Assembly: GCA_022616555.1 (NCBI GenBank)
Contig: JAKEEG010000080.1
Coordinates: 1-41,604 of the forward strand
DNA length: 41,604 nucleotides
Direction of reading: 5' to 3'
From: Ignavibacteriota bacterium
Lineage (GTDB): Bacteria > Bacteroidota > Ignavibacteria > UBA10030
The translations under genes were made by a program, and so were the position numbers. Shown here piece by piece: positions 1-41,604 of the stretch. The notes under the pieces were generated by a model that had not been told where the DNA came from, searched no databases, and saw nothing but the letters and a program-made list of their open reading frames with translations. Position 1 is the stretch's first letter. Every line of letters begins with the position of its first letter.

Positions 1-2
1 CA

Positions 3-128
3 ACCGTCATCGGAGACACTCGGCGCTCGGATATCACTCGCCGGTTGACTTCGAACAATTACACTCTTAACTTCGTGTCCAACTTTTCGGGGAAAGATCA
101 GCTTTACTCTTCTTCGTTTCTGTTATAG
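3..128 (+). CDS. Possible C-terminal end of a protein cut by the window edge
   Basis: A reading frame is open from the left edge to a TAG at 126-128, giving 41 residues with no start in view. The last residues (LYSSSFLL) alternate in a way that would suit a terminal outer-membrane beta strand, but the piece is too short to assign to a family. The other two forward frames stop earlier, at 46-48 and 68-70. It could equally be a chance open frame next to the repeat cluster that follows. Confidence 0.3.
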   Translation, partial: TVIGDTRRSDITRRLTSNNYTLNFVSNFSGKDQLYSSSFLL

Positions 129-182
129 TTGCAAAAAGGCTTTATTTGCTTAGGCAAACTATCACTAAATAAATATCGCTCG

Positions 183-284
183 CTCCGACGGTCTCCGTCG
201 GAGTGCCAAACTTGACGCTCTGCATCAAACAACAATAACGACGCGGGAGCGTCAAGCACGCATTCCCACGCAGAGCGAGGGAAC
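183..284. repeat. Cluster of three inverted repeats (intergenic repeat element)
   Basis: Three hairpins lie side by side. Perfect 9-bp arms CTCCGACGG / CCGTCGGAG sit at 183-191 and 195-203. Perfect 10-bp arms CTTGACGCTC / GAGCGTCAAG sit at 211-220 and 247-256. TTCCCACGC / GCGAGGGAA (8 of 9 paired) sit at 263-271 and 275-283. The reverse strand reads as the kind of spurious peptide (PRSAWEC...) often produced when such intergenic repeats are translated, so no gene is called here. The right end of the cluster runs almost into the ribosome-binding site of the next gene (AAGGA, 285-289). The rest of 129-296 shows nothing else recognisable. Confidence 0.6.
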
Positions 285-296
285 AAGGAATAAAAA

Positions 297-1055
297 ATGT
301 ACCAAGAACATCCACAAATGCAACTCCCTTTAGATCCTCATCAACAAGTTTGGCGTTATTTGAACCTAGCAAAGTTTTTGCATTTAATCCAAACTTCAAA
401 GTTATATTTCGCAAGAGTAGATCGTCTTGGTGATCCTTTCGAGGGCTCAATCTCGCAATTGACTAAAGAGCATCGTATAAAGATTGCAGAGGAATTGAAA
501 TCAAAGGGAGTAGGATCTGCTTCCGAGATTCCCGACAAGCTTTCGTTCATTCTCAAGACAGCACTTAAAGAAATATATGTCAATTGTTGGCATATGAATT
601 CTACAGAATCGGCTGCAATGTGGAATCTTTACACAACAGATTCGAACTCCATCGCAATTCAGTCAATCTTTCATAAATTAACAGAATCTTTAGAAAAAGC
701 TATCTTTGATGTTTTCGCAGGAGTTATCAATTATGTCGATTATGATTTGGTAAGAATACCTGAGGAAAATCTTTTCTTCCCTTTCTTACACAAAAGACTT
801 AGCTTTCGACATGAAGAAGAACTTAGGGCAATAATTTGGCTTAACGAAACAGAACGGAAAAAAAATGGTCTAGATCGCGAAACCCTCCCAGAAGGTCTTA
901 ATATTGAAGTCAACCTTAATAAACTTATAGAAAAGATATATATTTCACCCTTGGCACCCAACTGGTTTGCCGAAGTTGTAAAAAACTATATTCTAACTTC
1001 CAAAATAGACAAACCCATAGTTCATTCGCGTCTCAACGAAACACCAATTTTTTAA
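297..1055 (+). CDS. DUF2971-like protein
   Basis: This is a 252-residue soluble protein without a signal peptide or membrane segment. The N-terminal part (VWRYLNLAKFLHLIQTSKLYFARVDRLGDPFEGS, residues about 18-50) has the layout of the DUF2971 family: a short segment naming a person-like 'LYKY' start, then an FxRxDxLGDPFEG motif. The body includes a Trp/His-rich stretch (YVNCWHMNSTESAAMW). The biochemical role of the family is not known; members are often found in accessory or defence-like neighbourhoods. Start at 297 is supported by AAGGA seven bases upstream. Base composition is clearly richer in A+T than the following genes, and the change is abrupt at the 4-bp gap to the next start at 1060, which suggests a separate origin for this gene. 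The family call rests on memory of the motif rather than a profile search. Confidence 0.65.
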   Translation: MYQEHPQMQLPLDPHQQVWRYLNLAKFLHLIQTSKLYFARVDRLGDPFEGSISQLTKEHRIKIAEELKSKGVGSASEIPDKLSFILKTALKEIYVNCWHMNSTESAAMWNLYTTDSNSIAIQSIFHKLTESLEKAIFDVFAGVINYVDYDLVRIPEENLFFPFLHKRLSFRHEEELRAIIWLNETERKKNGLDRETLPEGLNIEVNLNKLIEKIYISPLAPNWFAEVVKNYILTSKIDKPIVHSRLNETPIF

Positions 1056-1059
1056 TCCC

Positions 1060-1491
1060 ATGCCCTCAATCCTCCATAACTTCCCCATCAGCGCACCGGC
1101 TCGAAAGGTTTTTGAGGTTGCGGCAACTCCTGCGGGGCTCGATACGTGGTGGACCCTGCGCTCCAAAGGCTCGCCCAAGCTCGGCGAGACGTACGAGTTT
1201 TGGTTCGGTCCGGAGTATGACTGGCGCGGCCTTGTAACCAAATACACGCCCAATAAGGAAATCGAGTGGGAAATGACTGTCGCCGACAAGGACTGGACGA
1301 AATCCAGGGTGGGCTTTGAATTTGAGGAAAAAAACGGCATTACGCACGTGAGGTTTCACCACACGGGCTGGCCGGAGGATAACGAGCATTACCGGATTTC
1401 GTCATTTTGCTGGGCTATGTATTTACGTTTAATGAAACGTTATATTGAGTTCGGCGAGGTGGTGGAATACGAGAAACGACTGGATGTATAA
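1060..1491 (+). CDS. SRPBCC / AHSA1-type START-like domain protein
   Basis: This 143-residue single-domain protein begins with the usual first strand of the helix-grip fold (ISAPARKVFEVAATPAGLDTWW, residues about 8-30). It continues with YEFWFGPEYDWRGLVTKYTPNKEIEWEM and a long C-terminal helix (CWAMYLRLMKRYIEFGE). AHSA1/SRPBCC proteins form a hydrophobic cavity and include stress-related and polyketide-cyclase-like members; no ligand can be inferred here. There is no clear Shine-Dalgarno sequence before the ATG, and the gene begins 4 bases after the preceding stop, so it may be read by translational coupling. Its G+C content is close to that of the genes further right, unlike its left neighbour. 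Confidence 0.8.
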   Translation: MPSILHNFPISAPARKVFEVAATPAGLDTWWTLRSKGSPKLGETYEFWFGPEYDWRGLVTKYTPNKEIEWEMTVADKDWTKSRVGFEFEEKNGITHVRFHHTGWPEDNEHYRISSFCWAMYLRLMKRYIEFGEVVEYEKRLDV

Positions 1492-1574
1492 CACGTAAAG
1501 AAAGCCGCTAAGGCACCAAGAACGCGAAGGAAGAATTCGAAAAATATCTAGAATCGGTCTCAAAAATAGTACTC

Positions 1575-1643
1575 TGTCATCGCCGCGGATTGTAAGCCGG
1601 CATCGACCTGCTGGATTCCCGACAAAAGCATTCGGTAATGACA
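1575..1643. repeat. 69-bp intergenic element with TGTCAT / ATGACA ends
   Basis: The stretch begins TGTCAT (1575-1580) and ends ATGACA (1638-1643). It contains an internal hairpin ATTCCCGA / TCGGTAAT (1615-1622, 1632-1639; 7 of 8 paired) with the loop CAAAAGCAT. A second copy of the right half, with loop TAGAAGCAT and perfect arms, lies at 41378-41405, 40 kb away, so this is an interspersed repeat. The preceding bases (about 1495-1530, CGCTAAGGCACCAAGAACGC) also look like intergenic repeat sequence. Confidence 0.6.
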
Positions 1644-1717
1644 AGATCTTTTCATGCTCTCTTAAATAATGCTTCACGTGTAGGCTGTAGCTGCTGTTCA
1701 TCCCCTTGGGAGGAAGT

Positions 1718-2155
1718 ATGGAATCGGAGAAAGTGTACAAAGTGTTGTTCTACGCGGGCAGCGCGTGGAACTTCGCCATTGCCGGAGGGCTGTTCGTGAT
1801 GACGCCGACGCTGCATACGCTGGTTGGGATCGCCGCGCCGTTGTATCCCATGTTCATCTATTTTAATCTCATGTCGATTTTTTTCTTCGGCTGCATGCAG
1901 TGGAGCGTGGCGCACAACTTGTGGAACAGCCGCGTGCTCGTGAAATTGTTGATGTGGGGAAAGTTCATCACCGTTGCGTTATTCGTGTATTCGATTCTCA
2001 TCTCCGCGCCACCGACGGAGCTGGTCATGTTCCTCTTACCCGGCATGATCATCGACGGCGTGTTCGGGCTAATCTTCTGGCGGTTTTTGTCATATAGCCG
2101 CGCGCTCGGAACGATACCGGCTGCCGTTATTCCCGTGACGGGAATTCACACTTAA
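1718..2155 (+). CDS. Small integral membrane protein, four predicted segments
   Basis: The product is 145 residues and almost entirely hydrophobic. Four likely membrane segments are: FYAGSAWNFAIAGGLFVM (about 9-28), LYPMFIYFNLMSIFFFGCMQW (about 43-65), LLMWGKFITVALFVYSILI (about 76-97) and ELVMFLLPGMIIDGVFGLIFW (about 101-123). I do not recognise the family. The ATG at 1718 is chosen over a TTG 12 bases upstream because GGGAGGA at 1708-1714 is an excellent ribosome-binding site for it. It stands alone between two intergenic repeats. Confidence 0.75.
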   Translation: MESEKVYKVLFYAGSAWNFAIAGGLFVMTPTLHTLVGIAAPLYPMFIYFNLMSIFFFGCMQWSVAHNLWNSRVLVKLLMWGKFITVALFVYSILISAPPTELVMFLLPGMIIDGVFGLIFWRFLSYSRALGTIPAAVIPVTGIHT

Positions 2156-2176
2156 TAAAAAAAATACACATAGTTC

Positions 2177-2240
2177 CACAGAGAACACGGTGAGAAAGAG
2201 GTTACCCTGCGTACCTCTGTGCTACTCAGGTCCTCCGTGT
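2177..2240. repeat. Interleaved inverted repeats in intergenic DNA
   Basis: Three overlapping pairings occur: CACAGAG / CTCTGTG (2177-2183, 2215-2221), ACACGG / CCGTGT (2185-2190, 2235-2240) and AGAGGT / ACCTCT (2197-2202, 2213-2218). The style matches the other intergenic repeats of this window. It lies upstream of the small lipoprotein gene and makes a longer GTG start at 2190 for that gene unlikely. Confidence 0.45.
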
Positions 2241-2255
2241 AATGCTTTTAAAAAC

Positions 2256-2621
2256 ATGAGCCGAATCATCATAAGTATCGCCCTCCGCCTCACCGCCTGC
2301 GGAAAAAAAGAAGAAGGTATTCCCGGCCGCGTGGAGACAAAGGTTGGGGACTATGTCGCCGTCGCGACGGATTGCTTCAAGCCGTTTACCACCGAGCCGC
2401 AACAGCTCGAAATGACGGCGGACAGCATGTTCGCATACAGGTTCGTTCCCTGCAGTGGCGCGGATATCATGATTGAAGGCAACAAGCTCACCGTCAACGG
2501 AAGCCCGTATGGCACGCTTCAGCCGGGCGACACCGTCCTTGTGGACCACGGGCAGGTGTTCATCAACAGTGTACCGGCTATCATAAAGCCTCACCCAGAA
2601 TTTATCCCCTCAGATTACTAA
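2256..2621 (+). CDS. Small putative lipoprotein of unknown function
   Basis: The protein has 121 residues. The N-terminus MSRIIISIALRLTACGKK resembles a lipoprotein signal with lipobox LTAC, so Cys15 would be the lipid anchor and the mature protein would sit at a membrane facing the periplasm. The hydrophobic stretch is short and interrupted by an arginine, so export is likely but not certain. The remainder is a small beta-rich domain ending KPHPEFIPSDY and is not recognised. The frame continues upstream to a GTG at 2190, but that extension lies in an inverted-repeat block and would bury the signal sequence, so ATG 2256 is preferred. Confidence 0.6.
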   Translation: MSRIIISIALRLTACGKKEEGIPGRVETKVGDYVAVATDCFKPFTTEPQQLEMTADSMFAYRFVPCSGADIMIEGNKLTVNGSPYGTLQPGDTVLVDHGQVFINSVPAIIKPHPEFIPSDY

Positions 2622-2641
2622 AGAGGGCTTACTTTTCAGCC

Positions 2642-3652
2642 ATGTCAAAAAAAGGGGCAACAAAATATTCTCCCACCCCGGTGCGTTATGATGCAATGAC
2701 GTACAACCGGTGCGGACGGAGCGGTTTGAAGCTCCCCGCCATCTCGCTCGGCTTGTGGCATAATTTCGGCAGCGTAGATTCATACCCGAACGCTCGCAAA
2801 ATGATCCGTCACGCGTTCGACCTTGGCATTACGCATTTCGACTTGGCGAATAATTACGGTCCTCCGCCCGGCTCGGCTGAGGAGAACTTCGGCAAAATTC
2901 TCCATGCCGACTTGAAAAGTTTCCGCGACGAACTGGTGATTTCCTCAAAAGCCGGCTACCTGATGTGGCCGGGACCGTACGGCGAGTGGGGCTCGCGCAA
3001 GTATCTCGTCTCCAGCCTCGACCAAAGCCTGCGCGGCATGAAGCTCGACTACGTCGATATCTTCTACTCGCATCGGTACGACCCGGACACACCGCTTGAG
3101 GAAACCATGGGCGCACTGGATTCCATCGTGCGCAGCGGCAAAGCGCTCTATGTGGGTATCTCGAATTACTCGACAGAGAAAACGCGCGAAGCTGCCGCTA
3201 TTCTGAAACGCCTCGGCACACCGTGTTTAATTCACCAGCCGAAGTACAACATGTTCGACCGTTGGATTGAAGGCGAATTACTGAAAGCGCTGCGAGATGA
3301 AGGCATCGGGTGTATTGTCTTCTCCCCGCTCGCCCAGGGCTTGCTCACCGACCGCTACTTGAAGGGCATACCGAAAGACTCCCGCGCCGCGAAGCCGCAC
3401 GGCTTCCTGAAGCGCGAGCAGGTGACGGAGGAAAAAATCGCAAAAGTGATGATGCTCAAGGAAATTGCCACCGCACGCAGACAAACGACGGCACAGCTTG
3501 CGCTTGCCTGGGTGCTAAGGCACAAGGAGGTTACCTCCGTCGTCATCGGCGCCAGCAGCACAACGCAAATCGATGATGCTGTTGGGACTCTTACCAACCT
3601 CTCGCTCTCCCGCGAGGAGCTGCAGAAGATCGATAGCATACTCGCCGGATAA
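2642..3652 (+). CDS. yghZ: Aldo/keto reductase, YghZ-type (L-glyceraldehyde 3-phosphate reductase)
   Basis: This 336-residue cytosolic NADPH-dependent aldo/keto reductase closely follows E. coli YghZ through the N-terminal half (SGLKLPAISLGLWHNFG, then ITHFDLANNYGPPPGSAEENFG). The catalytic tetrad is visible: Asp67, Tyr72, Lys103 (SSKAGY) and His144 (FYSHRYD). The cofactor-binding C-terminal part includes the VVIGAS motif. YghZ reduces L-glyceraldehyde 3-phosphate and can detoxify methylglyoxal; the exact substrate here is inferred from similarity. Length matches the family (about 340). It is followed by a palindromic terminator and appears to be a single-gene unit, separate from the MarR-GNAT pair downstream. 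Confidence 0.9.
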   Translation: MSKKGATKYSPTPVRYDAMTYNRCGRSGLKLPAISLGLWHNFGSVDSYPNARKMIRHAFDLGITHFDLANNYGPPPGSAEENFGKILHADLKSFRDELVISSKAGYLMWPGPYGEWGSRKYLVSSLDQSLRGMKLDYVDIFYSHRYDPDTPLEETMGALDSIVRSGKALYVGISNYSTEKTREAAAILKRLGTPCLIHQPKYNMFDRWIEGELLKALRDEGIGCIVFSPLAQGLLTDRYLKGIPKDSRAAKPHGFLKREQVTEEKIAKVMMLKEIATARRQTTAQLALAWVLRHKEVTSVVIGASSTTQIDDAVGTLTNLSLSREELQKIDSILAG

Positions 3653-3672
3653 ACTCCTTATTATTCACTTGA

Positions 3673-3700
3673 GAAGGCGACGATTCGAATCGTTGCCTTC
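3673..3700 (+). terminator. Hairpin terminator after the aldo/keto reductase
   Basis: A 28-bp near-perfect palindrome starts GAAGGCGACGATTC at 3673 and pairs through 3700, with the only non-Watson-Crick pair being G/T. It is followed by GTTTAAATAA. It lies 20 bp after the stop codon and directly before the MarR promoter. Confidence 0.65.
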
Positions 3701-3706
3701 GTTTAA

Positions 3707-3743
3707 ATAAATACTTGACAAAGTCAAGTATTTATATTATTCT
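3707..3743 (+). promoter_or_regulatory. Promoter with embedded 29-bp MarR-type operator
   Basis: The perfect inverted repeat has 13-bp arms ATAAATACTTGAC and GTCAAGTATTTAT around an AAA centre (3707-3735). It contains the -35 hexamer TTGACA (3715-3720). A -10 candidate TATTCT lies at 3738-3743, 17 bp further on. MarR dimers bind such dyads, so a bound repressor would cover the promoter, giving autoregulation of marR-GNAT. With this -10, transcription would begin at about the ATG (3749), and no Shine-Dalgarno sequence is present, so the message may be leaderless. The -10 assignment is the weakest part. Confidence 0.75.
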
Positions 3744-3748
3744 TGGTT

Positions 3749-4189
3749 ATGCCCGCACAATCACACGACATCAATGCCATACGGAAGTTCAACAGGTTCT
3801 ACACGAACGTCATCGGGCTTGTCAACGACCACATCCTGCACAGCCCCTACTCCCTCGCCGAGGTGCGCGTGCTGTACGAGGTCAAGCACACGCGCAACTG
3901 CACTGCGAGGCAAATCATGCGCGCGGTAACAATCGATGAGGGCTACCTGAGCCGCATCCTCAACCGTTTCGTGCAGCGCGGGTTTGTGAAGCGCACGAAG
4001 TCGAGGCGAGACAGGCGGGAATACTTCCTCACGCTCACCAAGTCCGGCGAAGCGAAGTTCGCGCGCCTGAACGACGCCAGCAGCAAGTCTGTCCAAGCCA
4101 TGGTCAAGCATCTTTCTCCACTTGAACTGCGGCAACTTCTCACAAAGATGGACGGGATTCAGCACATACTTTCGAAGGAACGATCATGA
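3749..4189 (+). CDS. MarR-family transcriptional regulator
   Basis: This 146-residue regulator has the MarR pattern: an N-terminal dimerisation helix (HDINAIRKFNRFYTNVIGLV), a winged helix-turn-helix at about residues 50-105 (TARQIMRAVTIDEGYLSRILNRFVQRGFVKR, then the wing RDRREYFLTLTKSG), and a C-terminal helix. ATG 3749 is preferred to the TTG at 3743 because it begins the conserved part and lies at the predicted transcription start. The stop overlaps the next start by 4 bp (ATGA), so MarR and the acetyltransferase are translationally coupled. Fused MarR-GNAT proteins are known in many bacteria; here the same two modules are separate polypeptides. The 29-bp dyad upstream is the likely binding site. 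The inducer is unknown. Confidence 0.88.
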   Translation: MPAQSHDINAIRKFNRFYTNVIGLVNDHILHSPYSLAEVRVLYEVKHTRNCTARQIMRAVTIDEGYLSRILNRFVQRGFVKRTKSRRDRREYFLTLTKSGEAKFARLNDASSKSVQAMVKHLSPLELRQLLTKMDGIQHILSKERS

Positions 4190-4698
4190 CATCTGGAACG
4201 CATGGCGCTACACTGAACGAAATCACTATCCGCACCGAGCTAAAGCCGGGCGACATCGGCACGCTCATCTACTGGCACGGCGCACTATATGCAGACGAGT
4301 ACCACTACGGTGTGGACTTCGAACACTACGTCGCGAAGGGGCTGGTTGAGTTTCTCGACCAGTACGACTCGCGCACCAACCGCGTGTGGGTCTGCGAGCA
4401 CAATGAGAAAATGGTGGGATTTCTCCTGCTCATGCACCGCGGCGAAGCCGCGCAGCTGCGCTATTTCTACATCTTGCGCGAATATCGCGGCATCGGGCTC
4501 GGCAAACATTTGATGGACCTGTTCATGGAATTTCTCAACCAGTGCGGTTATCAATCCTGCTACCTGTGGACAACGCACGAGCTCTACGCAGCCGTTGCAC
4601 TCTACAAACGCCATGGCTTTGTCCTGACGCAGGAGAAACCCTCAACCGACTTCGGCAAGGCGCTTACAGAGCAGAAGTATGAATTGCGGCTCGCGTAA
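4186..4698 (+). CDS. GNAT-family N-acetyltransferase
   Basis: This 170-residue acetyl-CoA-dependent acyltransferase shows the GNAT acetyl-CoA pyrophosphate loop at residues 101-106 (RGIGLG, the RxxGxG pattern). It is preceded by the beta-4 strand LRYFYILREY and followed by helix 3 (KHLMDLFMEFLNQCGY) and the LYKRHGF motif near residue 140. The 4-bp overlap with marR indicates one operon and probably a functional partnership. Split and fused MarR-GNAT systems usually modify small amines or proteins, but no substrate can be read from the sequence. A hairpin terminator follows 15 bp after the stop. Confidence 0.88.
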   Translation: MTSGTHGATLNEITIRTELKPGDIGTLIYWHGALYADEYHYGVDFEHYVAKGLVEFLDQYDSRTNRVWVCEHNEKMVGFLLLMHRGEAAQLRYFYILREYRGIGLGKHLMDLFMEFLNQCGYQSCYLWTTHELYAAVALYKRHGFVLTQEKPSTDFGKALTEQKYELRLA

Positions 4699-4712
4699 AG
4701 CTTAAATTTGGC

Positions 4713-4738
4713 CAGGCGAGGATATATATCCTCGCCTG
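4713..4738 (+). terminator. 26-bp perfect palindrome, likely terminator
   Basis: CAGGCGAGGATAT pairs with ATATCCTCGCCTG without a mismatch. It lies just after the GNAT stop codon. There is no long T run behind it, so it may act as a weak or bidirectional terminator or a message-stabilising hairpin. Confidence 0.55.
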
Positions 4739-4831
4739 AACCGTACTTGCTTCAACGTTGAATTACTTGTAGATTCCCTCCCACATTTCCATCAACACAA
4801 TTCCTTCGAAAGTCCCAACACATGTTCAGTC

Positions 4832-5074
4832 GTGGGAATTTTTCTCTACAGTTTATCGACGCGCGCCAAGGACCAAATCGGCATCTACAGTCTCTGGAGC
4901 CTTGTGGGTTTTCTTCTTACCGTGTATTTTATGAATGTCTTCGGTCCCCCGCCGCCGAACGAAGAAACAATTGCCATCGCGGGCAATGCCACATGGCTCG
5001 TAGTGCTGTGGGGATATTGGATTGATAAGCATCGGAAGAACGTCGATCCGCAACCCATGGATGATGAAGGATAA
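4832..5074 (+). CDS. Small membrane protein, possibly a 5'-truncated remnant
   Basis: The frame gives 80 residues from a GTG with two membrane segments: IYSLWSLVGFLLTVYFMNVFG (about 18-38) and IAIAGNATWLVVLWGYW (about 47-63). It ends in a charged tail (IDKHRKNVDPQPMDDEG). The combination of FGPPPPNE between two segments and the ending WGYWIDKHR reminds me of the C-terminal end of longer (about 200-residue) membrane proteins. The frame stays open upstream to beyond 4720, but that part does not look like protein. No ribosome-binding site precedes the GTG. It may therefore be a truncated gene still read or already decaying. It ends 22 bp before the next gene. Confidence 0.45.
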   Translation: MGIFLYSLSTRAKDQIGIYSLWSLVGFLLTVYFMNVFGPPPPNEETIAIAGNATWLVVLWGYWIDKHRKNVDPQPMDDEG

Positions 5075-5096
5075 CATCATCAATCGAGGAGGAGTT

Positions 5097-5951
5097 ATGA
5101 AACGGATTTTAGCAGTGTTGGCGTTAACCGCAGTAGCGGTGACATTCGCATACGCACAAGCATGCTCATGCTGTGTGCCCGCATCAACAAGCGCGACGGA
5201 AGAGTTCGGCATGCTTGCGTTAAACACAGAATTCGTCAGCTCGCATCCAAACCCGTTTCCGTTTGACTTTGCGCCGGAGAAGGGCAAGTGGGTGACGTTC
5301 AAAACGGCCGACGGAACAGACGGGCAAGCGTTTGAAGTGAAAGCCGATAAGCCAACGAACAATGTGATTCTCTTGATCCACGAGTGGTGGGGCTTGAACG
5401 ATTACATCCAACAGGAAGCCGAGAAGCTGCAGAAGGCGTTAGGCGACGTTACTGTTCTCGCTTTGGATTTGTATGACAAAAAAATCGCCACGACACAGGA
5501 GGAAGCTCCCAAGTTGATGAATGCCGTAAAGCAAGAGCGTGCCGTTGCCATCATTAACGGCGCGATCCAATACGCGGGCAAGGAAGCGCGCATTGGGACG
5601 ATCGGCTGGTGCTTTGGCGGCGGGTGGTCGCTCCAAGCTTCCCTGCTCGCGGGCAAACAAGCTGGGGCGTGTGTGATGTATTACGGCATGCCGGAGAAAG
5701 ACGTCGAACGGCTCAAAACTCTTAATGCGCCGGTGCTCGGCATTTTCGCAAAACGCGACGGCTGGCTCACCCCTGCACTCGTCGGAGAATTTGAGAAGAC
5801 GATGAAGGACATCAGCAAGCCACTCACCATGAAATGGTACGACGCGGTGCATGCGTTCGCCAACCCCAGCAATCCTGAGCACGATAAGGCATCGACGGAA
5901 GATGCGTACAAGCTGATGGTGGACTTCTTTAAACAGCACCTTGTTAAATAA
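5097..5951 (+). CDS. Exported dienelactone hydrolase-like alpha/beta hydrolase
   Basis: A 284-residue enzyme begins with a clear Sec signal peptide (MKRILAVLALTAVAVTFAYA, cleavage near residue 20-22), so it should act in the periplasm or outside the cell. The mature start carries a C-S-C-C cluster (residues 23-26). The hydrolase domain has the dienelactone hydrolase pattern: HEWWG with Glu96, the nucleophile Cys172 in GWCFGG (cysteine rather than serine, as in true family members), Asp221 and His252 (VHAF). The family opens lactones such as dienelactone, but many members have other ester substrates, so the substrate is unknown. The ATG at 5097 has a very strong ribosome-binding site (GAGGAGG, 5086-5092). 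Confidence 0.88.
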   Translation: MKRILAVLALTAVAVTFAYAQACSCCVPASTSATEEFGMLALNTEFVSSHPNPFPFDFAPEKGKWVTFKTADGTDGQAFEVKADKPTNNVILLIHEWWGLNDYIQQEAEKLQKALGDVTVLALDLYDKKIATTQEEAPKLMNAVKQERAVAIINGAIQYAGKEARIGTIGWCFGGGWSLQASLLAGKQAGACVMYYGMPEKDVERLKTLNAPVLGIFAKRDGWLTPALVGEFEKTMKDISKPLTMKWYDAVHAFANPSNPEHDKASTEDAYKLMVDFFKQHLVK

Positions 5952-6069
5952 TATCGAAACAGCACGGATTCTTGAGAGAATGACTAATTTTTCGCAGTTG
6001 GGTCAGGTGGCGCTGAGGAAGTAGTCAACGATGTGTCAAACAGAGTTCCTCGTTACCGCCCCAAAATAA

Positions 6070-6519
6070 ATGGCAACGCTGACAACAAAAAAAATAGTAG
6101 AATACACTGCAGCCCTCTGGGCGTTGTTGTTCGGTTTGTTTCACGTCGTGTGGGCTGCTGGGTGGTACATTGGCTTGGATCCAGTTGAGTCTGAAATAGC
6201 TTTTTCCAATCCTTGGATGTTAGCGTATGACCTGTTCATCGCAATAGCCTGTTTTATCGCGGTACCGGTTGCGATCTTGTTTGTTGAACCTTTGGGAAAA
6301 CGGATTCCTCGAAAGCTTATCAACTTGCTTGCGTGGAGTGGGACTTCGCTGTTGCTACTACGAGCAGGAGCAAGTGTCCTTCAAACTACTTACCTCATTA
6401 TAACGGCAGAGTACAGTTTTACGCTGAGAACAATGGCATGGGAAGCATGGTTCTATCTTGGGGCGGTTCTATGGGGAGTAAGCGTCTGGCGGTTTCGCAC
6501 AGCAAAAAAGCTTTCATAG
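6070..6519 (+). CDS. DUF3995-like membrane protein
   Basis: This 149-residue protein has four hydrophobic segments: about residues 12-32 (LWALLFGLFHVVWAAGWYIGL), 48-70, 82-108 and 120-138. The first segment with its FHVVWAAGW signature is typical of the DUF3995 family of small four-helix membrane proteins of unknown role. The last loop has WFYLGAVLWGVSVWRF. It begins at ATG 6070 without a visible Shine-Dalgarno sequence. It ends 39 bp before the NAD(P)-binding gene in the same direction, so the two may be co-transcribed. Confidence 0.65.
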   Translation: MATLTTKKIVEYTAALWALLFGLFHVVWAAGWYIGLDPVESEIAFSNPWMLAYDLFIAIACFIAVPVAILFVEPLGKRIPRKLINLLAWSGTSLLLLRAGASVLQTTYLIITAEYSFTLRTMAWEAWFYLGAVLWGVSVWRFRTAKKLS

Positions 6520-6558
6520 TTGCTAAAATTTTATCGTTCGACATTCAAAGAGAAATCC

Positions 6559-7218
6559 ATGCACATCCTTGTTACCGGCGCAACGGGTTTGGTCGGCGCG
6601 GAAGTCATTCGCCTGGCTATCGTCGATGATGACATCCGACAAGTCACCGCACTGGTACGACGGCCTCTGGCCATCCAGCATCCTAAGCTAACGACACATG
6701 AACACCCGAACTTTCTCGACTACTCTTCCCTGTCGCCACAGCTAAAGACAGTCGATGTGTGTCTATGGTGTCTCGGCGTGTCGCAATCGCAGGTCAACGA
6801 ACAAGAATATTATACAATCACGCACGATTACGCCGTTGCCGCGACAAATGCGCTCCTGGAAGCTAACCCAAATGTGACATTTTTGTTTCTTAGCGGCGGA
6901 GGGGCGGACTCCAGCGAGCAGAGCCGGACTCTCTTTGCCCGCATCAAAGGCAAAACGGAAAATAGCTTAAAACGACTGCCATTGAAACGGCTGATTATCG
7001 CACGTCCCGCAGGGATTAAACCAATCAACAAAAACCCCAACGCACCGCTCGCGTATAAGATCATGAACCCATTCTATCCGTTGATGGAGCTTATCGCCCC
7101 GAATCAGGTTATCTCTTCAGTCGATTTAGCAAAAGCACTGTTGCATCTTGTGAAACAAGGCTCGGAGAAGACGATACTGGAGAATGTTGACCTGAAACGG
7201 ATTGCAGCAACGCTCTAA
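6559..7218 (+). CDS. NAD(P)H-binding atypical short-chain dehydrogenase-like protein
   Basis: The 219-residue protein opens with a Rossmann nucleotide-binding motif (MHILVTGATGLVGAEV, GxxGxxG at residues 7-13). It continues with LVRRP after the second strand and SGGGADSS after the fourth. This matches atypical short-chain dehydrogenases of the NAD(P)H-binding (NmrA / HTATIP2-like) group, which may be reductases or redox sensors. No canonical YxxxK pair is obvious, so catalysis is uncertain. ATG 6559 is chosen because the domain begins exactly there and AAAGAG lies 8-12 bases upstream. It is followed by twin hairpins that may end the transcript. Confidence 0.8.
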   Translation: MHILVTGATGLVGAEVIRLAIVDDDIRQVTALVRRPLAIQHPKLTTHEHPNFLDYSSLSPQLKTVDVCLWCLGVSQSQVNEQEYYTITHDYAVAATNALLEANPNVTFLFLSGGGADSSEQSRTLFARIKGKTENSLKRLPLKRLIIARPAGIKPINKNPNAPLAYKIMNPFYPLMELIAPNQVISSVDLAKALLHLVKQGSEKTILENVDLKRIAATL

Positions 7219-7240
7219 TCGTTAAAAACGCAAAGGTAGA

Positions 7241-7280
7241 GTCCGGTTTGTAACCGGACATGTCCGATTGCAAATCGGAC
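7241..7280. repeat. Twin 19-bp hairpins (interspersed repeat, possible terminator)
   Basis: Two perfect 8-bp-stem hairpins follow each other: GTCCGGTT-TGT-AACCGGAC (7241-7259) and GTCCGATT-GCA-AATCGGAC (7262-7280). They differ by two compensated base pairs, which keeps both stems intact. They lie between the NAD(P)-binding gene and the metal-efflux promoter. This kind of paired palindrome is typical of dispersed intergenic repeats and may also insulate the two transcription units. Confidence 0.65.
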
Positions 7281-7296
7281 GCTACGCATAAAAACC

Positions 7297-7348
7297 TTGA
7301 CATTTTTTTCGAATTTTCATATCTTAATACCTGAACAATTGCTCAGGT
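7297..7348 (+). promoter_or_regulatory. Promoter and SmtB/ArsR-type operator of the metal-efflux operon
   Basis: The -35 is TTGACA (7297-7302) and the -10 is TATCTT (7320-7325), 17 bp apart. Directly downstream, over the expected start of transcription, lies ACCTGAACAATTGCTCAGGT (7329-7348), an inverted repeat with 9 of 10 positions paired. Its core TGAACA-nn-TGCTCA closely follows the known SmtB/CadC/ZiaR operator pattern (TGAACA...TnnTCA). Metal-free repressor bound here would block transcription of its own gene and of the ATPase. Confidence 0.82.
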
Positions 7349-7359
7349 GTTAACCTATC

Positions 7360-7701
7360 ATGTCGAACAACTGGCATCATAACCATCAAGAGGCTATACG
7401 CTCTGCGCGGAAAGCCCTTGGGAATAACGAGCGGGTGGTTTCGCTCTCCGAGACGTTTAAAGTCCTGAGCGACCCCACGCGGTTGAAAATCGTTCTGGCG
7501 TTAGCGAAGGAAGAGCTCTGCGTGTTCGACATTGCCAAACTGCTCGAAGTGACAGAATCAGCCATCTCGCACCAGCTCCGGTTGCTCAAGACACTCCGGC
7601 TCGTAAAGTACCGGAAGGACGGCAAGATGGTGTTCTACTCGCTGGACGATGAGCACATTGAAGATTTGATTCGCATCGCTTCGCGGCATGTTGCGGAATA
7701 A
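7360..7701 (+). CDS. ArsR/SmtB-family metal-sensing repressor
   Basis: The 113-residue winged-helix repressor has a helix-turn-helix at about residues 55-80 (VFDIAKLLEVTESAISHQLRLLK). Its last helix carries the exact SmtB/CzrA alpha-5 zinc ligand spacing: Asp97-x-His99, then His110-x-x-Glu113, the final residue. The N-terminus is His-rich (NWHHNHQ). A single cysteine, Cys54, stands in ELCVFD where cadmium sensors have two, so the alpha-3N thiolate site is incomplete. This favours a zinc (or cobalt) sensor using the alpha-5 site over a CadC-type cadmium/lead sensor. Stop and next start are separated by 2 bp, so it is in one operon with the efflux ATPase it would control. Confidence 0.92.
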   Translation: MSNNWHHNHQEAIRSARKALGNNERVVSLSETFKVLSDPTRLKIVLALAKEELCVFDIAKLLEVTESAISHQLRLLKTLRLVKYRKDGKMVFYSLDDEHIEDLIRIASRHVAE

Positions 7702-7703
7702 TC

Positions 7704-9812
7704 ATGAATGCGGCACAAGATATACGGAAAACCAAATTTCATGTAGCAGGCTTATGCTGCGGTACAGAGGAACAGCTCATTCGCCGAAAGCTCCAGACAC
7801 AGCCCGGCATACACGAGCTGCAATTTGATATACTGACGCACACGCTAAAAGTCGGACACACGTGTGCAGAAAAAGAAATTACCAAATCGCTCGGCGACAT
7901 CGGCTTCGCAGCAACAGAAATCCGTAAGCCTATCGAACAGAAAACTCCGCCTCGTCAGCTTTTTACGACAGCCCTTTCGGGGTCGTTCCTGCTGTCGGGC
8001 GGACTGTTCGGATGGCTGAACTTTCCAGAGTATGTTTCCACCTCCCTCTTTCTTCTCTCAATTCTTGCAGGCGGCTGGCAATTTGCCATCAAGGGTTACA
8101 AAGCCGTACGCCATCTTTCGCTCGACATGAATTTCCTGATGTCCATCGCCGCCATAGGCGCGGTTGCCATCGGTGAGTATGCCGAGGGCGCCGCCGTAGT
8201 GTTCCTTTTTGCGCTTTCGTTATTATTGGAGTCACTGAGCATCGACCGCGGGCGAACCGCAATCCAATCGCTGATGAAGCTCGCTCCTTCTGTGGCAAAT
8301 GTTCGGAAGGGTGTTGCTGAAGTAACGATGGACGTGGAAGACATCAGGCTGAACGAAACGATTATCATTCGTCCGGGCGAGCGTATTCCGCTTGATGCGG
8401 TAGTTACTTCCGGCTCTTCGAGTGTTGACCAATCCACGATCACCGGCGAGCCTTTGCCCGCCGCCAAAAATGTTGGGGACGCGATATTTGCCGGTACGTT
8501 CAACCAGCGCGGCGCACTGGAAGCGCGCGTCACGAAGCTTGCCAACGACACAACGCTGGCTAGAATTATCCAGCTAGTGGAAGAAGCACAGAGTAAAAAA
8601 GCTCAGATTCAAACATTTACGGAAACGTTCGCGAGGTATTATACTCCAGTCGTGTTCGCTCTTGCGGTTGGAATTGCGATCTTGCCCCCGCTGGTTCTCG
8701 GTCAAGCGTTTGGCGATTGGTTTTATCGCGCGCTCGTCTTATTGGTCATCGCCTGCCCCTGCGCGCTGGTGATCTCTACTCCTGTTGCCGTCATGAGCTC
8801 GCTTACGGCTGCGGCAAGGAGAGGCGTGCTCATCAAAGGCGGCCGCTTCCTAGAAGCGCTCGCTAACATCAATGCCATAGCGTTCGATAAGACAGGCACG
8901 CTTACCGAGGGCAAGCCAACTCTGACAGACATCGTCTGCCTGAATTCACTTTCCGAGCAGGATGTCCTTCGCATCGTTACTGCTGTAGAGGTGAAATCCG
9001 AACACCCACTGGCGGACGCGTTTTTGCGCAAGTCGGCAGAGTTACAACTTCCGCTTGATTCATTGAAGATTGAACAATTCGAAGCGATTCCAGGCAAAGG
9101 AGTGCAGGCAACGATAAGCGGAAAGACATACGTCGTCGGCAGTCATCAGTTGATTGAAGAATTAGGCGTGTGTTCACCCACCGTCGAGGAGAAAATACAC
9201 AAGCTTGAGGAGGAAGGCAAATCCACCATCCTGCTGACAGACCGGACGCAGGTGTTGGGTGTTCTTGCGGTTTCAGATAACCCGCGATTGGGAAGCAGAC
9301 AGCTTGCCGATTCGCTCAGAAGCTTAGGTATTCAACACATATCCATGCTGACGGGCGACAGCAAAATAGCGGCGCGGACGATTTCCGAAAAACTTTCGCT
9401 CGATGAACACGGCGCAGAGTTGCTGCCGGAAAACAAGCTTGCGGCGATTGAGAATCTTAAATCCAGGCACGGAGCCGTTGCCATGGTAGGCGACGGCGTG
9501 AACGACGCTCCCGCTCTTGCTGCAGCCGATATCGGCATTGCCATGGGCGCCGCAGGATCCGATACAGCACTCGAAACAGCGGACGTTGTGCTAATGTCCG
9601 ATGACCTTGCGAAGATTCCGGAAGCAATAAAGCTCGGCAAGCGGACGCTCGGTATTATTAAACAGAACGTCATCATCGCTCTGGCAACAAAAGCCGTATT
9701 TCTCGGTCTGGGCGTGCTCGGTATGACGAGTCTCTGGCTTGCCCTTCTCGCCGACGACGGGGCGACGCTTGTTGTCATTTTGAACGCTTTTCGGTTGTTG
9801 AAAAAGCAATAA
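7704..9812 (+). CDS. P1B-type heavy-metal ATPase (ZntA/CadA-like zinc, cadmium, lead exporter)
   Basis: A 702-residue inner-membrane pump has all P-type signatures: TGE at 247-249, the metal-path CPC at 351-353 in the sixth membrane helix, the phosphorylated Asp395 (DKTGTLTEG), HP at 434-435 and GDGVND at 596-601. Lys663 (ALATK) and Asp684 (LADDGAT) in the last two helices match the zinc-binding residues of ZntA, placing it in the P1B-2 group that exports Zn, Cd and Pb. The N-terminal ferredoxin-like domain lacks the usual CxxC; it has Cys18-Cys19 followed by Glu22 (GLCCGTE), which resembles the CCxxE zinc site of plant HMA2/HMA4 pumps. It is co-transcribed with the SmtB-like sensor. Confidence 0.95.
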   Translation: MNAAQDIRKTKFHVAGLCCGTEEQLIRRKLQTQPGIHELQFDILTHTLKVGHTCAEKEITKSLGDIGFAATEIRKPIEQKTPPRQLFTTALSGSFLLSGGLFGWLNFPEYVSTSLFLLSILAGGWQFAIKGYKAVRHLSLDMNFLMSIAAIGAVAIGEYAEGAAVVFLFALSLLLESLSIDRGRTAIQSLMKLAPSVANVRKGVAEVTMDVEDIRLNETIIIRPGERIPLDAVVTSGSSSVDQSTITGEPLPAAKNVGDAIFAGTFNQRGALEARVTKLANDTTLARIIQLVEEAQSKKAQIQTFTETFARYYTPVVFALAVGIAILPPLVLGQAFGDWFYRALVLLVIACPCALVISTPVAVMSSLTAAARRGVLIKGGRFLEALANINAIAFDKTGTLTEGKPTLTDIVCLNSLSEQDVLRIVTAVEVKSEHPLADAFLRKSAELQLPLDSLKIEQFEAIPGKGVQATISGKTYVVGSHQLIEELGVCSPTVEEKIHKLEEEGKSTILLTDRTQVLGVLAVSDNPRLGSRQLADSLRSLGIQHISMLTGDSKIAARTISEKLSLDEHGAELLPENKLAAIENLKSRHGAVAMVGDGVNDAPALAAADIGIAMGAAGSDTALETADVVLMSDDLAKIPEAIKLGKRTLGIIKQNVIIALATKAVFLGLGVLGMTSLWLALLADDGATLVVILNAFRLLKKQ

Positions 9813-9827
9813 GCCCTACATTTCCCG

Positions 9828-9856
9828 TTGACTTTTTTACCGTTTTTGTGTAAATT
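9828..9856 (+). promoter_or_regulatory. Promoter for the ribosomal protein pair rplU-rpmA
   Basis: TTGACT (9828-9833), a 17-bp T-rich spacer and TAAATT (9851-9856) form a good sigma70-like promoter. It starts 15 bp after the ATPase stop codon. The leader of about 70 bases begins near 9863. Confidence 0.72.
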
Positions 9857-9878
9857 ATTAACCGTTTGGTTATCACAA

Positions 9879-9895
9879 GGGGCACTGGTTGCCCC
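9879..9895 (+). promoter_or_regulatory. Small leader hairpin upstream of rplU
   Basis: GGGGCA / TGCCCC form a perfect 6-bp stem with loop CTGGT inside the leader of rplU. Ribosomal protein L21 leaders with autoregulatory structures are known in other phyla. This hairpin is short, is not a match to any I can name, and may be such a site or only a stabiliser. Confidence 0.35.
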
Positions 9896-9933
9896 TCATT
9901 TATCTATATTTACCTGGGTCAGAGAGGTTTTAC

Positions 9934-10242
9934 ATGTACGCGATCGTAGAAATTGCCGGGCAACAGTATAAAGTGACATCGAAAGAAAAGATTTTTGTCC
10001 CTTTGCTCCCGGCGGAAGTCGGCAGCAAAGTGAAATTCGATAAGGTGTTGCTAGTCGGCGACGAAAAGAAGACGACCATCGGCCAACCCTACGTAAAGGG
10101 CGCATCGGTCGAGGGCAAAGTCCTTCAGCACAAGAAGGACGACAAGGTTATCGTCTTCAAAAAGAAGAAGCGTAAAGGCTACCGTGTGCGCAAGGGGCAC
10201 CGGCAGCAATTCACCCAGGTAGAGATTACGGCAGTAGCTTAA
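9934..10242 (+). CDS. rplU: 50S ribosomal protein L21
   Basis: This 102-residue protein has the standard L21 start MYAIVEIAGQQYKV, a lysine-rich loop (FKKKKRKGYRVRKGHRQQ, about residues 74-92) that contacts 23S rRNA, and the ending FTQVEITAVA. It belongs to the large ribosomal subunit. The ATG at 9934 is preferred over an upstream frame start at 9889 because it begins exactly at the family start and has AGAGAGG 8-14 bases before it. It is followed after 30 bp by rpmA, the usual order. Confidence 0.97.
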   Translation: MYAIVEIAGQQYKVTSKEKIFVPLLPAEVGSKVKFDKVLLVGDEKKTTIGQPYVKGASVEGKVLQHKKDDKVIVFKKKKRKGYRVRKGHRQQFTQVEITAVA

Positions 10243-10272
10243 CTGTTTGTTTATTGATCTTGGAGAATTGTC

Positions 10273-10530
10273 ATGGCTCATAAGAAAGCTGGTGGAAGTA
10301 CTAGGAACGGGCGTGATAGTAACGCTCAACGCCTCGGCGTGAAACGCTTTGGCGGACAAGTCGTCAGCGCGGGCAGCATCCTCGTCCGGCAGCGGGGCAC
10401 AAAGTTTCATCCCGGCGATAACGTTGCGCGCGCTAAAGATGACACGCTCTTCGCCCTCATCGACGGCGTCGTGAAGTTTGAGCGCCTCGGCAAAACGCGG
10501 CAGCGCGTCAGCGTATTGACAGCATCGTAA
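10273..10530 (+). CDS. rpmA: 50S ribosomal protein L27
   Basis: The 85-residue L27 begins [28 protein letters not shown], the typical N-terminal tail that reaches toward the peptidyl-transferase centre. It has no cleavable N-terminal extension of the Firmicute type, as the glycine/lysine tail starts directly. The ribosome-binding site TTGGAGA lies at 10260-10266. It shares a transcript with rplU, and a hairpin terminator begins 14 bp after its stop. Confidence 0.97.
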
Positions 10531-10543
10531 AGTTTTTCAACAT

Positions 10544-10580
10544 GTCCGCCTTCGTCATCGAGGGCGGACTTTGTGTTTAT
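10544..10580 (+). terminator. Terminator after rpmA
   Basis: GTCCGCC (10544-10550) pairs with GGCGGAC (10563-10569), followed by a T-rich tail TTTGTGTTTAT. It separates the ribosomal unit from mdh. Confidence 0.75.
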
Positions 10581-10603
10581 AATCCCCAACATCGCTTCTG
10601 TAA

Positions 10604-11551
<948 letters not shown>

Positions 11552-11592
11552 GGGCTGTTGTGTGTAATAATGTACGCTTGCATAAAACGCTA

Positions 11593-11640
11593 TTGACTCT
11601 CGATTTCTCTTTTCCTAACATTGTCCGTACAAAAATACGG
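11593..11640 (+). promoter_or_regulatory. Promoter and leader hairpin for the lipoprotein gene
   Basis: TTGACT (11593-11598), a 17-bp spacer and TAACAT (11616-11621) form a sigma70-like promoter 41 bp after the mdh stop. At the expected transcript start lies a small hairpin CCGTA-CAAAAA-TACGG (11625-11640). Confidence 0.65.
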
Positions 11641-11675
11641 CAAGTAACAATTTCTCATCTTTTTCAGGGGGTACT

Positions 11676-12437
11676 ATGAAGAAAGTCAAAGTGCTGTTTC
11701 TGGTGGCACTGGCAGTTTTCATGGGCACGCTTTCGTTTACCGCATCGGGATGCAAAGATAATCCCGTAAGTTCAGAAATTATAGAAGACTTGTTCCCGCT
11801 GGTTGTCGGGCACAAATTAGTATTTAGCGGACACCTACGCAACGCAAATGACGAGGAGATTGCAGGGACGAGCGGATTTTACGAAGCACGTATGACTGTT
11901 GCTGCCACAGATGCACCCACTCCCTTTGGAACGGCGCATGTGCTCTTAGACTCACAACTCGTTTCCCCTGGCGTATGGGCGACACAAAGCTTTTACATTC
12001 AGCGAGCAGCGCCGGAGGGGTCCGGAGATTTTGGTTTCCTTACCAATATTGGTCGCATCTATAGACTGTTCAATATTCAAAGGACTGATTCGCTTCAATG
12101 GGTTCTGCTCGTCAATCAAAAGACCGGTTTAAATGGATCATGGGATGCATTTGTAGGCAGCTGGGATGGAGAATTTCAAGGAGCTGCTGCAACCATTGGA
12201 TTAGTAGTGAAATGTGATCAAATAACACGAGAAACTGTTACAACACCTGGTGGAACTTTTGAAGGGGCATATAGAATTATAGCCAGAAGGACCGTAACAG
12301 TAAACACTACACCAGTATCCAGCGGCACAACAGCAGAAATATGGCTTGTTCCCAACATCGGTATCGTGAAGTTTATTTTCCATGCTGACGGCGAGTCCGG
12401 TGGTTTTTACAGAGAATACGAAGACAGGAATTTCTAA
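11676..12437 (+). CDS. Putative outer-surface or periplasmic lipoprotein, unknown function
   Basis: The protein has 253 residues. The N-terminus MKKVKVLFLVALAVFMGTLS followed by FTASGCKDNP is a lipoprotein signal, with Cys26 as the probable lipidated residue. The body is beta-rich: PLVVGHKLVFSGHLRN, a central W-rich part (GLNGSWDAFVGSWDGEFQG), then TPGGTFEGAYRIIARRTVTV and EIWLVPNIGIVKFIFHADG. The phrase TPGGTFEGAYRI...VPNIGIVK is a pattern seen in many Bacteroidota lipoproteins of unknown role. It has a strong ribosome-binding site (CAGGGGG, 11664-11670) and its own terminator, and precedes a TonB-dependent receptor, so a link to the receptor's ligand is possible but unproven. Confidence 0.75.
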   Translation: MKKVKVLFLVALAVFMGTLSFTASGCKDNPVSSEIIEDLFPLVVGHKLVFSGHLRNANDEEIAGTSGFYEARMTVAATDAPTPFGTAHVLLDSQLVSPGVWATQSFYIQRAAPEGSGDFGFLTNIGRIYRLFNIQRTDSLQWVLLVNQKTGLNGSWDAFVGSWDGEFQGAAATIGLVVKCDQITRETVTTPGGTFEGAYRIIARRTVTVNTTPVSSGTTAEIWLVPNIGIVKFIFHADGESGGFYREYEDRNF

Positions 12438-12488
12438 GTCCAGACACTCTTGCCTTTATCTTGCATGGCGAACACAAGTATCATCAAC

Positions 12489-12520
12489 CCCGATCCGGTT
12501 GCGGTCGGGGTTTTTGTTTG
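12489..12520 (+). terminator. Rho-independent terminator after the lipoprotein gene
   Basis: CCCCGA (12489-12494) pairs with TCGGGG (12506-12511), with a GC-rich loop, and is followed by TTTTTGTTT. It lies between the lipoprotein stop and the receptor start. Confidence 0.8.
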
Positions 12521-12543
12521 TAATTTTTAAGGGAGGCACTACG

Positions 12544-14775
12544 GTGAAATCTTTCCTACGCATCTTTCTAAACCTTACCTTGCTTTTTGCTGCCCTGAGC
12601 GCTTCAGTATATGGACAAAGCACAACGGGAACAATCACAGGAACGATTCGAGATGGCGAGACAAAGGAAACCATCCCCAACGTGAACGTGCGACTGAAAG
12701 ATACGTCAATAGGCAGCGCTGCGGATATCAATGGCAAGTACGCCATTGAGAACGTCCCACCGGGACAATACACGATACTTGTCACATCGGTCGGGTATGC
12801 ATCCGTTGAATTACCTGTCGATGTGCAAGCCGGAGAAGTGTTGCATCAAGATTTCACGTTGGCGTCTTCGAGCATACAGGTTAGCGAGATCATGGTATAT
12901 GGCGCTTCGTTGCGCAGGGAGCGCATCACGGACGCGCCCGCTGCTGTTTCTGTGATCGATGCGAAGGATATCACCCGCGGCGCGGGTCACGGCCAATTGC
13001 CGAAGCTCCTCGAATCCGAGCCGGGCGTTGATATGACGCAAAGCGGGTTGTACGATTTTAATGTGAACACGCGCGGCTTTAATAGCTCACTCAATCGACG
13101 GCTACTCATTTTGCTTGATGGACGCGACCTCGGCACAGCTTTTCTCTCCGCAACAGAATGGAATGCGATGACGATTCCGTTGGAAGAATTGGGACGGATT
13201 GAGCTTGTGCGGGGTCCGGGTTCAGCCCTCTACGGTGCCAACGCCTACAATGGCGTCTTGAATATCTCATCCCTCCCTCCGAAAGCAAACCTCGGCACAC
13301 GTGTGATTATCGGTGGTGGAGAACTTAACGCGTACCGTGCGGATGTCCGTCATGCGGGAACTATTGGCGCTTGGGGTTATCGTGTGAATGCCGGCCTGCT
13401 ATCCGGCAAGACATTTAGCACGCCACGAACCAATCTCAATTTCGAGTACCCCGGCTTAAATCCGTTACTCAATAATGAAGTAGCCGAGCTCAATTCCAAC
13501 CCAGTAAACAATATGTACGGACAGGTACGCCTCGATTATGAATACCTGCATGGCGGCGCCTCGACAATCGAGGGAGGATTTACACAGGTCGAAAATGAAG
13601 TAATTGTCACCGGCATCGGTAGAGTCCAGGTGCAACGCGCTCACAGGCCATGGGCTCGCGTGAGCTATACTGGGCACGGCTTAAGTGCCATGGTATGGAC
13701 GAATGGGCGATTCAATAGCAAGCCTGAAAAATCGCTCGCCACAGGATTGGATTTGATCCAGGATGCTCTTATCTCCCACGGGGAAATCCAGTATAATTTT
13801 ACGCCGGCAGACAACTTGACTGTTACTGCTGGAGCATCCCATCGTGTCATAGACATCGACACAGAGGGGACATTGATGACACTCCCGCGTACGGATAACT
13901 TGACGGGTATATTTAGTCAGGCTGAATACAAATTCGATGAGAATTTCAAAGGAGTTATAGCCGCGCGATGGGACCGTTCAAGTCTCACAGAAAGCTTTCT
14001 TTCACCGAAAGCAGCCCTTGTTTGGATGCCAGTAACCGGCCATACATTCCGCGCAACGTTCAATAAAGCGTTTCAATCCCCAAATTATTCGGAATTGTAC
14101 CTGTACGTAAAGCATCCGACGCGACCGCTTGCGTATTTTGGCAACCCAGGACTAAAAGTAGAAAAGATCACCGGTTACGAGCTTGGATATAAAGGCATCA
14201 TCGACAACAACCTATTCCTTACTGTCGATGCATATTTCAATCAGATGAGTGATTTCATCTCCGACCTTGGACCGGGTTTGAATCCCGCTTATCCCGACCC
14301 TATCATATTGCCAGGGGATACCGCCCTCAGAAATATCTGGTCTTATACAAATTCAGGTAAAGTAAATGAAGGCGGGTTTGAGGTTGCAGCAAACTATTAT
14401 CTTTCAGATACATGGCATGTAAGTGTTAGTTACTCACAGTTCGTCTTCGAAGTCGTCGAAAAGCACCAGAACGATGCCCTCCTTCCCAACTCGCCCGACT
14501 ACAAAGTCAGCGGTGGCGTTACTTATACTCATCCCGACGGGCATGACGCGAGCATTACGGTGAAGTATGTGCCGAGTTTCCAATGGGCAGCGGGGATTTT
14601 CCGAGGGCCGATTAATACTTATACATTGGTTAATTTGAGCGGAACGTTATCGCTTACGCAAATGCTGTCGCTGAATGTAAATGTATCGAACGTACTAAAC
14701 ACCGAGCATTACCAGATTTTTGGCGGGTCGCTGCTAAAACGAAGGGCAATGGCAACTTTGACGGCAGCGTTTTAA
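12544..14775 (+). CDS. TonB-dependent outer-membrane receptor with carboxypeptidase-like N-terminal domain
   Basis: The protein has 743 residues from a GTG start. A signal peptide (FLRIFLNLTLLFAALSASVYG, then QS) is followed by a carboxypeptidase-regulatory-like Ig domain (about residues 32-110: GTIRDGETKETIPNVNVRL, ADINGKYAIENVPPGQYTI) typical of Bacteroidota receptors. Next come a plug domain (about 120-240: SVIDAKDITRG, LLILLDGRDLG, RIELVRGPGSALYGANAYNGVLNI) and a 22-strand-type barrel to the C-terminus, with the FNKAFQSPNYSELYL motif. It would take up a large ligand such as a siderophore, cobalamin or oligomer using TonB energy; the ligand is unknown. GTG 12544 is chosen because GGGAGG lies at 12530-12535 and the signal peptide begins there. 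A longer frame upstream overlaps the previous gene and its terminator. Confidence 0.93.
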   Translation: MKSFLRIFLNLTLLFAALSASVYGQSTTGTITGTIRDGETKETIPNVNVRLKDTSIGSAADINGKYAIENVPPGQYTILVTSVGYASVELPVDVQAGEVLHQDFTLASSSIQVSEIMVYGASLRRERITDAPAAVSVIDAKDITRGAGHGQLPKLLESEPGVDMTQSGLYDFNVNTRGFNSSLNRRLLILLDGRDLGTAFLSATEWNAMTIPLEELGRIELVRGPGSALYGANAYNGVLNISSLPPKANLGTRVIIGGGELNAYRADVRHAGTIGAWGYRVNAGLLSGKTFSTPRTNLNFEYPGLNPLLNNEVAELNSNPVNNMYGQVRLDYEYLHGGASTIEGGFTQVENEVIVTGIGRVQVQRAHRPWARVSYTGHGLSAMVWTNGRFNSKPEKSLATGLDLIQDALISHGEIQYNFTPADNLTVTAGASHRVIDIDTEGTLMTLPRTDNLTGIFSQAEYKFDENFKGVIAARWDRSSLTESFLSPKAALVWMPVTGHTFRATFNKAFQSPNYSELYLYVKHPTRPLAYFGNPGLKVEKITGYELGYKGIIDNNLFLTVDAYFNQMSDFISDLGPGLNPAYPDPIILPGDTALRNIWSYTNSGKVNEGGFEVAANYYLSDTWHVSVSYSQFVFEVVEKHQNDALLPNSPDYKVSGGVTYTHPDGHDASITVKYVPSFQWAAGIFRGPINTYTLVNLSGTLSLTQMLSLNVNVSNVLNTEHYQIFGGSLLKRRAMATLTAAF

Positions 14776-14798
14776 ACGCGGACAGAAGGCTTATTATT

Positions 14799-14828
14799 AA
14801 AAAGCACCGCAGCAATGCGGTGCTTTTT
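14799..14828. terminator. Bidirectional terminator at the strand switch
   Basis: AAAAAGCACCGCA and TGCGGTGCTTTTT form a perfect 13-bp stem with a GCAA loop. It has A/T tracts on both sides and so works in both directions. It sits between the convergent TonB receptor gene and the anti-sigma kinase gene, whose TAA lies within the stem (14827-14829). Confidence 0.92.
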
Positions 14829-15333
14829 ATCTCAGCCGTTTCAGGTTAATGACCAGCTCAACCTTTGAGCCTTCTTTTCCGAAGCTATAGTTCACTTCAT
14901 CCATCAGCTCTTTCATCAGAAACACACCGCGGCCGCTGGTCTTGAATAAGTTACTATCATCAATTGGGCTGGGGACATTCTCGGGATTAAACCCCGTTCC
15001 CTGGTCTTGTATCGTCACGGTGAGGCTCTCGTGTTTCTTGAAGAGGATCGTCAGGAATACTTTTTTTCGTGGGTCAGATTTATTACCGTGCATGATGGCG
15101 TTGTTGACCGCTTCAGTAGAAGCAACCAACAAGCGGTAAAACGTTCCGTCGTCGAGTTTGGCAGCAGCATTCACTTGATCGAGGAATTGCTCCACATGGG
15201 CAATTTCCTTCGGAGTGCTGACAAGCTCAATTTCAAACTTCTTGGGCTCAAATTTCTTGGGCTCAATCTTCTTTGGCTCAACCTTCTTTGCAGCAGTTTT
15301 CGTCTTCTTGCCGGACTTTTTCGCCAATGGCAC
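14827..15333 (-). CDS. RsbW-like anti-sigma factor / serine kinase (HATPase_c_2)
   Basis: The 168-residue protein has the GHKL ATPase fold of anti-sigma kinases such as RsbW and SpoIIAB. The N box is STEAVNNAIMHGNKSD (residues 72-87), the G1 box DQGTGFNP (110-117) and the G2 part SGRGVFLMKELMDEV (133-147). Such proteins bind a sigma factor or phosphorylate an anti-anti-sigma antagonist. An unusual basic N-terminal tail (residues 1-34) is made of repeats of KKxEP/KKFEP. No antagonist or sigma factor is present nearby, so its target lies elsewhere. The start is a GTG at 15333 (a TTG at 15327 is also possible), 5 bp after the stop of the barrel protein, so it is the last gene of the operon. Confidence 0.85.
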   Translation of the reverse strand: MPLAKKSGKKTKTAAKKVEPKKIEPKKFEPKKFEIELVSTPKEIAHVEQFLDQVNAAAKLDDGTFYRLLVASTEAVNNAIMHGNKSDPRKKVFLTILFKKHESLTVTIQDQGTGFNPENVPSPIDDSNLFKTSGRGVFLMKELMDEVNYSFGKEGSKVELVINLKRLR

Positions 15334-15338
15334 CCCCG

Positions 15339-17252
15339 TTACAGTGCGAAACCGATTTTCATGAACACATTAGGAATTGTGCGAATCGTTTTCCCCTCCT
15401 CCTGTTGTGTTTCTCGCCAGCCCTGAAGCATCAGTTGATGTAATCCGTCAGCATACCATAGCAACGACACAGTGGGGCCGAATGTCTCTAACCGCCGTTC
15501 AAACGCCCGCACACCTGCCTCATACTTATACCGATCCTGAGCAAAGTATCGATACCCCACAGCCGCCTGTAGCCTCTCACCGAACCGCAGAGTGAGCTGC
15601 GGCCAGTACGACCGTTCGAGAAAATAATTCTGCGGGCGTTCTTTGAATTCCGACCACCGCAAAATTCCCCGCTCATACACGCGCACGGAACCGAGGAACT
15701 CGACACCGAGGCGCGGCGTCAATTGCAGCGCTGTTGAATCCGACCAGGACGCCTGGCGGAACGAGAAACTTCGCACGAGCGCTACCTGGTCCTCGAAATC
15801 GTACACCGTATAATTCGCAAGGACTTCGGCATAATTAACGGAACGAAACCACGACGCAGGCGTATACTCCACTCTCGGCGAGAAGCGAATAACCCGGTTC
15901 CAGTTGTTATTGGCGCTCTGCAACCGGTGCAGGTACACAAGATGATTCAACGCCGCATCCGCTGATAGCGTGACGTGCACATGCCTGCTCAACGCGTGCC
16001 GCGTTTCTATCCCGAACGCGAGCAAGAGCTCGTCACGGTCGTCTATATTGAGCGTATCGGGCGTGTCGTACCGTAAGATACTTGCTGATCCGACAAAATT
16101 CAATGTATCTTTTTCAGAAAGATACAGGGCGTTACGCGACCGGACAACCGTTTGACGTGAAATGTTTCCAAGCCGTTTCGCAGCCCGTTCCTGGTCTTGA
16201 ATTAAAGCAAGCGACGCACCGGCTTCCTCAACAACCTCATGTGTTTCCTCGCGCTCACGAAAAGCTATCTGAAACATCCCTCCAACATCCTGGTGGAGCC
16301 TAAAATGCATCTCCAACGAGCCGAAGAGCTGAAACTCATTCACCCGCGTATCCAATACCGCTCCTGAATTAAGCGAAAAGTCTTTGTACCGGAAACCGCG
16401 GTCAATGGCGCGATTGAAAACACCCCCGGATAACAAGAACTGCAACCGCTCGCTGCTGCGGTACTGAATACTATCGGCAATCTCAAGCGTTTGTGCAGAC
16501 CTGCGGAAAATGTTGTTACGCACATTGTATCGCTGCTGAATCCCTGTTTCCGCTGCTGTGTAAAACTCACGACGCTGGTTGTTGAATTTCACAGCGAGGA
16601 TATTTAACGCGTCCGGACCAAACTGCCTGCCAATATTGACGGTAAGGCTATCATCCCGCAGCTGCCGCGGATTGAGAAATGATTGCGATAAGCGTCCGTG
16701 GATATCCGCTTGAAAGCTTTCCAACTGAACGTTCGTTGCTTTCGCCCTCAGAAGGTACGCAAAGCCTGCATCTCGTTCGTTGCCCTGGGCATTATACTCA
16801 TACCCACCCAGCGCACCGGTTGAAATGCCGTCCCCCCACTGATATTCCAGTCCGGCCAATCCTTGATGCTGCGCTAATTTGCCGAGATCAAGCAAGCGAT
16901 TATCAGCCAGGGCGTTGGAATACAAATGCGCTTGCATTTTCCACCGGTCGCCAACATCTCCCTCAGCAAAGACACGCGCCAGGTACTCGTCTTGAATCGA
17001 CTGCTGTTCTGCGCGAATCAGTCTCGAACGCACACCCTGCTGCGTATTGAACCGCAAGCCGCCGAGCGTCCCGGCATAGGTTAGACCGCCATTCCACAGA
17101 AACGTATTGAGCACGCGCTCGAAACCTAAAGTTGTATATCGCAATGAATCTTGCGTTTCCACACGCGGCGGTCGGATTGCCTCTTGTGCAACAGCAGTCG
17201 ATGCGCACACAAGGAGAGCGGAGAGAGCGCCGTATGGCCAGACGCTTTTCAT
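15339..17252 (-). CDS. Putative outer-membrane beta-barrel protein, unknown function
   Basis: This 637-residue secreted protein has a signal peptide (VWPYGALSALLVCASTAVAQ, cleavage near residue 22). It continues as amphipathic, alternating segments rich in Tyr, Arg and Gln and ends with FMKIGFAL, as expected for a beta-barrel whose last strand finishes in a hydrophobic residue. Examples of strand-like stretches are MQAHLYSNALADNRLL and LTLRFGERLQAAVGYRYFAQD. I recognise no named family. Start ATG 17252 overlaps the stop of the nucleoside hydrolase gene by 4 bp (ATGA), so the two are translationally coupled. A GTG two codons earlier (17258) is possible. Its place in an operon with cytosolic enzymes is unusual. 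Confidence 0.7.
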   Translation of the reverse strand: MKSVWPYGALSALLVCASTAVAQEAIRPPRVETQDSLRYTTLGFERVLNTFLWNGGLTYAGTLGGLRFNTQQGVRSRLIRAEQQSIQDEYLARVFAEGDVGDRWKMQAHLYSNALADNRLLDLGKLAQHQGLAGLEYQWGDGISTGALGGYEYNAQGNERDAGFAYLLRAKATNVQLESFQADIHGRLSQSFLNPRQLRDDSLTVNIGRQFGPDALNILAVKFNNQRREFYTAAETGIQQRYNVRNNIFRRSAQTLEIADSIQYRSSERLQFLLSGGVFNRAIDRGFRYKDFSLNSGAVLDTRVNEFQLFGSLEMHFRLHQDVGGMFQIAFREREETHEVVEEAGASLALIQDQERAAKRLGNISRQTVVRSRNALYLSEKDTLNFVGSASILRYDTPDTLNIDDRDELLLAFGIETRHALSRHVHVTLSADAALNHLVYLHRLQSANNNWNRVIRFSPRVEYTPASWFRSVNYAEVLANYTVYDFEDQVALVRSFSFRQASWSDSTALQLTPRLGVEFLGSVRVYERGILRWSEFKERPQNYFLERSYWPQLTLRFGERLQAAVGYRYFAQDRYKYEAGVRAFERRLETFGPTVSLLWYADGLHQLMLQGWRETQQEEGKTIRTIPNVFMKIGFAL

Positions 17253-18196
17253 TTCCACAATCGCTCATGGAACAATTTGAGAAATTTTTCCCTGTTGATG
17301 CTCAACGCGACGTTGACTTTTCGGACTTTCGTCGCCCTGGGTTTACGGAAATCGGCGACGGTCATTCCACGTGTGAGCTCGCCGGATGTCTCCACCGCGA
17401 CTGAAACCGGTCTCGTGCTGACGATGGCAGGATCAATAGCAACTACTACTGCAATCGGGTCGTGTGCATATCCGCCGTTGAACCCTTCCGTCCTTTTATG
17501 ATAAGCCATGTAGAGCTTCGTGAACCGGAGTACTGCGTTAGCAACCGGGCTGGCTCTTCTCGACGCGCGATATTCAAATTCCTTGCGCATCAGAGCAATG
17601 CGCTCGGTAAGGTCGAGCGGAACAACGGTAATGGGCAAGCCTGAATTTAACACAATATGAGCCGCCTCTGGGTCAACATAATAGTTAAACTCGGCAACCG
17701 GACCCGTGTTGCCGGGCACACGAAATGCTCCACCCATTGTAACAATCGATCCAATCCCCCGGAGCGCGGCGGGGTTTTTGAGAAAGGCACGGGCGATATT
17801 TGTGAGCGGGCCCAACGCAACGATGGAGCCTTTTTTACCATGTACTTTACAGAACGAAATAATTTCCTCTATTCCATTCAGGGAAACCCGCCTTCGTGAT
17901 ACTGGGAATTTTTTGTGTAGCGTGATATTCCCTAATCCATCCTTGCCGTGCACCTCTGGCGCAGAAAAGAGTTTCCTCTTTAGCGGACGTGGTGCACCCT
18001 CGGCAACCGTAATGTTCTCCCCTGCGTGAAGGAGTTCGAGGAGCATCAGGACATTTCGTGTGCACTTGCGGACTTCAACATTCCCCGCTACGGTTGTAAT
18101 TGTTCGAACAGCCAGCTCCGGCGAACGCAAGGCGACAATCAACGCCAGTGCATCATCAACTCCAGTGTCGGTATCAATTAGGATCGGCTTAGGCAT
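17249..18196 (-). CDS. Inosine-uridine preferring nucleoside hydrolase family protein
   Basis: The 315-residue enzyme of the IUNH family hydrolyses the N-glycosidic bond of ribonucleosides to base and ribose. The calcium-binding motif DTDTGVDDALAL occupies residues 8-19. Further family blocks are VALGPLTNIARAF, GGAFRVPGNTGPVAEFNYYVDPEAAH and the C-terminal HDPIAVVVAIDP with the active-site histidine. The ATG at 18196 begins the conserved part; a TTG three codons upstream is less likely. It lies 9 bp after the epimerase stop and overlaps the following barrel gene by 4 bp. Purine or pyrimidine preference cannot be read. Confidence 0.9.
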   Translation of the reverse strand: MPKPILIDTDTGVDDALALIVALRSPELAVRTITTVAGNVEVRKCTRNVLMLLELLHAGENITVAEGAPRPLKRKLFSAPEVHGKDGLGNITLHKKFPVSRRRVSLNGIEEIISFCKVHGKKGSIVALGPLTNIARAFLKNPAALRGIGSIVTMGGAFRVPGNTGPVAEFNYYVDPEAAHIVLNSGLPITVVPLDLTERIALMRKEFEYRASRRASPVANAVLRFTKLYMAYHKRTEGFNGGYAHDPIAVVVAIDPAIVSTRPVSVAVETSGELTRGMTVADFRKPRATKVRKVNVALSINREKFLKLFHERLWK

Positions 18197-18205
18197 TATG
18201 CACAA

Positions 18206-19081
18206 TCAACCCTTAAACAATATTGGTTCTACGGTGGTGTTGAAAATATCCTCTGCGCGATACAGAGGAGTAAACCCTAAAGCGTTTCGTGCTTTTTCCG
18301 TGCTGATGAATGATTGCGCTCCACGAAAGCTATCAGCGATCTTCCGGGTTTCGGGGTAATACTCTTGCGCCAACACTCGACTTTCCTTTCCTGTCCAATT
18401 CTCGTCAGCCGAGATAAAGAATGAATCATGGCCAGACAATTGATGTGTCTGCTGAATCGCGAGCCGAACCGCCTGCACGACATCAGATACATGAACAAAC
18501 GCCCACAGATTTTTGTGCCACTTTGTATAGTCTTCAACAAGCTGCCGATAGAAGGCCTTTTCCTCGGGCACCCATATCCACGGAGCGCGCAGGCAAATCG
18601 TTTGCATGCCAGTTTTTCGAGTTACACCTTCACACAGGAGTTCCCCGGCGACTTTACTTAATCCGTATGCATCCTGCGGCCGAAGTGGGTGCGTTTCATC
18701 AACCGGAAGAAATTCAGGCCAATGGCGCTGTGCATAAAAAGCGAAGCCGAGCGTTGATTCGCTGGACATAAATATAACTTGCTGCACCCCATTCCGAGCC
18801 GACGCTTCCAACACATTAAATGTGCCGAGAGTATTGACACGAAATACTTGTTCCGGAGGGTCGTTAAGAGGATGCGGAATTCCAGCTAAATGTACAACGA
18901 CATCGAAACCTTTGATGAGTGGAACAAGCGCAGGAAGGTCCAATACATCGACCCTGTGCAACGGTATATCGGACCGATGCAACGCCTTAATATCCACAAC
19001 CTCAACTAAATACACTTCGGCAAGCCCGTTAACGACGTATCTCCCAACCAATCCGCTGCCGCCAGTGACGAGCACCCTCAT
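18206..19081 (-). CDS. NAD-dependent epimerase/dehydratase
   Basis: The 291-residue extended short-chain dehydrogenase has TGGSGLVG (residues 6-13) for NAD(P) binding, Asp30 at the end of the second strand favouring NAD, VHLAGIPHP, the Ser107 region (FMSSES) and the catalytic Tyr139-xxx-Lys143 (YGLSK). It likely acts on a nucleotide-activated sugar or a related substrate, perhaps a uronate dehydrogenase-like enzyme, but specificity is open. Its ATG follows the TAA of the preceding metallo-beta-lactamase gene without a single spacer base, so translation is coupled. Confidence 0.88.
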   Translation of the reverse strand: MRVLVTGGSGLVGRYVVNGLAEVYLVEVVDIKALHRSDIPLHRVDVLDLPALVPLIKGFDVVVHLAGIPHPLNDPPEQVFRVNTLGTFNVLEASARNGVQQVIFMSSESTLGFAFYAQRHWPEFLPVDETHPLRPQDAYGLSKVAGELLCEGVTRKTGMQTICLRAPWIWVPEEKAFYRQLVEDYTKWHKNLWAFVHVSDVVQAVRLAIQQTHQLSGHDSFFISADENWTGKESRVLAQEYYPETRKIADSFRGAQSFISTEKARNALGFTPLYRAEDIFNTTVEPILFKG

Positions 19082-20476
19082 TTATAATTCAGCCTCCTCT
19101 CCACGCTGGGGAATAACGACATTCCGAAGCTCAGCTTCATTCAATTTTTGTTGAAGAATCTGTGCGCGATCCAGTTCACCGTGAACGAGGAACACATTCT
19201 TCAACCGCTTCTTATCCATAGTACCGATGTATGCCAAAAGCTCATCTTGTCCCGCGTGTGCGGAGTAGGCATTGAGCACCTGAACATCGGCTCGTAACTT
19301 GTACACATCCCCGAAAATCTTGACTTCCGGGGCTTTCTCAACCAACCGCCGTCCCAACGTATGCTCGGCTTGAAAGCCGACAATCAACACCGTATTCTTG
19401 CTATCCTCAACATTATTGGCAAGATGGTGCAGTATCCTTCCCGCTTCACACATACCCGAGGCGGAAATAATCGCGCACGGTTCTTTTTTCTCATTGAGCG
19501 CCTTGGATTCTTCGACGGAGCTGATAAACTTCAAACGTTTAAATCCAAACGGGTCTTCGTTCTGACGGAGGTATGCAACCGTTTCCGCATCGAAACATTC
19601 CTCGTGATTGCGAAAGACTTCCGTCACGTTGACTGCCAACGGACTATCGACATAAATTGGGATAGCAGGAAGCCTGCCTTCATCGAATAACTCAAAAAAT
19701 TGGTAAACAATTTCCTGTGTACGCCCGACGCTAAACGCTGGAATGATGATCTTGCCGCCCCTCTCTACGGTATTTTTAACAACCGCAAGAAATCTATCCT
19801 TCATTCCCTCACGAGACTCGTGGATACGATTGCCGTACGTACTTTCCGAAATCAACGCGTCAACGTCTCCCATTGGCTCCGGGTCTTTCAGAATTGCCAA
19901 TTTCTTTCTGCCGAGGTCTCCGGTGAAACCGAGCTTCAATGTCCGGCTACCCTCTTTGATTTCGAGGAGCGGTGCCGCCGATCCTAAAATATGCCCGGCG
20001 TCATAAAATGTTACGCGAACACCTTCGCTAATCTCCGTTGTTGTTCTGTATCGTATTGGGGAAAATCGACCGAGAGCAGCATCGACGTCTTTCATCGTAT
20101 AGAGCGGCTCAACGAGCGGCTCGTTATTTTTCTTGAGTTTCTTATTCATATACTCCACGTCGCGCTCATTAATATGAGCACTGTCGTAGAGCATGACGCC
20201 GCATAAGTCCTTGGTTGCTGGCGTGCAATAAATGGAACCCCGAAAACCGTGCCGCACCAAATTCGGCAAGTTGCCGGCGTGGTCTATGTGCGCATGCGAA
20301 AGGACAACCGCATCGATTGTGGATGGGTCGAAAGGAAAGCTGCGGTTTCGCTCAAACGCTTCAGCCCTTCTGCCCTGAAACAAACCGCAATCCAACAGTA
20401 AGCGCTTGCCGTTGACGGAAAGATAGTGCATCGAACCAGTAACAGTTCGCGCCGCCCCAAGGAATTGTAGTCTCAA
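19082..20476 (-). CDS. Beta-CASP metallo-beta-lactamase ribonuclease-like protein
   Basis: The 464-residue protein contains the metallo-beta-lactamase zinc motif HAHIDH (His61-x-His63-x-Asp65-His66), His162 (DAGHILGS) and Asp187 (TGDLGR). A beta-CASP insert follows with SESTYGNR, a C-terminal SASGMCEAGR motif, and the final histidine block (HGELDRAQ). This is the architecture of CPSF73/Ysh1-like RNA nucleases found in bacteria and archaea, so a role in RNA processing or decay is likely. The start is a TTG, since an in-frame TAA lies 9 bp upstream and the family start (MRLQFLGAARTVTGS) begins exactly there; no ribosome-binding site is evident. It is the first gene of the leftward operon. Confidence 0.9.
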   Translation of the reverse strand: MRLQFLGAARTVTGSMHYLSVNGKRLLLDCGLFQGRRAEAFERNRSFPFDPSTIDAVVLSHAHIDHAGNLPNLVRHGFRGSIYCTPATKDLCGVMLYDSAHINERDVEYMNKKLKKNNEPLVEPLYTMKDVDAALGRFSPIRYRTTTEISEGVRVTFYDAGHILGSAAPLLEIKEGSRTLKLGFTGDLGRKKLAILKDPEPMGDVDALISESTYGNRIHESREGMKDRFLAVVKNTVERGGKIIIPAFSVGRTQEIVYQFFELFDEGRLPAIPIYVDSPLAVNVTEVFRNHEECFDAETVAYLRQNEDPFGFKRLKFISSVEESKALNEKKEPCAIISASGMCEAGRILHHLANNVEDSKNTVLIVGFQAEHTLGRRLVEKAPEVKIFGDVYKLRADVQVLNAYSAHAGQDELLAYIGTMDKKRLKNVFLVHGELDRAQILQQKLNEAELRNVVIPQRGEEAEL

Positions 20477-20552
20477 GAAGGTTTATGAGCAGACGTTGGA
20501 ATAACAGCTGTTTCTAAAAAGTAGAAAGAAGAGTGTAGAAAATCAAAACAAT

Positions 20553-20591
20553 AAAACGGGCGACCGCGTAACAAGCGGGCCGCCCGTTTTT
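20553..20591 (-). terminator. Strong terminator of the 1337-residue surface protein gene
   Basis: AAAACGGGCG (20553-20562) pairs with CGCCCGTTTT (20581-20590), with an inner CCGC/GCGG pairing. On the leftward transcript the hairpin is followed by a T-rich tail (TTTTATTGTTTTGATTTT). It ends the surface-protein unit before the metallo-beta-lactamase operon. Confidence 0.88.
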
Positions 20592-20604
20592 AGCAAATGT
20601 TGTT

Positions 20605-23600
20605 TTACTTAAGCAGAAGCATCTTCTTCGCGCTACGGAACGAGCCGGAGACGAGGCGATAGTAGTACACGCCAGTCGCTGACGGGCTGCCGTCTTCGTC
20701 CGTGCTGTTCCAGATAACACGGTGCCTGCCTGCTTCGTACTCGCCAAAGACAAGCGTCTTCACCTTCGCGCCAAGCTGGTTGAATATTTCGATCGTCACC
20801 GGGGTAAAGCCAGTCGGCGAATCCGGCACCTCAAACTCAATCGTGGTATTCGGGTTGAACGGATTCGGGAAGTTCTGCTCGAGCTTGAAGCTGAGTGGAA
20901 CTGTCGTCACTGTGCCTATCTGGATCGATCCGCCCACCGCCTGGTGCACCACCTCGCCTGTGCTAATGAGGAGCTCCATCTCTTCGACGTCGTCGAGATT
21001 CTTCAGTTGCGAAGGCATTCTAAAGATGGCACCGGCGCCCGGTTCGATTGGCGTGTTATCGTTATTCGATGCAACCAGACGCACCTCGTTTCCGCTCACG
21101 TGGATCGGAATTGCCATCGCCGACGCGCGGCTGAATGTAATTGCCGCATTGCCCAGATCCGCAGGCGGCTGCGTCCTGAACTTCAGCACGATCTGAATAC
21201 CTTTCACCGGCACGTTATTCAACAACGAGAACCGCAGGCCGAAATCAGTCGGCTCGAATTCACCCTCGACTGTCGCTGTGATGCCCTGAACCTTCAGTGA
21301 AAGCGGACCACCCGTCGCCGATACGCGAACGCTCGGACCCTCGAACAATGGGGCAACACCCAACAGATGTTGTTTAATCATCTCAACGTCTAGGATGTCC
21401 ACAGTCGAATCTCTATTGACGTCAGCCTGTACTGAGTCGGTGCCCGTCAACATGGTCTTCCCGATCACATGGTCGATGACTTGCGTCAGATCGGCGATGT
21501 TAATATTGGCGTCGTTGTTCGGGTCGCCGACAATGATTTCGGTGCGCGCCACAAAGACAACCGAATCCACGCCCTGCACAAAGGCAGTGACTTGGTATTC
21601 GCCAATCTCGTTTCCAAGCGTTAGCACAGTCGCCGCTTCACCAACTACGCTCGTGATAACAGTATCCTCACTCAACGACTGACCCGTAGCGCCATTCGGG
21701 GTGTCTGTAATTGCGAAGACAACCGCCGCATTCGGCACCGTATTCTGACCGACATCCAACACCCGCACAACGAAAGCGGTATCGAGTGTTGTCAGGATTG
21801 GCTTCTCCTGGTTGTTACCGCTTACCATCACGACCGAAGCTACGTTACCCGGCAAAGCAGTAGCAGAGAATGTCACCGGGCTTCCCGTTAACCCAGATGA
21901 TGTTGCGGTCACATTGTACGGACCCACTTTATTGCCGAGTGTGAGCCGCGTAGAAGCGATACCGTTTGAATCAGTAATTGCATTCAACGCGCTGAGCTGC
22001 TGACCAGTCGCCCCAGTCGGAACAGACTGGACAGCGAATGCAACCGCTGTACCAGGCACAACGTTACCGCCGATATCTCTCACCACAACAGCAAGTGAAT
22101 CGCTCAGTTGTGTGAGAATTATTGCAGATTGGTCGTTGCCAGAAGCTTCAGCAATTGAAGCCGCAGCGCCGTGCGTGGCTGTCGCACTGAACGTCAGCGG
22201 GCTGCCCGTTAATCCGGCTGAAGCCGCGGTGACAATATACTGGCCGACTTTATTGCCGAGCGTGAGCTGTGTAGAGGCGATACCGTTGGCATTAGTGACA
22301 GCATTTTGCGTGCTGAGTTGCTGACCTGTCGTGCCCGCCGGTACACTTTGCAGAGCAAACGTAACCGCCACACCCTGAACCGGGTTACCGGTGCTGTCTC
22401 TCACAACAACCGCGAGCGAATCGGTAAGCGGCGTGAGAATAACGTTTGACTGTCCGTTACCGATCAGCTCGGTAATTGACCGCGCTTCACCGCTCGTCGC
22501 CGACGCGCTGAACATGATCGGGCTATTCTGCAATCCATCGCGCGTGGCTGAGAAGACATACTCTCCTGCCTTATCACCAAGTATCGCCTGAACTGCAGCT
22601 CTACCCTGGCTATCCGTTACAACAAACGCAGCGCTTACAGTAGAGCCGGTTGCGCCAGTCGGGACGCTCTGGACACCAAAGTTGACCGTATCGCCTGCAA
22701 TTGGGTTTCCACCTGCGCTTAACACGACGACAACCAGCGAATCAGGCAAAGGAGTGAGAACCGTGGTAGATTGGTCGTCACCCGAAACAACCTGAATGAC
22801 AGCAGCAGCCGCACCGCTTGCAGTAGCAGTAAACGTTACGGGACTGTTTGCAAGGCCGGTTGACGTTGCCGTTACGGTGTATGTGTTATTCTCTGAGCCA
22901 AGTGTGAGGATCGTCGAGGCAATGCCATTCGAATCGGTCATGACAACCGCATCGCTCAGCGACTGACCAGTTGCGCCAGAGGGCACCTGACTAATCGCAA
23001 AGTTGACTGTATGGTTCGGTACATTATTACCACCTGCGTCGTGTATTGCAACGGTAACCGGCTGTGCCAGAGGCTGGTTCACAGTTCCACTTTGATTGTT
23101 GCCGGAAACAAGCAGCATCGTAGCGGCAACGCCGTTCGTCGCCGTTGCTGTAAAGGTAACTGGGCTGCCTGAAAGCGTATCGGGCGTCGGCGTGGCAGTT
23201 ACCGCGTAATTTCCGACCTTATTACCGAGAGTCAGAATTGTCGATGCCTCACCGTTCACGTCTGTTACCACACTATCAACACTGAGTAGCTGACCCGTTG
23301 CGTTCAAGGGGGCGCCTGTAATGGCAAATTCCACAGGTACACCCGGAACCGGATCTCCGCCACTTGTCAGAACTCGGACTGTAAACGGAGCAAGCATGTT
23401 ATCCACTGTATCCTGTTGAGCGTCACCCGATACTTTTACTATTGAGCTTGCTATCAACGAGGATCCAGTTGCCGTAGCTGAGAAGCTAACCGGACTGCCA
23501 GCAAGCCCTGTAGCTGTCGCCGTGACCGTATAAGTACCGTTGAGATTACCAAGTGTCAGCGCGGTTGATACCTGGCCATCGGCATCTGTTGTCGCGTTGA

Positions 23601-24618
23601 CAACGCTCAGGTTAGTTCCTGTGGCTCCTGGCGGAAGCGACGACAAGGCAAACGTGACGTTCACGCCAGCAATCGGATTACCATACGCATCAGTCACCGT
23701 CACAACAAACGGCGCGAGTGTTGAGCCGGGGGATGCGCTTTGGCCGCCGCCTGAGGTTGAGTCTGCCTGGCTCGCAATCCACTCATACGCCGTTGAGCCC
23801 AACGGGTTTGTCACATCAGAAGCCGTCCACCTGCTTAATGCTTTGACGCCAGAGAGTGTTATTGTTTGCAATGTAGTATTAACCGTGCCGCCTTGTCTTC
23901 GCCACGTCGTTCCGCCATCGATCGAACGCCAGAGCTCCAGTGTATTTTCATCTAAGCCGTTAAGCTCGGAGCTCGCATACGCAAAGACGATATCCATATC
24001 AAGGTTTGAATTCACTTTCGGCGTTACATCGTAATATCTCAAAATCGACTGATTGCCGTTCCCGGTCGAAGCAACGCCCGAGACACGGTTCACCGTTGTT
24101 GACTCCGGAGCAGTGCCGGACCAACTCAGCGTTAAGCCCAAATTGCCATAATTTGAAGTCGTCGTTCCGCCTGAAAGGTCAATTGTTTTGCTGATGCTGC
24201 CTGAGAGATATCCATTCTCAATCAAATTGCCCATCAGATTAACCGTTGCTCCGGGTTCAACTTGTAGCGTTACTGCCGGCACGATGACGATATTCTGAAG
24301 AACAGTAAAGCTTCCTCCCGTAGTTGTTTTTGTTCCCGAACCCGTTAATTGTAAGTTTCTATATTGCGTAGCCGAAATAAGCTGGTTATCGCCAAAATAC
24401 TCAAAGATGCCGTCGACAGGCGGCAAGTTGGATGCGTTCCCTTTGACACGAATCGTGCCTAAGTTATTGATCGTCCCGCCGTTATTATTAAGGTTTTGTC
24501 CAAACCCGGAGGACGTTAGCATCATCGCGGCAAACAATAGTACACCGCTGAGCCGGCGCAACGCGCCGCCCGTCCGCAACAATGACGCTATCTGTATTAT
24601 TCGTATCAGAGCATCCAT
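20605..24618 (-). CDS. Large secreted Ig-like-repeat protein with dockerin and type IX sorting domain
   Basis: The 1337-residue protein has a signal peptide (LSGVLLFAAMMLTSSGFGQ, about residues 23-41). An N-terminal module (about 42-290) starts NLNNNGGTINNLGTIRVKGN. Seven tandem Ig-like repeats of about 106 residues follow (about 295-1030; Big_1/invasin type). Each has a PLxxxFVVxVxDxxGNPVxGVxVxFA strand pair, ATGQxLS, then xTDxxGxAST-LTLGNxxGxYxVTAT and PVTFxATA. Next are a dockerin-like pair of calcium loops (about 1029-1090: DPNNDANINIADL, DVNRDSTVDILDV), a beta-sandwich (about 1095-1245) and a C-terminal sorting domain (about 1250-1337: NFPNPFNP, IEIFNQLGAKVKTL, GVYYYRLVSG, KKMLLLK) for type IX secretion. 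It is likely an adhesive surface filament or scaffold. No ribosome-binding site is obvious. Confidence 0.88.
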   Translation of the reverse strand: MDALIRIIQIASLLRTGGALRRLSGVLLFAAMMLTSSGFGQNLNNNGGTINNLGTIRVKGNASNLPPVDGIFEYFGDNQLISATQYRNLQLTGSGTKTTTGGSFTVLQNIVIVPAVTLQVEPGATVNLMGNLIENGYLSGSISKTIDLSGGTTTSNYGNLGLTLSWSGTAPESTTVNRVSGVASTGNGNQSILRYYDVTPKVNSNLDMDIVFAYASSELNGLDENTLELWRSIDGGTTWRRQGGTVNTTLQTITLSGVKALSRWTASDVTNPLGSTAYEWIASQADSTSGGGQSASPGSTLAPFVVTVTDAYGNPIAGVNVTFALSSLPPGATGTNLSVVNATTDADGQVSTALTLGNLNGTYTVTATATGLAGSPVSFSATATGSSLIASSIVKVSGDAQQDTVDNMLAPFTVRVLTSGGDPVPGVPVEFAITGAPLNATGQLLSVDSVVTDVNGEASTILTLGNKVGNYAVTATPTPDTLSGSPVTFTATATNGVAATMLLVSGNNQSGTVNQPLAQPVTVAIHDAGGNNVPNHTVNFAISQVPSGATGQSLSDAVVMTDSNGIASTILTLGSENNTYTVTATSTGLANSPVTFTATASGAAAAVIQVVSGDDQSTTVLTPLPDSLVVVVLSAGGNPIAGDTVNFGVQSVPTGATGSTVSAAFVVTDSQGRAAVQAILGDKAGEYVFSATRDGLQNSPIMFSASATSGEARSITELIGNGQSNVILTPLTDSLAVVVRDSTGNPVQGVAVTFALQSVPAGTTGQQLSTQNAVTNANGIASTQLTLGNKVGQYIVTAASAGLTGSPLTFSATATHGAAASIAEASGNDQSAIILTQLSDSLAVVVRDIGGNVVPGTAVAFAVQSVPTGATGQQLSALNAITDSNGIASTRLTLGNKVGPYNVTATSSGLTGSPVTFSATALPGNVASVVMVSGNNQEKPILTTLDTAFVVRVLDVGQNTVPNAAVVFAITDTPNGATGQSLSEDTVITSVVGEAATVLTLGNEIGEYQVTAFVQGVDSVVFVARTEIIVGDPNNDANINIADLTQVIDHVIGKTMLTGTDSVQADVNRDSTVDILDVEMIKQHLLGVAPLFEGPSVRVSATGGPLSLKVQGITATVEGEFEPTDFGLRFSLLNNVPVKGIQIVLKFRTQPPADLGNAAITFSRASAMAIPIHVSGNEVRLVASNNDNTPIEPGAGAIFRMPSQLKNLDDVEEMELLISTGEVVHQAVGGSIQIGTVTTVPLSFKLEQNFPNPFNPNTTIEFEVPDSPTGFTPVTIEIFNQLGAKVKTLVFGEYEAGRHRVIWNSTDEDGSPSATGVYYYRLVSGSFRSAKKMLLLK

Positions 24619-25723
24619 AATGTTTACCGTGTCGTGTTAAGTAAGACCAATTCCATACTTCTCACACCATGCCTTTGGAACGAGCGCACAGATGCGCCCG
24701 TACCGAAGCCACAGTGAACTTCCTTGTGCAGCTCCGCGCAATTGCTTGTACCATTCCGGAAGGAAGGCGAGAAGGAGTGAACTCGCCTTCCCTTCGGTGT
24801 ATTTGCGATATCCGGCGATCTACGTACCGCTGGTTTGAGCGGACCAGTGTCCATAAATCTCCGTCAAGATGTTATTTGTCATAGCATCATATACTATACA
24901 GTAAGTGCATAATTCCCCGTTGCGACGACGCTGCAGAGGGAGAAAGGAGTACACAACTCCCCCTTGCGACGTGCAAAAGGTTTACGTCTCTTCGTACTAT
25001 TTCTGACCGCGATGTACACACTCCACCCGTAGGCGGTCGACACCACCTGTAGCGGTTATGCGTGTGCGTACTCCCGCCACCCGGCCCACCAGCGCGTAAG
25101 GCGCTTCGGCGAGCAGGCTCGCGTGATCTCCGCATATAGTTCCTTAGCTTCTCAACATACTCATCCATTCCAGCCTCATATATGCTCGCGGTTGTGACTA
25201 TTTTTTAAATGCTGTCATGTTTCTCTTAGCCACCTTAGAACGTTTAAGTACAGAGTACTTCCTTCGCGATGCTGAACATCACGACAAGACGGACTTCTCC
25301 CTTGCACTCGTGAGAGCGGTGGAGCGTGTTGTTGAAAGGGCGTACCTCTCCCTACCGCTCGCCGGCCTTGTTTCCAGGGCGGACTTATCCCTATGCAGTT
25401 TTTAACTACCTGCCGGAGCGCTACGCGCTCAGGCAAGCCTGCACGACTGCAAGCCGAGTTGTCGGGCAATCGCACGTAATTTCGCACGAGCCGATTACCT
25501 GAACCCTCGCCCGTGATTGCGCTACGCGGCAATGGAATGCCGACCAAGCGCGACCGCGGACGCGATCCGTCTATGTTATATTGCATATCAACGTCCTCAC
25601 ATGGTGTACCAATGCGTACTCACAGTGTGGTCTATCCTACATCATAGACCCACTACCCCAATGGGTGCTCATTCACGCACTACGCGTAAGAGCAGTGAGC
25701 ACCCCATGCGCTATGTGAGGATG
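24619..25723. other. 1.1-kb gene-free stretch rich in inverted repeats
   Basis: No convincing gene is present: all frames give arginine- and proline-rich translations without known domains. Instead there are many hairpins: GGAAGGCGAG / CTCGCCTTCC (24762-24771, 24782-24791), AGCGC / GCGCT (25091-25095, 25101-25105), CGAGC / GCTCG (25110-25121), TGCC..GAGCGC-TAC-GCGCTC..GGCA (25411-25435) and the multi-stem block at 25586-25730. Several share the loop trinucleotide TAC or GTA flanked by GCGC. The stretch is the leader or promoter region of the leftward 1337-residue gene. It could be decayed repeat elements, a structured leader, or both. Confidence 0.6.
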
Positions 25724-25730
25724 TTATATA
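25586..25730 (-). other. Predicted multi-stem RNA structure after the 485-residue gene
   Basis: An outer stem pairs CCTCACAT (25595-25602) with ATGTGAGG (25713-25720) and extends outward with one bulge. It encloses a hairpin GGGTGCTCA / TGAGCACCC (25663-25671, 25696-25704), a second hairpin GTGGTCTAT / ATAGACCCAC (about 25627-25652) and a short GTAC / GTAC stem. The whole forms a multi-branch junction of about 140 nt. On the leftward transcript it begins at the stop codon of the surface-protein gene. I cannot match it to a known riboswitch; a palindromic mobile repeat is the main alternative. Confidence 0.45.
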
Positions 25731-27181
25731 CCGACCGTGATCGTGCCGTTGTTCGTAATGGCGCCGCCATCCAAGTTAAAGTCACCATTGACGTTAAGAC
25801 TTGACCCGGCATCCACGAGCGTCAAGCTGGTCGTGGAAGGCAAAGTCAAGCTGCCAGTCGTCGTCACAGTTGCGCCAGAGCCAACTTCCTTCGCCGCCGC
25901 GCCTGTTCCGCTCTTGCGCGAAAGGACCAAGTTGGCATAGGTACCGGCTGTGATCGTCTGGGTCACAGCGTCGCCACCGTTATACCCAACTGTACCAGTC
26001 GAGAACACAACGCCGTTCGTGGCACCGCCGAAGCGCATCGTACCGCCACCGGCTTGCGTAAGCGAAGGACCGGACAATGTAAAGGTATCCATATCCGTGG
26101 TCGCCGTACCATTGTCAAACGAACCGCCCGTTTCGATCGTTACGTTGCCAGTTGCATTCTTGATACCGGCACCGGACATGTTGAGGTCATAGTACGTGGC
26201 GCTTGCAACAGACTGGTCAACTGTACCGGTGTAGTTTACTGCTGTACCGGAGTTATTAAGCGTCAGGGTTCCGCCGCTGTTGATCAGGTCCTGCGCAAAG
26301 TTTGCTTGACCAGTTCCCGTCAACGACAACACGGCACTGCCACCGCTGTTCGTCACATCTCCTGAGAACGTAAGCGAACCGATGCTGGCAGTAATTGTGC
26401 CGGCATTCGTCAAAGCAGCTTGCGAGAAGGTAATCGTCCCGGCTGCGGTGGTCTTGCGGATCGTGCCCGCGTTTGATGTCACATCAGCAATCGTCGCACC
26501 GCCTGTTCCCGTCACATCCAGGATGTCAGATGCGGTGACGGAGATTTGGTCGAGACTGCTTGCGCTGGTACCGTTGATCGTCAGGTTCTCGTCAACTGCA
26601 AGTGCACCGCTTGCGGCAGTGTGGCTAACAACAGCCGCCGTCACCGCACCGCCCAAGTCTTTCGCACCTGCACCAGAGAGACCTAGCGTGCCGCCATACG
26701 TGGTGCCAAGCAACGTTTGTGCGGAGCCGCCCGTGTAATTGACTGTGCTAGACGCATTCGTGGCATCTAGAGTTCCGCTGCTGGTCAGCGACGTTGTGCC
26801 GGCAAAGTTCAGCGTAAACGCGTTAACAACCCAGCTTGAGCTGGCTCCGCTTACGTCAAATGCCGTGTTCACAGTCGTGGTGACGCGTTGATTCTTTGAC
26901 GTTCCACCGCTGGCATTCAGCGTTGTAAAAATCAACGGCTGAGGGGTACCATCATCAGTGCCAATATCCTGCGCCCCCGTTCCATTGACACCCACGGTAC
27001 CACTGAATGTATATGTTCCCGTAGCGCTGCCGTTATTAATGTTACCTTTCACGTTCCAGTTACCACCTAACGTACCACCAGAACCGTTCAGGTTTAAGTC
27101 TTGCCCCATTGCCATGCTGGCAACCAAGATGAGGCTGAAGAAGGCGACAAGCGCCCGGCGAATGAATTGTGTGCTGCTCAT
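25724..27181 (-). CDS. Secreted beta-strand-repeat protein (about 485 residues)
   Basis: From ATG 27181 the protein has 485 residues with a signal peptide (FIRRALVAFFSLILVASMAMGQ). The mature part starts DLNLNGSGGTLGGNWNVKGN, similar to the mature start of the 1337-residue neighbour. It consists of repeating Gly/Thr/Ser/Asn-rich beta strands of the pattern xGTxTF / GTGAQDIG / NLxLSGAG, as in beta-helix surface proteins. It ends LNVNGDFNLDGGAITNNGTITVGI with no sorting domain. AAAGGAG lies 7 bases upstream of ATG 27181. A second in-frame ATG at 27286 has an equally good AAAAAGGAG, and would add 35 hydrophilic residues before the signal peptide; the short form is preferred for export. Function unknown. 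Confidence 0.75.
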   Translation of the reverse strand: MSSTQFIRRALVAFFSLILVASMAMGQDLNLNGSGGTLGGNWNVKGNINNGSATGTYTFSGTVGVNGTGAQDIGTDDGTPQPLIFTTLNASGGTSKNQRVTTTVNTAFDVSGASSSWVVNAFTLNFAGTTSLTSSGTLDATNASSTVNYTGGSAQTLLGTTYGGTLGLSGAGAKDLGGAVTAAVVSHTAASGALAVDENLTINGTSASSLDQISVTASDILDVTGTGGATIADVTSNAGTIRKTTAAGTITFSQAALTNAGTITASIGSLTFSGDVTNSGGSAVLSLTGTGQANFAQDLINSGGTLTLNNSGTAVNYTGTVDQSVASATYYDLNMSGAGIKNATGNVTIETGGSFDNGTATTDMDTFTLSGPSLTQAGGGTMRFGGATNGVVFSTGTVGYNGGDAVTQTITAGTYANLVLSRKSGTGAAAKEVGSGATVTTTGSLTLPSTTSLTLVDAGSSLNVNGDFNLDGGAITNNGTITVGI

Positions 27182-27369
27182 GACTGCACTCCTTTTTGTA
27201 ATGGTTTGTGAATTGTGTGAATTATGTTTCTTTACTGCCGTTTCGGCTTTAGTGCCGTTGTTTCTTACTGCAGGTACTGTTTCCATGACAAATGCTCCTT
27301 TTTGTATTTTGTTATTTATGAATCGTTATTTGTAACCTTCTACAACTGAGACCATGCTTGTTAGAGAAC

Positions 27370-27418
27370 CCGACTGCTCAAGTCGGAGACAAGGATGGCC
27401 GAAGCTCCGAGCTACGGC
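27370..27418. repeat. Twin hairpins between two surface-protein genes
   Basis: CCGACT-GCTCA-AGTCGG (27370-27386) and GCCGAAGCTC-C-GAGCTACGGC (27398-27418; one A/A mismatch) stand side by side, in the same style as the pair at 7241-7280. They look like a dispersed intergenic repeat. They lie directly behind a strong ribosome-binding site, so they may have been inserted into an older gene start. Confidence 0.55.
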
Positions 27419-27441
27419 GGGCGAACTGGATTGTGTCTCAT
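27412..27441 (-). other. Orphan ribosome-binding site and 9-codon reading frame
   Basis: GGAAAGGAGG (27447-27456 read leftward) is an almost ideal Shine-Dalgarno sequence six bases before an ATG (27439-27441). The frame reads MRHNPVRPP and stops at TAG (27412-27414) inside the twin hairpins. It begins 43 bp after the stop of the 2184-residue gene. It is either a leader peptide for the next surface gene or the surviving start of a gene split by the inserted repeat. Confidence 0.4.
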
Positions 27442-27483
27442 TGATACCTCCTTTCCTATTGTTGATTGTGTGTTGGTCATTTG

Positions 27484-30400
27484 TTAGTTACCTACGTTTA
27501 CTGTGCCATCGTTCGTAAAGCCACCAACCAAGTTCACGTCACCGTTTACCTGCAAGACCACACCCATTCCGACGCTAGCCGAAGCTCCACTGCTCACCGT
27601 CAGATATCCTTGAACTGTAAACGAGTCGTTAATCGATTTGGCACCGGAGTTCGAGAACACAAGATTGCCGTATGTCGCGTTCGCTATCGTCTGAGCAGAA
27701 GAGCCATCGTATTCCGTTGTACCGCTCAACGCGAACGTAGTGAAGTTCGCCGGGAAGTTACTGCCCGTAACTCCGCCGCTCGAACCGCCTACAAGCAAGC
27801 TCGCCGTTGCGCCGAGCGTAAGCGTGCCGCCGGAAGCAGTCCGGTTTGCCGTGAGTGTGCCTAAATCAAGTGTGCTGGCGGATATCGTTAAATCGCCCAC
27901 GATGTCGATGTTGTTGGCGAGGATTTTCGTGCCGGTACCGGACACGGTCAGGTTACCGTAATCCTGCGAGCTATTGAGTACTTCAATCGTTTGATTGCCA
28001 CCCGCGTATTCTATCGTGCTCGTTACACCGATCGAGTGCGTCGAGAAGTTGGCGGGAATTCCACCTGTACCGCCGATTTTGAGTGAGGAGCCGTTGGCGA
28101 GCGTCAATGTGCCTCCCGCTGCGGTGCGATTAGCAGTGAATGTATCAAGCTCAAACGAACCGCCTGAAATCGTAAGGTCGCCGGCGATTGTGATGTTCGT
28201 AGCAAGCGACTTTGTGCCACCGCCTGAAATGGTCAAATTGTTGTACGTCTCTTCAGCGACTGTCTGCGTCCCGCTGGAAGCGGTATAACCGACCGTGCCA
28301 CCAGTGATTACCGTATCTGCCGCCGTTGGGAAATCCGCTTCGGTATTCAACGTTCCATTCGAGAGCGTCAGAGTGCCGTCGGCTGTCAACGAATTGCCGG
28401 AGAGTATAGTCAGCACGAGACTGGCGTGGTTGAGTGTGACGGAATTGCCAACCGCAGCGACGTTGATGTTGATCGTATGCGCGCCGTTCAGCTGAACGTT
28501 GTTTGTTGAGAGCGGAACACCGTTCGGGCTCCAGTTGTCGCCATCGCCCCAGTTACTTGTTCCTGCGCCGCCATCCCATGTCTTCAAACTGCTTGTGCCG
28601 GCTTCACCGAGTTGGTAATCACCATATCCGGTTACTCCCGTTACCTGCGTACTGGTCGCCGTCCTTGTGCCGACAGTCGGCGTCGTCCACGCCCCACCGC
28701 TATACCGCGCTGCGATGAAGATGTTCGGGTCAGCGCTTGCATCGATATCGCCGGCGACGAAATTAAAGACCGCGCTATAGCTTCCGCTCGTTACGATACC
28801 GTTGTTCGTCAGCGTCCATGTGCGGTTGACACTCTGCAGGTCATCAATACCGGACGTCACAATTTGAGCATGGTCTCCCGCAGCCGTACTTACAATAAGA
28901 TACCCGGCGGTGAGCACGTTGGTGTAGTCTACGATAACAGGCGCATACGTGGAGCCGCTGCCGACCTCAAAGGTGCGAGAGACAACTCCAAAGTTAAAGG
29001 CGAAATATTTCTCAAAGTTGCCGACAACGTGGCCGCTCGTACGAGAAACGGAACCGGTGGAAGTGATGGTAATTTTGTTCGCTCCGGTCTGGATGTTACC
29101 GGAAGTAAAGGTCAGCGATCCGGCGATAGTTACATCGCCCGAAAGCTGTATGCCGTTTGTGTTATCGATTGTCAAACCGACGTACGAAAGCACCGGCGTG
29201 GTTTGAAGCGACGAACCGTTGTAACGGATCGTTGCGCTATTTGTTGTCACGTTTGCAGAGGCTGGAGAGTTAATCGTGAAGTTCCCTGCAATGTTCGTCG
29301 TGCCTGCTGCAAATGTCTTCACGCCATCAGTGGTTAATGTCAAGTGGTGATAATCGATCTGGGCGACGTTCTGGCTTGACGATCCATTGTATTGGATAGT
29401 CGTTGAATTTGTGGTCGCGTTGGCTGCTGCCGAACCGGTTACCGTAAAGACGTTGGAGATGCTGCTCGTGCCTGAAACAAAAGTCTTCGTCCCTGAGTTG
29501 TCAAACGTCAGGTTATAGTAGCTGGCAGCTGCGACATCCTGAGCTCCGGACCCGTTGAAGGTTATCGTTGTGGAATTCGTCGTCGCGTCGGCAGTTGCAC
29601 CAGAAACGGTGAAGTTCCCGCGTATTTCCGTTGTGCCAGAGGCAAACGTCTTCGTGCCGGAATTGCTGAGCGTGAGGTGATGGTAGATAATTGCACGCAC
29701 CGTTTGCGCACCGCTGCCGTTGTAGTTCAGCGTCGTGCTGTTAGTCGTCGCATCGACAGTCACCAATCCCCCGACTGTAAGAGTATTGGCAATGCCTGTT
29801 GTGCCGGAAGCCAACGATTTCGTCCCTGTGCCGCTGAATGTCAGGTTATAATAACTTAGCGCGGGCACCGTCTGTGAAGAACCGTTAAAGTCTACTATCG
29901 TGCTGTTGGTTGTGGCATCAACAGTCGGGCCGCTCACCGTAAATGCAGCCCCAATCTGCGTTGTACCGCTCGCAAGTGTGCGTGTGCCTCCGCCGGAGAA
30001 TGTCAGATTGTTGTACGAAAGCGCCGGCACGTTTTGATTTCCACTCGAAACTGTGAAACCTACCGTACCGCCGGAGATGTTCGTCGTTCCGGTTACAGTC
30101 GGGAAATCTGCCGCCGTGTTAAACGTACCGCCGGTGAGACTCAAATTACCGGAGAGCGTAAGCGATTGGCCTGAGAGAATATTCACGACAAGCCCGCCGT
30201 TGTTAACCGTCATCGAGTTTGCTTCGGCATCGGTATCGATATCGACTGTCACCGCGCCACTGAGGTTCACGTCATCAGTCGAGGTCGGAACACCGTTGGG
30301 ATTCCAGTTATCGCCGTCACTCCAATTATTGGTAGCGGCACCACCATCCCACGTCTTGAGTGCTCCCGCAGACGCCTCGCCAAGCTGGAAGTCTCCAAAC

Positions 30401-33400
30401 CCGGTCAATCCGGTCGCCTGTGTGCTTGTGCCAGTAATTGTGCCGACGGTCGGCTGAGTCCAACTTCCAGCGTCGTATCGCGATACAATGAAGTTGCTTG
30501 TATTCGCCCCGCCATCAACATCACCTGCCACAAAATTAAACGTCGCGTCGTAGCTCGTAAAGACAATGCCAGAATTCGTCAAGGTCCAGTATCGATTCGC
30601 GCTCTTCGTGCCGTCGATGCCCGAGAGGAGAATTTGCGGGTGGTCGGTTCCGGTCGTACTCACAGTCAAATCCCCGGACGAGCTAACACCCGCAAATGCG
30701 GCATCCACCGGAGTGTAGTTTGTGCCGGAGCCGATTTCGAACGTGCGCGATGGTGTTCCCGTTGGGATAAATTTCTGGAAATTGCCAATAATGTGGCCGC
30801 TGGTGCGAGACACAGTTCCGGTTGACGCGATGCTGAGTGTATTGGCATTGGTAGTAATATTGCCAGACGTCAAAGTCAGCGTGCCGGCAATGCTCGCAGA
30901 ACCGCTGAGCTGGATACCGCTTGCGTTGTTCAGCGTGAGGCTTGAATAAGCAACTGCTGGGGTCGTTTGCATGCTCGACCCGTTGTATTCAATTGTGGAT
31001 GAATTCGTTGTGGCATCCGCAGTCGCTGGGTTATTGACCGCAAAATTTCCGGCAACCCGCGTTGTGCCAGCAGCCAGGGTCTTCGTGCCGCCAGTACTTA
31101 GCGAGAGGTGATGATAGTCGAAGGCAGCGACCGACTGCGCCCCGCTGCCGTTGTAGTTGACTGTGCTGCCTGTCGTTACGTAGCTGCCGGAAGTGAACGA
31201 AGCCGTAGGCGAGAACGTACCTGCTATGCCGATGGTCCCACTGCTGGCAAGCGTAACGTTGTTGGTCGTACGCGTATTACTAATGGTGAGATCATTGTAG
31301 TTGAAGGCGGGCACGGATTGCGCTGTTGTGGCATTGAAGTCCACCGTATTGCCTGTAGTGACATAGCCGCCCGAAGTAAAGCTCGCAATCGGGCTGAATG
31401 TACCGGAGATACCAACAGTGCCAGAGTTGAGCGTAACGTTGTTCGCCCCGCGAACACCGCGAATAATCAGATTGAAATAATTAAGCGCGTTGACTTCTTG
31501 CGGGTCGCTCGCATCGTAATCGACGGTTAATGCCGATAGATCTCGGTTCGTGATGGTATACTGACTCACGAAATCGGCAGTCGCAGCCGTGCGCGTCACT
31601 TTGACATTACCGCCGCCGGTCAGAGTTCCTGTTCCACCGACGGTGATGCTTTCAAACGGGATAATCGTTGCACCAGAGCCGACCGTTAAATTACCGGTAG
31701 CGCTGATATTGTTAAATACTTCAAAGCCGCTCGTGTTGTTCACTTCGAGGTTGTTGAACGCAAGAGTTGCCGTCGTTGAACCACTGATCGAAGTTGAGGC
31801 TGCGGGCGTCGGTGTTTGGAAACGAATCGTGCTTGAGGTTGTAAAGGAGAATGGGGTCGCCGCGCCAGTATTGATGAGCCAGTTTCCGTAAAACGTGTGC
31901 GTGTTGGACGTGCCGCCGTTAAAGGTGGCAGAACCTTGCAACGTAAAGTCACCGTTGACGGTCAGGCTGCCTGCAGCTGTCTTTGCACTCAGCGTTGAAG
32001 CTTTCAGGTGGTGGTACGCGCCATCACTCGGCGCAACGATCGTTTGTGCCGCGAGATCAGCATAGTCGACAGTATTACCTGACGCTGAAGCATTAAATGT
32101 TGCTACCGTCACTGTCGCTGCTGTGAAGTCCAAATTGCCAATCGTCAGGCTCGCATCGACTTCTTGCGTAAAGGTGCCGCTTCCGGCAAGGCTTGCCGCT
32201 GCAGTGAATGACATATCGTTGGTATAGGAACCAGTGACAGTAACGTTCGAGATTGTTAATGCTGAACTACCGCTGAGAGTCTTGCTCGTACCCGCTAATG
32301 TGTAAATACCAGTTCCAGAGGTAAACGTACCGTCGTTGACGATATTGCCGTTAATGGTTACTGCTTCATTACCAGAATTATTCCACGTGCCACCGCCATT
32401 GACTGTCAAATCGTTGAACGTCTTTGTGCCCGTTGCGCTCGTAATGTTAAACGTGCCGGTGATGTCCGTTAACCCACTCACGTCGAACGTGAATGCGCCG
32501 ACGGTCATCGTGCCGCCGCTTGAAACTGTGAGATCGTTGTTGACAGTAGTATTGGCACCGAGCGAGGCAGTACCCGGATTGTTGGAGATAACGAGGTCGT
32601 GATACGTTGTGCCCTTAATCGTCTGCGCGCCAGTGCCGATATAAGAAACAGTGTTCGGATTGGCTGTGGCAGTCATCGTGGTGATGGTTGTATTGCCACC
32701 GAGGTACAGCAGGGCATCTGTTGCTTGTGTCAATCCGCCCGTACCGGTCAAATTGCCGTTGACGAAAAGGACATTGTTGTTCGTTACCGTCACCCCCGTT
32801 ATCGTGACAGCGCCGTCAAATGTAATTGTCGATGTACCACCAAGCTGCTGAACGAGGGTCGTATTGAAGGTATAGGTTCCCGTTCCGGAAGTAAACGTTC
32901 CATCATTAGTAATACCGCCGCGCAGCACGATAGCGGAGTTTGCCGAGGAGTTATCCCATACACCTCCGCTTGTGAGAACTACTGGGCCTGCGAATGTCTT
33001 AGTTCCTGTAGCACTGGTGATATTCAGCGTACTGTCGATAATTGTGGAGTCGGTCACCGTAATAGTTCCACGACCCAAGGTATTGATACCGGACGGGACA
33101 TTGAGATTCCCGCTAACGGTGAGGATTCCAGTTGCCGTTCCGTCAATGATAGCGCCATTCATTATTACATCACCATTGATGGTAAACGTCTCTGCCACCG
33201 TATAAAGGAATGCACCGCCCGAGTTCATCACGATATCGCTAAACGTCTTGGTGCCAGTTGTGCTGCTAAAGGATAGCGTATCAGCAAGCGATGTTGTGCC
33301 GGTGACTGTCACCGTAAATGCACCCACCGCGACGTTACCTTGCGTGACTGTTAATGTTCCGCCGATGGTTGCGTTACCGCCGACTGTGACAATTGCACTC

Positions 33401-34038
33401 GAGCCGCTATTGTTGATTTCAAGATTGTCGTAGCTGTACGCCCCACCGGCTGTCTGATTTGCAATGCCATTATAGACAACCGTTCCACTACCGCTCGTCG
33501 TTAAACCACCACCGGTCATATTGCCGCCAACGTACAGCGTACCGGAGCCAGTCCAATCAATGTGGTGACGAGTCGCGGCGCTGTTCATGGTTATATTGCC
33601 CGTAATCGTCGCGGTTCCATTATTAATGAGAAGGATACAGTCTCTTGCGTTATTCCCCGAAGTTGCCATCGTCAACGCACCGGCTGTCAACGTCCCGTCT
33701 CCGACATCGAGGGTTTTATTAATTGTCCCAGCCGTTGCCGGATTCATGGTGATCGTGCCGCCTATGGTTAGGCTTTGGCCCGAGCTGATCGTTACCGTGG
33801 TATTCGTCGAGCCCGTGGCAAAGGTCAACGAAGCCGCTTCGGCAGCAACGTCAACAGTAGCTGACGCCCCGTTGGCGATCGTCGCTGCAGTGCCTGAGTT
33901 CGGAACGCCTGCAGACCAGCGCGCAGCGTCGCTCCAAAGACCCGTGCCGGAGAACGTCGTCTGCGCTACCGCAAACTGCGATGCGCTAAACGTCAATGCG
34001 ACGCCGATGAGAAGCGATATGTGACGTACTCTTAACAT
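27484..34038 (-). CDS. Giant secreted beta-strand-repeat protein (2184 residues)
   Basis: A signal peptide (LLIGVALTFSASQFAVAQ) is followed by three copies of a module with a WSxxxxWSxGVP core: GLWSDAARWSAGVPNSG (about 32-48), TWDGGAATNNWSDGDNW (about 1224-1240) and TWDGGAGTSNWGDGDNW (about 1815-1831). After each copy run arrays of about 50-60-residue beta repeats (consensus YNGSGAQTVxAxxYHHLTLS, GTKTxAxGTTxIxGNFTV). The first two arrays end in a distinct domain (about 1096-1219 and 1686-1812) that runs from SRTFEIGSG to GFGDFQLGEA. The plan is thus A-repeats-B, A-repeats-B, A-repeats. The C-terminus is QVNGDVNLVGGFTNDGTVNVGN with no evident type IX sorting domain, matching the end of the 485-residue neighbour. 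It is probably a long fibrous surface or extracellular protein. No transmembrane barrel is present. Confidence 0.82.
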   Translation of the reverse strand: MLRVRHISLLIGVALTFSASQFAVAQTTFSGTGLWSDAARWSAGVPNSGTAATIANGASATVDVAAEAASLTFATGSTNTTVTISSGQSLTIGGTITMNPATAGTINKTLDVGDGTLTAGALTMATSGNNARDCILLINNGTATITGNITMNSAATRHHIDWTGSGTLYVGGNMTGGGLTTSGSGTVVYNGIANQTAGGAYSYDNLEINNSGSSAIVTVGGNATIGGTLTVTQGNVAVGAFTVTVTGTTSLADTLSFSSTTGTKTFSDIVMNSGGAFLYTVAETFTINGDVIMNGAIIDGTATGILTVSGNLNVPSGINTLGRGTITVTDSTIIDSTLNITSATGTKTFAGPVVLTSGGVWDNSSANSAIVLRGGITNDGTFTSGTGTYTFNTTLVQQLGGTSTITFDGAVTITGVTVTNNNVLFVNGNLTGTGGLTQATDALLYLGGNTTITTMTATANPNTVSYIGTGAQTIKGTTYHDLVISNNPGTASLGANTTVNNDLTVSSGGTMTVGAFTFDVSGLTDITGTFNITSATGTKTFNDLTVNGGGTWNNSGNEAVTINGNIVNDGTFTSGTGIYTLAGTSKTLSGSSALTISNVTVTGSYTNDMSFTAAASLAGSGTFTQEVDASLTIGNLDFTAATVTVATFNASASGNTVDYADLAAQTIVAPSDGAYHHLKASTLSAKTAAGSLTVNGDFTLQGSATFNGGTSNTHTFYGNWLINTGAATPFSFTTSSTIRFQTPTPAASTSISGSTTATLAFNNLEVNNTSGFEVFNNISATGNLTVGSGATIIPFESITVGGTGTLTGGGNVKVTRTAATADFVSQYTITNRDLSALTVDYDASDPQEVNALNYFNLIIRGVRGANNVTLNSGTVGISGTFSPIASFTSGGYVTTGNTVDFNATTAQSVPAFNYNDLTISNTRTTNNVTLASSGTIGIAGTFSPTASFTSGSYVTTGSTVNYNGSGAQSVAAFDYHHLSLSTGGTKTLAAGTTRVAGNFAVNNPATADATTNSSTIEYNGSSMQTTPAVAYSSLTLNNASGIQLSGSASIAGTLTLTSGNITTNANTLSIASTGTVSRTSGHIIGNFQKFIPTGTPSRTFEIGSGTNYTPVDAAFAGVSSSGDLTVSTTGTDHPQILLSGIDGTKSANRYWTLTNSGIVFTSYDATFNFVAGDVDGGANTSNFIVSRYDAGSWTQPTVGTITGTSTQATGLTGFGDFQLGEASAGALKTWDGGAATNNWSDGDNWNPNGVPTSTDDVNLSGAVTVDIDTDAEANSMTVNNGGLVVNILSGQSLTLSGNLSLTGGTFNTAADFPTVTGTTNISGGTVGFTVSSGNQNVPALSYNNLTFSGGGTRTLASGTTQIGAAFTVSGPTVDATTNSTIVDFNGSSQTVPALSYYNLTFSGTGTKSLASGTTGIANTLTVGGLVTVDATTNSTTLNYNGSGAQTVRAIIYHHLTLSNSGTKTFASGTTEIRGNFTVSGATADATTNSTTITFNGSGAQDVAAASYYNLTFDNSGTKTFVSGTSSISNVFTVTGSAAANATTNSTTIQYNGSSSQNVAQIDYHHLTLTTDGVKTFAAGTTNIAGNFTINSPASANVTTNSATIRYNGSSLQTTPVLSYVGLTIDNTNGIQLSGDVTIAGSLTFTSGNIQTGANKITITSTGSVSRTSGHVVGNFEKYFAFNFGVVSRTFEVGSGSTYAPVIVDYTNVLTAGYLIVSTAAGDHAQIVTSGIDDLQSVNRTWTLTNNGIVTSGSYSAVFNFVAGDIDASADPNIFIAARYSGGAWTTPTVGTRTATSTQVTGVTGYGDYQLGEAGTSSLKTWDGGAGTSNWGDGDNWSPNGVPLSTNNVQLNGAHTININVAAVGNSVTLNHASLVLTILSGNSLTADGTLTLSNGTLNTEADFPTAADTVITGGTVGYTASSGTQTVAEETYNNLTISGGGTKSLATNITIAGDLTISGGSFELDTFTANRTAAGGTLTLANGSSLKIGGTGGIPANFSTHSIGVTSTIEYAGGNQTIEVLNSSQDYGNLTVSGTGTKILANNIDIVGDLTISASTLDLGTLTANRTASGGTLTLGATASLLVGGSSGGVTGSNFPANFTTFALSGTTEYDGSSAQTIANATYGNLVFSNSGAKSINDSFTVQGYLTVSSGASASVGMGVVLQVNGDVNLVGGFTNDGTVNVGN

Positions 34039-34159
34039 GCCTTCGGTTTAGAGTACACACTTCGCTCACACGGGGCCGTGCGACAACACGTCGATATGTG
34101 TTTTGAAATTATCAAGTGAGCTTCTGAAAAAAAGCTTTTTTTGGTTCAGCTCAGGCTTC

Positions 34160-34552
34160 TTACGCCGCCTGTATCGCTTCGCGCCTCGCCAGCTCGGTGC
34201 TGAGGTATAACTTCAGCGCATTCTTCATCGCGCTTTTGTCGATGAACCCATCCGCGGCATACTGCCACGCCTGCCGCCGGTACATGTCATCGCCATAGAT
34301 CGACAGGATGACCACTTTGGTCTCCGGCAAGCTCTGCTTGATTTCCTTTGTTGCCTCGTAGCCGTCACGTTTCGGCATCTGGAGGTCCATCAGCACAAGA
34401 TCAGGATGCAGAAGCTCTGTCTGCTCGATTGCTTCCGCTCCGTCTCTTGCTTCGCCGACGATTTCCACACCCGACTGGGTCTGTAGAAACGCCGACAGCA
34501 AACGCCGAAAACCCTCGTGGTCGTCCGCTACGAGAATTCGTAGTTTGTTCAT
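34160..34552 (-). CDS. Stand-alone receiver-domain response regulator
   Basis: This 130-residue protein is only a receiver domain. Acidic pair Asp10-Asp11, phospho-acceptor Asp56 (LVLMDLQMP), Ser84 and Lys106 (FIDKS) are all present, so it should accept phosphate. The start of the chain (ADDHEGFRR) is of NarL/FixJ type, suggesting that a regulator lost its DNA-binding part. It probably works as a phosphate carrier or sink or by protein contact. ATG 34552 is supported by AAAGGAG six bases upstream. It follows the other receiver-only gene by 41 bp. Confidence 0.9.
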   Translation of the reverse strand: MNKLRILVADDHEGFRRLLSAFLQTQSGVEIVGEARDGAEAIEQTELLHPDLVLMDLQMPKRDGYEATKEIKQSLPETKVVILSIYGDDMYRRQAWQYAADGFIDKSAMKNALKLYLSTELARREAIQAA

Positions 34553-34593
34553 TGTTGCTCCTTTGGTGATTGTGTAATGTGTATAGTTGATTG

Positions 34594-34974
34594 TCATTTG
34601 AAAAAAGTTTGTGCGTTCGCCTGCTGGATGGCGGCAACTAAGTCCGGCTTGAGCGAAGACTTGAGGATGTAACCGTCCGCATGCGCTTCATTCGCTTTAT
34701 TGCGATAGAACGGGCTATCGTGCGTCGTCGCGATGACAACTCTCGTCGCAGGCCAACGCTCTTTGATGATGCGCGTCGCTTCAAGTCCGTTCTGGTTGGG
34801 CATCGATATATCGATGAGTACCATGTCCGGGTGAAGCTTCTCGACTTGCTCGACAGCCTCTCTGCCGTCGGCAGCTTCGCCAACGACATTGATGTCAGGC
34901 AAGCGAGCAAGAAATTCGCTCACCGTGCGGCGAAAGCCTGCATGGTCGTCGGCCAAAAGAATTCGTAATGCCAT
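34594..34974 (-). CDS. Stand-alone receiver-domain response regulator
   Basis: A 126-residue receiver domain with Asp9-Asp10, Asp55 (LIDISMP), Thr84 and Lys105 (YILKSS), so it is complete for phosphorylation. It lacks an output domain. Its sequence start (LLADDHAGFRR) is close to that of the next receiver-only gene, pointing to duplication. ATG 34974 is preferred over an earlier start at 35106 because GGAGGG lies eight bases upstream and the domain begins there. It lies downstream of the NarL-type regulator, with the 7-2-7 dyad between them. Confidence 0.9.
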   Translation of the reverse strand: MALRILLADDHAGFRRTVSEFLARLPDINVVGEAADGREAVEQVEKLHPDMVLIDISMPNQNGLEATRIIKERWPATRVVIATTHDSPFYRNKANEAHADGYILKSSLKPDLVAAIQQANAQTFFK

Positions 34975-35118
34975 AAAAGCACCCTCCATCCCCCGATGTA
35001 AGTGATCAGTCAGAACGCGGTTTACCGCATTTTCTCGTGTAAAAAGTAGAGTTTTATGAGCTGGAAGGGTATGAAGTGAGAAGCGTATATTAGAAAATAC
35101 GGGCAACCACGTAGGGCA

Positions 35119-35136
35119 CTACGGTGAACACCGTAG
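35119..35136. promoter_or_regulatory. 18-bp dyad with NarL-type 7-2-7 geometry
   Basis: CTACGGTG-AA-CACCGTAG is a perfect inverted repeat. Its inner part TACGGTG-nn-CACCGTA has the spacing and TAC/GTA ends of NarL/NarP heptamer pairs. It lies in the 264-bp gap between the NarL-type regulator gene and the two receiver-only genes. A second, looser dyad CGTAT / ATACG (35084-35088, 35097-35101) lies next to it. The two-base centre is too short for an RNA hairpin loop, so a protein-binding site is more likely than a terminator. Confidence 0.45.
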
Positions 35137-35238
35137 CAGAAGAATTGCGAATGTGATTTCGCGGATTTTGTTAGAGATTACCGCGTGACGCAGAACACAA
35201 TGCGAGGGACAATCGTGGAAAAAAGCGTTTCGCGAATT

Positions 35239-35898
35239 TTACTTTCGGAGCAAGCCGTGTTCGACGGCGTAGCGGGCGAGCAACACAACATCATGAATGC
35301 CGAGCTTCTGCATGATGTTGGTGCGGTGTGTATCGACGGTGCGCGGGCTGATAAATAATTTGTCGGCGATTTGCTGGTTCGTCATACCCTCTGCGACCAG
35401 CGCGAGAATTTCTTTTTCGCGTTTCGTCAGCGGGCTATCCGACGACGAAACTTCAGGCTGTTGGGTTTCGCCACGTTTGATAAATCCCTCAACCATTATT
35501 TCCGAAACGCGCGTGCTGAAGAATTTTTCGCCCTTCGCGACTGCGCGTACTGCTTCGTAGAGCTCTTCGCGGCTGGAATTCTTAAGCACATAGCCGCCAG
35601 CTCCGGAGCGGAAAATCTGATAAATATATTCTTCGTTCTCGTGCATCGTCAGCACGAGCACGCGCGTTTCCGGGTAACGCTCGCGAATTAATTTCGTCGC
35701 TTCAATGCCGTTCATCTTCGGCATGGACAGGTCGATGATAACAACGTCCGGTTGGACTTTACGTGTCATCTCGACTGCCTCTTCGCCGTTCGTGGCCTCG
35801 CCGACAACGACAAAATCTTCATAGCTTTGCAGCAGTGTGGAGATGCCTGTGCGAATGAGTGAATGATCGTCTGCAATGAGTATCTTTATTTTTTTCAT
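35239..35898 (-). CDS. NarL/FixJ-type two-component response regulator
   Basis: The 219-residue regulator has a receiver domain (Asp10, Asp11, phospho-acceptor Asp56 in IIDLSMP, Thr84, Lys106) and a C-terminal LuxR-type helix-turn-helix at about residues 155-215 (LTKREKEILALVAEG, NQQIADKLFISPRTVDTHRTNIMQKL). It lies 20 bp downstream of the HisKA_3 kinase gene and is its clear partner. It would bind DNA as a phosphorylated dimer; candidate targets are the dyad at 35119 and the promoters of the neighbouring surface genes. Confidence 0.96.
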   Translation of the reverse strand: MKKIKILIADDHSLIRTGISTLLQSYEDFVVVGEATNGEEAVEMTRKVQPDVVIIDLSMPKMNGIEATKLIRERYPETRVLVLTMHENEEYIYQIFRSGAGGYVLKNSSREELYEAVRAVAKGEKFFSTRVSEIMVEGFIKRGETQQPEVSSSDSPLTKREKEILALVAEGMTNQQIADKLFISPRTVDTHRTNIMQKLGIHDVVLLARYAVEHGLLRK

Positions 35899-35918
35899 AG
35901 TAGTATCTTGTCGGAAAC

Positions 35919-38546
35919 TTATTTTTTTGCGAGCGGGATATCCACAATAATTGTCGTGCCTGCGCCCGGCGCCGAGTCTATCTCTATTGTGCCATGGAAC
36001 GATGTAGAGCGCTCTCGCATACCGACGAGGCCCATGCCGTGCCTGCCGTCAACGCTCGCCGTATACTCCGAGAGGCTAAACCCTTTTCCGTTGTCCTCCA
36101 CCGTAAGCCGTAGCCCATCAGCATGCATGATGACCTGCACGCTGACCTCGTTCGCCTCGGCATGCTTCGCGACGTTGTTCAATGCTTCCTGCACAATGCG
36201 GTAGAGCGTTACTTCGAGCGTCGGCTCCAACCGGTCGGATAAACCGTGTGTGCGGTACTCCACCTTAATATCCCGGCGTTTGGAAAACTGATCGCAGAGC
36301 AATTGAAGAGCCGGCACCAAACCGAAATCTTCCAGCACGCTCGGCATCAAATTGTAGGAAATTTCCCGCGCTTCAGCCATCGCAGAATCCAATAAGCCTT
36401 TACTGTCGTTCACATGTTTAATGGCGGAAGAATCCGGCGGTACATGGTCTTCAAGAATTTCCAAATTAAACTTGATCGCCGTCAACATTTGCCCGAGGCT
36501 ATCATGAATTTCCCTTGCAATGCGCCGGCGCTCTTCCTCCTGCGCCTCTACGCGGGCTTCGGAAAGCAGTTTGAGTTCCTGCTCGCTGCGCACGAGGTTT
36601 TCGTAAAGCTGGGCATTTGCGATGGCGATAGAAGATTTCTCCGACAACGATACCAGCAGGCGAACGTCCCTGTCGGAAAATGTGTGCAAGCTCCGAAATC
36701 CAACCACCAGTTGTCCCCTGATTTCCCCTTCCACTAACAACGGGAAGAATCCCGCCGAATAGACTCTCTCTGCTTGCAAAACCGGGAACCGCTCTTTATC
36801 CTCACCGGTACGATTTGACAAGTCATCCATAACGACCGGCTCTTTGGAGAGGATCACAGAAGACCTATCGTGAGTTAACCGGATGATGGGCTCATGAACG
36901 GAGGTGCTGTTGCCTTTGACACTCTTCCATGTATAAGCAGATTTGTCACTCTTGACCATCACCACACCGGCAAAATCAGCGCGGGTGAGCGACTTTGCGT
37001 TCAGCGAAATCGTGTCCAGAATACGCTGCAAGCCGACCATTGACACAAGTTTGCGGTCAATACTGCTGAGTGTTTCCTGCTCCCAGAGCCACAGCGCCTG
37101 TTCGCGCTCAAGCATCTTTCGGTCGGTGATGTCTCGGAACGACGCCTGCACCGCCGGCTTGCCGTTCCAGGTGATACGCCGGGCGTTGATTTCGAGGTCG
37201 ACAATCTTGCTGTGGCGCGTTAAGCCCTTCATTTCATAGTTGCGGAAAACCTCTTCACGAATTGTTTGCGGGTTCTCGCCAGTCAACACAAAAGGCCTGC
37301 TGGCAGGGGCTACCGAATCGGAGAAATCCGTCATTTTCATTAGCTCTGGCGACTCATACTCAAACACTTTCGCGGCCTGCTGGTTTACATAAACAAGCTT
37401 TCCATCCTGTACTATCACAATGCCATCCAGCGAGTTTTCAACAATATTCTGGTATTTTTCCTTTTGCTCCGGTGATTTCCGTTCTTTCTCGCTTCGCTCT
37501 GAAAGGTCGCGCATTGAGACAACAATCCCCGTAACCTGGCGCTCCTCTCCCCGCACTACCGATGCTGAGACCAACAATTTATGAGGCTGCCAGCCTCCGG
37601 TAAAATACTCGACCTCATAACTGAGTTTTCCTGTCTCAAGTAATTTTCTGGACGTCTCTTCCGGCAACGCACCGTTGAAAATAGATGAGAGAGGCTTATC
37701 GCGAAGTTCATGCTCCTCTCGGCCAAATAATTGCTCCGCTACCCTATTCGCCATCCGAATGACGCCCTTCTCATCCAAGACCACAATCGCCTCGCTCATC
37801 GCGTCGAGGATCTGCATCGATTGAATCGACGGTGCATGGTTTTCAAAACCGAAACGCCACACTGCCCTCGCAGAAAGCGCAATGAACAAGAGAACGGGAA
37901 TAAAGCCTAACGGGTAAAAATCTATCCCGAACTTCGGCAGTATATCTACAGCACCGACAAATGCGATCATCCACGCTAATTGAAACGCCTTGATACGCTT
38001 TTTATGAATACCGTCGGACGCTTTTCGGTATTCGATCGTATAGAGACGCATTGCCGCAAAAAGCACGGCGAAGAAAAAGAGCAGGAACGGAAGTCCCAGC
38101 TCGCCGTACTTTGGGTAATAGCCCCACGAATAATGATAGACTCCGCTTACGAGCTCATTCGTGTAGAAGCCAAGCAACGCGAAGACAACAGACGGAACCC
38201 ACATTGCCCAGAGCAGCCGTTTGTTTTCCGCGTGCACGCGCAAGACCGCTGCGGCAAATTGATAGATCGCAGGAGGTCCAAGCGGAATGATCAGATAGAC
38301 CGTGTTCGCCCACCAGAGAGCGGAGGCTTCATTTTGCGCGCAATACATCCACGAAAAGCAAAACAGCCAAGCAGTAAAAACTATAGTAAGAAAAAAGAAG
38401 GAGAGGCTGACGAGATAGATGCGCTCGCGGAACAGAATCAACAACCCGACAATAAATACAACAAGAGCGGCGGCAAACGTGGGGACGGCGTACGCGTTCA
38501 AGGAGTAGTTGGAAAGGTCGAACACCCGCGTCGCCATAAGAGTCAT
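35919..38546 (-). CDS. Hybrid-sensing membrane histidine kinase (7TM-PAS-PAS-GAF-HisKA_3-HATPase)
   Basis: The 875-residue kinase begins with seven membrane helices (about residues 15-235) of the 7TM histidine-kinase sensor type. It is followed by two PAS domains (about 245-355: AMSEAIVVLDEKGVIRMANRV; about 365-485: NSLDGIVIVQDGKLVYVN) and a GAF domain (about 505-650). The HisKA_3 dimerisation helix follows with phospho-acceptor His681 (RRRIAREIHDSLGQML), then a HATPase domain (about 780-870: EALNNVAKHAEA, DNGKGFSL, GMGLVGMRERS). This is the NarX/LiaS family that pairs with NarL-type regulators. A second ATG at 38537 is an equally possible start. The signal is unknown; it may be a small membrane-soluble or cytosolic ligand. 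Confidence 0.93.
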   Translation of the reverse strand: MTLMATRVFDLSNYSLNAYAVPTFAAALVVFIVGLLILFRERIYLVSLSFFFLTIVFTAWLFCFSWMYCAQNEASALWWANTVYLIIPLGPPAIYQFAAAVLRVHAENKRLLWAMWVPSVVFALLGFYTNELVSGVYHYSWGYYPKYGELGLPFLLFFFAVLFAAMRLYTIEYRKASDGIHKKRIKAFQLAWMIAFVGAVDILPKFGIDFYPLGFIPVLLFIALSARAVWRFGFENHAPSIQSMQILDAMSEAIVVLDEKGVIRMANRVAEQLFGREEHELRDKPLSSIFNGALPEETSRKLLETGKLSYEVEYFTGGWQPHKLLVSASVVRGEERQVTGIVVSMRDLSERSEKERKSPEQKEKYQNIVENSLDGIVIVQDGKLVYVNQQAAKVFEYESPELMKMTDFSDSVAPASRPFVLTGENPQTIREEVFRNYEMKGLTRHSKIVDLEINARRITWNGKPAVQASFRDITDRKMLEREQALWLWEQETLSSIDRKLVSMVGLQRILDTISLNAKSLTRADFAGVVMVKSDKSAYTWKSVKGNSTSVHEPIIRLTHDRSSVILSKEPVVMDDLSNRTGEDKERFPVLQAERVYSAGFFPLLVEGEIRGQLVVGFRSLHTFSDRDVRLLVSLSEKSSIAIANAQLYENLVRSEQELKLLSEARVEAQEEERRRIAREIHDSLGQMLTAIKFNLEILEDHVPPDSSAIKHVNDSKGLLDSAMAEAREISYNLMPSVLEDFGLVPALQLLCDQFSKRRDIKVEYRTHGLSDRLEPTLEVTLYRIVQEALNNVAKHAEANEVSVQVIMHADGLRLTVEDNGKGFSLSEYTASVDGRHGMGLVGMRERSTSFHGTIEIDSAPGAGTTIIVDIPLAKK

Positions 38547-38649
38547 TCCGATTTCAGGGATAAAGCACGGACTCCGTTATCAGTTCTCTATCGAATGTGA
38601 AATGAACGTACGCAAATCAGGAGTGAAATTCAAATATAGCTGTTCAGGA

Positions 38650-38729
38650 CTGCGTCAACCGAGTTGACGCAGTGCCCCAATATGCCCCGCCAGAAATCGG
38701 CGGGATGCAAACAACGCAATTGGGGCACT
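38650..38729. repeat. Nested palindromes between the kinase and gcvH
   Basis: CTGCGTCAAC-CGA-GTTGACGCAG (38650-38672) is directly followed by AGTGCCCCAAT / ATTGGGGCACT (38671-38681, 38719-38729), which encloses CCCGCC / GGCGGG (38686-38691, 38699-38704). All arms are perfect. It lies 10 bp behind the gcvH stop on the leftward transcript and probably serves as its terminator. The nested form suggests a mobile intergenic element. Confidence 0.65.
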
Positions 38730-38738
38730 CCAAACAAA

Positions 38739-39119
38739 TTACTTACCAATCAGCTTCTTATACGCTTCCGCATCAAGCAAGCCGGAGGTCTCACCCATGT
38801 TGCTCAATTTCACTTTCACCATCCAGCCTTTGCCGTAGGGCTCTTTGTTGACGAGCTCCGGGGTTGCTTGCAGGTCTTTGTTGATTTCAACAACTTCGCC
38901 GGAGATGGGGGCGTAAAGGTCGGAGACGGCTTTCACCGCTTCAATCGTGCCGAACGTCTTACCTTGCGCCAGCTTTGCACCGACTGCCGGTAGCTCAACG
39001 AAGACAACATCGCCCAGCTCGCCTTGCGCATATTCCGTAATACCGATGACGCCGGTATCACCATCAATGCGGATCCATTCGTGTTCTTTTGTGTACTTCA
39101 GGTCGTTTGGGAAATTCAT
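38739..39119 (-). CDS. gcvH: Glycine cleavage system H protein
   Basis: The 126-residue lipoyl-carrier protein shuttles the aminomethyl group between the P and T proteins of the glycine cleavage complex. The lipoylated lysine is Lys63 within GTIEAVKAVSDLYAP. The N-terminus (LKYTKEHEWIRIDG) and C-terminus (GWMVKVKLSN) are typical and the length is standard. No gcvP or gcvT is nearby. It lies 92 bp downstream of accC with a palindrome between, so it is probably a separate unit. No Shine-Dalgarno sequence precedes the ATG. Confidence 0.96.
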   Translation of the reverse strand: MNFPNDLKYTKEHEWIRIDGDTGVIGITEYAQGELGDVVFVELPAVGAKLAQGKTFGTIEAVKAVSDLYAPISGEVVEINKDLQATPELVNKEPYGKGWMVKVKLSNMGETSGLLDAEAYKKLIGK

Positions 39120-39186
39120 TGGATTGTAGGTTAAAGTTTATAGGTGATAGTTTTTTTAGATTACGGATTACAGATTGGGGTTTCAT

Positions 39187-39206
39187 GGGCGCAACATGTT
39201 GCGCCC
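39187..39206. repeat. 20-bp perfect palindrome behind accC
   Basis: GGGCGCAACATGTTGCGCCC is fully self-complementary and lies 5 bp after the accC stop on the leftward transcript. It may end the acc transcript or be a dispersed palindromic repeat. The bases toward gcvH (39150-39180) contain the imperfect direct repeat GATTACGGATTACAGATT. Confidence 0.55.
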
Positions 39207-39211
39207 CTACA

Positions 39212-40552
39212 TTAATCCTTAAAATCGAACGTCTCGATAAATTTTGTGTCAAACTTGCCGCTGCGGAAGCGGTCATTCTTCATCAGCTTGCGATGGAAGG
39301 GAATCGTCGTCTTGACACCCTCAATGACGAACTCATCCAACGCGTGGTACATTTTCTCGACTGCTTCTTCGCGCGTTGAGCTATGGACAATGAGCTTCGC
39401 GATCAGCGAATCGTAATACGGTGGAATTTCATAACCATCATACGCGTGGGTATCCACGCGGACGCCGTGCCCGCCGGGGAAATGGAACGCGGTGATTTTC
39501 CCGGGGGAGGGGCGGAAGTCGTGGTTAGGGTCTTCAACATTTATCCGGCACTCGATGGCATGGCCCTCCGGAATAGGCTTGGCTTTGTCGAGCCTCTTGC
39601 CGGCGGCGACTTCAATTTGCGTCTTCACCAAATCGACTCCGAGCACTTCTTCCGTGACCGGGTGCTCGACCTGTATGCGTGTGTTCATCTCCATAAAATA
39701 GAAGTTCTTGTTCTTATCCAACAAGAATTCTATCGTCCCCGCACCGACGTATTTTACGCTTTTGGAGCCTTTGATAGCAGCGTTACCCATCGCCTCACGT
39801 ATCTTTGTTGTGACAGCCGGGGAGGGAGATTCCTCAACCAATTTCTGGTGACGTCGTTGGACGGAGCAATCACGCTCGCCAAAATGCAACACGGTGCCGA
39901 ACTGATCGCCCATCACCTGAATCTCCACGTGCCGAGGTTCTTCAAGATACTTTTCGATATAAACAGCGGGATTGCCAAACGCCGATTCCGCCTCTGCGCT
40001 GGCGGTCCTGAACGCCGTCTCCAGATCTCCGGCTTCGCGGACAATCCGCATTCCCCTACCGCCGCCGCCCGCCGTCGCTTTGATGATTACGGGATAGCCG
40101 ATGTCTTCGGCAATTTTCTTAGCAAGCTTCACTTCGGAAATCACTCCGTCGCTGCCGGGCACAACAGGAACACCCGCCTTGCGCATGGTTTCCTTCGCCA
40201 GTGCCTTATCCCCCATCGCGTTGATTGCAGCCGGGCTGGGACCAATAAACGTTATGCCGGAGGTAGCGCAGATTTCCGCAAAGTTGGTGTTTTCCGCAAG
40301 AAAGCCGTAGCCGGGGTGAATTGCATCAGCGCCCGTAACCTCCGCCGCAGCTAAAATACGCGGGATGTTCAGGTAGCTTTCTTTGCTGGGGGGCGGACCG
40401 ATGCAGACAGCCTCGTCCGCGTACTTAACGGCGAGCGAATACCGGTCGGCTTCCGAATACACTGCCACCGTGCTGATGCCTAATTCTCGGCATGCCCGAA
40501 TGACTCTGAGCGCAATTTCTCCGCGGTTTGCTATAAGTATTTTTTTGAACAA
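39212..40552 (-). CDS. accC: Acetyl-CoA carboxylase biotin carboxylase subunit
   Basis: This 446-residue ATP-grasp enzyme carboxylates the biotin on AccB with bicarbonate and ATP in the first step of fatty-acid synthesis. Visible are the start [25 protein letters not shown], the glycine-rich ATP loop [11 protein letters not shown] (159-169), [23 protein letters not shown] and [16 protein letters not shown] with the catalytic residues. Length equals E. coli AccC (449). The start codon is TTG (40552), supported by GAAGGAAG upstream and the absence of an ATG near the conserved start. It is separated from accB by a cyclase gene. Confidence 0.97.
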
Positions 40553-40579
40553 CTGTCTTCCTTCAATGAGTAATTTATC

Positions 40580-41356
40580 CTATACACGTACAACCCGAAC
40601 TCCAACTTGGGAGCTTTTTCCCTTGAGGTCAAGCAGGCGTAGTTCGTGGTCGTTTAGCCGAATGCCTGAAGAATTGCATGCAGCTTCTGTGATAAGAATT
40701 TCACCTGCAGAGGCAGTTGAGGCGAGCCGTGCAGTCGTATTGACATTGTCTCCCAAAGCAGTGATGTCTGTGATAATTCCCTCGGCTCCGGCAACCGCTC
40801 CCACATACGCAATACCTGTATGTACTCCTATGCCAATCGGGAGCCACGGCTTCTTCTCTTTGCCATGGCCTGTCGCCTTCAGCAGCTCCTTAGCCGCCAT
40901 GAATGCCTGATGAGCGTGTTGTTTCCCCGCCCAGCCAGGAACATAGAGCCCGATGACCTGATCACCAACGAGCTTATCGATGAGTGCGTCCGTTCGTACG
41001 AGAATGTCGGTGGCGACCTTAAAAAACCGCTCCATAAGACGTGAAAATTCGGAAGGGCTTATCTTTTCTGCAAGAGCGGTTGACCCCCTGACATCGGCAA
41101 ACAGCATAGTCAGCTCTACCTCAGCCCCGCCAGCCGGTGTAAGCAAGCAGTAATTACAAAAATACGGATTCTGTTTCGACTGCTTCTTACCGAACAATCG
41201 AGACACAATTCGCCCAATGCCCTTGAACGGGGCGTTGCACATTTTGCACCGTGGGTTGGCTGGGATTAAGCCCAACAAATGAAACAAGCGGTGGTTGCGA
41301 TTTTCGCCCTCGGTCAACGCCTTGTACCAAAACTCGCGTACAGCCTCGTCAGACAT
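40580..41356 (-). CDS. Class III adenylate/guanylate cyclase with four-cysteine N-terminal module
   Basis: The protein has 258 residues. An N-terminal region holds two cysteine pairs, CKMC (37, 40) and CNYC (67, 70), likely one zinc or iron site. Residues about 80-258 form a class III cyclase domain. It has metal ligands Asp88 (MLFADVRGS) and Asp132 (KLVGDQ), an adenine-type Lys128, Thr199 at the second base-specifying position (ITALGDNVN), and the transition-state pair Asn206 and Arg210. All catalytic residues are present, so it should make cAMP (less likely cGMP). No membrane segment is seen. It lies between accB and accC, 27 bp before the latter and about 50 bp after the former. Confidence 0.9.
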   Translation of the reverse strand: MSDEAVREFWYKALTEGENRNHRLFHLLGLIPANPRCKMCNAPFKGIGRIVSRLFGKKQSKQNPYFCNYCLLTPAGGAEVELTMLFADVRGSTALAEKISPSEFSRLMERFFKVATDILVRTDALIDKLVGDQVIGLYVPGWAGKQHAHQAFMAAKELLKATGHGKEKKPWLPIGIGVHTGIAYVGAVAGAEGIITDITALGDNVNTTARLASTASAGEILITEAACNSSGIRLNDHELRLLDLKGKSSQVGVRVVRV

Positions 41357-41361
41357 TATCG

Positions 41362-41405
41362 GTCATTCCTGTAATTAATTCCCGATAGAAGCATTCGGGA
41401 ATGAC
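41362..41405. repeat. Second copy of the ATTCCCGA hairpin element, inside the acc operon
   Basis: ATTCCCGA-TAGAAGCAT-TCGGGAAT (41378-41402) is perfect. GTCATTCC (41362-41369) can also pair with GGAATGAC (41398-41405). It shares its loop and right end with the element at 1615-1643. It fills the gap between the accB stop and the cyclase start and supplies the AGGAATGACC stretch that stands where the cyclase ribosome-binding site should be. Confidence 0.65.
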
Positions 41406-41406
41406 A

Positions 41407-41604
41407 TTAGGAGGTAGGCTCAATTAAAAACAACGGTTGGTTATATTCCACGGGCTTGGCGTTTTCGACGAGGATCCTCACGACTTTACCGTTCACATCG
41501 GATTCGATCTCGTTCATAAGCTTCATCGCCTCGATAATGCACAGGACTTGTCCCGCCGCGACTGCGCTGCCGACTTCTACGAACACCTCAGCATCCGGCG
41601 AAGG
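41407..41604 (-). CDS. accB: Biotin carboxyl carrier protein of acetyl-CoA carboxylase (C-terminal part)
   Basis: The last 65 residues are visible, running from the window edge to TAA (41407-41409). They contain the biotinylation motif [12 protein letters not shown] (biotin on the lysine of AMKLM), preceded by [19 protein letters not shown] and followed by [25 protein letters not shown]. The N-terminal part lies outside the window. The carrier passes carboxybiotin from AccC to the carboxyltransferase. It is the first visible gene of the leftward accB-cyclase-accC group. Confidence 0.95.

Follow-up and report, generated by a model that had tools for sequence, protein, structure and literature searches.

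The closest described systems come from five directions. Two-component systems of the HisKA_3/NarL type are represented by NarX-NarL and UhpB-UhpA, and single-domain response regulators by phosphate sinks, Spo0F, MrrA and EpsW. Cargo of the type IX secretion system (T9SS) carries tails of type A or of type B (an example of the latter is SprB with PorP/SprF), and each such tail is a whole domain, roughly 70-100 residues long. Beta-helix adhesins of the autotransporter and two-partner secretion (TPS) classes include HMW1, EtpA and Ag43, and arrest peptides of the RAPP type include ApdA, ApdP and CruR. Single-domain regulators can work by direct binding, for example to an exopolysaccharide-initiating enzyme (PMC12802240). 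ORFs with RAPP, placed ahead of export and TonB-receptor genes, bring ribosomes to a halt (PMC10951233, PMC12992588), and a proline pair preceding the stop codon makes problems at termination and tagging by tmRNA more likely (PMC3985003). In E. coli, an internal RPP causes no stalling by itself (PMC4176338), so any stalling at a mini-ORF ending in RPP would have to occur at termination.

The locus analyzed here lies in the 2.99 Mb genome (98% complete) of an uncultured Ignavibacteriota bacterium; the window, i.e. the whole stretch of DNA analyzed, is contig C36 of 41,604 nucleotides. All named genes are on the minus strand, in the order kinase, NarL regulator, REC1, REC2, GIANT, S and T9dock (Table 1). 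A preliminary description had reported a kinase, a NarL-type regulator and two receivers followed in one direction by secreted proteins of 2184, 485 and 1337 residues, and this succession is borne out by Pfam and by the coordinates. The interval proposed for it, 27484-38546, holds the genes from the kinase to the 2184-residue protein and leaves the other two outside. The three secreted repeat proteins are present as claimed; the 1337-residue protein is of another kind than the other two. Many genera have their genes in this order, which indicates that the arrangement is not due to chance; the locus is real and conserved. Seen as a two-component system it is ordinary; seen as a split fibre linked to the T9SS, containing a leader-peptide-like element, it is unusual.

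Table 1. Features of the locus and their positions in the window
Feature	Position	Strand	Basis or remark
7TM-PAS-PAS-GAF-HisKA_3 sensor kinase, 875 aa	35919..38546	-	Pfam; family orthologues stand beside AccC-GcvH and NarL
NarL-type response regulator, 219 aa	35239..35898	-	Response_reg + GerE; adjoins the kinase in 26 family relatives
REC1, receiver-only	34594..35106 (likely ATG start 34974)	-	Response_reg; phospho-Asp, Thr and Lys in 22/22 copies
REC2, receiver-only, 145 aa	34160..34597	-	Response_reg; D-D-D-S-K in nearly all copies
GIANT, secreted repeat protein of 2184 aa, beta-solenoid, no T9SS tail	27484..34038	-	Structure model and fold matches
GIANT C-terminal signature (...GGFTNDGTVNVGN)	27487..27561	-	One of only two own-genome matches of model A1
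Shine-Dalgarno of the mini-ORF, AAAGGAG, strong	27448..27454	-	
Mini-ORF MRHNPVRPP-stop, between GIANT and S	27412..27441	-	Same site in 7 family genera; sole own-genome match of the pattern
Hairpin TCCGAC-TTGAGCA-GTCGGG	27369..27387	-	About 25 nt past the mini-ORF stop; same loop and place, other stems, in 6 other genomes
S, secreted beta-helix connector without T9SS tail	25724..27286 (485 aa from 27181; 520 aa from 27286)	-	
S C-terminal signature (...GDFNLDGGAITNNGTITVGI)	25727..25801	-	
Non-coding, unusually strongly folding 1.1-kb stretch from S to the base gene	24622..25722	-	z -8.5
T9dock (base), 1337 aa: solenoid motif at the N-terminus, then seven Ig repeats (Big_1), dockerin and divergent T9SS-type tail	20605..24618	-	
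T9dock N-terminal motif (NLNNNGGTINNLGTIRVKGN), directly after predicted signal cleavage	24433..24495	-	Alignments A3, A4

The kinase contains the Pfam domains HisKA_7TM, two PAS, GAF, HisKA_3 and HATPase_c and adjoins the REC and GerE regulator, which is the composition of a HisKA_3/NarL two-component system; this pairing had been anticipated, and the adjacency is kept across the family. The N-terminal sensor part of the kinase aligns only in G005 and G018, all other matches starting at about residue 200 or later, which indicates that the input differs: most genera have another sensor in place of the 7TM part. Directly upstream of the kinase, nearly all family genomes have AccC (biotin carboxylase) and a GcvH-like protein (38739-40552 in the window). 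Other conserved family neighbours are found at 14827-18205: an anti-sigma-like HATPase_c_2 protein, a 639-residue protein that matches no family, and a nucleoside hydrolase.

Among the 26 other family genomes with an orthologous kinase, the order AccC-GcvH-HK-NarL is kept nearly throughout. As a rule receiver genes come next (one or two, in some cases three), and after them a giant beta-repeat gene, a single S gene or a pair, T9dock and a beta-CASP gene. In 16 of 19 evaluable genomes, covering 10 genera, the gene directly 5' of the giant beta-repeat gene is receiver-only (present in G000, 001, 003, 005, 008, 012, 014, 015, 016, 018, 021, 023, 025, 026, 028 and 029; absent in G020, G022 and G031). 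In several genera about 11-14 kb are inserted between NarL and REC1, and the receivers still stand with GIANT. The insert (L031 10555-18729; also L033 and L059) encodes a row of small secreted proteins, an Ig-like protein of about 1000 residues and a 273-residue protein with weak similarity to WxL-interacting proteins; genes for a sigma-54 regulator and a small kinase lie alongside. The insert could be an undescribed pilus-like system. Orthologues of T9dock were found in 16 family relatives and in two genomes of another family. Receivers and T9dock seemed to co-occur weakly, in the strict sense, from genome to genome, but contig breaks at the repeats blur this picture.

Response_reg is the sole Pfam domain of both REC1 and REC2, and the positions of their starts and stops leave no space for a lost DNA-binding domain. 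Their phospho-site residues, D-D-D-T-K in REC1 and D-D-D-S-K in REC2, are kept in nearly all relatives. Being receiver-only, with the phospho-aspartate, the threonine or serine and the lysine in place, both belong with the single-domain response regulators and are, judging from these residues, phospho-competent. REC1 always has Thr, whereas REC2 has Ser, which makes them two lasting receiver types. The aspartate is lost in REC2 of G005, and G012 and G028 have a degenerate-looking receiver.

The preliminary description had this module control the surface genes, with the two receivers tuning the flow of phosphate. The neighbourhood is indeed conserved: kinase group and surface genes are neighbours across the family, and the possibility that related genomes never have the two side by side can be dropped. 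The common regulatory motif that was also expected did not appear, a 16-mer search upstream of GIANT, S and T9dock giving nothing above shuffles. G020 (96% complete) has AccC-GcvH-HK-NarL-REC1-REC2, then a 149-residue ORF, then BetaCasp, and yielded no T9dock orthologue, just a weak partial match. In two genomes of the same genus, G026 and G028, the gene immediately preceding T9dock is related to this 149-residue ORF, so most likely the regulators remained in place when the surface cassette was lost by deletion. Regulators without cassette are also seen in G022 (55% complete). Family f5 (G035 and G059) has the S gene and T9dock, with a GIANT-like gene complete in G059 and partial in G035, and no kinase beside the cassette in the stretch read. 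Because the regulators occur without the cassette in G020 and the cassette without the kinase in f5, control of the surface genes by the kinase is possible rather than established; we regard it as plausible. The same two cases, together with the missing common motif, are what would be seen if kinase, NarL and receivers regulated something else and were merely linked to the cassette within a conserved block running from AccC-GcvH-HK-NarL to BetaCasp. We take this alternative seriously while leaning against it, since the attachment of the receiver genes to the giant beta-repeat gene holds even across the large insert after NarL. That attachment to the cassette and not to the kinase, seen in several genera, may also be read in another way: REC1 and REC2 would act like CheY, post-translationally, on a secretion or assembly machinery and would not drain phosphate from the kinase. 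Direct binding by single-domain regulators provides a precedent, but G020 keeps its receivers after losing the cassette, and we consider such a role unlikely.

The surface proteins themselves were examined by domain, structure and fold searches. GIANT has no Pfam or NCBIfam match. Its repeat segment is modelled as a beta-solenoid (mean pLDDT 92.9), for which beta-helix adhesins and related proteins rank high in Foldseek (Z up to 13.4, TibA and Ag43 at about 11). The model of S is beta-helical and of low confidence (pLDDT 58), with strands from just past the signal peptide to the final residues; it matches Vag8 (Z 17.0) and HMW1 (Z 14.7), and the sequence of S has no match in the PDB. The 485-residue start of S is better than the 520-residue one because an in-frame Shine-Dalgarno there gives 'KRSxxM', in relatives too. 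No TPS (Haemagg_act) domain or autotransporter barrel was matched by Pfam in proteins P0001 or P0003. From the structure models and fold matches, the surface fibre that had been proposed is plausible as a beta-solenoid fibre.

Among the three proteins only T9dock has a T9SS-type tail, which follows its Ig-like repeats and type I dockerin; at the C-terminus of GIANT and S, a T9SS sorting domain is absent by Pfam, NCBIfam and sequence. The T9dock tail is divergent and scores below the cut-offs (Por_Secre_tail, 18.2 bits for a cut-off of 27; TIGR04183, 18.5 for 23), FlgD_ig being above its own; the motif PNPFNP...KKMLLLK is aligned in 12 genomes. Among giant relatives in other families of the order, T9SS tails are frequent and end in ...SGVYFYRL...KKMLLLK. 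SprA, a core component of the T9SS, is present in the genome (TIGR04189, 1104 bits, G000:C49). Residues ~1090-1230 of T9dock, between dockerin and tail, are conserved and cohesin-like by eye, with no Pfam match.

The gap between S and T9dock is hairpin-rich. It folds far better than shuffles, as does the same gap in five of six relatives tested, another family included (z -3.5 to -9.0); two coding controls gave z -0.7 and -2.5. The stretch has no sequence relative in 60 genomes, and Rfam gave no match in the window up to E 5. Two ORFs within it (25586-25215 and 25168-24887) have no family match and were taken as spurious.

GIANT and S share their ends. In the window's family both finish with ...G..hTNxGTITVG(x), and the signature NxGTITVG was present in all 30 complete GIANT/S-type proteins inspected, from 17 genomes. 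With the own genome left out, it was the top-scoring window of its protein in 18 of 25 scored cases, and model A1 of the signature matches only GIANT and S in the genome. Right after the predicted signal cleavage, S and T9dock begin with a similar motif, NxG..NxGTIRV, which is present in the T9dock alignment of 12 genomes. The order tip, connector(s), base is kept in many genera. Matching end motifs and a single tailed protein suggest a tip-connector-base fibre stacked end to end.

Downstream of GIANT, AAAGGAG and an ATG open a predicted ORF of nine residues ending Arg-Pro-Pro-stop, followed after 25 nt by a hairpin with loop UUGAGCA. The ORF has the form of a Pro-Pro-stop element, a short ORF with Shine-Dalgarno and a C-terminal proline pair; it lacks the RAPP/RGPP motif and has VRPP-stop instead. 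Its pattern occurs once in the ~3 Mb of the own genome. Equivalent mini-ORFs in the GIANT-S or S-S2 gap are MIIRPP (G005), MNSRPP (G012), MRYSNARPP (G031), MKNTIRPP (G015), MKTYQPRPP (G006) and MKYHNDHPP (G007), and f5 (G035, G059) has MKNRAPPQ... and MSKRAPPQ..., with exact RAPP. Over 294 genomes of the class, all ten in-frame RPP-stop matches adjoin surface or T9SS genes: among them are two MIRPP, both from one genome of another family, and, ahead of f5 surface genes, MRPRPP, MRNRPP and MDARPP. The two near-identical MIRPP mini-ORFs (L150 474, L161 1516) have a strong Shine-Dalgarno and lie just downstream of T9SS-tailed genes; those of f5 (L134 5305, L135 14469, L158 1521) have the gene of a helix-turn-helix regulator (MTEILFTT.D...GGHRKF) immediately in front of them, and large surface proteins follow. 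The hairpin, searched as NUGAGYA in 1.03 Mb of loci, is found at eight intergenic places in seven genomes, all just before S-type genes; of the seven family genomes in which the mini-ORF occurs, six have the hairpin too (exception G012). Eight permuted loops gave 0-4 matches each anywhere. Stems differ in sequence yet pair across genomes; pairing percentages are partly so by construction, because matches were chosen for pairing. What counts as evidence for the hairpin is its place, its loop and the permuted-loop control.

Two other readings concern these short elements. As surface proteins, GIANT and S would have to be exported, and with no tail of their own their strictly C-terminal signature might be a non-canonical export signal, of the T9SS or another route, and not a stacking interface. 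At ~10-25 residues, however, it is far from a whole-domain tail, and a similar motif stands at the mature N-termini of S and T9dock, where no export tail would be expected; this reading seems to us rather unlikely. Between GIANT and S, the hairpin alone might matter, for instance as a place where the RNA is processed or stabilised, the RPP-stop mini-ORF not being translated as a regulator. G026 has the hairpin twice and no mini-ORF, and in the window the folding of the entire mini-ORF and hairpin stretch does not exceed that of shuffles (z -0.06). We nevertheless judge it improbable, given a perfect Shine-Dalgarno and in-frame proline-pair stop at the same place in seven genera and the consistent company of surface or T9SS genes throughout the class.

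Our favoured reading, given a little less than even confidence, is a T9SS-linked surface fibre made in separate parts that stack by terminal rungs, under two-component regulation and with Pro-Pro-stop dosing of S. Kinase and NarL would set the transcription of the cassette, among other targets, and REC1 and REC2 would compete for phosphate or pass it on. Slow termination at the Pro-Pro-stop beside the hairpin may set the amount of S relative to GIANT. The parts would stack end to end via uncapped terminal rungs in the operon order GIANT-S-T9dock, and T9dock would carry the fibre through the outer membrane or hold it there. The more specific proposal, separately secreted beta-solenoid parts joined by matching terminal rungs, a tail on the last part only and a part ratio set by the mini-peptide and the loop-conserved hairpin, is put forward with greater doubt. 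If true, very large tail-less proteins could be exported and anchored in T9SS bacteria through stacking on a single tailed partner, and this rule could be tested on many giant proteins that lack annotation; RPP-stop mini-ORFs, for their part, would be an element of the ribosome-stalling type tied to surface-gene operons in several families of the class.

Compared with the described systems, the locus resembles HisKA_3/NarL systems in the domains and adjacency of kinase and regulator, and differs by two extra receiver-only proteins, a sensor part swapped between genera and a fixed place before surface genes. Its receivers are like single-domain response regulators in having no other domain and in their kept phospho-site residues, but they are NarL-type receivers in tandem ahead of a giant surface gene. 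With T9SS cargo it shares the divergent tail of T9dock, which scores below the cut-offs, and the presence of SprA in the genome, whereas GIANT and S are tail-less and have a short common C-terminal signature instead. The beta-helix fold, by structure comparison, is that of autotransporter and two-partner secretion adhesins; here separate genes make the parts, and Pfam finds neither barrel nor TPS domain. RAPP-type arrest peptides and Pro-Pro-stop stalls have in common with the mini-ORF a short reading frame that closes on two prolines and stands before genes for exported proteins; exact RAPP even occurs in the f5 relatives. Unlike ApdA, ApdP and CruR, the mini-ORFs have 5-10 residues and no signal sequence, end in R-P-P-stop in place of an internal RAPP, and lie inside an operon, followed by a hairpin.
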